Of a DNA stretch of 37,763 bases, positions 1-37,763 are shown in pieces (position 1 is the stretch's first letter; the number at the start of each line of letters is the position of its first letter). The stretch covers positions 1-37,763 of the forward strand of contig JAHDPO010000005.1 of NCBI GenBank assembly GCA_018434325.1, read 5' to 3'. The translations under genes were made by a program, and so were the position numbers. The stretch is from Clostridia bacterium (GTDB lineage Bacteria; Bacillota; Peptococcia; DRI-13; UBA5745). A model generated the notes under the pieces. It saw only the letters and a list, made by a program, of their open reading frames with translations. It was not told the DNA's origin and ran no database searches.

Positions 1-237
1 GATGATCCAGTTAGCCATGGTTGTGCGGGAAAGGCCAAACCCCAAAGCCAGGAAGTCTTTCTCCAAACGATACAAGGGTAAGCCTTTGGCATATTTCTCG
101 TAGGCAATATGGGCCAAAAGCTCCGGTGAACAAAAGCTGCGGGGAATCATCGCTTCCGGCGCCTTTCCGGTGAAGAATCGCTGGCAGACAATATCCGCTA
201 AGGCTTCGTCTTGGCTTTCGTCCATCTTGCTGCTCAT
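1..237 (-). pseudogene. tnpC: IS66 transposase TnpC, internal fragment
   Basis: An open frame with no stop runs from 237 to the left edge (79 codons), in a different frame from the tnpB ORF that covers it. From about residue 26 it reads like the middle of an IS66 TnpC transposase: APEAMIPRSFCSPELLAHIA, then YEKYAKGLPLYRLEKDFLAL, then LSRTTMANWII. In the family this region precedes the DDE catalytic core, which would lie outside the window. The normal TnpC N-terminus and zinc-finger-like region are absent, and this piece directly follows the truncated tnpB, so an internal deletion is the simplest reading. The ATG at 237 is only the first in-frame ATG and is not argued to be a true start. Confidence 0.75.
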
Positions 238-481
238 TCCTTGGCCATTGAAAGCCACCGTTATCCAGGCGCTTATATAGAAGCAGAAAACCGTCTCCTT
301 CCCAGAGCAGAGCTTTTAAACGATCCCGTCTTCGGCTGCAGAAAAGGTAAAGGCTTTGGGAGAAGGGGTCCAGCAAAAGCTGTCCTTGGATTAGCGCAGC
401 GAGGCCGTCAATGGACTTACGCAGATCGGTGTAGCCGGTGACCAGATAAACCTGGCGGTTTTGCGTGAGTTCCTTCAACAT
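11..481 (-). pseudogene. tnpB: IS66 accessory protein TnpB (Orf2), truncated by deletion and read through out of frame
   Basis: The first about 80 residues are standard IS66 TnpB: VYLVTGYTDLRKSIDGLAAL, LDPFSQSLYLFCSRRRDRLK, then WEGDGFLLLYKRLDNGGFQW. After FQWPRNEQQ (near position 240) the family C-terminus of about 35 residues is missing. The frame continues for about 75 residues that are an out-of-frame reading of tnpC and should not be taken as protein sequence. TnpB is an accessory protein needed by most IS66 elements; its exact role is unsettled. The ATG at 481 overlaps the end of tnpA (stop at 475), the normal translational coupling in this family. Confidence 0.85.
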
Positions 482-807
482 GGATTAAGCAAGGCGGCTA
501 TTAAGGCTTGCGCAGTAGCCAGACAAGCCCCTTCCTCCAAGTAGATACTAATCCCCGGGGCTTGTAAGGTAACCGTCTTTCTTTTCGGGCAAAGAGACGG
601 GGTTAGGGTTACCGGAACGATCTGTTGCTGATGTTCCTGACTTACTTCCTGACGCAGTTTTCTCAGCCAATAGTAATAACTTCTGGGATTGAGCCCTTTT
701 TGTTCACACCAGGCGTTTATGGTCATTCCGCTGGCTTTACGCTCTTGGATGTAGCCAGTCCATTGCTGGGCTCGGTATTGGGTTTTGGCCAGTGTTATGG
801 TATCCAC
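475..807 (-). CDS. tnpA: IS66 accessory protein TnpA (Orf1)
   Basis: A 110-residue protein with the IS66 TnpA pattern: WTGYIQERKASGMTINAWCE then GLNPRSYYYWLRKLRQE, a helix-turn-helix-like N-terminal half thought to bind DNA. The second half is the usual variable segment, ending with ISIYLEEGACLATAQALIAA. It starts with GTG at 807, preceded by AGGGGG about eight bases upstream. The reading frame is intact although the downstream genes of the element are not. Its leader, between the element tip at 926 and the start, holds a perfect 13-bp inverted repeat (833-870). Confidence 0.85.
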   Translation of the reverse strand: MDTITLAKTQYRAQQWTGYIQERKASGMTINAWCEQKGLNPRSYYYWLRKLRQEVSQEHQQQIVPVTLTPSLCPKRKTVTLQAPGISIYLEEGACLATAQALIAALLNPC

Positions 808-832
808 TTACACACCCCCTGTAGTAGTTAAA

Positions 833-870
833 GGTAGTTGAAAAACTACTCCTGTACTTTTTCAACTACC
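833..870 (-). promoter_or_regulatory. Perfect stem-loop in the IS66 tnpA leader
   Basis: GGTAGTTGAAAAA (833-845) and TTTTTCAACTACC (858-870) are exact reverse complements around a 12-base loop. The structure sits about 26 bases upstream of the tnpA GTG and inside the element tip, so it belongs to the transposon leader. On the minus strand it would form in the transcript ahead of tnpA. A role in limiting transposase expression is inference. The right-hand IS66 element has a different stem-loop in the same place. Confidence 0.6.
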
Positions 871-969
871 CTTATTTTCCACGATATCTTCTACACTTTC
901 TACACGGGGGTTTATTTGGCGCTTACGGATAAACAGACCTTAATAGATTAAAGAGGCATACAGCGATTG

Positions 970-1017
970 ATACCCCGGTTTTCATAAATGGCAGGAGCCA
1001 TTATGAAGCCGGGGTAT
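970..1017 (-). other. Long imperfect hairpin downstream of the tail-fibre-like gene
   Basis: ATACCCCGG (970-978) pairs with CCGGGGTAT (1009-1017). Inside these arms, TTCATAAATGGC pairs almost completely with GCCATTATGAA around a 4-base loop, giving a stem of about 20 bp with small bulges. It lies 12 bases after the stop of the minus-strand gene ending at 1029, the position of a terminator, but no T run follows on the minus strand. It could be an mRNA 3'-end stabiliser, a terminator of atypical form, or a remnant of another element. Confidence 0.5.
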
Positions 1018-1028
1018 ACTTTCGATCT

Positions 1029-2567
1029 TCAATCTAATATTATTTGCACATAATTATTGCTGGTCCAACTGATGCTGGAATTAAAGCGATACATAAAGGG
1101 AACATAATTAAGGTTTGGCCACGTTACCGAGGCGCCGTCTACGACAAGGCCCGTTATGCTTGGGGCCACTATGAAGCCACTGCCCTGAATGGTTTGGCCA
1201 CTATTATAGAAATAGTATCTCTTATTATGCCAACTATAAGGTGTCTTACCCTGATTTGTCCAAGTTAGTGTCAGCATTGATAACAAGGGATAAACGTTAA
1301 GCGCAGTTTTTGAAAATTCAATTTCTATAATTAACGTTTTATTTAATGGGGATATGCCTGCTAGGCTATAGGGAAAAGTCGCAGGACTAGCTAGAAGAGA
1401 GCCACTGGAACTTTTGATCCGATAGATAATGGACGTGCCTGCAGGCTTGTTTTGCGATACATTCATCTGAACCCATTGGATTATTTGAGAGGCGCTTGCG
1501 CTGATTTGCGCCGTGCCTTTACAATGTTGGTAATTAACAGTAGTCGTAAATCCCAGCCCTGATTCTTTTGGGCTGATACTGCCTGTTTCTAAAGCTGCCA
1601 GTGTAGTGCCCTGAATTGAACCTTGGGTTAGCCTATCGGAATAATAATTGATACCGATGCCAGTAGCGCACTTTGAATAGTCTCCATCATTTGATAGCCA
1701 ATAACTTGTGGTTACGCCAATGATGAAAAAGACGTCCGTATTAAGAGCAACATTTACATTGCTTAGCGTTACAGTATGAGTTGCAGCAGTGCCTGGCAAA
1801 GTGCCGGAGGTTTGTGCAATAATATTATTTACGTCCGGATGATTATTATCGTTTGCTTTTGGCTTACATAACATTAGGACATACTGACGATTGGTGGAGG
1901 CAAATCCATCGAGAACCCGAATCTCACCAGATATGCTGGCATTATTTGTATACATTACATTAGCTACAGGAAGGGTAAAAGACATTTTTTGAGCCCGGTA
2001 AGACCAGGCCCAAGTACCTTCTGGGGCGCCTTCATTTATATGCCCTTTATAGTGTGTCTCATAAGTATAGCTGCTATTTGGCTGAAACTGCAAAACTCCA
2101 TTAACATTTCTTAGATTAGCACTTAATTGTACTCCAGGCCAACTGCTTCCACTTGCATAATTACCATTTTCCACCAAGGTATCGGCAATTTCACCAACCT
2201 TGGTTTGCATATCCTGAAAGCCATTTTGGGTTACAGTTTCTAATCCGGTTAAACTTGATTGAAGATTGCTATTTTGCATAAGTGATTTATTTAATTTGGC
2301 CATTACGGTGCCATCAGAGGCGCTTCCTCCGGAGTCAATGGTATTGCCAACTTTACTATTCATACCATCAATTGTATTAGTGAGGTCAGCTATTATCATA
2401 GGCAGATTGACAGTGGTTTCTGCCAAAGCTTTTGCCTCGGAGGCAGTTGCGGCGTTGGCTCTCATTGTATCATCAATAATATCTAAGTTACTATTGTGAG
2501 TGAGGATGTCGTAATATTCGTTTTCGTTGGGCTTTTTTAAACTAAAATTATTTGTTAATACAACCAT
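1029..2567 (-). CDS. Phage tail-fibre-like protein, orphan
   Basis: A 512-residue protein. The N-terminus (TNNFSLKKPNENEYYDI, then NSNLDIIDDTM) matches the short N-terminal motif of many Gram-positive phage tail-fibre or tail-collar proteins, usually written as LKKP...D.Y.I...N.N...ID. Residues about 38-135 are alanine-, threonine- and asparagine-rich with heptad-like spacing, as in trimeric fibre shafts. The remainder is beta-rich, aromatic- and Ser/Thr-rich, like a receptor-binding or carbohydrate-binding head, but I recognise no specific domain. There is no signal peptide. The start is supported by AGAGGA six bases before the ATG at 2567. No other phage structural gene is visible nearby, so it is an isolated remnant, a recruited gene, or the edge of a prophage once reaching left of the IS. 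Confidence 0.6.
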   Translation of the reverse strand: MVVLTNNFSLKKPNENEYYDILTHNSNLDIIDDTMRANAATASEAKALAETTVNLPMIIADLTNTIDGMNSKVGNTIDSGGSASDGTVMAKLNKSLMQNSNLQSSLTGLETVTQNGFQDMQTKVGEIADTLVENGNYASGSSWPGVQLSANLRNVNGVLQFQPNSSYTYETHYKGHINEGAPEGTWAWSYRAQKMSFTLPVANVMYTNNASISGEIRVLDGFASTNRQYVLMLCKPKANDNNHPDVNNIIAQTSGTLPGTAATHTVTLSNVNVALNTDVFFIIGVTTSYWLSNDGDYSKCATGIGINYYSDRLTQGSIQGTTLAALETGSISPKESGLGFTTTVNYQHCKGTAQISASASQIIQWVQMNVSQNKPAGTSIIYRIKSSSGSLLASPATFPYSLAGISPLNKTLIIEIEFSKTALNVYPLLSMLTLTWTNQGKTPYSWHNKRYYFYNSGQTIQGSGFIVAPSITGLVVDGASVTWPNLNYVPFMYRFNSSISWTSNNYVQIILD

Positions 2568-2723
2568 AAATTATCCTCTTCTATATATACTTGTTTGGGT
2601 CTGCAGCTCCCAAGAAGTAATATACCATAGAAGGAAGAGACATTGGCTGACATGTTTAGCTGTACTATTTCAGCAGTGATTTAGGAAGATATTGTTTTAA
2701 GTATGTATTTATCATCCGTAGAT

Positions 2724-3977
2724 TTACAAACAAGTTATTTCCTGTTTTGCCTCATCATAATTCACCTGATAGCCGAAGGCCTCCAGAACCGCCCGGAAAG
2801 GCAAATAGATGCGGCCTTCCTTGTTCATAGCCGGAGCGTCGATAACTATGGCTAAAGATGAGCCTCCCTTGCTGAGAGAGAGGCTTTCCACCCCCACAGG
2901 AATCTGGAGGGAGATATCTTCCTTCTTTAGAGTAGCTGTCTGGCTGCCTTGATCCCAAGTGATCTCGGCGGCAAGAGCATCCCCCATGTCTCTGACGCTG
3001 ATGAAAGCCCGGTCCTTCTCGAGAAAAGCGGGAGCCATAGCGGAAAGAAGCTCGCCATCTACTGTATAAAAAGGGCTGTTTACAGTGAAAACCAACTTAG
3101 GAGCAGGAGCTATGAAGTTGAGGTCGAGGAAAGCCTTCGGTGCAGAGGAACTGCTATCCCGGGCCTCCAACGTATAGCTGCCGGCTTTGGTGGCGCTTAT
3201 GCTGATCTGAGCCTTACCATCGCTATCTGTTGTAGCTGTTTTCGTTGATAGGGAAGTACCTTCGCCGGTTATGCTGAAATAAATATCTTTGCCGCTGAGA
3301 CTGGCGCCGCTGCCGCTGTCGGTGACATAGGCTGTCACTGCATATGCTGCTACTCCGTTAGCCGGCAGGTTTTTGGCAGAACCGCTAATAGCCAACTGGA
3401 TTTTGATCTTACTATCCTCCTCGGCAGAAGGACGACCAATTGCGGTCTGCTGAATGATATGGCTTAGATCGCAGCCGTCGGGAAACGAATTTTGACGAAC
3501 AAAAGCTTTAGTGCAGTCGGCGTGGAGTCCCAAGGCAAATTCCGGATTACCTGCAATAGTGGATACGGCCTTCATAGTAAAGTACAAGGTTCGAGCTAAG
3601 GTACCGCCAGTGCCTGCCTTACTATCTGCAACCACTTGATTTAAGGGGATTTCTCCATTGTTGCCCACCGGAATCCAGACACCGCCGGCATCCTGAAAAA
3701 AGAAGCTGTCTACGCTGCGGCTGGAGGCCACATAAATACTGCCGCTTAGAGCTGAATCGTTTTCCGAAACCAGCAGTACCTCAAATTCTATACCTTCGCT
3801 GTCGGGGGTGACGGTTGATACTGCAGAAGTAGAAGCTTTGGTGAGCAAAAAATTCGAAGTGTAAGTACTGGGAGGCGCTGCCGCTAATGAAACAGGCGCT
3901 ATGGCCAGGCTGGACAGAAGCAAACCTGAGGCCAGAACATAAGGTAAAATTCTAGTCTGAGATGAAATTTTTTTCAT
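2724..3977 (-). CDS. Secreted protein with Ig-like domain and copper amine oxidase N-terminal (stalk) domain
   Basis: A 417-residue exported protein. Residues 1-34 are a signal peptide (KK, hydrophobic core, SLAAA before the likely cut). Residues about 38-185 are a beta-rich region I do not recognise, with four Cys in its later part. Residues about 190-288 look like an Ig-like invasin/Big_1-type repeat (PANGVAAYAVTAYVTDSGSG, then TATTDSDGKAQISISATKAG). Residues about 294-417 are a copper amine oxidase N-terminal domain: VRDMGDALAAEITWD and IYLPFRAVLEAFGYQVNYD are the two typical repeats. This domain is non-catalytic and common in cell-surface proteins of Bacillota; no enzyme domain is present. 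The start has AAAGGAG about seven bases upstream. Its promoter region shares a 77-bp element with the gene at 5109-7013, suggesting co-regulation. The exact role is unknown. Confidence 0.8.
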   Translation of the reverse strand: MKKISSQTRILPYVLASGLLLSSLAIAPVSLAAAPPSTYTSNFLLTKASTSAVSTVTPDSEGIEFEVLLVSENDSALSGSIYVASSRSVDSFFFQDAGGVWIPVGNNGEIPLNQVVADSKAGTGGTLARTLYFTMKAVSTIAGNPEFALGLHADCTKAFVRQNSFPDGCDLSHIIQQTAIGRPSAEEDSKIKIQLAISGSAKNLPANGVAAYAVTAYVTDSGSGASLSGKDIYFSITGEGTSLSTKTATTDSDGKAQISISATKAGSYTLEARDSSSSAPKAFLDLNFIAPAPKLVFTVNSPFYTVDGELLSAMAPAFLEKDRAFISVRDMGDALAAEITWDQGSQTATLKKEDISLQIPVGVESLSLSKGGSSLAIVIDAPAMNKEGRIYLPFRAVLEAFGYQVNYDEAKQEITCL

Positions 3978-4054
3978 TATTTTCTCCTTTCCACCGGCCC
4001 GAATAGATTAATAATATTTTGATATATATTTTTAAGCGGCCGGTAATGGCTAAT

Positions 4055-4131
4055 GCTATTCTAATACAAAGCCAGACGGGATGACAGTAGATTCAAGGAA
4101 TGATAACAAATTGTTCATAGCCTGTTTACTG
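4055..4131 (-). promoter_or_regulatory. Shared upstream element, copy A (before the Ig/stalk-domain gene)
   Basis: This 77-bp segment aligns without gaps to 7060-7136 with about 62 of 77 identical positions. The core GAATGATAACAAATTGTT (4098-4115) is identical in both and contains the 11-base palindrome AACAAATTGTT. On the minus strand the element ends with TAGAAT (complement of 4058-4063), a possible -10 box with CTGTCA 18 bases further upstream as a weak -35. It lies 77 bases before the start codon at 3977. Conservation of the palindrome in both places suggests a regulator site; no regulator is encoded nearby. Confidence 0.6.
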
Positions 4132-4151
4132 TTTCTTGCTAATGGTCTGGG

Positions 4152-4190
4152 AAAATAAAAAATGCCGCTGCAATAAAATTTGCAACGACA
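4152..4190 (-). terminator. Rho-independent terminator after the YdcF-family gene
   Basis: On the minus strand TGTCGTTGCAA (complement of 4180-4190) pairs along all 11 positions with TTGCAGCGGCA (complement of 4163-4173), counting two G-U pairs, around a 6-base loop. TTTTTTATTTT follows (4152-4162). It is 35 bases after the stop of the gene ending at 4226 and should end the operon 7013-4226. It also separates that operon from the promoter element of the gene starting at 3977. Confidence 0.88.
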
Positions 4191-4225
4191 TGGGGTAATT
4201 GCAGATGTGCTCTTTACCAGATTAC

Positions 4226-5059
4226 CTACTTCCCAATCCAGGCTAACAGCACCTTAGGATGCTCCCGGATGAAATAATTGGCGCTGAGAAAGTCGTCGGA
4301 AGGTGTGATCACACACATCTTGGCAATAGCCAAGTCCTCTCGTTTGGCGTAAAGCCTGCCCCGGTGCAGCTGATACTCGTGGCCAACCAGGCCAACGGTG
4401 GCCTGCTGACTGCCGCCCTGGAGATCCTTCACCAAGGCCTTGGCTTCTTGTATGGCCTGCTTGGTATCCGCCGAGCCATCGGCCAGATAAAGCCTGTCCT
4501 GGCTAATTCCAGCTGTGGCTAGGTAATCGGCCATATAGATAGCTGTGCTTTGTGAAGCTCTCTCATAAATACCGCCGGTAAGAATAGCTTTGGCTTCCGG
4601 GTATTGCTTTAAATAGCCGGCCACTGGTTCCAATAAATGATTAAGAATCCGCCGGTCGCTGTCGGCGGATAATTCTGCGCCCAAAACAATGATGTCCTGA
4701 CCGGACATCAAAGGATTGCGCTTTGTTTCCGATAAAAGAGAGGTGGTGGTCATGGCCAGGCTGGCAAAATAAAGAATCAGCAACACCCATAGCCCGTGAA
4801 AGACCAGCTTGACCGGATGGTTGTTGGCTTTATCCTGAGTCCAAAGGCCAAGGCAGCCCAGTATGATAAAGATGCTCCCGATAATCGGCAGGTAGACCAG
4901 CAAAAAGCGTATATCCTGCTCCTGGGAAGGGGATAGCCGATAGAGAAGAGGGAGCAGCAGCAAAGGTATACCGAGTACAAAATAGATGTATTTTTTAAGC
5001 AAACGGGCAATATTTTCTTTGGCCGTCAGCCTGTGATCCCAAAAGTTAGAAGTTGTCAT
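4226..5059 (-). CDS. YdcF/SanA-type DUF218 membrane protein
   Basis: A protein of about 277 residues with three predicted N-terminal membrane helices (roughly residues 25-43, 50-73 and 86-105) and a C-terminal DUF218 domain. The domain shows the family signs: DIIVLGAELSADSDRRILNH, LTGGIYERASQSTAIYMADY, DTKQAIQEA, and a late GHEYQLHRGRLYAKR segment. DUF218 proteins (YdcF, SanA, ElyC) are linked to envelope integrity and peptidoglycan or glycan lipid metabolism, but the reaction is not established. I place the start at the ATG at 5059 rather than 5065, because AAGGAAAGG touches the earlier ATG and is six bases from the later one. It follows the LRR gene by about 50 bases and ends before a clear terminator, so the two form one operon. 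Confidence 0.75.
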   Translation of the reverse strand: MTTSNFWDHRLTAKENIARLLKKYIYFVLGIPLLLLPLLYRLSPSQEQDIRFLLVYLPIIGSIFIILGCLGLWTQDKANNHPVKLVFHGLWVLLILYFASLAMTTTSLLSETKRNPLMSGQDIIVLGAELSADSDRRILNHLLEPVAGYLKQYPEAKAILTGGIYERASQSTAIYMADYLATAGISQDRLYLADGSADTKQAIQEAKALVKDLQGGSQQATVGLVGHEYQLHRGRLYAKREDLAIAKMCVITPSDDFLSANYFIREHPKVLLAWIGK

Positions 5060-5108
5060 GTCCATCCTTTCCTTGCCGGATCATCTTCAGTTTTATTCCT
5101 GTGAAAAA

Positions 5109-7013
5109 TCAATAGACAATCCTGATTTTGCCCTCTTGGCCCCACCATAATACGGTGGCGCCGAATTCCGTGGTAATGTAGCGCAGAGGAACCAGCATCC
5201 GGCCATTAATCACATAAGGGGCCTGATCGCTGCCACTGATGGTTTTGCCTTCAGTAATGTAAATAGTTTTGCTGCCGTAGGAGATGGTGGCAGAGCGGAT
5301 AGACTCATGCCAATTGACGCTGGCTCCCATTTTTTCAAAGACGGACCGCAAAGGAACCATGGTGGCGCCCCGATAGATTAAAGGAGCAGGATTAACGGTA
5401 CTGGTTTCACCGTCGGAATGCATGATCTGCATGGAATTGATGGTCAGATCCACCCATTGCACGGGAGTACCTCTGGTGCCCAGGCCAAAGCGGCCCGTAC
5501 CATTGAGGAGATAAGAAAAGCTGCTGTTGGCAGGATTGAACACTCCCCCCAGTAGATCCAGGGTGCTGCCATTGTCTTTAAATGCGGTGAGACGTTTGAG
5601 ATCCCAATCCGTAAAGCCCAGATTATTCAAATAGAGTACGGCGGTGACGGGAGAACCCAGCTCCATATCCTTCAGATTGCTGCCGGGAACCCGCAACTGT
5701 ACAGAAAAATTATAATCCTTGTAAGGCAAAATGGCAACCTGCTTATCGCCAAAACGGCTGGGGCCATAGCCTACCGGCCGCGCATCGTAGGGATTCAATG
5801 TCATTTGCACAGTGGCATCGGCGCTGACGCTGGCTTGATTGGCAATGGATCTGAGGTTTTTTGGCTCAATGGTTAGGTTGCCGAAATCATGGGAGAGAAT
5901 GAGCTTTTGATTTTGGCTGGCTAACTGGGCCAACAGGCCGGGGCTGAAGGTAGCTTTGCCGTCGGTGAAGCGGGTCATATCAACCACTGCATTGCTGCTA
6001 CGACCGCTGAGCGCCGTTTGCAGAGCGGCGTCACCATTATTAGGGGCGGCAGCTCCCGGACGGTTTTCCGCCGACTGCCAGACAGTAATGGGGATAGAAG
6101 CCTTGTAGAAGGTAAGGCTCATTCTCTCATATTGAGAAATTTGATAATCGGATAAAGTAAGACTTACCACAAAATTATCCCGGCCGGCCTTTTGAGCAAT
6201 AACCATAAAACGGTGATCTTCCCGCTGCAACTGAACGGGGCTGTCTTTATCGCCTTCAACCTGGGCGGTAATTAATTTTGGCGGTACCTGGTTGTTTGGA
6301 TTGGTTGAAGTGGTAAGATTGACGAAGGGAATAGCTTGCTGATCGCCGGGGGAAAGACTGATTGCATTGATATCCTTGATCACCAGAGAAGCTGGCCGGA
6401 TGGTGCTGGCTTCATAAATAAAATTGCCGGCATAGGTCACACTGGAATCTTTAGATATACCTGGCGCCTTGGACGTCAGGAAGTTATTGTCGAGAGAGAC
6501 AGAGCTGACGTTTTCCGGAAAGGCAGCGTCCAAAGGAGAGGTCAGCCGGTTATTGCGCAGATCGAGAGTTCGCAATCTGGCAGGCCAGGAGACTTGGCTG
6601 AGCTCCGTTATGCTATTATGGGCTACAGACAGATAACGGATATTATCCGGGAATATCGTGCCTTTTAAGGAAGAAAGCTTATTGTATTCAACAGTGAGGC
6701 GGGTCAGTTCCGTGAAATATTCAATGCCTTTTAAGCTGGTAATGGACTTGCTATTAAGATCCAGGGTAGTTTGGGAGAAGAAAGGGTCGTTGGGCTGCAA
6801 AGGGAAGTCGGGGCTCAGACCGGTAACGCTTTTGACGGCGGCAAGGAGGCTGGAAGAAATATCGCTCTCGGATACGGGGGTGGCCCAGGCTGCCCTGGGC
6901 ATAACCAAGAGCAGCAAGGCAAAAAGCAATGCCGGCAAAAGGCGCCTGCAAAGTTTCCTTGCAGAGAGAATACGTAATAATGAAGAATAGTATTTAAGGC
7001 AGCCTTCTGCCAT
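5109..7013 (-). CDS. Secreted leucine-rich-repeat protein with copper amine oxidase N-terminal domain
   Basis: A 634-residue exported protein. An N-terminal signal sequence (hydrophobic core about residues 24-38, AWA near 45) is followed by leucine-rich repeats at about residues 85-195 (LDLNSKSITSLKGIEYFTEL, TLDLRNNRLTSPLDAAFPEN). A long beta-rich middle (about 200-515) has no domain I can name. The last about 113 residues are a copper amine oxidase stalk domain with the typical paired motifs (MVPLRSVFEKMGASVNWHES and MLVPLRYITTEFGATVLWWG). The LRR part suggests protein or glycan binding; no catalytic residues are evident. Its promoter region carries copy B of the 77-bp element, and the YdcF-family gene follows in the same operon. 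Presumed cell-surface; function unknown. Confidence 0.8.
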   Translation of the reverse strand: MAEGCLKYYSSLLRILSARKLCRRLLPALLFALLLLVMPRAAWATPVSESDISSSLLAAVKSVTGLSPDFPLQPNDPFFSQTTLDLNSKSITSLKGIEYFTELTRLTVEYNKLSSLKGTIFPDNIRYLSVAHNSITELSQVSWPARLRTLDLRNNRLTSPLDAAFPENVSSVSLDNNFLTSKAPGISKDSSVTYAGNFIYEASTIRPASLVIKDINAISLSPGDQQAIPFVNLTTSTNPNNQVPPKLITAQVEGDKDSPVQLQREDHRFMVIAQKAGRDNFVVSLTLSDYQISQYERMSLTFYKASIPITVWQSAENRPGAAAPNNGDAALQTALSGRSSNAVVDMTRFTDGKATFSPGLLAQLASQNQKLILSHDFGNLTIEPKNLRSIANQASVSADATVQMTLNPYDARPVGYGPSRFGDKQVAILPYKDYNFSVQLRVPGSNLKDMELGSPVTAVLYLNNLGFTDWDLKRLTAFKDNGSTLDLLGGVFNPANSSFSYLLNGTGRFGLGTRGTPVQWVDLTINSMQIMHSDGETSTVNPAPLIYRGATMVPLRSVFEKMGASVNWHESIRSATISYGSKTIYITEGKTISGSDQAPYVINGRMLVPLRYITTEFGATVLWWGQEGKIRIVY

Positions 7014-7059
7014 GGTTATGCCCCCGATCCTGTGGAATAAAGTTGAATTTGTGATTAAG

Positions 7060-7136
7060 GCTATTTTAATACAAAGGGAGACAGGAAAACAGTAGGCTAA
7101 ATGAATGATAACAAATTGTTAATACTGTGTTTACAG
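7060..7136 (-). promoter_or_regulatory. Shared upstream element, copy B (before the LRR/stalk-domain gene)
   Basis: This is the second copy of the element at 4055-4131, ungapped and about 80% identical, with the 18-base core GAATGATAACAAATTGTT (7103-7120) fully conserved. On the minus strand TAAAAT (complement of 7063-7068) occupies the same place as TAGAAT in copy A and could be the -10 box. It lies 46 bases before the ATG at 7013. The region is also the divergent upstream region of the ligase-like gene at 7229, so a regulator bound at the palindrome could affect both directions. Confidence 0.6.
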
Positions 7137-7141
7137 AGAAA

Positions 7142-7170
7142 TAGACAAAGCCGGAAAAAAATGAGATAAT
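7142..7170 (+). promoter_or_regulatory. Sigma-A-type promoter for the ligase-like gene
   Basis: TAGACA (7142-7147), a 17-base spacer and GATAAT (7165-7170) fit the vegetative consensus at 5/6 and 5/6. The start codon is about 58 bases downstream. The leader contains a small inverted repeat, TCCAAAT (7181-7187) with ATTTGGA (7192-7198), of unknown significance. Confidence 0.65.
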
Positions 7171-7228
7171 CTTTAAAATATCCAAATTTTTATTTGGAAA
7201 ATATCTATTAAATGTTTTGGAGGGCAAT

Positions 7229-9820
7229 ATGGCCGAGGGTAAAAAACAAAAAGCAAAAGCAGGGACGGCAATGGCGGCTGGCCGAAATTCTCATTTTTTT
7301 GAGGAGGTCATGGCTTTTTTACTGTTGTTTGCTATTTTTTTCAGTTTATTATGGCAGGGTTTACTTTTCGAAGTGCAAAAAACCCCGGCTATTTTACTTT
7401 TTTCGCTGCTATTTAGCGTTGTGATCATTAAAACCAGGCTTACCGGCGGTTTTTTGCTGAAACAGCCCTTTGCCCTCTACATTTTCTTGCTGCTGACGGT
7501 CGCTTCTCTATTTTCTTTATTTAAGGCAGTATATGTTCACAATGCTATTCTGGCTCTCAGCCGCAATTGCTCCCTTCTGTTATTGGTGCTGGCCGCTAAA
7601 ATGCTTAATGAGAAAATCCCTTTTGCTCAGTGGGTGATTAAAGGCTTTACGATTGCCGGCGGCATTATTGCTTTACTGGGCTTGGATGGCATTTGGGGCG
7701 GCCATATAGTGGGGACTATCAACACCTTGCTTAATGGCGGTCCTATTTCCAAAGGCGGCCAAGGTTTTTTGTTTCAGATGGTGCTTGGGGACCGGCTTTC
7801 ATCCTTATTCCAGTATCCCAATACCACTGCCGCTTTCCTATTAGCTTCATGGTTTGCCGCGGTCCATCAGTATGCGTATTTAGAGGAAAGCGACAAGAGC
7901 CTTAAAAGATATAGATTGAAGCTCTTCGCTTTGCCCGGCTTGGCTAATCTGATTTTTCTGGCCTTTATTTTGACCATGAGTCGAGGGATGTACCTGATTA
8001 GCGTACCTATCATGCTGGCTTATTACCTCCTTTTGCCGAAGGAGGGGTGCAGAAACCCTTTGCTGCCCTTGATTTTCTGTTTTATTCCTGCAATCTTAAT
8101 TGGATTCTTTAGCTTGCCGGGCAATGCTTTGCGCCATGTTCAGCCACTAATAGGCTGGGCAGCAATGGCTGTATTGTTTGGGGCAGCAGGAGGGCTAAGC
8201 CTTGGCTTAAGCAATTATGAGCATAAAAGTGAGAAGCTTGAGAAGAAAATAGTCATGAAGGTGTCCCGGCGTCAAATTAAAGTAATGGTTATTGCGGCTG
8301 CGGGAGTAGTCTTAGCTGTTATATTGGGTTTGTTTTTCGTTTGGCAAAGCTCCACGCCTTTTATTTTAGATGATGGCCAGGGATTGGTGCGTCAATTTAA
8401 AGTAAGTGAGGCAGGGGATTATCAGCTGCAGGTACGCTTAGCTCAGCCCATTGATGAGACCCAGCAAGATATGTCCCTTTTGCTGCAGGGGCAAAATAGA
8501 AGGGAAATGTTACAAGGTCAGCAAAACGTGTTGGCTCAAAAGCAGCTTGGCGAATACCTGGAGAAAAGTGAGATTTATGTGCCTTTTACAGTGGAGGAAG
8601 CCGAAGCTTATTTACGTCTGCAGATAGAGGGACACGCCGGTGCTGATAATAAGATATTATCGATTAATCTGCAGACTCCTCAGGGTGAGACTATTAAGGT
8701 TAAGTTAAGCAGGTATCTCTTATCGGAAGACTTCGTACAGCGGCTGGAGAATATTCTTAATCCCAAGAGCATGTATGATCGTTTTGGTTTTTATTTTGAC
8801 GCCTTCCATGTTTTTCTGGATTACCCTCTTACCGGCGTAGGAGGCGACAGCTGGAGCCATATTTATCATGGCTATCAGAATTTCTTTTATATTGCTAATG
8901 ACATCCATTCTTATGCGGTACAACTTGCTGTGGAGTATGGTGTTTTTGGATTGTTGGTTTTCGCTGGTATGATTGCAGGCTTTATTTCGGCTTTGGTTCA
9001 CTGTATCAGGGAGCGACGGGAGAGAGATATCGTTTTTCTGGTAATGACAGGGACCTTGTTTCTCCATAGTATGATTGATGTGGATTTTGCTTTCTACAGC
9101 GAATATACGATTTTTGTTCTGCTCTTTGCCTTAATGGATATTCCTCTTTTGGAGGGAGGGTTTTTTGACCGCCAAAAGTTGACCAATTCCAAGCTAAAAT
9201 ATCTAGGAGACGGCTTTGTTATCATCGTAATGATCATTGCCTGCCTGTTGCCCTTTCGCTTTAACCGAGCAATTGCTCAAGTTACGGCATCTGCTTACAG
9301 TATGGGGGTCGGCGATTTGGAAAGTGCTATAGCCTTGTCGCAACGGGCGGTAAAGAATGACCCCTTCCGACCGGAATACAAGGTGCTGACTGCTATAAGA
9401 CTGGGTATTGCAGGGGTGACCTCAGAGAAAGGCGTTGCGGAAATGCAGACTCTGGCTGAAGTCGCGGAAAAGCAGGGCCAATTTAGTGCCGATACCCTGG
9501 TAATGTTGGTAGAATATTATTATAATACCGGCCAATTTGAAAAAGCCTATACTGCCAATGGCAGGCTGCTGGAGATCGAGCCTTACCGGCAGGAGTATTG
9601 GCTGACCAGGGGACAATTAATCAAGGGAATTCTTGAAAAACTGGCTGATTCTTCTGGGGATACTGGAGCGGATCAACGTAAAGATTGGCTGGAAAGGGGT
9701 ATAGTCATTCCCCAGGAAATGAAAGAGATGTTTGCCGCGAAGTGGGCCGAGTTGCAGCCGGCAGATGAACTGTTGAAACTAGTCGAAGCTTGGCAGGAAG
9801 AATTGGCGGCTCTGTCATGA
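7229..9820 (+). CDS. O-antigen ligase-family membrane protein with C-terminal TPR region (WaaL/WsaB-like)
   Basis: A 863-residue polytopic protein. About ten hydrophobic helices cover the first 370 residues, followed by an extracytoplasmic beta-rich segment (about 372-500), the Wzy_C signature (LDYPLTGVGGDSWSHIYHGY, then NDIHSYAVQLAVEYGVFG near residue 560), further helices, and a helical repeat region after about 690 that resembles TPRs. Family members transfer finished lipid-linked glycans to lipid A core or, in Gram-positive S-layer systems (WsaB, WsfB), to protein; a few are polymerases. With Wzm/Wzt present, a ligase or oligosaccharyltransferase role is more likely than Wzy polymerase. 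The ATG at 7229 is chosen because GGAGGG at 7219-7224 precedes it; the TTG at 7217 would overlap that site. The stop overlaps the next start (ATGA). Confidence 0.78.
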   Translation: MAEGKKQKAKAGTAMAAGRNSHFFEEVMAFLLLFAIFFSLLWQGLLFEVQKTPAILLFSLLFSVVIIKTRLTGGFLLKQPFALYIFLLLTVASLFSLFKAVYVHNAILALSRNCSLLLLVLAAKMLNEKIPFAQWVIKGFTIAGGIIALLGLDGIWGGHIVGTINTLLNGGPISKGGQGFLFQMVLGDRLSSLFQYPNTTAAFLLASWFAAVHQYAYLEESDKSLKRYRLKLFALPGLANLIFLAFILTMSRGMYLISVPIMLAYYLLLPKEGCRNPLLPLIFCFIPAILIGFFSLPGNALRHVQPLIGWAAMAVLFGAAGGLSLGLSNYEHKSEKLEKKIVMKVSRRQIKVMVIAAAGVVLAVILGLFFVWQSSTPFILDDGQGLVRQFKVSEAGDYQLQVRLAQPIDETQQDMSLLLQGQNRREMLQGQQNVLAQKQLGEYLEKSEIYVPFTVEEAEAYLRLQIEGHAGADNKILSINLQTPQGETIKVKLSRYLLSEDFVQRLENILNPKSMYDRFGFYFDAFHVFLDYPLTGVGGDSWSHIYHGYQNFFYIANDIHSYAVQLAVEYGVFGLLVFAGMIAGFISALVHCIRERRERDIVFLVMTGTLFLHSMIDVDFAFYSEYTIFVLLFALMDIPLLEGGFFDRQKLTNSKLKYLGDGFVIIVMIIACLLPFRFNRAIAQVTASAYSMGVGDLESAIALSQRAVKNDPFRPEYKVLTAIRLGIAGVTSEKGVAEMQTLAEVAEKQGQFSADTLVMLVEYYYNTGQFEKAYTANGRLLEIEPYRQEYWLTRGQLIKGILEKLADSSGDTGADQRKDWLERGIVIPQEMKEMFAAKWAELQPADELLKLVEAWQEELAALS

Positions 9821-10812
9821 CCGGGATGCGAACTGAGCCGGCAGAGGGCGGCAGTTATAACGGGCGTAACGATCAAGAGGGCCGGAAGGTTCTTCTGACC
9901 GGCGAGCAGGGCTACATCGTCACCTGTCTGGAAAAATGGCTGGTGAAGCAAGAAGGCATTGAGGGAAAAAGTGCCGGGAGAATTAGTGAAATAAAAAAAA
10001 TCAGCCTCCGGGGGGAGGCTTGGCGGCAGATGGATTTCTCAGGCTACGATTGTATTGTCCACTTAGCGGGCCTGGCTCACGGCCGGGAAAAGCAGGAAGG
10101 AAAAGATTTCGCCGCCATTAATACGGCGTTGACTGAGGAACTTGCCCAAAAGGCAAAAAAAGAGGGCGTCGGCCATTTTGTCTTTATCAGTACCATGGCG
10201 GTCTATGGGGCGGAAGATAGTCTGAAGCGGTCGGCAGTTATCAATGAGTGTACGCCTCTGGCTCCCTTGACGGCTTACGGCAAAAGCAAACTGGCCGCCG
10301 AGAAAGCTCTGGCCGATGTAGCCGCCACTCAGAGCGGCTTTACCTTGGCCTTGATCAGGCCTCCCATGGTTTATGGGCCAGGCTGCCCCGGTAATTATCA
10401 GAGCTTGCGTAAGCTGGTTTTGAAAGCCAAGGTATTCCCGCGTTACGATAAAGCCAGAAGCATGATTTTTATCGACAACCTCTGCGAGCTGATTCGGTTG
10501 GTGATTGTCAACCGGTCGGCGGGGATTTTCACACCGCAAAACAGAGAATATGTGCAGACCTGGCAGATGGCAATGGAGATTGGCAGGAATAACGGCGTCA
10601 ATATTTGGTGCAGCTCTCTATTGAATCCGCTGATCAGAATCGTCAGCGGGATTGCCGGCAGTTTGCCCGGCAGCAGTGCCGCCAGAATCGCCGACAATTT
10701 GGCTAAGGTTTTTGGCAGCCTTGTTTATGATAAGAGTTTGTCAAGCCACTTTGATTATCGATATTGCGTCTGTGATTTTAAAGAGTCCATGAGGCGAACA
10801 GAGAAAAGCTAG
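9817..10812 (+). CDS. NAD-dependent epimerase/dehydratase, WbpV-like UDP-sugar 4-ketoreductase
   Basis: A 331-residue extended SDR. The nucleotide-binding loop is TGEQGYIV, where family members have TGxxGxxG, so the last glycine is replaced by Val. The core is otherwise normal: DCIVHLAGLAH, HFVFISTMAVYG, catalytic YGKSK, and IRPPMVYGPGCPGNY. The RPPxVYGPGxxGN pattern with the following segment resembles WbpV/WreQ-type reductases, which reduce UDP-4-keto-6-deoxy-GlcNAc to UDP-QuiNAc. The 4,6-dehydratase (12849) and a PglC-size initiating transferase (14698) close by support this, but another UDP-HexNAc epimerase role is possible. The ATG at 9817 overlaps the stop of the ligase-like gene; an upstream TTG at 9790 is less likely. 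It is convergent with recQ, 10 bases apart. Confidence 0.65.
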   Translation: MTGMRTEPAEGGSYNGRNDQEGRKVLLTGEQGYIVTCLEKWLVKQEGIEGKSAGRISEIKKISLRGEAWRQMDFSGYDCIVHLAGLAHGREKQEGKDFAAINTALTEELAQKAKKEGVGHFVFISTMAVYGAEDSLKRSAVINECTPLAPLTAYGKSKLAAEKALADVAATQSGFTLALIRPPMVYGPGCPGNYQSLRKLVLKAKVFPRYDKARSMIFIDNLCELIRLVIVNRSAGIFTPQNREYVQTWQMAMEIGRNNGVNIWCSSLLNPLIRIVSGIAGSLPGSSAARIADNLAKVFGSLVYDKSLSSHFDYRYCVCDFKESMRRTEKS

Positions 10813-10822
10813 ATTGCTTACT

Positions 10823-12658
10823 CTACATCGGATTTTCCCGGCAGAAGGCGGCTATTTCCTGCAAGAATCTGTCGCCATAACGCTTGAGTTTTGTTTCACC
10901 TACGCCGGATACTGTTAAAAATTCGGCAGCTGTCCGGGGCAATCTCATGCACATATGAACCAGTGTGCTGTCGGTAAAAACCACAAAGGCCGGCAGGCCT
11001 TGGCTGGCAGCAATCTCTAGCCGCAAGGCTTTCAAACGGTCAAAGAGTTCTTCCCTGCCTCTGGGCACGGCGTTTTTGCCGCGAGCTGGGGCAGCCGACG
11101 CCTCTGAAATGGATGGCGTTTTTTCTTTGGCCAGCTTCATTTGCAGGGTGGTATTGCCGCTCAATACTTCTCTGGCTTTGGGAGTGAGGCGCAATACGGA
11201 ATATTCATCGCTTTTGTCCAGGTAGTCCTGCTGCACTAAAAAATCAATAATGGCCCGCAAGGTATGAACGCTTTTTTGACTGATGCCGTAAGTGGATAAG
11301 CTGTCCAGGCCCAGCTCATAGATGCGCTTATTTTTGCTGCCCCGGAGCACGTCAATGACCAGGGTGGCGCCGAAACGCTCCCGCATCCGCAGCACACAAG
11401 ACATAATCTTTTGTGCATCTTCGGTGATGTCCACGGTTTCAAACTTGGTGTCGCAGTTACCGCAATAACCGCAATAACCGGCAGGATTTTCACCGAAATA
11501 CCGCAGAATATAGGCCCGGAGGCAGTCGTTGGTGGTGGCGTAAAAGGTTATTTCCCGCAAGCGCCGGTAATCCCTCTCCTTAAGCAGCAGCTCCATATCC
11601 TCATCGGCGTAAGCTGTATCCCTGGCATTTTCGATGAGCCATTGATTAGTTCGGACATCCTGGCCGCTGTACAGCAAAAGGCAAGCAGCTTGGCTGCCAT
11701 CCCGGCCGGCCCTACCTGCTTCCTGATAGTAGCTTTCCATATCCTTCGGCATGTTGTAATGGATGACAAAAGCCACGTTTGATTTGTCGATGCCCATGCC
11801 GAAGGCATTGGTGGCTACCATCAGCGGCATTTTGTCGAACAAGAAGTCATCTTGGTTGCGGCGTCTCTTTTCGTCGGGGAGACCAGCGTGATAGCGGGTA
11901 GCAGAAAAGCCCAAGCGGATGAGGGCTTCGCAAACCTCCTCCACGGTTTTGCGGGTGGAACAATAGATGATGCCGCTGCGGTTTTTATGGGTTTTAAGAA
12001 AGTCCAGCAAAGCCTGTATCTTATTTTTCGGCGACTTCACTTCAAAATAAAGATTTTGGCGGTCGAAGCCTGTCACTAAAACTCGGGGATTTTGCAGAGA
12101 AAGCAGGGCAATGATATCTTCCTTGACCTGTTGGGTCGCGGTGGCCGTAAAGGCGGAAACGATGGGCCTGGTTTTTAGCCGGCTGATAAACTGGGGAATC
12201 TGCCCATAGCTGGGACGAAAATCATGACCCCACTGAGAAATGCAATGAGCTTCGTCCACCGTTAGCATGGCGATTTCGGCGCTTTGAGCAAAGGCCAGAA
12301 AATCGGCTGCCAGGAGACGCTCCGGCGCCACGTAAATCAACTTATATTTGCTATTCTTGGCGCTTTGTAAAACTATTTCGATCTGCCGGGAGGTCAGGGT
12401 GGAATTAATATAGGCCGCCGAAATTCCTGATTGGGTAAGAGCGCCTACCTGATCTTTCATTAAGGAAATTAAGGGCGAGATCACCAGGGTAAGGCCCTTC
12501 TGGATGACGGCAGGCAGTTGAAAACAGACGGATTTACCGGCGCCGGTGGGCATAATGCCCAGAACGTCCCGCCGGGCTAGAATATCGAGAATCAACTCCT
12601 CTTGGCCATTACGAAAGCTGTCGTAGCCAAAATGCTTTTTTAATGCTTCATGGATCAT
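10823..12658 (-). CDS. recQ: ATP-dependent DNA helicase RecQ
   Basis: A 611-residue RecQ helicase with complete architecture: Walker A PTGAGKS (about residues 37-43), DEAH (135-138) followed by the aromatic-rich loop QWGHDFRPSY, helicase C domain with VATNAFGMGIDKSNV and motif VI YQEAGRAGRDG, zinc-binding cysteines (C379, C396, C399, C402), winged helix, and HRDC domain (about 535-611). It unwinds DNA 3' to 5' in recombination and fork repair. The ATG at 12658 is chosen, with GAGGT upstream; an in-frame TTG at 12685 would add nine residues. It is a housekeeping gene on the opposite strand, lying between two parts of the glycan locus, with its own likely promoter at 12736-12764. No link to glycan synthesis is implied. 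Confidence 0.95.
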   Translation of the reverse strand: MIHEALKKHFGYDSFRNGQEELILDILARRDVLGIMPTGAGKSVCFQLPAVIQKGLTLVISPLISLMKDQVGALTQSGISAAYINSTLTSRQIEIVLQSAKNSKYKLIYVAPERLLAADFLAFAQSAEIAMLTVDEAHCISQWGHDFRPSYGQIPQFISRLKTRPIVSAFTATATQQVKEDIIALLSLQNPRVLVTGFDRQNLYFEVKSPKNKIQALLDFLKTHKNRSGIIYCSTRKTVEEVCEALIRLGFSATRYHAGLPDEKRRRNQDDFLFDKMPLMVATNAFGMGIDKSNVAFVIHYNMPKDMESYYQEAGRAGRDGSQAACLLLYSGQDVRTNQWLIENARDTAYADEDMELLLKERDYRRLREITFYATTNDCLRAYILRYFGENPAGYCGYCGNCDTKFETVDITEDAQKIMSCVLRMRERFGATLVIDVLRGSKNKRIYELGLDSLSTYGISQKSVHTLRAIIDFLVQQDYLDKSDEYSVLRLTPKAREVLSGNTTLQMKLAKEKTPSISEASAAPARGKNAVPRGREELFDRLKALRLEIAASQGLPAFVVFTDSTLVHMCMRLPRTAAEFLTVSGVGETKLKRYGDRFLQEIAAFCRENPM

Positions 12659-12704
12659 TAGATGCTGTACCTCAATTGTCCGCAATTTATGGGGCTTAAT
12701 CGAA

Positions 12705-12717
12705 GGCTGAATCAGCC
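12705..12717. promoter_or_regulatory. 13-base palindrome in the recQ leader
   Basis: GGCTGA, A, TCAGCC is a perfect 6-bp inverted repeat lying between the likely recQ promoter and its start codon. It does not match the Bacillota LexA box (CGAAC-N4-GTTCG). It could be an operator or simply a small RNA hairpin. Confidence 0.3.
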
Positions 12718-12735
12718 TGTGCTTACTCCTTGTAA

Positions 12736-12764
12736 ATCATACCATGTTTAGATCAGTCTGAAAA
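12736..12764 (-). promoter_or_regulatory. Candidate recQ promoter
   Basis: On the minus strand TTTTCA (complement of 12759-12764), a 17-base spacer and TATGAT (complement of 12736-12741) match the sigma-A consensus at 4/6 and 5/6. The recQ ATG is about 78 bases downstream. Confidence 0.5.
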
Positions 12765-12798
12765 TGCCTTGTAAGGGCTGGAAGCCAGGAGTTTTTTG

Positions 12799-12807
12799 TG
12801 TTAAAAT
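12799..12807 (+). promoter_or_regulatory. Candidate extended -10 promoter for the 4,6-dehydratase gene
   Basis: TG-T-TAAAAT is an extended -10 motif located 41 bases before the ATG at 12849. The hexamer at the -35 distance (TGGAAG) is poor, which is tolerated by extended -10 promoters. The promoter would be needed because the upstream neighbour, recQ, is divergent. Confidence 0.4.
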
Positions 12808-12848
12808 AAGAAGATTAAAAATCCAATATGTTACCTAGAAGGATAGCA

Positions 12849-14651
12849 ATGAAAAGCAAACAAATAGGATTTATCCTAGGCGATATTGTATTGAGCGCAG
12901 CAGCCGTATATTTTGCAGTATGGCTTCGGTTTGAAGGGCAAATTGCGGCAGTATACCGGGACTTGCTGAATGTGTATTACTTGATAGCGGCTTGTTCCAT
13001 CGTGCCAGCCGGCTTTCTTTTTGGTACGTATCAATCGGTGTTGGAGTATATCGGCTTCGTGGATGCCTTCCGTCAGATCGGGGCGGTGACAGTTTCCGCC
13101 GGAGTATTCTTTATTATCAAATATACCGGTTTATTGCAGGTGTCTGGCTCCATTACCGTAATCTATTTTGGTATTACTCTGATGCTAACTACGGGTATCC
13201 GCTTGATTCCCCGGTTTCGTCATTTTCTTTTTATGCGCAATAATGACGGAGCTAAGAGAACTTTGATTATCGGCGCCGGTACTACCGGGGCTATGGTAAT
13301 CAAACGGTTGGAGGAAAATGGCGAAGAAGGTCTTTATCCGGTGGCAGCAGTGGATGATGATCCGGCTAAGCTAAAAATGCGGGTGGCAGGAGTGTGCGTG
13401 GCCGGTAGCTTGAAGGATATCCCCAAGGTGGCCCACCAGTATAAAGCGGAGGAGGCTATATTGGCCATACCTTCCATTGATACAGAGGCCATCATTGAGA
13501 TTTACCACCGCTGTACCGATTGCGGCCTGAAGTTTAGAATTTTCCAAAGCACGGTGGATATGGAAAGCTATCTGGCCGGCGACCGGAAGGCTTTGAAGCA
13601 GATCTCTCTGGAGGATCTCTTGTTTCGGGATAGTGTCAATCTGGACAAGAACCTGATCTTCCAATGCCTTAAGGATAAGAGAATATTGGTTACCGGTGGC
13701 GCCGGCTCTATCGGCAGCGAGATTTGCCGTCAGGCTTTGGCCAATGGCTGCCGTCAATTAATCGTTTATGACTTTAATGAGAACGGTCTCTTTGCTATCA
13801 ATGAAGAGTTGAAGAAAAAATATAATGAGGAAAGATTTCAGGTCTGCCTTGGCTCCATTCGGGACAAGGAGCGGCTGGAGGAGGTCTTTTGCAAATACCG
13901 GCCCCAGGTAGTATTCCATGCCGCCGCCCATAAGCATGTGCCAATGATGGAGGGTAATCCTTTTGAGGCCGTAAAGAATAATATTGTGGGGACGGAGAAT
14001 GTGCTGCAAAGCTGCAGGCAGCATCAGGTGGAGCGCTGTATTTTGATTTCTACGGACAAGGCCGTCAATCCTTCCAGTATCATGGGTGCTACGAAGCGGG
14101 CGGCGGAGCTGCTGGTGCAAGGCTTAAACAGCCCCCAATGCCGGATGGCGGCTGTACGTTTTGGTAATGTATTGGGCTCAAAAGGCAGCGTAGTTCCTAT
14201 ATTTAAAAAGCAAATCGAAGAAGGTGGACCCATAACAGTGACCCACCAGGATATGGAGCGCTATTTCATCACGATTCCGGAGGCCGTTTCTTTGATCATG
14301 GTGGCGGCCACCCTGGCGGAGGGCGGTGAAATCTTTGCCCTGGACATGGGCAAGCCCGTGAAAATCGATATGCTAGCCAGGGAACTGATCCGTTTGTCGG
14401 GCCTTGAGCCGGATAAGGATATCAAGATTGAATATGTGGGCATCCGGCCCGGGGAGAAAATGGCCGAGGAAATCTATTGGGATGAAGAAAAAGTCATACG
14501 GACGGTGCAAGAAAAGCTTTTCGTGATGAGAAGCCAGCCCATTGATTATGAGGCTTTTGTGCTTAGTTTGAATAAGGTGAAAAAATTGGCCTTTGCTGGC
14601 CAAGGGGAAGAGTGCTTGAAAGAAGAGCTGATGGCAGCCATCGGCTGCTGA
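12849..14651 (+). CDS. Membrane-bound UDP-GlcNAc 4,6-dehydratase, PglF/WbpM/CapD family
   Basis: A 600-residue protein with four N-terminal membrane helices (residues about 7-125), a CoA-binding-like Rossmann domain with IIGAGTTGAM (about 140-149), and a catalytic SDR domain with TGGAGSIG (282-289), HAAAHKHVPMME and the modified catalytic motif STDKAVNPSSIMGATK, in which Met replaces the usual catalytic Tyr. That Met plus Lys416 pattern is the PglF/WbpM hallmark. Reaction: UDP-GlcNAc to UDP-4-keto-6-deoxy-GlcNAc at the cytoplasmic face, the entry to UDP-QuiNAc, UDP-bacillosamine and related sugars. With the WbpV-like reductase upstream, QuiNAc is the favoured product; no aminotransferase for bacillosamine is present. 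ATG 12849 is chosen because AGAAGG precedes it by six bases; ATG 12828 lacks such a site. Confidence 0.9.
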   Translation: MKSKQIGFILGDIVLSAAAVYFAVWLRFEGQIAAVYRDLLNVYYLIAACSIVPAGFLFGTYQSVLEYIGFVDAFRQIGAVTVSAGVFFIIKYTGLLQVSGSITVIYFGITLMLTTGIRLIPRFRHFLFMRNNDGAKRTLIIGAGTTGAMVIKRLEENGEEGLYPVAAVDDDPAKLKMRVAGVCVAGSLKDIPKVAHQYKAEEAILAIPSIDTEAIIEIYHRCTDCGLKFRIFQSTVDMESYLAGDRKALKQISLEDLLFRDSVNLDKNLIFQCLKDKRILVTGGAGSIGSEICRQALANGCRQLIVYDFNENGLFAINEELKKKYNEERFQVCLGSIRDKERLEEVFCKYRPQVVFHAAAHKHVPMMEGNPFEAVKNNIVGTENVLQSCRQHQVERCILISTDKAVNPSSIMGATKRAAELLVQGLNSPQCRMAAVRFGNVLGSKGSVVPIFKKQIEEGGPITVTHQDMERYFITIPEAVSLIMVAATLAEGGEIFALDMGKPVKIDMLARELIRLSGLEPDKDIKIEYVGIRPGEKMAEEIYWDEEKVIRTVQEKLFVMRSQPIDYEAFVLSLNKVKKLAFAGQGEECLKEELMAAIGC

Positions 14652-14697
14652 GGCTTGTAATAGGAAGGATAAGGGATTCGGAGTACGAGGTTAGGTT

Positions 14698-15285
14698 ATG
14701 TATGAATACATTAAGCGTTTAATCGATATATTGCTTGCCGGCGTGGGCTTGATTCTTTTGAGTCCAGTTTTGCTATCGCTTTGGGTAGCGGTACGACTGA
14801 CCTCGCCGGGACCGGCGATCTTTAAGCAGAAACGGATCGGCAAGGATAAAATAATATTTCAGATGGCCAAATTCCGCAGTATGCGAATCGATACGCCTTC
14901 AGAAATGCCGACACATTTGTTGCAGAACCCTTACGCTTATATTACGCCGATTGGACGATTTCTTCGAAAGTCCAGTCTGGATGAGCTGCCTCAGTTGTGG
15001 AATATATTTAAAGGGGATATGAGCATCGTAGGTCCCCGGCCTGCTTTATGGAACCAGGACGATTTGGTTGCGGAGCGGGACCGCTGGGGAGCAAACGCCA
15101 TCCGTCCGGGGTTGACGGGTTTAGCTCAGATACGAGGCAGGGACGAGCTGCCCATCACCGAGAAGGCGGCTTACGATGGGGAGTATTGCAGGAAGATGGG
15201 GTTTTGGTTTGATTGCCAAATACTATGGCAAACGGTGAAGGTGGTGCTATTTGGAAGCGGCGTCAGGGAAGGAAGAAGGGAATAG
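14698..15285 (+). CDS. Initiating polyprenyl-phosphate sugar-1-phosphate transferase, PglC-like
   Basis: A 195-residue monotopic phosphoglycosyl transferase of the small PglC/WecP type (not the long WbaP/WcaJ type). Residues about 7-33 form the re-entrant membrane helix ending in SPGPAIFKQKRIG. The catalytic Asp-Glu pair is in SSLDELPQLWNIFKGDMSIV (D95, E96), followed by the VGPRP motif and a C-terminal RPGLTGLAQIRGR segment. It moves a sugar phosphate from a UDP-sugar to undecaprenyl phosphate, starting the glycan. The dehydratase gene ends 46 bases upstream, and a UDP-QuiNAc-type donor made by the neighbours is the natural substrate. GAGGT lies upstream of the ATG. No terminator is obvious before the convergent GT2 gene. 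Confidence 0.88.
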   Translation: MYEYIKRLIDILLAGVGLILLSPVLLSLWVAVRLTSPGPAIFKQKRIGKDKIIFQMAKFRSMRIDTPSEMPTHLLQNPYAYITPIGRFLRKSSLDELPQLWNIFKGDMSIVGPRPALWNQDDLVAERDRWGANAIRPGLTGLAQIRGRDELPITEKAAYDGEYCRKMGFWFDCQILWQTVKVVLFGSGVREGRRE

Positions 15286-15341
15286 GCGTGGAATTGTTTG
15301 AGCCAGAGGTGGCGGGCAGGGGGCTGTTGTGGTAATAAGCC

Positions 15342-16097
15342 CTATAAACGCCTTAAAGTACCATAAATGGCATACCAGATAAAATAATAGGAAGCTCGAG
15401 GCAAATTGTACTTCATGAATTTCCGGTAAATGAGCCAGCAATTGTAGGCAGAGCGTAATTTGTTGGCGGAGCGGCTATTTTGAAGAATACGGTATTGAAC
15501 TAGTGGCTGGTGTAGAGCGGTTATTTGAAAACCGGCCTGAGCTGCCTCCAGCCAGAAAGCGTAATCCTCATGAGAGAATTCAGGACGCATCTGTATTTGC
15601 TCAATGATTTGCCGGCAAAAGAGGGCTGTTGAGCAGCCAATAAAGTTCTGCTTGCGCAATCGACTAAAAGACGTTTTTTTTGGTGGAATAAAGCATTTTC
15701 CTGTAGGCTGGCTTTTTACATCGATTAAAGCGTAGGCAGTACAGCAGATATCTGCCTTGGAAGCTCCTAACTGGGTAATTTGTTGTTGGAGCTTATCCGG
15801 CAGCCAAAGATCATCGCCGTCTAGTAAAGCGATGTAAGCGCCGGCTGCTTTTTGAAAGCCGTAGTTCCGGGTGCGGGCTACGCCCATATTGTGAGGGTTT
15901 TGTAGCGGAATGATTCGGGAGTCGGTTTTGGCAATGGCGCAGATCCGTTCATAGGTGGAGTCTGTAGAACAGTCGTCAATGACGAGGACCTCGATATTTT
16001 GGTAGGTTTGGTCAAGAACAGATTGAATGGCCTCTATAATGAAGTTTTCGCAGTTATATGCGGGGATGATAACGGAACATAAATGATTGTGCTGCAT
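15342..16097 (-). CDS. Family 2 glycosyltransferase
   Basis: A 251-residue GT-A fold enzyme: SVIIPAYNCENFI at the N-terminus, VLVIDDCSTDST (D41, D42) for nucleotide binding, LLDGDDLW (about 91-98) as the DXD-type metal site, and SHEDYAFW as the catalytic-base region. The C-terminus is basic and amphipathic with no clear transmembrane helix. It would transfer one sugar from an NDP-sugar to a lipid-linked intermediate in the cytoplasm; the sugar cannot be predicted. It is the only glycan gene in this section on the minus strand, convergent with the initiating transferase and divergent from the next gene. AGGAGGG lies eight bases before the start. Its base composition is closer to the left part of the window than to the AT-rich run that follows. 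Confidence 0.88.
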   Translation of the reverse strand: MQHNHLCSVIIPAYNCENFIIEAIQSVLDQTYQNIEVLVIDDCSTDSTYERICAIAKTDSRIIPLQNPHNMGVARTRNYGFQKAAGAYIALLDGDDLWLPDKLQQQITQLGASKADICCTAYALIDVKSQPTGKCFIPPKKTSFSRLRKQNFIGCSTALFCRQIIEQIQMRPEFSHEDYAFWLEAAQAGFQITALHQPLVQYRILQNSRSANKLRSAYNCWLIYRKFMKYNLPRASYYFIWYAIYGTLRRL

Positions 16098-16183
16098 GGG
16101 AAAGCCCTCCTCACTCTAGGCATTAATTTATCATGAAAGAGAGGGGGAGGCAATGGCGAATGAAAGTGAAAGGGGAGTAAGTG

Positions 16184-17263
16184 GTGAGAATTGCTATCAT
16201 TACTTACGATGAATACATTAACATTCCCTATATTCAAAAATACGAAAAACATATTATAGGCAATGGAGACGACTATGATGTGATTTTGTGGGACCGCCGG
16301 GGCTGTGGAGGAGAGCATCCCAATAATCACTATGTATTCCAAGGTAAAACGAAAAAATCAAAGCTTTCCAAGATTATTCCTTTTTTGCAATGGCGCTGCT
16401 TTACGTTAAAAATTTTGCAAGCAGAGCAATATGATAAACTTGTTATTTTAACGACGATACCAGGGATATTAATTTTTGATTTATTGATTAAAAAGTATAA
16501 AGGAAACTTTTTCTTTGATTTAAGGGATTTTACTTATGAAGGCTTTGGGCCATATAAAAAGCTGGTAAATCTAATAGTCAGCAAATCGGCGGTAACCTCC
16601 ATTTCTTCAAAGGCTTTTATGAAGTTTTTGGTTCCTGCCCCTCAAATTGTGGTTGCCCACAATATTTCTAACGATAACGTAATACAAGAGAGCTTGCAAT
16701 GGCCTTCAAATAAAAAAAGGCTGACAATAGGATTTGTTGGAGGGATACGTTATTTTGAAGAAAACTGCTTGTTACTTACTAAATTAAAAAACAGTGCAAA
16801 GTACAGCTTAAGATATGTAGGGAAGGTTCATGCAGGCTGCGATTTAGAGGCTTTCAGCGAAAAAAATAATATTACAAATGCGGAATTCTTTCCAGCCTAT
16901 GATAATAGCCAGAAGCCTGAAATATATAGACAGATTGATTTGATTAATGCAGTATATGGCAATAAATCGCCCGAGGTTAAGTTAGCTCTCCCCAATAAAT
17001 TATACGATTGTGTCATTTTCAAAAAGCCTATTATAGTTTCTCAAGGCACTTATCTCGCAGAAATTGTTGAGCAATACCATCTGGGGATTGCAATTGATAT
17101 AGAAAAAGATGATATTGAAATGACGTTGGATAAATATTTAGCTGGATTTGATGCTCGACAATTTGAAGAGGGCTGCAGGGAATTTTTGAAGCTGGCCCAA
17201 CAAGAAGAGATGAAAGCAGAAGAACGTATTACGAATTTTTTAAAAGAGAGAATTATATCATGA
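16184..17263 (+). CDS. GT-B fold glycosyltransferase (GT4-like)
   Basis: A 359-residue protein. It begins MRIAIITYDEY and has a GT4-like C-terminal half: IGFVGGIRYFEENCLLL, a middle ending NAVYGN, and LALPNKLYDCVIFKKPIIVS, which is the nucleotide-sugar-binding segment in capsule-type GT4 enzymes. The canonical EX7E motif is not clear, so the family call is less certain than the fold. It begins the AT-rich plus-strand run. I favour GTG at 16184 over the adjacent GTG at 16181, because AGGGGAG (16171-16177) is then six bases away. Its end overlaps the next gene by four bases, so they are translationally coupled. Acceptor and sugar are unknown. Confidence 0.7.
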   Translation: MRIAIITYDEYINIPYIQKYEKHIIGNGDDYDVILWDRRGCGGEHPNNHYVFQGKTKKSKLSKIIPFLQWRCFTLKILQAEQYDKLVILTTIPGILIFDLLIKKYKGNFFFDLRDFTYEGFGPYKKLVNLIVSKSAVTSISSKAFMKFLVPAPQIVVAHNISNDNVIQESLQWPSNKKRLTIGFVGGIRYFEENCLLLTKLKNSAKYSLRYVGKVHAGCDLEAFSEKNNITNAEFFPAYDNSQKPEIYRQIDLINAVYGNKSPEVKLALPNKLYDCVIFKKPIIVSQGTYLAEIVEQYHLGIAIDIEKDDIEMTLDKYLAGFDARQFEEGCREFLKLAQQEEMKAEERITNFLKERIIS

Positions 17264-18468
17264 ATCTGATTAAAAAAGCCATTTTGTTTTATAAGCAAGA
17301 AGGTTTTTGGAATACCGTTCATCGAACCGGAGAAAAGTGCTGGGAAACCATAAAACGTGTACCGGTTATATTAAAAGAACAACTTATAAAAAAAAGATGT
17401 TTGCAGAGACTGGAAAAGCATACAAAGGGCAAACGTGTTTTTGTTCTTATTCCGTGTATTGATTGGCACATCCCCTTATATCAAAGGCCACACCAGATAG
17501 CTACTGAATTAGCTAAAAATGAGAACTCTCTGGTATTATTCATTTCAGATCAATACCGCTATGATAATTTTGCATGTTGTTCTGAAATACAAGAAAACCT
17601 GTATCTGTTTTCTCATCGTTTAGTGACTGATCTAAATGAAATATTGAAGAGCTCTTCTGAAATCATTGTGATAATGGGGTGGATGCGGCAAACTCATTTA
17701 CTTAAAAAGTTCTTTTATCATAAATTAATCTATGAATATATTGATGATATGTCGTTGTTCTACTACCATACCCCACAAATGGAAAAAGAACATTATCGAT
17801 TAATGGCTGAAGCAGATTTGACTGTTTGTACAGCGCGTGCATTGTATGAAAAAGCGGTTCCTTATGCTCGCAAAGCCATTCTTTCCCCTAATGCAGGTGA
17901 TTATGACTTTTTTCATAACAATAGAGAATACCCGGTAAATAAGTTGTTGGCCGGTAAACTTGATTCGGCAAGCTGCGTAATTGGCTATTATGGATGCCTT
18001 GCAAAATGGTTTGATTATGACTTGGTTATAGAAGTGGCAAAAAGACAGCCGAATTGGTATTTCGTGCTGGTTGGTTATTGTTTTGACGGCACGGCAGAAA
18101 TTTTAAAAAAAATAGAGTTATCTAATATAATTTGGGTACCTGCTCAGCCATATAAACTATTGCCTTCTTTTGTTAGCGCTTTTGATATTCAGTGCATTCC
18201 TTTCTTAATTAATGATATTACGATATCAACTTCACCAGTGAAATTGTTTGAGTATATGGCAAGCGGAAAGCCAATTTTGACATCAAAAATTCCCGAATGC
18301 CTGAACTATCGAATAGTCACCACTTATGAAGATGCAGATGATTTTGTAATTAAAGCAGGGGAGCTTTTACAACTTAAGAATAATCCGGATTTTTTAGCGG
18401 CAATGGATAAGGAGGCCCGTCAAAATACATGGGGGGCCAGGGTACGGGATATTTTAGAAAACATATAG
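17260..18468 (+). CDS. GT-B glycosyltransferase with QRPHQ motif
   Basis: A 402-residue glycosyltransferase. After a basic, amphipathic N-terminal 55 residues comes VFVLIPCIDWHIPLYQRPHQ, then CVIGYYGCLAKWFDYDLVIE and SPVKLFEYMASGKPILTSKI, the GT4-type donor-binding region. The same three motifs recur in the same order in the middle domain (about 525-855) of the 1336-residue fusion protein encoded at 21811, for example YGAIEKWFDHEAITYL and SPVKFFEYCALGIPTVSS, so the two are paralogues. That suggests related donor or acceptor sugars. Overlap with the previous gene is ATGA at 17260, and wecB follows after 14 bases. The specific linkage is unknown. Confidence 0.78.
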   Translation: MNLIKKAILFYKQEGFWNTVHRTGEKCWETIKRVPVILKEQLIKKRCLQRLEKHTKGKRVFVLIPCIDWHIPLYQRPHQIATELAKNENSLVLFISDQYRYDNFACCSEIQENLYLFSHRLVTDLNEILKSSSEIIVIMGWMRQTHLLKKFFYHKLIYEYIDDMSLFYYHTPQMEKEHYRLMAEADLTVCTARALYEKAVPYARKAILSPNAGDYDFFHNNREYPVNKLLAGKLDSASCVIGYYGCLAKWFDYDLVIEVAKRQPNWYFVLVGYCFDGTAEILKKIELSNIIWVPAQPYKLLPSFVSAFDIQCIPFLINDITISTSPVKLFEYMASGKPILTSKIPECLNYRIVTTYEDADDFVIKAGELLQLKNNPDFLAAMDKEARQNTWGARVRDILENI

Positions 18469-18482
18469 ATAGAGGGCTGAGA

Positions 18483-19616
18483 ATGAGTAAATTAAAAGTA
18501 ATGTGTGTATTCGGAACAAGGCCTGAGGCAATAAAGATGTGCCCTCTTGTTTTGGAATTGGAAAAGCATCCTAAAATAGAAAGTATCGTTTGCGTAACCG
18601 GTCAGCACCGTCAAATGCTGGATCAGGTTATTGAGATTTTTGATATTAAGGTAGACTATGATTTGGAAATTATGCGGCCTCAACAAACACTAGCTACAAT
18701 TACTGCTGACGTAATGCTTAAAATGGAACAGGTATTTCAAGAAGTGCATCCAGATATTGTGTTTGTGCATGGGGATACTTCAACTTCATTCGTAGTTGCA
18801 CTGGCAGCTTTTTATCATCAAATTCCAGTAGGACATGTTGAAGCAGGTTTACGAACATTTGATAAATACTCTCCATTTCCGGAAGAAATGAACCGTTGTC
18901 TAACCGGACGTATTGCTGATCTACACTTTGCTCCTACTGAGCTTAATAAAGAGAATTTAATAAGAGAGGGAATTGAAAGCAATATTTTCGTTACTGGCAA
19001 TACGGTAATCGATGCTTTTAAAACGACTGTACGAGATACTTATCAATTTAAAGCGCCAGAGTTGCAATGCATAGATCTTCAAAAAAAGCGCATTGTTCTT
19101 CTAACGGCACATCGCCGTGAAAATTTAGGAGAACCGTTAAAAAATATTTGCCGAGCTGTCAAACGTATTTCAGAAGCTTTCGAAGATATAATTGTGATTT
19201 ATCCAGTACATTTAAACCCTGCTGTACGTGAAATAGTATCTGGCCTTCTTGATGAAGCACCTCATGTTAATCTGATTGAGCCAATTGATGTTGAAGACAT
19301 GCACAACTTGATGGCAAAGAGTTATATAGTTATGACTGATTCCGGCGGCTTGCAAGAGGAGGCGCCCTCCTTTGGTGTGCCGGTTCTAGTTCTGCGTACA
19401 GAGACCGAGAGGCCTGAGGCTGTGCAGGCAGGAACTGTTAAAGTGGTGGGCGTTGATGAAGAGATGATATATAAAGAAGCTTGTGTGCTTTTAACGGATG
19501 CAGAAGCGTATCAGGCAATGGCTCATGCAGTAAACCCATATGGTGATGGACATGCATCGGAAAGAATTATAGAATATCTCCTGATTTCAAAGAATATGAC
19601 AGTTGAGGAGCAATAA
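18483..19616 (+). CDS. wecB: UDP-N-acetylglucosamine 2-epimerase (non-hydrolysing)
   Basis: A 377-residue enzyme with the full WecB/MnaA pattern: GTRPEAIKM (11-19), VHGDTSTSF with D98, GHVEAGLRTF with E120, FPEEMNR, LLTAHRRENLGEP with H210, and TDSGGLQEEAPSFGVPVLVL followed by RTETERPEA. It interconverts UDP-GlcNAc and UDP-ManNAc, supplying ManNAc (or ManNAcA with a dehydrogenase, which is not in the window). An upstream in-frame start at 18429 exists, but GAGGG six bases before the ATG at 18483 and the family N-terminus decide for the later one. It is followed two bases later by wzm. The glycan therefore probably contains a ManNAc-type residue, unless the gene serves a wall polymer as well. 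Confidence 0.93.
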   Translation: MSKLKVMCVFGTRPEAIKMCPLVLELEKHPKIESIVCVTGQHRQMLDQVIEIFDIKVDYDLEIMRPQQTLATITADVMLKMEQVFQEVHPDIVFVHGDTSTSFVVALAAFYHQIPVGHVEAGLRTFDKYSPFPEEMNRCLTGRIADLHFAPTELNKENLIREGIESNIFVTGNTVIDAFKTTVRDTYQFKAPELQCIDLQKKRIVLLTAHRRENLGEPLKNICRAVKRISEAFEDIIVIYPVHLNPAVREIVSGLLDEAPHVNLIEPIDVEDMHNLMAKSYIVMTDSGGLQEEAPSFGVPVLVLRTETERPEAVQAGTVKVVGVDEEMIYKEACVLLTDAEAYQAMAHAVNPYGDGHASERIIEYLLISKNMTVEEQ

Positions 19617-19618
19617 CC

Positions 19619-20431
19619 ATGCTGCGAATAATAAAAAAAATGTATAGCCTAATGAGGGATATCTATACAGATCGCAGGCTATTAATTAGCTTGTCCTGGC
19701 AAGATTTTAAAAGGCGTTTTGCCGGTTCATATTTTGGAACGGTTTGGGGATTTGTAAATCCATTATTAACAATGACTATTTATTGGATCGTTTTTCAATT
19801 TGGCTTTCGCAGCGGTGATGTGGGGGAAATTCCCTTCGTTCTCTGGTTTATGTGCGGAATCATAGCTTGGCTGTTTATTTCAGAGTCGATTTCCTCTGCA
19901 AGTAACAGCTTTTTGGAATACAGCTATCTTGTTAAAAAGGTTGTCTTTAATATCAATATTTTACCTTTGGTGAAGATATTTTCTTGCGCTTATATACATC
20001 TGTTTTTCTTATGCCTCTTAAGCATAGTTTGTATAGCTTTTGGATACTATCCGAATATCTATTGGTTGCAAATCATTTATTATCTTTTTTGCAGCATCGT
20101 AATATTATTTTCAGTAACCCTGATTTTTTCGTCGTTAATTATTTTCTTTCGTGACCTGAGCCAGATTATTAGTATCTTGCTGCTTATGGGAATGTGGGGA
20201 ACGCCTATTGCATGGAACATTAATAATTTTCCGGAAAGTACGCATTTTTTCTTCAGGCTTAATCCGATTTTTTATATTGTTGAGGGGTATCGGGACAGCT
20301 TTATAGGCCAGATCTGGTTTTGGCAAAAGTATAACCAAACACTTTATTTTTGGGGACTAACAGCACTTTTGTTTTTTACCGGTGCTTTTGTATACCACAG
20401 ACTTAGACAAAGTTTTGCGGATGTGCTATAA
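19619..20431 (+). CDS. wzm: ABC-2 type polysaccharide export permease
   Basis: A 270-residue membrane protein with six hydrophobic segments and the Wzm/TagG/KpsM family start, DRRLLISLSWQDFKRRFAGS then YFGTVWGFVNPLL. The ending NPIFYIVEGYRDSFIG is also typical. It forms the transmembrane part of the exporter that moves undecaprenyl-linked glycan across the membrane, pairing with the ATPase encoded next. GAGGAG precedes the ATG by about eight bases. The presence of Wzm/Wzt means the main chain is assembled fully in the cytoplasm, in contrast to Wzx/Wzy systems. Confidence 0.92.
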   Translation: MLRIIKKMYSLMRDIYTDRRLLISLSWQDFKRRFAGSYFGTVWGFVNPLLTMTIYWIVFQFGFRSGDVGEIPFVLWFMCGIIAWLFISESISSASNSFLEYSYLVKKVVFNINILPLVKIFSCAYIHLFFLCLLSIVCIAFGYYPNIYWLQIIYYLFCSIVILFSVTLIFSSLIIFFRDLSQIISILLLMGMWGTPIAWNINNFPESTHFFFRLNPIFYIVEGYRDSFIGQIWFWQKYNQTLYFWGLTALLFFTGAFVYHRLRQSFADVL

Positions 20432-20465
20432 TCCTTTCGAAATTGAATGGAGAAATATCGTAAAT

Positions 20466-21818
20466 ATGAAATTAAAAAAGAAGATAATTATCGATAATGT
20501 ATCGAAAATATATAAAATGTATAATTCCCCAACAGATCGCCTAAAGGAGGCGTTCAGTGTCACCCGGAGGGAATTTCATAGTGAATTCTATGCCCTCTCT
20601 AATATCAGTTTTGATGTGGGCGTGGGCGAAATTGTAGGTATAATGGGTCGGAATGGCGCCGGCAAATCGACTTTATTAAAGATTATCACCGGCATATTGA
20701 CACCGACGTTTGGCAGCGTGTCAGTAAGTGGCCGTATCAGCTCTCTTCTGGAATTAGGCGCCGGGTTCAACGTGGAGTATACCGGCCTTGAGAATATTTA
20801 TTTCTACGGGACAATAATGGGCCTATCAAGGCAGGAGATAAACCAAAAGCTAAAGGATATTATTGATTTTGCGGAGATTGGAGATTATATCCACCAGCCT
20901 GTCAAAACCTATTCCAGCGGCATGTTTGCCAGACTAGCCTTTTCGTGCGCTATTAATGTGGAGCCTGAAGTACTGATCGTTGACGAAATATTAAGCGTAG
21001 GCGATATTCGTTTTCAAGCAAAATGCTTTAACAAATTTAAGGAGTTCAAACAAAAGGGCGTCACTATCTTATATGTTGGCCATGATATATCGACCATGCG
21101 GACTTTTTGTGATAGGTGCATTTGGCTTAATAATGGCCGCATTGTAGATATGGGAGATCCCACTTACATCTCTGCTAAATATGTGGAGTTTATGTATCTT
21201 GATGAAATAGCGGATTTTACCGAATACAAAGCCTATAGCAGGGATAAGCAAGAAGGTGTGCCTGCTGATAAAATAGATATCTCTTCGTTAGTTGTCGAGA
21301 ATGGATCGATCATTCCCGAAGGTAAAAAAGCAGAAAATGCTGAGCGGATACAAAGCGGCAAACCCCTTGCCCACTGGGGGCGAAAGGTGGGATTAATTAA
21401 AAATATAAAAGTGATGGCAAATGATAAGGAGCTGGTTTCTTGCTCTCCTTTTGATGAAGTAGTAGTTTCATTTACAGTAAATAATGATAAGGAAATAGAC
21501 TATGAATATTTTTCGGCTGCGTTTTCAATTAAGAATCGTGAAGGTATTGATCTGATTGTTAAAACCACTTATGATGACGAAATAAAGCTGCGAAAGCAAG
21601 GAGAAGGACATCGATTTGAGTTTAAGTTTCAGCCTAGATTAACTAATGGGGAATATTATTTGGTAATCGCATTAGAAGACCGTAAAAATACAGCAATTTC
21701 TTATTATGAATACATAGAAGGAGCAAAATATTTTAAGGTTTTTCAGGACAAAGCCTTTTTTGGCCAGTTCTTGCCGGACATAGATATTACAGTTAAAGAG
21801 GTTAGCGGTAATGAGTGA
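20466..21818 (+). CDS. wzt: Polysaccharide export ATPase with C-terminal glycan-recognition domain
   Basis: A 450-residue ABC ATPase. Walker A GRNGAGKST (61-69), the LLELGAGFNVEYTG segment typical of Wzt/TagH, signature YSSGM (149-153), Walker B VLIVDE (169-174) and switch H206 are all intact. Residues about 300-445 form a beta-rich C-terminal domain like the carbohydrate-binding domain of E. coli O9a/O8 Wzt and Geobacillus homologues, which binds the capped non-reducing end of the chain and licenses export. A methyltransferase domain in the next gene fits such a cap. Start: ATG 20466 matches the family N-terminus; the upstream ATG at 20421 and start at 20382 lie partly inside wzm and have no good ribosome site. 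The 3' end overlaps the next gene by eight bases. Confidence 0.92.
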   Translation: MKLKKKIIIDNVSKIYKMYNSPTDRLKEAFSVTRREFHSEFYALSNISFDVGVGEIVGIMGRNGAGKSTLLKIITGILTPTFGSVSVSGRISSLLELGAGFNVEYTGLENIYFYGTIMGLSRQEINQKLKDIIDFAEIGDYIHQPVKTYSSGMFARLAFSCAINVEPEVLIVDEILSVGDIRFQAKCFNKFKEFKQKGVTILYVGHDISTMRTFCDRCIWLNNGRIVDMGDPTYISAKYVEFMYLDEIADFTEYKAYSRDKQEGVPADKIDISSLVVENGSIIPEGKKAENAERIQSGKPLAHWGRKVGLIKNIKVMANDKELVSCSPFDEVVVSFTVNNDKEIDYEYFSAAFSIKNREGIDLIVKTTYDDEIKLRKQGEGHRFEFKFQPRLTNGEYYLVIALEDRKNTAISYYEYIEGAKYFKVFQDKAFFGQFLPDIDITVKEVSGNE

Positions 21819-24800
21819 AGTTATTAATTCAAAAGAATATTGGGAAAAGAGATTTGTAGAAAAAGATTGGGAAATAAACCAGGGCAGAGAGCAGACAAGC
21901 TTCTTTTATAATCTGTTATTCAAAATGCTGCCACAATGGATTATTTCGGATATTATAAATAATAAAATGGCAATAGCGGATTTGGGTTGTGCAGAGGGGC
22001 AAGGAACTGCTATTTTATCAGAGCGGTTTGGAAACAATGTAACTGGAACTGACGCATCCCCAAGCGCAATAGAAACAGCTCGTAAATTGTATAAAGATAT
22101 TCGCTTTGAAGTGGGGGACCTTTTGCACATGTCTGAGATTTATGATGTGTGCGTTATTTCCAATGTGCTTGAGCATTTTACAGCTCCTTTTGAAATAGCA
22201 AAAAATATTGTGAAAAATTGTAGAAGCTATATGATTATAATGCTGCCTTTTGAGGAAGAACCTCTTATGAAAGAGCATATGGTTTCATTTTTTTATAATA
22301 ATATCCCAATTGCTATAAACGGAATGAATTTAGTTCACTTTTCTGAAGTTGACTGTCGTGTGATGCCGAATACACAATTTTTTGCTAAACAGATACTTCT
22401 GGTATATTCTTCGAAAATAGAACTTACCGAATCTGTATCGATTGAATCTATGTCAAATATTATACAATTATATCGCTCATCAATGAATGAATATAGAGAA
22501 CAATTAAATGAATTATCTCAACAATTAATTATCGAATCTCAAGATTCTGCAGAGATAGATAAAGTATCTATAGGACTCCGGGAAAAATTAAATATACTCA
22601 GGAACTTGATTGATGCTGGAACGAAGCTGCAGTTTTTGACAGAAACTGAGTCTTCAGTGGCGATGAAGCAAATTATTGAAGATATTCAAGCTGACTATCG
22701 TCAATCTCATAATAATTACGAGAACCTTTTGCAGTTATATGATAAAAAAAGAAATATAAGGCGTGTTATAATTGAAAAATATAATACAAGAAATTATATA
22801 ATACATCAAAAGTTAACGAAAGCTTTAGAAGAAAACAACTCATTAAAGATAGCCATTAGTGAAAAAGAATTGATGCTTATTGAAGAAGAGCTAGAGTGTA
22901 ATGAGAAAAAGAAAGCTTTATTAGGCTTAAAAAATGAATATAATAACTTGGATCAGCAATTTAGCCACTTAAACACTACACATTTAGAATTGGTAGCCAG
23001 ATTTAATAGTCTTAACGATGCGTATGGCGTGGTTGTATGTAAAAATCAAGAGATTTTATCGTCACGGACATGGCGTGCTGCTAATAAGTTGAAAACAGTA
23101 GCTAGCAAGATAGGTTTATTACATTTTCTAAAATATTTGCTTGCTGTGCGTAACTTTGGACTTGTTACTGCTACAAAAAAGGCAATTTATAAATTAAAAG
23201 CATCTCGAACTGGTGAAGTTATTCCGTATGAGAAAGAAATGAGAAAAAATAATAATATATGTTCAGTTGATGAAGAAATGACCCGAACTATTAATTTCCG
23301 CAGAGATAGTTACATGCAAGTATTAAGTAATAAAATAGATAACGATATAATAAAATCCCTGAATCAAGAATTGAGCTCGAAAAAGTACAAAGGTATTGTA
23401 ATTTATCCGCATGCCGTACATTGGGAGCCTATGCAAAGGCCACAACATTTTTTAAGGGAATTCGCCCAAAAAGGATATTTATGCTTCTTTTGTGAAACAA
23501 ATACGTGGAAGATACCCTTCACAGAAGTAGAAAAAAATCTATATGTTGTGAATGAAGAAAGCCTACTTCTGCCTTTTTTACAGGATAAGCATCCTATAGT
23601 TTTAATTACATATAGTTTGCAAATGGTTTTTTGTGAGTTCTTGCCACAAAAAACTCTTTGGTTTGATATTTTAGATAGATTAGACTTCTTCGCTTTAAGT
23701 GGGAACTTAAGTAAAGAAATCTATAATGATCTTTCGCAAACTGCGGATGTGATTTCTTATTCTGCTAAATCATTATTAGAGTTTACTAATAATAGAAAAG
23801 ATGCGGTTCTTCTACCCAATGCAGTTAAAACATCTGACTTTTGGGATGAAAATAAGCAGCAGAATACAGATGAATTTCTAAAAGAACTTGTATCCAGAAA
23901 AAAGGCTATTATAGGATATTATGGAGCAATAGAAAAATGGTTTGACCATGAAGCTATTACTTATTTAGCGGATAATTTTGACTGTGAGATTGTACTGATT
24001 GGTCATGTTGGGATAGATTCTTCCTTGCTAAAACGCAAGAATATACATTTACTTGGAGCTAAACCCTACCATGAGTTACAGTACTACTCAAGGAGTTTCA
24101 AAATTGGACTGATTCCTTTTGTGGTAAATGATCTAACAAATGCAGTCTCTCCTGTTAAGTTTTTTGAATACTGTGCATTGGGTATACCGACAGTTTCTTC
24201 AGCTATTTCCGAGATGTTGCCGTTTAAAGGAAAAGTAGTGCATCTTTATCATAATCCTTCAGAACTAGTTACGGTTTGTAAAACATTGCTTGAGCAAGAA
24301 GATCGAGAAACAATTATGCAAGAGGCTTTTCAAATTGCAGAGCAAAATAGTTGGTGGAGTAGGGTGGAACAGATAGAAAGGAGAATGTTTTCTACTACTT
24401 CAAACTTAAAGCCTTTAGCAAATACAAATCACTCAGGTATAGTTGCTGTAGAAGCAGTAACCTTCTTTAAATATGATGGTTCTTGCTATTATTCGGGTGG
24501 AGCAGAGAGATATCTAATTGACCTTCATCAAGTATGCAAAGAGATGGGTATTCAATTACGGATATATCAATATGGTGAATTTCCTTGGCTTAGGTTTTAT
24601 AACGATATAGAAGTTGTGGGTATGAATATAAAAGGAAGCGATCCCAATTTCTATAGTACGGATACAATTAAAGCAATGTCACATTATTTTAATAAAGTTG
24701 CCGGAACACAAGCTAGCCTAAGTATCTATTCGCCCTTCTTTATTTTGAGTGAAAAACCTCAAAGTAAATCAATTGGCATAAGCCATGGAATCTCATGGGA

Positions 24801-25821
24801 TGATGAATTCTGTGAACATGACGCCTCTAGTTTTTGGGGAACAAATAGTTTTAGGATAAATGCCTGTTCTTCCTGTGACTGCATGGTATCTGTTGATACC
24901 AATACTGCCAATTGGTTTCAGACTATCAGCTATAAATTAGGACGTAAAATAACGTATATCCCTAACTATGTAGATAATCTTGAATTTTGTCCTCGTGACA
25001 AGTTTGACAGTCTAAGAGAAAAAATAGTAATTACTTATCCGCGTCGGTTATACGGAGCGAGGGGACTTTACGTGGTACTGGAAGTTTTGGATGAGATATT
25101 GAGCAAGTATACTAATATCGAGTTTCATTTTGTAGGTAAAGGTTTTGATAATGATACCAAGCATGTTGAAAAGAAAATCACCAAATGGAAAGGCCGTGTC
25201 CAATGGTATTCTTGCCCCCCGGAGAAAATGCACGAAGTGTATAAAAATAGTGATATTAGCTTAATCCCGACAATGTATAGTGAAGGGACAAGTTTATCAT
25301 GCTTGGAGGCCCTTTCGAGTGGAAATGCAGTTATTGCAACTCGAATTGGAGGACTAACAGATATCATTCTTAACGGTTATAATGGCTTGTTGATTGAGCC
25401 TAATGCCGAAGCTCTTAAAGAGGCGATTTTTACGCTGCTTGATAATTCGGAATTGATGATTCAACTTAAAAGGAAAGCAGTTACTACTGCACAAGCCTTT
25501 TCTAAAGAGAAGTGGAAAGAAAAATGGAAAAAGGAAATTAAGAAATTGTTGCCGGATATATCCAGAGCATTGCCTTATCAAAAGGCAAAAATATGCTGCA
25601 TAACGATATATGAGATGGCTTTAAGCAATGTAATATTAGTGTCTGTAGTGAAAAAATTACTTACAGAGAATTGGACTGTATTTATTTGTTCAAAAATGAA
25701 GTTTACAAGTTTTGAGCGGTTACAATTTATTTCGCTAGAAGAGGATATCTATTTTGAACCATTGCTTGTTTTAGGAGATCAGGATGGGTCATTAGAGCGG
25801 TTCTATAAAAGCGATGTTTAA
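21811..25821 (+). CDS. Multidomain methyltransferase / coiled-coil / double glycosyltransferase (WsaE-like)
   Basis: A 1336-residue protein. Residues about 1-200: SAM-dependent methyltransferase, with motif I IADLGCAEGQG (55-65), acidic GTDAS (79-83) and VLEHF (119-123). About 210-405: long heptad-like helical region, ending in SSRTWRAANKL (417-427), a linker often seen in glycan-polymerase fusions. About 525-860: GT-B domain paralogous to the protein at 17260 (QRPQHFL, IGYYGAIEKWF, SPVKFFEYC). About 875-1250: GT4 domain with Gly-rich YYSGGAERYL (893-902) and an EX7E motif (E1158, E1166). The last about 85 residues are unassigned. Known parallels: WsaE of Geobacillus (methyltransferase plus two rhamnosyltransferases) and WbdD of E. 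coli O9a (methyl cap, coiled-coil ruler). Likely role: extend the chain, methylate its end, and hand it to Wzt. No kinase domain is seen. Confidence 0.85.
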   Translation: MSEVINSKEYWEKRFVEKDWEINQGREQTSFFYNLLFKMLPQWIISDIINNKMAIADLGCAEGQGTAILSERFGNNVTGTDASPSAIETARKLYKDIRFEVGDLLHMSEIYDVCVISNVLEHFTAPFEIAKNIVKNCRSYMIIMLPFEEEPLMKEHMVSFFYNNIPIAINGMNLVHFSEVDCRVMPNTQFFAKQILLVYSSKIELTESVSIESMSNIIQLYRSSMNEYREQLNELSQQLIIESQDSAEIDKVSIGLREKLNILRNLIDAGTKLQFLTETESSVAMKQIIEDIQADYRQSHNNYENLLQLYDKKRNIRRVIIEKYNTRNYIIHQKLTKALEENNSLKIAISEKELMLIEEELECNEKKKALLGLKNEYNNLDQQFSHLNTTHLELVARFNSLNDAYGVVVCKNQEILSSRTWRAANKLKTVASKIGLLHFLKYLLAVRNFGLVTATKKAIYKLKASRTGEVIPYEKEMRKNNNICSVDEEMTRTINFRRDSYMQVLSNKIDNDIIKSLNQELSSKKYKGIVIYPHAVHWEPMQRPQHFLREFAQKGYLCFFCETNTWKIPFTEVEKNLYVVNEESLLLPFLQDKHPIVLITYSLQMVFCEFLPQKTLWFDILDRLDFFALSGNLSKEIYNDLSQTADVISYSAKSLLEFTNNRKDAVLLPNAVKTSDFWDENKQQNTDEFLKELVSRKKAIIGYYGAIEKWFDHEAITYLADNFDCEIVLIGHVGIDSSLLKRKNIHLLGAKPYHELQYYSRSFKIGLIPFVVNDLTNAVSPVKFFEYCALGIPTVSSAISEMLPFKGKVVHLYHNPSELVTVCKTLLEQEDRETIMQEAFQIAEQNSWWSRVEQIERRMFSTTSNLKPLANTNHSGIVAVEAVTFFKYDGSCYYSGGAERYLIDLHQVCKEMGIQLRIYQYGEFPWLRFYNDIEVVGMNIKGSDPNFYSTDTIKAMSHYFNKVAGTQASLSIYSPFFILSEKPQSKSIGISHGISWDDEFCEHDASSFWGTNSFRINACSSCDCMVSVDTNTANWFQTISYKLGRKITYIPNYVDNLEFCPRDKFDSLREKIVITYPRRLYGARGLYVVLEVLDEILSKYTNIEFHFVGKGFDNDTKHVEKKITKWKGRVQWYSCPPEKMHEVYKNSDISLIPTMYSEGTSLSCLEALSSGNAVIATRIGGLTDIILNGYNGLLIEPNAEALKEAIFTLLDNSELMIQLKRKAVTTAQAFSKEKWKEKWKKEIKKLLPDISRALPYQKAKICCITIYEMALSNVILVSVVKKLLTENWTVFICSKMKFTSFERLQFISLEEDIYFEPLLVLGDQDGSLERFYKSDV

Positions 25822-25914
25822 ATGCTTGAGATTCTGCTATTATAATAAGTATTACGGTATAACTAAAATACTCAGAAAAATAATGTAATTATAACTTTTG
25901 TGAGGCGACACTAT

Positions 25915-27486
25915 ATGGATAATTGTAATAGAAGAGAAGAAGATAGATTTCCTGTCAAAATACGTTTCGTTTCACTATCGAGGTATCAAAAAATATGTTT
26001 TTGCATATATATTGTATTGATTGTCTGTATATTCATGCAACTTTTTTGTAATCCTTACTATGGAATTGCTGATAATGGAGACTTCAGAAGGTTATCTTTG
26101 AAGGTCGGTATTGACCGACCTCTTGGATATTGGTATCCTGAAAAATATGACTTGCATTTTTGGAATTACTTTTTGAATGATTATATATATGTGCAGCCAC
26201 ATGCTCTCTATTATACTTCATCTAGTGAGTACTTAGTGGAATTATCAAAAGTTATTAACAATCTTACTGTGATTCGACCGGGAATATATGATATAAGGAG
26301 TTTTGGATTTGTATTATTTTTAATTTATTCAGTGGCGTTATTCATCCTTTACTATTTGTATTCTAAAATTAAGTTTCATAGATGGCTATATATTTTACCA
26401 TTACTTAGTTTTGTCTTTTTTGCTGATGCTTCTATATTAATGTATTTTAATTCTTTTTTCTCTGAGGCAACTCATTTAGTTTTTTTGTTTTTATTTTTTG
26501 TTTTGGCATGGCTATGGATACGACAGAAGGAAGTGAGGGGGCTTAAAAACAAAATAGCTATACTAATAATGGAATTAATAGCATGCTTTTTTGCATGTGC
26601 AGCAAAATTACAGTATATTGTTTTAGTAATTGTATGTTTATTGGTATTCCTCTGGCAGCTACTAGAATTATATAAACAATATAAAGTCTATTCGAAATCC
26701 CAATTAGTTAAAGTTAGTTATTATTGCTTTTCGATAATATGCCTAGCTATTATAATAATTCCTAATTATATGGTGGCACAAAAGAATATGACAGGAGGAA
26801 CGGCGGGCTACATATCAATAGTTAATGTAATTCAAGGTGAAATATTGGATTATGCTGAAAATCCAGAAGATCTAATGCGTGCAAGCGGATTTGAAGAGAA
26901 CATTATCCCAGTGATTATGAAAAGTGTAGGAATTCCGGCAGGTTTGGCTGTGACAACTGATGGTAATACTGAACATATGGAGCGTGTTCGAGGAACTCTA
27001 TATAACAGCAAAACAGTACTGAAGATGCTAGCAATGGAACCCCATATTATCTGGGATATGTTCTATAATAAATCTAAAGGATTATTTATAGATTCAGAGT
27101 ACGGGACCAAAATGATTGAATATGGTGATGATAAGAGATCACAAGAAATTGGATTAAAGCTTTTCAAAACGGTAAAAGATAAACTTACTAGCATGACAAC
27201 CATGATACAATTTTTTGTTTTTTTGTTTGTCATTGTTGGTTCATCTATTTTTTATATTTATAAAATTCTAGATGAAAAGCATTTATTGGATTTTACACAT
27301 TGGCATTTATCTTTGACGCTTAATATATATTGTTTGTCTGAATATGTGGTTTGTTTACTAAGTGAAGCTGCTATGGTAGGAGAAGGAAAGTATTTATTTA
27401 TAGTTAATCAATTGTTTTATATTAGTTTTTTTATTTTCCTTATTCATGCTTTTACGTATTTCCATGGTTTTTTTAATAAAAAATGA
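25915..27486 (+). CDS. Polytopic membrane glycosyltransferase, GT-C type, possibly WsfD-like
   Basis: A 523-residue protein with about ten hydrophobic helices. After the first helix comes a periplasmic-side NPYYGIADNGDFRRL (about 46-60); an acidic motif in the first external loop is the GT-C signature, and the form NGDF is, to my memory, typical of the WsfD group of glycan hexose transferases found in S-layer glycosylation loci. A second soluble loop (about 295-415) separates the helix sets. It would use a polyprenyl-phosphate sugar to decorate the glycan outside the membrane. ATG 25915 is favoured over GTG 25900, because TGAGG is then nine bases upstream. It is separated from the fusion gene by 93 bases and is very AT-rich. 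Substrate is unknown. Confidence 0.6.
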   Translation: MDNCNRREEDRFPVKIRFVSLSRYQKICFCIYIVLIVCIFMQLFCNPYYGIADNGDFRRLSLKVGIDRPLGYWYPEKYDLHFWNYFLNDYIYVQPHALYYTSSSEYLVELSKVINNLTVIRPGIYDIRSFGFVLFLIYSVALFILYYLYSKIKFHRWLYILPLLSFVFFADASILMYFNSFFSEATHLVFLFLFFVLAWLWIRQKEVRGLKNKIAILIMELIACFFACAAKLQYIVLVIVCLLVFLWQLLELYKQYKVYSKSQLVKVSYYCFSIICLAIIIIPNYMVAQKNMTGGTAGYISIVNVIQGEILDYAENPEDLMRASGFEENIIPVIMKSVGIPAGLAVTTDGNTEHMERVRGTLYNSKTVLKMLAMEPHIIWDMFYNKSKGLFIDSEYGTKMIEYGDDKRSQEIGLKLFKTVKDKLTSMTTMIQFFVFLFVIVGSSIFYIYKILDEKHLLDFTHWHLSLTLNIYCLSEYVVCLLSEAAMVGEGKYLFIVNQLFYISFFIFLIHAFTYFHGFFNKK

Positions 27487-27563
27487 AAAAATTTACCTAA
27501 ATAAAAATCTATTATTTGGCTATGATACTTCAATACTGCGTAAAATAAGGAATGATAAAATAG

Positions 27564-29117
27564 ATGAATTTTAATATCTTAGAAAATAAAAATGTAATAA
27601 ACATTGAGAAATTTTTTTGGTTTGGATTTGGAATTCTGGGAATGTATTGCTTTGTGGTTTTCCCATTGGATTATTATTTTGATAGCTTTGGGAATTTTAC
27701 TCTAATTTTTTTCTTAACATATATTTTTTTTACATTACTTGCTATAAGTGCAAATCATTTTTTGAATTTACATAAAAAGATTTTATTGGTGCTAATTCCA
27801 GTATTTATATTTATTTCTGCATTATTTGTCCGGCTTTTGGGGGTTATAGCAATCGGACAAAATACCATACAAATATCTGATTTTGGGAATGCGGTTTATC
27901 AGGCCCAACAAGCTATTCCTATCTATTCTAAATTTTATTCATTATATTCAGGCTGGGCACTATACCCGTTATGTTTAAAAATTATTATGCGCTTGTTGAA
28001 TGGTGGCATCTATACAATTTTAATTTTTAATGCTGTTTTGGGTGCTTTAAGCGCAGTAATAGTTTATTTCATTGTCTATTGCTTTGATATGCACAGACCT
28101 AATACAGCAATTATTGCAGGTATATTATATGGGTTGTGGCCTACTGAGATTTTCTATATAATACTATGCACGCCAGAATATCTACATATTTTTACAATAC
28201 TAATGGGGTTTTTGCTTCTTGAAATAGCATTATTCATACCTATGCATTCGATATCCAGGAAACTTAGCCTCATTATATTTTCTGGAATTTTTATTAGTTT
28301 TTCTGGTTTCATGAAAGCAACTAGTAGTATAATGCTAATAGCTATAGCGATTACAGTAATTATATATATTTTAGAAGTATGCTTATATCAAGTGAAAGCA
28401 TCAGTTTGCATTAATAAGCCTCTGATTATAATTAAGGGGATTTCAAAATTAGGCCCATATGTGAAAAAATGCGTGGTATATCTTTTTATTTTCTTAATTG
28501 TATTTTTCATATGTAATTCTATTTTTTATGCTCTTTCGGATTGGTATGTGGGTTATGAAGTAAATCGAAAACCAATAATACGTTATTTATATGGGGGATT
28601 ACATCATATCTCGAAAGGCGTTTGGGTATCAGAAATACATAACCGTTATGAACAAATATGGATAGTGAATGACTACGATTTTGAAATGGCTAACAAATTA
28701 CTTTTAGAGGAGCTATGTAATGACATTCAAGCAAATCATTTAACTTTGGCCATGTTTTATAATAAAGCGAAATATGCTTTTTCTGATTTAAGTTATATGT
28801 CTTTTGTTCTTTCGACTGTTAATTCGGACAATATTATACTTGCAAAACAATTGATTGAGCAGGCAATGCCTTTTATGCAGATATATTATATGCTAGTGGG
28901 CTTGTTTGTTGTAATTGCAGCCTTAGATCTTACAAAAAAACGCCGGAAAGGATTTCTTTTTTCTGCACTATATATAACAGGATTTATTTGTTTAATGTTG
29001 CTTAGCGAAAATCAACCGAGATATAAAACTGTTATTTATCCATTCTTATGCATATTGGCAGCCCATGGAGTAACTGTTATTTATAATAAAGTTAAAAAAA
29101 TTAAAGAGGATGCGTAA
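27564..29117 (+). CDS. Polytopic membrane glycosyltransferase, GT-C/GT39-like
   Basis: A 517-residue protein with about 11 hydrophobic helices. ISDFGNAV (D106) follows the second or third helix, in the position of the catalytic Asp in the first external loop of GT-C enzymes (ArnT, PMT family). A stretch near 185-205 (LYGLWPTEIFYIILCTPEYL) is typical of GT39-like mannosyl- or arabinosyltransferase-fold proteins. About 120 residues near the C-terminus are external. It probably transfers a sugar from a polyprenyl-phosphate donor. It differs clearly from the preceding GT-C protein, so these are not recent duplicates. The gene is very AT-rich, and its stop lies one base before the favoured start of the sulfotransferase-like gene. 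Confidence 0.65.
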   Translation: MNFNILENKNVINIEKFFWFGFGILGMYCFVVFPLDYYFDSFGNFTLIFFLTYIFFTLLAISANHFLNLHKKILLVLIPVFIFISALFVRLLGVIAIGQNTIQISDFGNAVYQAQQAIPIYSKFYSLYSGWALYPLCLKIIMRLLNGGIYTILIFNAVLGALSAVIVYFIVYCFDMHRPNTAIIAGILYGLWPTEIFYIILCTPEYLHIFTILMGFLLLEIALFIPMHSISRKLSLIIFSGIFISFSGFMKATSSIMLIAIAITVIIYILEVCLYQVKASVCINKPLIIIKGISKLGPYVKKCVVYLFIFLIVFFICNSIFYALSDWYVGYEVNRKPIIRYLYGGLHHISKGVWVSEIHNRYEQIWIVNDYDFEMANKLLLEELCNDIQANHLTLAMFYNKAKYAFSDLSYMSFVLSTVNSDNIILAKQLIEQAMPFMQIYYMLVGLFVVIAALDLTKKRRKGFLFSALYITGFICLMLLSENQPRYKTVIYPFLCILAAHGVTVIYNKVKKIKEDA

Positions 29118-29118
29118 T

Positions 29119-30681
29119 ATGATAAATTCTTTGAAAAAACTATGGTTTCCGATTTTTACTATATGTATGCTTATAGGAATATATTTTATTTTACTAATGA
29201 ATATAAAACCTTTGTCTATCCCCAAAGAAGGTGATATGGGATTTGTTGAAGCAAACACTCAAAAGACATTGAATTTAAAAATTAATGGTCAATTTTTTGA
29301 TATTTTCACCGCCCAACCTAATCAATATTTTGATATTAATAAAATCACAACAGAGATTCCGTCAATAATTGAGTTTGATGGGGAGGAATGGAATCAATAT
29401 AATGTTTTTTTTCAAGATGTCCCAGTTAACACGAAACAGATAGAATTTTTAGTGCCTGAGATTTCAGACGCATATAAGCTGGTTTTACGCTTAAATCCTA
29501 AAAATGGTATGGAGCCCGTAACTTATTATTTTAATACGCGCCATTCTGAACTAGTACAAATGGAGATTATGGCAACAAACTTCAATCAAAGTGGATTTTA
29601 TTATTTTGCTCCGATCAATACTCCCAATAGTTTTGCAATTAAGATGGATTCTTTAGGAAATATAATAACGCAAATTCATTCTACTACATATATATGTGAT
29701 TTTAAACCAACCAAAATAAATGATAAAATTTATTATTCCTATCTAGAAGTATATAATCAGGATAAAGTAGGTAGAGACGGATGCAAAGCGGTGGTGATGA
29801 ATGGGAATTATGAAATAATAGACTTAGTTGAAACTACTATTCCAATTGGTGCAAAAGAAGAGGCCCCGCTCGATTTACATGATTTTATAATTATTGATGA
29901 TAAACATTATTTAATTGGTTGTTATTATCCTAAAATTGTTAATAATATTCCTGCAGAATTGGAACACAATCAGTTTGGTACTGAAATCACTTCAAGTCTG
30001 ATCCAAGAAATTAAAAATGACGAGCTTATTTTTCAATGGGATAGTGCAGATTATCCCGAATTATATGCAATGAGTGTGGAGTGGAACGATTATTACAATA
30101 ATAGAACAAGATGGAGTGATTACATTCACTGGAACTCCTTTATCCAAGACTCTAGAGATGGCTCATTAGTTTGCTCGTTTAGAAATATTGATGCGATACT
30201 AAAAATTGAACGACCTTCAGGAAATATTAAGTGGGTATTAGGTGGAAAAAATGATATGTTTGGTTTAACGGCAGAGAAGAAATTTAGACGTCAGCATTTT
30301 GCTCAAATACAAGCAGATGGTTCTATTACACTTTTTGATAATGCTGCAGATATGCCTGTTAGCGAATATTTAAAGAAAAAGGCAGCTGGGATAAAAATGG
30401 AAGAGCCCATTTCTCGAATTCAGAGGTTTTGGCTTAATGAAGAGAATTTCACAATTGTCAATTATGAGGAATATCGTGTAGGAAAACAATATAGTCCTGC
30501 TATGGGTTCTGCACAACTCCTTGATGATTCAAGTGATCGTTACATAATTGGATGGGGGCTTAGAGACGATGTCTTTCCAATGTTTTCCGAGGTAAGCTTT
30601 TCTGATTCTGTTATTTACTTTAAGTTGTTTGCTAAAAAAGCAGGTATCCAAAATTATCGTGTATATAAATATTCTTACTAA
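29119..30681 (+). CDS. Membrane-anchored arylsulfotransferase (ASST)-family protein
   Basis: A 520-residue protein with an N-terminal signal anchor (residues about 8-28) and an external beta-propeller-like domain. The catalytic set of ASST enzymes can be followed: H254 in LDLHDFIII, H337 in DYIHWNSF, R355 in CSFRNIDAI, and H393 in RRQHFAQI. The spacing H337 to R355 (18) equals that of H356 to R374 in E. coli ASST, whose H436 is the sulfated intermediate. GNIKWVLGGKNDMF is also typical of the family. ASSTs move sulfate from phenolic sulfates, independent of PAPS, in the periplasm. Here, among glycan genes, an external glycan-modifying role is inferred; the donor is unknown. ATG 29119 is preferred to ATG 29110, since GAGG (29106-29109) touches the earlier one. 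Confidence 0.78.
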   Translation: MINSLKKLWFPIFTICMLIGIYFILLMNIKPLSIPKEGDMGFVEANTQKTLNLKINGQFFDIFTAQPNQYFDINKITTEIPSIIEFDGEEWNQYNVFFQDVPVNTKQIEFLVPEISDAYKLVLRLNPKNGMEPVTYYFNTRHSELVQMEIMATNFNQSGFYYFAPINTPNSFAIKMDSLGNIITQIHSTTYICDFKPTKINDKIYYSYLEVYNQDKVGRDGCKAVVMNGNYEIIDLVETTIPIGAKEEAPLDLHDFIIIDDKHYLIGCYYPKIVNNIPAELEHNQFGTEITSSLIQEIKNDELIFQWDSADYPELYAMSVEWNDYYNNRTRWSDYIHWNSFIQDSRDGSLVCSFRNIDAILKIERPSGNIKWVLGGKNDMFGLTAEKKFRRQHFAQIQADGSITLFDNAADMPVSEYLKKKAAGIKMEEPISRIQRFWLNEENFTIVNYEEYRVGKQYSPAMGSAQLLDDSSDRYIIGWGLRDDVFPMFSEVSFSDSVIYFKLFAKKAGIQNYRVYKYSY

Positions 30682-30713
30682 TCATTCTAATATATGAATT
30701 ATGGTGAATTAAA

Positions 30714-31661
30714 ATGAAAACAATAAGCATAGTCATTCCTTGCTATAATGAAGAAAAAAGCATAGTTGAAATGTACAAACGCTTGCTGGAAATATTTCAG
30801 GGGCCTCTTTGCCGATATGATTATGAAATCATCTTTGTAGATGACTATTCACCGGATGGTACTTGGCATGAAATAGAAAAGGTGTGCGCATCAGATAGTA
30901 AAGTTAAAGGAGTACATAATGCTAAAAATTTTGGCTTTACCCGTAACGTATTTGCAACCCTGACTTATGGCAGGGGTGATGCCACCTTTATGCTATTTGG
31001 TGACCTACAAGATCCTCCCGAAGTTTTATTAGAGTTTGTTGAGCATTGGGAAGAAGGGTATAAAGTAGTTATTGGTCAAAAGAAGTATTCAGACGAAAAT
31101 AAGCTATTGTTTGCTTTACGGACGATTTACTACAAAATTATTGGAGCCTTTGCCGATACTAAACAGTTACCGCATTTTAATGGATTTGGCTTATATGACA
31201 GGATGTTTATTGATGTTATACGCCAGCTGAAAGATTCACAGCCTTATTTAAAAGGTGTTGTTGCAGAGTTTGCTATGAATCAATGTATTGTACAATATGA
31301 TCAAAAGATAAGCAAACGTGGAAAATCAGGCTTTAACTTTATGAAATATTATGATGTGGCTATGATTGGTATTACCTCATATACGAAAACCTTGATGCGC
31401 ATAGCAACCTTTGTAGGCGCTTTTTTGGGCATTCTGTGCGTCCTGTTTTCTATTTTTGTTTTTATTAATAAATTACTTAACTGGACAACCTATCCTGCCG
31501 GTACAGCTTCTATTATGATAGGTATTTTCTTTTTGGGTGCAGTACAATTATTTTTTATTGGAATTTTAGGCGAGTATATTTTAGGAATCAATACAAGGAC
31601 AATGCAGCGTCCTCTTGTAATTGTAGATAAAAAGCTCAATTTTGAAGATAAGGTGGATTAG
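30714..31661 (+). CDS. Polyprenyl-phosphate glycosyltransferase, GtrB/dolichol-phosphate mannosyltransferase-like GT2
   Basis: A 315-residue GT2 enzyme: ISIVIPCYNEE, FVDDYSPDGT (41-50), GDLQDPPE (96-103, the QDPPE metal-site form specific to this subgroup), then two C-terminal membrane helices (about 228-252 and 264-288) ending GILGEYILGIN. It makes an undecaprenyl-phosphate-linked sugar on the cytoplasmic face; a GtrA-type flippase (36734) turns it over and a GT-C transferase (25915 or 27564) uses it outside. All three component types are in this run. The closest named relatives are GtrB and YfdH. The ribosome site is weak (GGTGA). The next gene follows after two bases. Confidence 0.88.
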   Translation: MKTISIVIPCYNEEKSIVEMYKRLLEIFQGPLCRYDYEIIFVDDYSPDGTWHEIEKVCASDSKVKGVHNAKNFGFTRNVFATLTYGRGDATFMLFGDLQDPPEVLLEFVEHWEEGYKVVIGQKKYSDENKLLFALRTIYYKIIGAFADTKQLPHFNGFGLYDRMFIDVIRQLKDSQPYLKGVVAEFAMNQCIVQYDQKISKRGKSGFNFMKYYDVAMIGITSYTKTLMRIATFVGAFLGILCVLFSIFVFINKLLNWTTYPAGTASIMIGIFFLGAVQLFFIGILGEYILGINTRTMQRPLVIVDKKLNFEDKVD

Positions 31662-31663
31662 AT

Positions 31664-33016
31664 ATGATCCAAAAGCTTGTAGAATCATGGGCTGCAACTG
31701 AGGGACAGGTATATTCCACTGCTGAGTTACTTGAGTGGATTAGAGGACGCAACGCAGAAATCCAAGTTAATATTCGAAAGATCCCCCCTGAAGAGGATGG
31801 GGTATGGCGATATATTGAGACTGAAGGGATTATTGCAAACCCTCAACGCAGTTTTTTTACTATTAGCGGTTTTGAATATGCGGGTAATCAACAGCCAATT
31901 TTAATTCAGGATGAAATCGGCTATTTAGGGATTCTCTGTAAAGAAATTAATGGTGTAATTCATCTTCTAATGCAAGCAAAAATTGAGCCGGGCAATGTAA
32001 ATAAAATTCAGATATCTCCTACCATACAGGCGACAAAAAGCAATTTTACCCAAAAACACGGTGGAAAACGCCCCGCCTATTTAGAGTATTTTCTGGAGGC
32101 GGACAAGCATGAAATTATCGTGGATCAGATGCAATCGGAGCAGGCTTCACGCTTTATAGGAAAGCGTAACCGTAATATAATAATCGTTGTGGATGCTGAT
32201 GTGGAATTAGAGGTATTGTCAAGTCATCGCTGGATGACCTTGGGACAGATTAAGCAGCTCATGAAGCATGATAATTTAGTGAATATGGATACCCGTACAG
32301 TTATCTCCTGCATACCCTTCCACTTGGCCAATCCTGAAATAGTGGTATCGTTTTTTCAGGATCAAGCATTATATCGTTCAATCTATTGGGGTGATGGTAT
32401 CAACCATTTACCGGAAATATATAGTTATATCAATAACGACAGAATGTTTAATGATGAAAAGCCTCACAAGATTCCCCTCCATAGTATGCAAGATTGGGAA
32501 TGGCAAAATGGCGAATTTGTTTGTAAAAAAGGATACCATTTTAAAATTGTTTTTTGCGATATTTTAATTGAAGGACGTGAAGTAAAGCATTGGACGCAGC
32601 CGCTTTTTGAAGCGGTAGGCATGGCAACTTTCGGTTTACTTTGTTGCGAAATAGATGGGATTTTGCGTTTTGTGGTAAAATATAAAAAAGAAATTGGCAA
32701 TTTTGATGGCCCTGAACTGGGGCCTACTCTTCAGTTGGAAGCAGACGAAGAACCGATAGATGAAATAGAAAGTTTTTTTCTTTCCTACTATCAGAAGAAT
32801 CGAGACGTCCGATACAATGTCGTTTTATCTGAAGAGGGAGGGCGATTCTATCATGAGCAGAACCGTAACATTATTTTACGCGTGCCGACAGGAGAACTTC
32901 CTCCACTACCTAAAGGGTATTTCATGGTTGACTATAAAACATTAAGCACCTTGGTGCAAATCAATAATACATTGAATATCCAACTACGTAACTTAATGGC
33001 CCTTTTGGAGGTGTGA
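31664..33016 (+). CDS. NDP-hexose 2,3-dehydratase
   Basis: A 450-residue protein built of two related halves, as in EvaA/TylX3-type NDP-hexose 2,3-dehydratases. Half one (about 1-205) has FFTISGFEYAG, GYLGILCKEINGVIHLLMQA and QISPTIQATKSNF; half two (about 225-445) has FKIVFCDILIEGREVKHWTQ, FGLLCCEIDGILRFVVKYK and LGPTLQLE. In antibiotic pathways these enzymes remove water from dTDP-4-keto-6-deoxyglucose to give a 3,4-diketo-2,6-dideoxy sugar, which must be reduced at once by a 3-ketoreductase; the next gene encodes a fitting one. Its presence indicates that the glycan contains a 2,6-dideoxyhexose or a derivative. AAGGTGG lies about seven bases before the ATG. It is unusual outside secondary-metabolite clusters. 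Confidence 0.88.
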   Translation: MIQKLVESWAATEGQVYSTAELLEWIRGRNAEIQVNIRKIPPEEDGVWRYIETEGIIANPQRSFFTISGFEYAGNQQPILIQDEIGYLGILCKEINGVIHLLMQAKIEPGNVNKIQISPTIQATKSNFTQKHGGKRPAYLEYFLEADKHEIIVDQMQSEQASRFIGKRNRNIIIVVDADVELEVLSSHRWMTLGQIKQLMKHDNLVNMDTRTVISCIPFHLANPEIVVSFFQDQALYRSIYWGDGINHLPEIYSYINNDRMFNDEKPHKIPLHSMQDWEWQNGEFVCKKGYHFKIVFCDILIEGREVKHWTQPLFEAVGMATFGLLCCEIDGILRFVVKYKKEIGNFDGPELGPTLQLEADEEPIDEIESFFLSYYQKNRDVRYNVVLSEEGGRFYHEQNRNIILRVPTGELPPLPKGYFMVDYKTLSTLVQINNTLNIQLRNLMALLEV

Positions 33017-33017
33017 A

Positions 33018-34055
33018 ATGAAGAAGATTAAGATCGGCATTCTGTGCCCGTCGGAAATTGCCTTTAGGCGCTTTATGCCTGCGTTGCAAAAACAAGCTGA
33101 TTTTGAATTCGTAGGTATTGGCTATGCAAATGAGGAAGAGTGGTTTGGAACTGCTTCCGATAAAAATGATCGTTCAGTATTGCTAAAAGAAAGAGAAAAA
33201 GCAGAGAGATTCGTCGTTACTTACGGCGGACGCCTTTTTGAAAGCTATGAACAGATATTGACAGCTTCGGATGTTAATGCGGTTTACTTGCCGTTACCCC
33301 CTGCCCTTCATTTTAAATGGGGTAAAGCAGTATTAAAAAATGGTAAGCACCTGCTTATGGAGAAACCTTTTACAATTTCCTCTCGAGATACGAAAGAGCT
33401 CATTTCAATAGCGCAAGATAAAGGCTTAGCCGTACACGAAAACTATATGTTTCAATATCATAGCCAGTTGGATTGGATTCAGCAGGCAGTTGCAGAGGGC
33501 CAAATTGGTGAGCTGAGATTAGTGCGTATAGCCTTTGGCTTTCCCTTCCGGGGAGCCTTTGATTTCCGCTATAATAAATCATTAGGTGGTGGTGCTTTAC
33601 TGGATTGCGGTGGCTACACAGTCAAGTTGGCTTCAATGCTATTAGGAGAAAGCGCAAAAATAGCTACCTCACATTTAAATAATAAGAAAGGATTTGAGGT
33701 TGATATCTATGGCAGTGCGACTATGATAAATGATGAAGGTCTAACAGCACAGCTTTCTTTTGGTATGGATAATAGTTATAAATGCGAGTTAGAGATTTGG
33801 GGAAGTAGTGGAACATTGTATACTAATCGAATTTTAACTGCTCCGGATGGATTTGAACCGACCATCATAATAAAAAATGCTGACAGCGAAAAGGAATACA
33901 TCTTGCCGTCAGATGATAGCTTTTCTAAGTCTCTGCAAACATTTTCTCAATGTGTAGTAGATGCCCATATTGCAAGAAATAACATGAAAGCAATTCTAAA
34001 ACAAGCAGAAATAATAGATTCTTTTGCAAGGGGGATTAGAAATGAAGATAACTGA
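33018..34055 (+). CDS. Gfo/Idh/MocA-family NDP-sugar 3-ketoreductase
   Basis: A 345-residue oxidoreductase. The N-terminal Rossmann domain starts KIGILCPSEIAFRRFMPAL, and the family motif MEKPFT holds the catalytic Lys (K116). The C-terminal domain has SLGGGALLDCGGYTVKLA (Tyr200 is a candidate proton donor). It resembles KijD10/TylC1-type C-3 ketoreductases, which act right after a 2,3-dehydratase, and it is directly preceded by one (one base apart, GGAGGTG site). It would reduce the 3-keto group with NAD(P)H; the stereochemistry at C3 cannot be read from sequence. It overlaps rmlC by 14 bases. Confidence 0.85.
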   Translation: MKKIKIGILCPSEIAFRRFMPALQKQADFEFVGIGYANEEEWFGTASDKNDRSVLLKEREKAERFVVTYGGRLFESYEQILTASDVNAVYLPLPPALHFKWGKAVLKNGKHLLMEKPFTISSRDTKELISIAQDKGLAVHENYMFQYHSQLDWIQQAVAEGQIGELRLVRIAFGFPFRGAFDFRYNKSLGGGALLDCGGYTVKLASMLLGESAKIATSHLNNKKGFEVDIYGSATMINDEGLTAQLSFGMDNSYKCELEIWGSSGTLYTNRILTAPDGFEPTIIIKNADSEKEYILPSDDSFSKSLQTFSQCVVDAHIARNNMKAILKQAEIIDSFARGIRNEDN

Positions 34056-34608
34056 ATTAAGCTTGCCCGAAGTGAAAGTCCTTGAGCCCAGATATTTTGA
34101 GGACTTTAGAGGCTACTATTGTGAGACCTATTCTAAACGAACAATGGAGGCAAATAACATTTTTTTGACCTTTGTGCAAGATAACCATAGTTTAAGTCTT
34201 AAGACGGGAACAATTCGAGCAATTCATTTCCAAAATAATCCAAAGGCCCAAACAAAATTGGTTCGCTGCACAAGGGGTAGAGTTATGGACTTTGCTGTAG
34301 ATTTAAGAAAAGGATCACCAACCTTTAAATGCTGGGCTGGGATTGAACTTTCCGAAGAAAATAGAAGGCAAATACTAATTCCTCAGGGATTTGGGCATGG
34401 TTTTATAACACTTGAGGATAATTGTGAAGTTTTATATAAAGTTGATGAGTTATATTATCCTGAATTAGATAGGGCTATCGCTTGGAATGATCCCGAAATT
34501 GGTATACCATGGGGTATCAGTAACCCTGTTGTTTCGGAAAAGGATCGTAAAGCACCGCGTCTATGTGATAGTGACGTTAATTTTAGAATAGACGGATATT
34601 GCTTATGA
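34042..34608 (+). CDS. rmlC: dTDP-4-keto-6-deoxyhexose 3,5- (or 5-) epimerase, RmlC family
   Basis: A 188-residue cupin enzyme with the RmlC set: H62 in IRAIHFQNN, K72 in AQTKLVRC, Y132 in EVLYKVDE, and the closing AIAWNDPEIGIPW. H62, K72 and Y132 correspond to H63, K73 and Y133 of Salmonella RmlC. The usual RG.HYQ is RAIHFQ here. In a rhamnose pathway it epimerises C3 and C5; after a 2,3-dehydratase and 3-ketoreductase it would act mainly on C5 to give an L-configured 2,6-dideoxy sugar, as EvaD-type enzymes do. GGGGG about seven bases before ATG 34042 decides the start; a TTG at 34024 is less likely. Its stop overlaps the next ATG (ATGA). Confidence 0.88.
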   Translation: MKITELSLPEVKVLEPRYFEDFRGYYCETYSKRTMEANNIFLTFVQDNHSLSLKTGTIRAIHFQNNPKAQTKLVRCTRGRVMDFAVDLRKGSPTFKCWAGIELSEENRRQILIPQGFGHGFITLEDNCEVLYKVDELYYPELDRAIAWNDPEIGIPWGISNPVVSEKDRKAPRLCDSDVNFRIDGYCL

Positions 34609-35522
34609 GAAAAGCAATTATTACTGGTGCAACAGGGTTTATCGGCAGTGCATTGACTAAACGCTTATTAAGTGATGGTATTACTGTTTATGGGGTTGGT
34701 TTAAATAAAGATAAGTTAGAGCAGATGAAACAGTATGGTGATTTTATTCCTGTAGTTGCTAATTTTGATTTCTATGTCCAGTTGCCACAGCTAATTAATG
34801 ATTCTGATATTGATGTATGTTATCATTTCGCTTGGGATGGAGTTTTTGGGAATTCATTTAAAGATTATGATCTGCAATTAAAAAATGCAAAATATGCTTG
34901 TGATTCACTTATGGCTGCGGTTAAGCTTAAATGCAATAAATTTGTCTTGGCCGGAACTAGTAATCAATACACAATTGCTACAAGACTAAAAGAAAATTTT
35001 GATGAATCAAGGTATACTTGTATTTACGGAGCGGCTAAAGTAGCGGCAGATATGATGTGTAAAACTTTGGCCCACTACCATGATATTAACTATAATTCTG
35101 GACTTGTCTGCATGGCGTATGGTGAAGGAAACCGCTCCAAAATGCTCCCTAATATAGTGATCAATCAATTCAATAAAGGGATTAGGCCTAAGCTGGTGGA
35201 AGCAGAAAACGAATATGATCTAATTTATATTAAGGATATTGTCGATGCTTTTATAGCCATTGCTGAAAAAGGAATCGATCAAAAGAGCTATTATGTAGGG
35301 CATCGAGACAAAAGGACATTCGGTGAAATTATTGGGTCAATTAGAGATGTTCTCGCTCCCGATATGGAGCTGATTTTTGGTGAATACAAAGAAACAAGCG
35401 ATATGGATTATAGCTTAATAGACCGGGATGCTTTATTTAGGGATACCGGATTTGAGTGCAAGGCTGATTTTCGTGAGAGCATACTAAAAACTGCTGAATG
35501 GGTCAAAACTCTTGACCTTTAG
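34605..35522 (+). CDS. SDR NAD-dependent epimerase/4-ketoreductase (RmlD/Gal-epimerase-like)
   Basis: A 305-residue extended SDR with TGATGFIGS near the N-terminus, CYHFAWDGVFG, LAGTSNQYT, catalytic YGAAK, and AYGEGNR before the substrate domain. The last glycan-sugar step still missing from the dideoxyhexose module is reduction of C4, and this is the only unassigned reductase in the module, so a 4-ketoreductase (or a C4-directed epimerase) is the best inference. The motif set is not diagnostic. The ATG at 34605 lies in ATGA, overlapping the rmlC stop; the TTG at 34599 would add two residues. The gene ends 40 bases before the mutase homologue. Confidence 0.7.
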   Translation: MRKAIITGATGFIGSALTKRLLSDGITVYGVGLNKDKLEQMKQYGDFIPVVANFDFYVQLPQLINDSDIDVCYHFAWDGVFGNSFKDYDLQLKNAKYACDSLMAAVKLKCNKFVLAGTSNQYTIATRLKENFDESRYTCIYGAAKVAADMMCKTLAHYHDINYNSGLVCMAYGEGNRSKMLPNIVINQFNKGIRPKLVEAENEYDLIYIKDIVDAFIAIAEKGIDQKSYYVGHRDKRTFGEIIGSIRDVLAPDMELIFGEYKETSDMDYSLIDRDALFRDTGFECKADFRESILKTAEWVKTLDL

Positions 35523-35562
35523 CGGTTATATTCAGGCAACAAATAATGATTGAGGTAAAGAA

Positions 35563-36744
35563 ATGCAAGAAGTAATCGTAGTTGGGAGCGGCTTTTCTGG
35601 CAGTATTTTAGCTAGAAAAATAGCTGAAGAGCTCAATCAAAAGGTATTGGTAGTAGAAAAAAGAGACCATATAGGCGGCAATGCTTATGACTTCCTGGAT
35701 GAACGAGGCATACTTATTCAAAAATATGGTCCCCATTTCTTGAATACCAATAAATATTTTATTATCCGTTTTTTACGTCAGTATGGTGAATTGTTCGAGC
35801 ATAATACTAAATTGCTCAGCTATATTGACGGTAGGCATGTACGGCTACCTTTTAACTTCCAAACAGTTCAGCAGTTAATTGGTGCTGAAAAGGCTGAGAC
35901 TGCGCTGGCTAAGCTAAGAGCGGCTTTTGCCGGAAGGGACCGGGTGCCTATCTTGGAATTGATTGACCATAATGATGGAGATATTCGGGACTATGGCAAT
36001 CTGCTGTTTGAAAAAGCCTATAAAACTTACACGGCTAAGCAGTGGGGGATAGGCGTCGATCAGATAGACAAATATGTTTTAGAGCGCGTACCTATGGCCA
36101 TGAACTATGACGAGCGTTATTTAAATAAAGATTTTCAGTATCTACCTGTCCACGGCTTTACCTCATTATTCGCAAAAATGCTGGACCATCCTAATGTTGA
36201 ACTGCAGATCAATACAGATGCCCTGAAACATATCCAGTTTGATAAGGAGAATCAGATCATTACTTATGATGGAGTTCCAATCAAATGCTTGATTTATACC
36301 GGTGCCGTCGATGAATTGTTCGGTTTAGAATTCGGGGCCCTGCCGTACCGTTCTTTGGATATTCGCTATGAATACAGCGATAAAAATAGCCTATTGCCCT
36401 GTGAAATTGTTTCCTATCCCCAGGCTGAAGGATACACTCGCTCTACCGAATATCGTAAAATTATGTTTGACGATTCTAAGGTCCAAGGGAGTGTTGTTGC
36501 TACAGAATATCCTTTGGAGTATGATCGCAACGACCCGAAAGCCGATATTCCCTATTACCCGGTAAATACGGCTGCCAGCAATCAACTGTACCAAAAATAT
36601 TTACAGGAGGCGCAAAAATACAGGAATATCTTTTTATGCGGCCGTTTAGCGGAGTTTAAATATTACAATATGGATATATGTATTGAACATGCCCTGGAAT
36701 ATTTCAATAATATAAAAGAGTATCTGGATAGCTATGGTTCATGA
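35563..36744 (+). CDS. glf: UDP-galactopyranose mutase homologue with altered active-site residues
   Basis: A 393-residue FAD protein aligning along its length with Glf: GSGFSGSILAR and VEKRDHIGGNAYD (FAD), YTAKQWG with W161, R175 (equal to R174 of Klebsiella UGM), YTRSTEY with R293 (equal to R280), and CGRL with R361. Two usually conserved positions differ. The family motif GPHIFHTN is GPHFLNTN, so the His equal to H63 is N61; and FKYYNMD has N369 where Klebsiella has D351, although Y367 (equal to Y349) is kept. Glf interconverts pyranose and furanose forms of UDP-Gal. The changes, next to a dideoxysugar module, raise the possibility of a different NDP-sugar (compare dTDP-fucopyranose mutase Fcf2). 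GAGGT precedes the ATG by seven bases. It overlaps gtrA. Confidence 0.8.
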   Translation: MQEVIVVGSGFSGSILARKIAEELNQKVLVVEKRDHIGGNAYDFLDERGILIQKYGPHFLNTNKYFIIRFLRQYGELFEHNTKLLSYIDGRHVRLPFNFQTVQQLIGAEKAETALAKLRAAFAGRDRVPILELIDHNDGDIRDYGNLLFEKAYKTYTAKQWGIGVDQIDKYVLERVPMAMNYDERYLNKDFQYLPVHGFTSLFAKMLDHPNVELQINTDALKHIQFDKENQIITYDGVPIKCLIYTGAVDELFGLEFGALPYRSLDIRYEYSDKNSLLPCEIVSYPQAEGYTRSTEYRKIMFDDSKVQGSVVATEYPLEYDRNDPKADIPYYPVNTAASNQLYQKYLQEAQKYRNIFLCGRLAEFKYYNMDICIEHALEYFNNIKEYLDSYGS

Positions 36745-37129
36745 AATAATTGAACTCTTGAAAAAGCATAGGGAGACAATAGCCTATTTGTTTTTTGGTA
36801 GCTTGACGGTTTTGATCAATATCATCTTATTTACTTTATTCGATTTATTATTGGGTGAGCTTACAGCTAACACCATAGCCTTTCTCTTGTCTGTCCAGTT
36901 TGCTTATATGACAAATACGAAATTTGTCTTTTGCACCCCTTATACCAGGCAAAATTTTTTGCAATTTTGGGCCATGAGGATCGGTACGATTTTTATCGAC
37001 AACGGTGGTATGTGGATACTGTTGGCTCTGGGAGGCAATAAATTTATAGCAAAATGCCTGGTTAATATTATAATTATTGTGCTCAATTATATTTTTAGTA
37101 AGTTTTATATTTTTCGGAGGAAGGTCTAA
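36734..37129 (+). CDS. gtrA: GtrA-family membrane protein (putative polyprenyl-phosphate-sugar flippase)
   Basis: A 131-residue protein with four membrane helices and GtrA features: YLFFGSLTVLINIILFTLFD, FLLSVQFAYMTNTKFVF (usually NF.l...FvF) and a C-terminal VLNYIFSKFYIFR. GtrA proteins are thought to flip undecaprenyl-phosphate-linked single sugars for side-chain addition. Partners in this window are the GtrB-like enzyme (30714) and the GT-C proteins (25915, 27564), though these are not adjacent. The start lies inside glf (11 bases overlap), implying translational coupling. Confidence 0.88.
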   Translation: MVHEIIELLKKHRETIAYLFFGSLTVLINIILFTLFDLLLGELTANTIAFLLSVQFAYMTNTKFVFCTPYTRQNFLQFWAMRIGTIFIDNGGMWILLALGGNKFIAKCLVNIIIIVLNYIFSKFYIFRRKV

Positions 37130-37269
37130 AAGAATGCCGATGTTTAATGCGATTGATCAAAGCTTGAAAAAATCCGGAAGGAGAAAAATAGGTCAGCATA
37201 TATAAGAGAGGTTAAATCAAGAGCGGCTATTAGTGCTTTTATAATAAACATATCATCTACGAGAACGCT

Positions 37270-37650
37270 TTGGATAAAGTTATTGCTTGTGAGAGTCTTT
37301 ATAATAGAATAGTGAAATTAAAGCGAAGAGTTGAAGCTTTTAAGCTAATAGTGATTCCAATTTTTATTACTATCATATTTGGTGTACTTGTTACATATGG
37401 CTTTGAGCAAATAGGAGAAGCCCGGAATGTTCGAGAGGAATTCCTCATCAATGCTCAAACGCTATGGGATAAAAAAACAGCTGATTTAACATTTGAAGAA
37501 GCTGAAAAAAACACTGTTTTATACAATGAAATACTACAAGAGACATTACGCGATATCACGATTGCTTTGGTTCTGATGGTAATGATCATTTTTATCATTG
37601 CTTACTTACTTAGTAGATTAATCGTAAGCGTAAAATCGGGCATCACCTAG
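37270..37650 (+). pseudogene. Small two-helix membrane protein, 3' end cut by an IS66 element
   Basis: An open frame of 126 codons with two membrane helices (about residues 24-44 and 94-114) and a charged loop between them (YGFEQIGEARNVREEF). The element tip GTAAGCG begins at 37624, inside codon order, so residues 119-126 and the stop come from the transposon; 118 native codons remain. I do not recognise the family. The only visible start is TTG at 37270 without a strong ribosome site, so the 5' end may also be damaged or misassigned. TATAAT at 37240-37245 could be a -10 box, but the -35 is poor. The 140 bases before it, after gtrA, hold nothing else I can support. Confidence 0.5.
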
Positions 37651-37662
37651 CGGGAAGTAAGA

Positions 37663-37737
37663 CCTACTGATACAATAAGCTACGAAAACTTGAAAAACCA
37701 CAAGTGGTAAGTCAAGGAGTGGATGAGTATCAGTAGG
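37663..37737 (+). promoter_or_regulatory. Stem-loop in the leader of the right IS66 element
   Basis: CCTACTGATAC (37663-37673) and GTATCAGTAGG (37727-37737) are exact reverse complements, with 53 bases between. The loop contains a second small hairpin, ACCAC-AA-GTGGT (37697-37708), and the AAGGAG ribosome site (37714-37719). The 3' arm directly abuts the ATG at 37738 and follows the ATG at 37723, so pairing would place the translation start in or beside a stem. A role in damping transposase synthesis is inference. Confidence 0.5.
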
Positions 37738-37763
37738 ATGAACACAAGAGAAGTAGCAGCAGA
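37723..37763 (+). CDS. tnpA: IS66 accessory protein TnpA, N-terminus only
   Basis: The frame reads MSISRMNTREVAAE to the edge. MNTREVAAE is close to the N-terminus of many Bacillota IS66 TnpA proteins as I remember them, and its position behind the IS66 tip supports the call. Two starts are possible: ATG 37723, three bases after AAGGAG, or ATG 37738, eighteen bases after it. Only about 13 residues are visible. Confidence 0.55.
   Translation, partial: MSISRMNTREVAA

Follow-up and report, generated by a model that had tools for sequence, protein, structure and literature searches.

An arylsulfotransferase-family enzyme encoded in a glycan export operon of a Clostridia bacterium and its possible role in glycan sulfation

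Gene content of the glycan locus

The window, which is the whole stretch of DNA that was analyzed, is 37,763 nucleotides long. It contains a gene for an arylsulfotransferase (ASST) family protein among numerous genes that appear to be connected to the synthesis and export of a glycan. The features identified are as follows.

7217..9820, + strand: Wzy_C-type polytopic protein, possible O-oligosaccharyltransferase (PF04932 9.9e-7, just below cut-off; 12 hydrophobic segments)
14698..15285, + strand: polyprenyl-phosphate sugar-1-P transferase, chain initiator (PF02397)
19619..20431, + strand: Wzm-type glycan exporter permease (PF01061; NF050109 1.1e-14, below its cut-off)
20382..21818, + strand: Wzt ATPase with C-terminal glycan-binding domain (PF00005, PF14524)
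21811..25821, + strand: WsaE-like methyltransferase with two GT4 domains, 1336 aa (PF13649, PF13524, PF00534)
25900..27486, + strand: WsfD-like extracytoplasmic hexose transferase (NCBIfam NF051875, 135.7 bits, cut-off 80)
27564..29117, + strand: polytopic membrane protein, 517 aa, approximately 13 hydrophobic segments (hydropathy, gaps)
29103..29109, + strand: likely ribosome-binding site AAAGAGG for the ATG at 29119 (sequence)
29119..30681, + strand: ASST-family sulfotransferase, 520 aa (Pfam, PDB sequence match, conservation, AF2 model, fold search, scans for membrane segments and cysteines)
30714..31661, + strand: GtrB/PgfS-like GT2, polyprenyl-phosphate sugar synthase with two C-terminal membrane segments (PF00535 7.5e-27; NF047588 1.4e-55, below its cut-off)
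31664..36744, + strand: sugar-nucleotide genes for NDP-hexose 2,3-dehydratase, GFO oxidoreductase, RmlC, SDR, and UDP-galactopyranose mutase (Glf) (Pfam and NCBIfam)
36734..37129, + strand: GtrA-like flippase candidate (PF04138 6e-16)

The gene order is initiator, UDP-GlcNAc 2-epimerase (listed between the initiator transferase and Wzm), Wzm, Wzt, methyltransferase-GT-GT, WsfD-like protein, 13-segment membrane protein, and ASST. On the 3' side of ASST lie the GtrB-like GT2, 2,3-dehydratase, oxidoreductase, RmlC, SDR, Glf, and GtrA. The ASST gene starts 1 base after the stop of the polytopic-protein gene, and 32 bases separate it from the GtrB-like gene. Third-position GC is 0.250 for ASST, 0.251 for the WsfD-like gene, and 0.249 for the polytopic neighbor. 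The 1-base gap and the matched codon composition suggest that ASST shares a history with its operon neighbors. GC falls from 45-50% to 28-39% from approximately 16.5 kb (16500-37763), where the glycan region begins. The left contig end (11-807) carries an IS66-type element.

The polytopic protein (27564..29117) is probably a GT-C glycosyltransferase. Neither Pfam nor NCBIfam profiles assign it to a family, and searches of 45 further genomes of the class returned no match. The protein encoded by 21811-25821 matches the architecture of WsaE, a trifunctional protein of S-layer glycan synthesis in Geobacillus. The genes for NDP-hexose 2,3-dehydratase, GFO oxidoreductase, RmlC, and SDR are adjacent (31664-35522) and suggest a 2,6-dideoxyhexose pathway. 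Pathways of this kind are typical of antibiotics, and for an exported glycan one seems unusual. The stretch 2724-7013 encodes two proteins of secreted type that carry Cu_amine_oxidN1 domains; one also has a Big_1 domain and the other has leucine-rich repeats. No S-layer protein, RmlA, or RmlB was identified in the window with Pfam and NCBIfam profiles.

Start, topology, and cysteines of the ASST gene

The mechanically called open reading frame is 29110-30681, and residue numbers counted from 29110 are 3 higher than those counted from 29119. The motif AAAGAGG ends approximately 9 bases upstream of the ATG at 29119, a spacing that fits this start, but it directly abuts the ATG at 29110. Thus, 29119 appears to be preferable as the start of the gene.

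Residues 7-35 form the single membrane segment of the protein, near its N terminus, and lysines stand at the N-terminal end of this segment. This pattern is most likely that of an outward-facing signal anchor, which would leave the remainder of the protein outside, and it is consistent with the original prediction of an outward-facing domain with a signal anchor. Cysteines are found at positions 16, 193, 222, 268, and 352. The cysteine scan found no pair near H393 and profile searches identified no DsbL/DsbI-like gene in the window, in agreement with the original prediction, which saw no dedicated DsbL/I encoded nearby. A Dsb partner is not expected for this enzyme. Assignment to the enterobacterial DsbL/DsbI-dependent AssT subgroup does not fit these two observations.

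Family assignment and active site

Both Pfam families expected from the original prediction matched the protein above their curated cut-offs, PF05935 with E=5.1e-17 (62.4 bits, cut-off 24.2) and PF14269 with E=1.4e-14 (54.6 bits, cut-off 27), and the active-site residues aligned. Counted from 29119, H254, H337, N339, R355, Q392, and H393 are each found at these positions. The active site of E. coli ASST consists of H252, H356, N358, R374, H436, and T501 (PMC13426309). H254, H337, N339, R355, and H393 of the window ASST align with the first five of these. The order of H254, H337, R355, and H393, which had been proposed to be that of the catalytic residues, was confirmed by column-by-column pairing with canonical ASSTs. 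The 18-residue spacing noted between histidine and arginine is likewise shared with E. coli ASST (H337-R355 and H356-R374). In phmmer searches of the PDB, Cpz4 was the best sequence match (2.4e-15); the match to E. coli ASST was weak, yet its active-site residues were in register. When the window ASST was compared with canonical ASSTs of the phylum by hhalign, all five residues were paired (probability 98.9, E=3e-17).

Across 81 aligned homologs, the five active-site residues and Q392 are invariant (100%), at only 20-27% identity to the window ASST. Many other residues that are kept among these relatives differ in the window ASST.

Structure and fold

The AF2 model has a mean pLDDT of 73, with the propeller region mostly confident. 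The beta-propeller catalytic domain covers approximately residues 145-520 and carries H254, H337, N339, R355, and H393. Alignment to the crystallized enzymes supports the convergence of these residues in the propeller center, as their predicted arrangement. Residues 32-152 have low pLDDT, and a low-confidence beta-rich region lies at approximately residues 45-140. For the N-terminal region, a single-sequence model was also beta-rich, at a pLDDT of 50 that is too weak to use. In the fold search with the AF2 model, Cpz4 (Z 39.3) and E. coli ASST (Z 28.7) scored well above the other propellers (Z of at most 20.9). Foldseek gave E values of 1e-20 for Cpz4 and 1e-11 for E. coli ASST. A non-enzymatic propeller as the best match, which would have spoken against the original prediction, was thus ruled out, as the top folds are both enzymes.

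It is very probable that the protein belongs to the ASST family and is catalytically competent. A propeller that has lost sulfotransfer and instead binds glycans or aryl groups at the surface, or acts as a sulfatase, is very unlikely. The changed residues, together with the lone long branch of 1.7 substitutions per site described below, would fit a protein that has lost its activity, but all of the catalytic residues are kept at 20-27% identity, which is unexpected after loss of function, and the fold match to ASSTs exceeds that to other propellers.

Homologs and phylogenetic position

A scan of named genomes identified 80 relatives of the window ASST, mostly in Actinomycetota and one in Neobacillus. 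A single-protein search at E<=1e-8 of genomes from the class (46) and the phylum (398) returned nothing but the window's own gene. In 113 genomes of another class no ASST relatives were found, in a search that had no positive control, and 399 genomes of a further class contained five (the Bacilli loci). Viral contigs and phage records contained no relatives. No close homolog of the window ASST is present in the sample.

In the tree, the window ASST forms a single long branch that is placed beside the canonical forms. Cpz4 is the best match in both sequence and fold; the tree instead puts the branch near canonical ASSTs. The window ASST may represent a deeply branching line that is nearest to Cpz4. 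The canonical ASSTs of the phylum, with approximately 630 aa, are only remotely related to the window ASST. Two further observations concern other PF05935 proteins. Those of approximately 490 aa in Bacillota (L114-L133, L149-L153) form a separate clade, with no phmmer match to the window ASST and with Met aligned at the first-histidine column. One locus (L148, 7071-12062) contains a 1664-aa open frame with two tandem PF05935 matches.

ASST gene neighborhoods elsewhere

Homologs of the window's glycan transferases or exporter permease were found near ASST genes at 0 of 82 named-record loci (some of them short), in 0 of 40 regions that surround further PF05935 genes in the phylum, and at 0/5 Bacilli loci; as this comparison relied on similarity to proteins of the window itself, divergent transferases could have escaped it. 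Apart from Wzt-like matches, most likely to ABC ATPases of a generic kind, these loci gave a single weak match, to the dehydratase-like protein at 12828 (L076). The placement of an ASST in a glycan locus is so far unique among the approximately 125 loci that were examined, and no conserved synteny stands behind the association. For this sample (82 + 40 + 5 loci, none in a glycan locus), a frequent placement of ASSTs in such loci was rejected. In Rubrobacter-type loci (L032, 7884-13005; L045, L048, L053, L066, L076), sulfatase-like genes lie beside the ASST homolog and could hint at a sulfate-handling pair. A general link between ASST and sulfatase genes was rejected, as it was confined to a few loci of the Rubrobacteraceae type.

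Since no context is conserved, synteny offers no argument for a role in glycan sulfation, and the neighborhood could be accidental. The enzyme could then be an ordinary phenol-sulfating ASST that shuttles sulfate among small phenolics outside the cell, in detoxification or sulfate exchange, and that is in the operon by chance as mobile cargo. Phenols are what most characterized ASSTs act on, and the natural acceptors of these enzymes are unknown (PMC13426309), the glycan context is missing at all of the other loci, and the region is a low-GC island. However, the 1-base gap and the codon composition suggest a history shared with the neighbors, and Cpz4, the closest relative with a solved structure, has a preference for sugar hydroxyls. 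An ordinary phenol-sulfating enzyme appears rather unlikely.

Sulfur supply in the genome

ASSTs use aryl (phenolic) sulfates as donors rather than PAPS. The genome possesses one PF05935 gene. No APS kinase match was found in this genome, which is 98.3% complete, and the same search found the enzyme in 11/14 controls. PF01747 ATP sulfurylase and PF13469 sulfotransferase were also absent, with CysD/CysN-type ATP sulfurylase and PF00685 lying outside this search. Because APS kinase was not found, PAPS-dependent sulfation and a PAPS-fed donor route like that of Cpz8 appear unlikely here, and the donor would be external to the cell. No pathway for making aryl sulfates was identified.

Proposed role in sulfation of the exported glycan

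The membrane-anchored ASST may sulfate the cell-surface glycan that is built by this operon, and the chances that this glycan is its main acceptor are judged to be about even. Support comes from the preference of Cpz4 for sugar hydroxyls, the 1-base spacing to the operon neighbor, and the missing APS kinase. The N-in/C-out anchor predicted from the sequence would keep the propeller outside the membrane. An environmental phenolic sulfate would dock there and H393 would take the sulfuryl group, held by H254, H337, N339, and R355. For the ping-pong mechanism on H393 the model is E. coli ASST; that the residues are present and conserved was seen for the window ASST. The sulfo-enzyme could then pass the group to a sugar hydroxyl of the exported chain, or to a side sugar from the WsfD/GtrB/GtrA-type module. 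As PAPS is apparently not made, ASST would be the cell's route to sulfate esters.

Tyrosines of surface proteins are another possible acceptor, for example in an S-layer protein that also carries its glycans on tyrosine. ASSTs classically accept tyrosine and tyrosine peptides (PMC13426309), and titles cited in PMC2943079 indicate that S-layer glycans of some Bacillota are tyrosine-linked. The Wzy_C-type protein is also of the kind predicted to move glycans onto S-layer protein. With no S-layer protein identified in the window and no sequence feature that points to a protein acceptor, sulfation of tyrosine is improbable.

For glycan sulfation, the fuller proposal is an extracellular, PAPS-free sulfation of a Gram-positive-type surface glycan, fed by environmental aryl sulfates and coupled to WsfD/GtrB decoration. 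This proposal is tentative, at somewhat less than even chances. The original prediction knew of no description of such glycan sulfation by an ASST, and literature searches agree; in the open-licence literature, they turned up no report of an ASST that sulfates a surface glycan of bacteria. Cpz4 and the in vitro sulfation of GlcNAc by other ASSTs are partial precedents.

The identity of the enzyme is well supported and glycan sulfation is plausible. The enzyme family is clear, and the sugar target would follow from the operon position and from Cpz4. Natural acceptors are unknown for nearly all bacterial ASSTs (PMC13426309). The operon context proposes one, a specific exported glycan, and this is directly testable. 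If the proposal is true, phenol sulfates harvested by bacteria allow PAPS-free sulfation of their surface polysaccharides, a route overlooked by searches for PAPS sulfotransferases. The window ASST would also be a candidate enzyme for cheap glycan sulfation.

Comparison with known systems

The glycan locus resembles the slg S-layer glycan clusters of Geobacillus stearothermophilus and Paenibacillus alvei. It shares with them the initiator, Wzm/Wzt, the methyltransferase-GT-GT fusion, side-sugar addition of the WsfD/WsfH type, low GC, and overlapping genes. In slg clusters, WsfH and WsfD add side glucose via a separate lipid-linked route (PMC2943079). An slg-type layout comprises a WbaP-type initiator, Wzm/Wzt, central GTs, sugar-nucleotide genes downstream, and a Wzy_C oligosaccharyltransferase; most of these elements are present, with the Wzy_C match below cut-off and RmlA and RmlB not identified. 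Unlike the slg clusters, the window has a 2,3-dehydratase sugar pathway and no S-layer protein was seen. In the passages of PMC2943079 that a text search found, no sulfate substituent is mentioned on slg S-layer glycans.

The clostridial ASSTs (DhAST, HefAST, and that of Eubacterium A-44) belong to the same superfamily as the window ASST, and some of them transfer sulfate to GlcNAc, glucose, or glycosides in vitro; sugars were sulfated by DhAST and HefAST (PMC13426309). The canonical forms of the phylum are remote from the window ASST and lie outside glycan loci in the sample. The AssT of E. coli CFT073 (3elq/3ets) shares the propeller fold and all of H252/H356/N358/R374/H436 are matched. It differs in its identity of 16-17%; the window ASST is membrane-anchored, without the equivalent disulfide and without DsbL/DsbI nearby. 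A counterpart of the N-terminal beta-sandwich of the E. coli enzyme, if present, would lie in the low-pLDDT region 32-152.

The closest solved fold is that of Cpz4 (Streptomyces sp., PDB 9kf4/9kf6), a PAPS-independent enzyme of caprazamycin biosynthesis, with 338 residues aligned at 2.4 A. Identity is approximately 25%. The acceptor of Cpz4 is a small molecule in an antibiotic cluster, whereas the window ASST is in a glycan export locus. The donor of Cpz4 is a pyrone sulfate from the PAPS-dependent Cpz8 (PMC6731281), and this PAPS-fed route differs from the situation here, where no APS kinase was found. The two enzymes share the catalytic set and are similar in length, and Cpz4 acts on a sugar hydroxyl, with a preference for the sugar hydroxyls of glycosides (PMC13426309).
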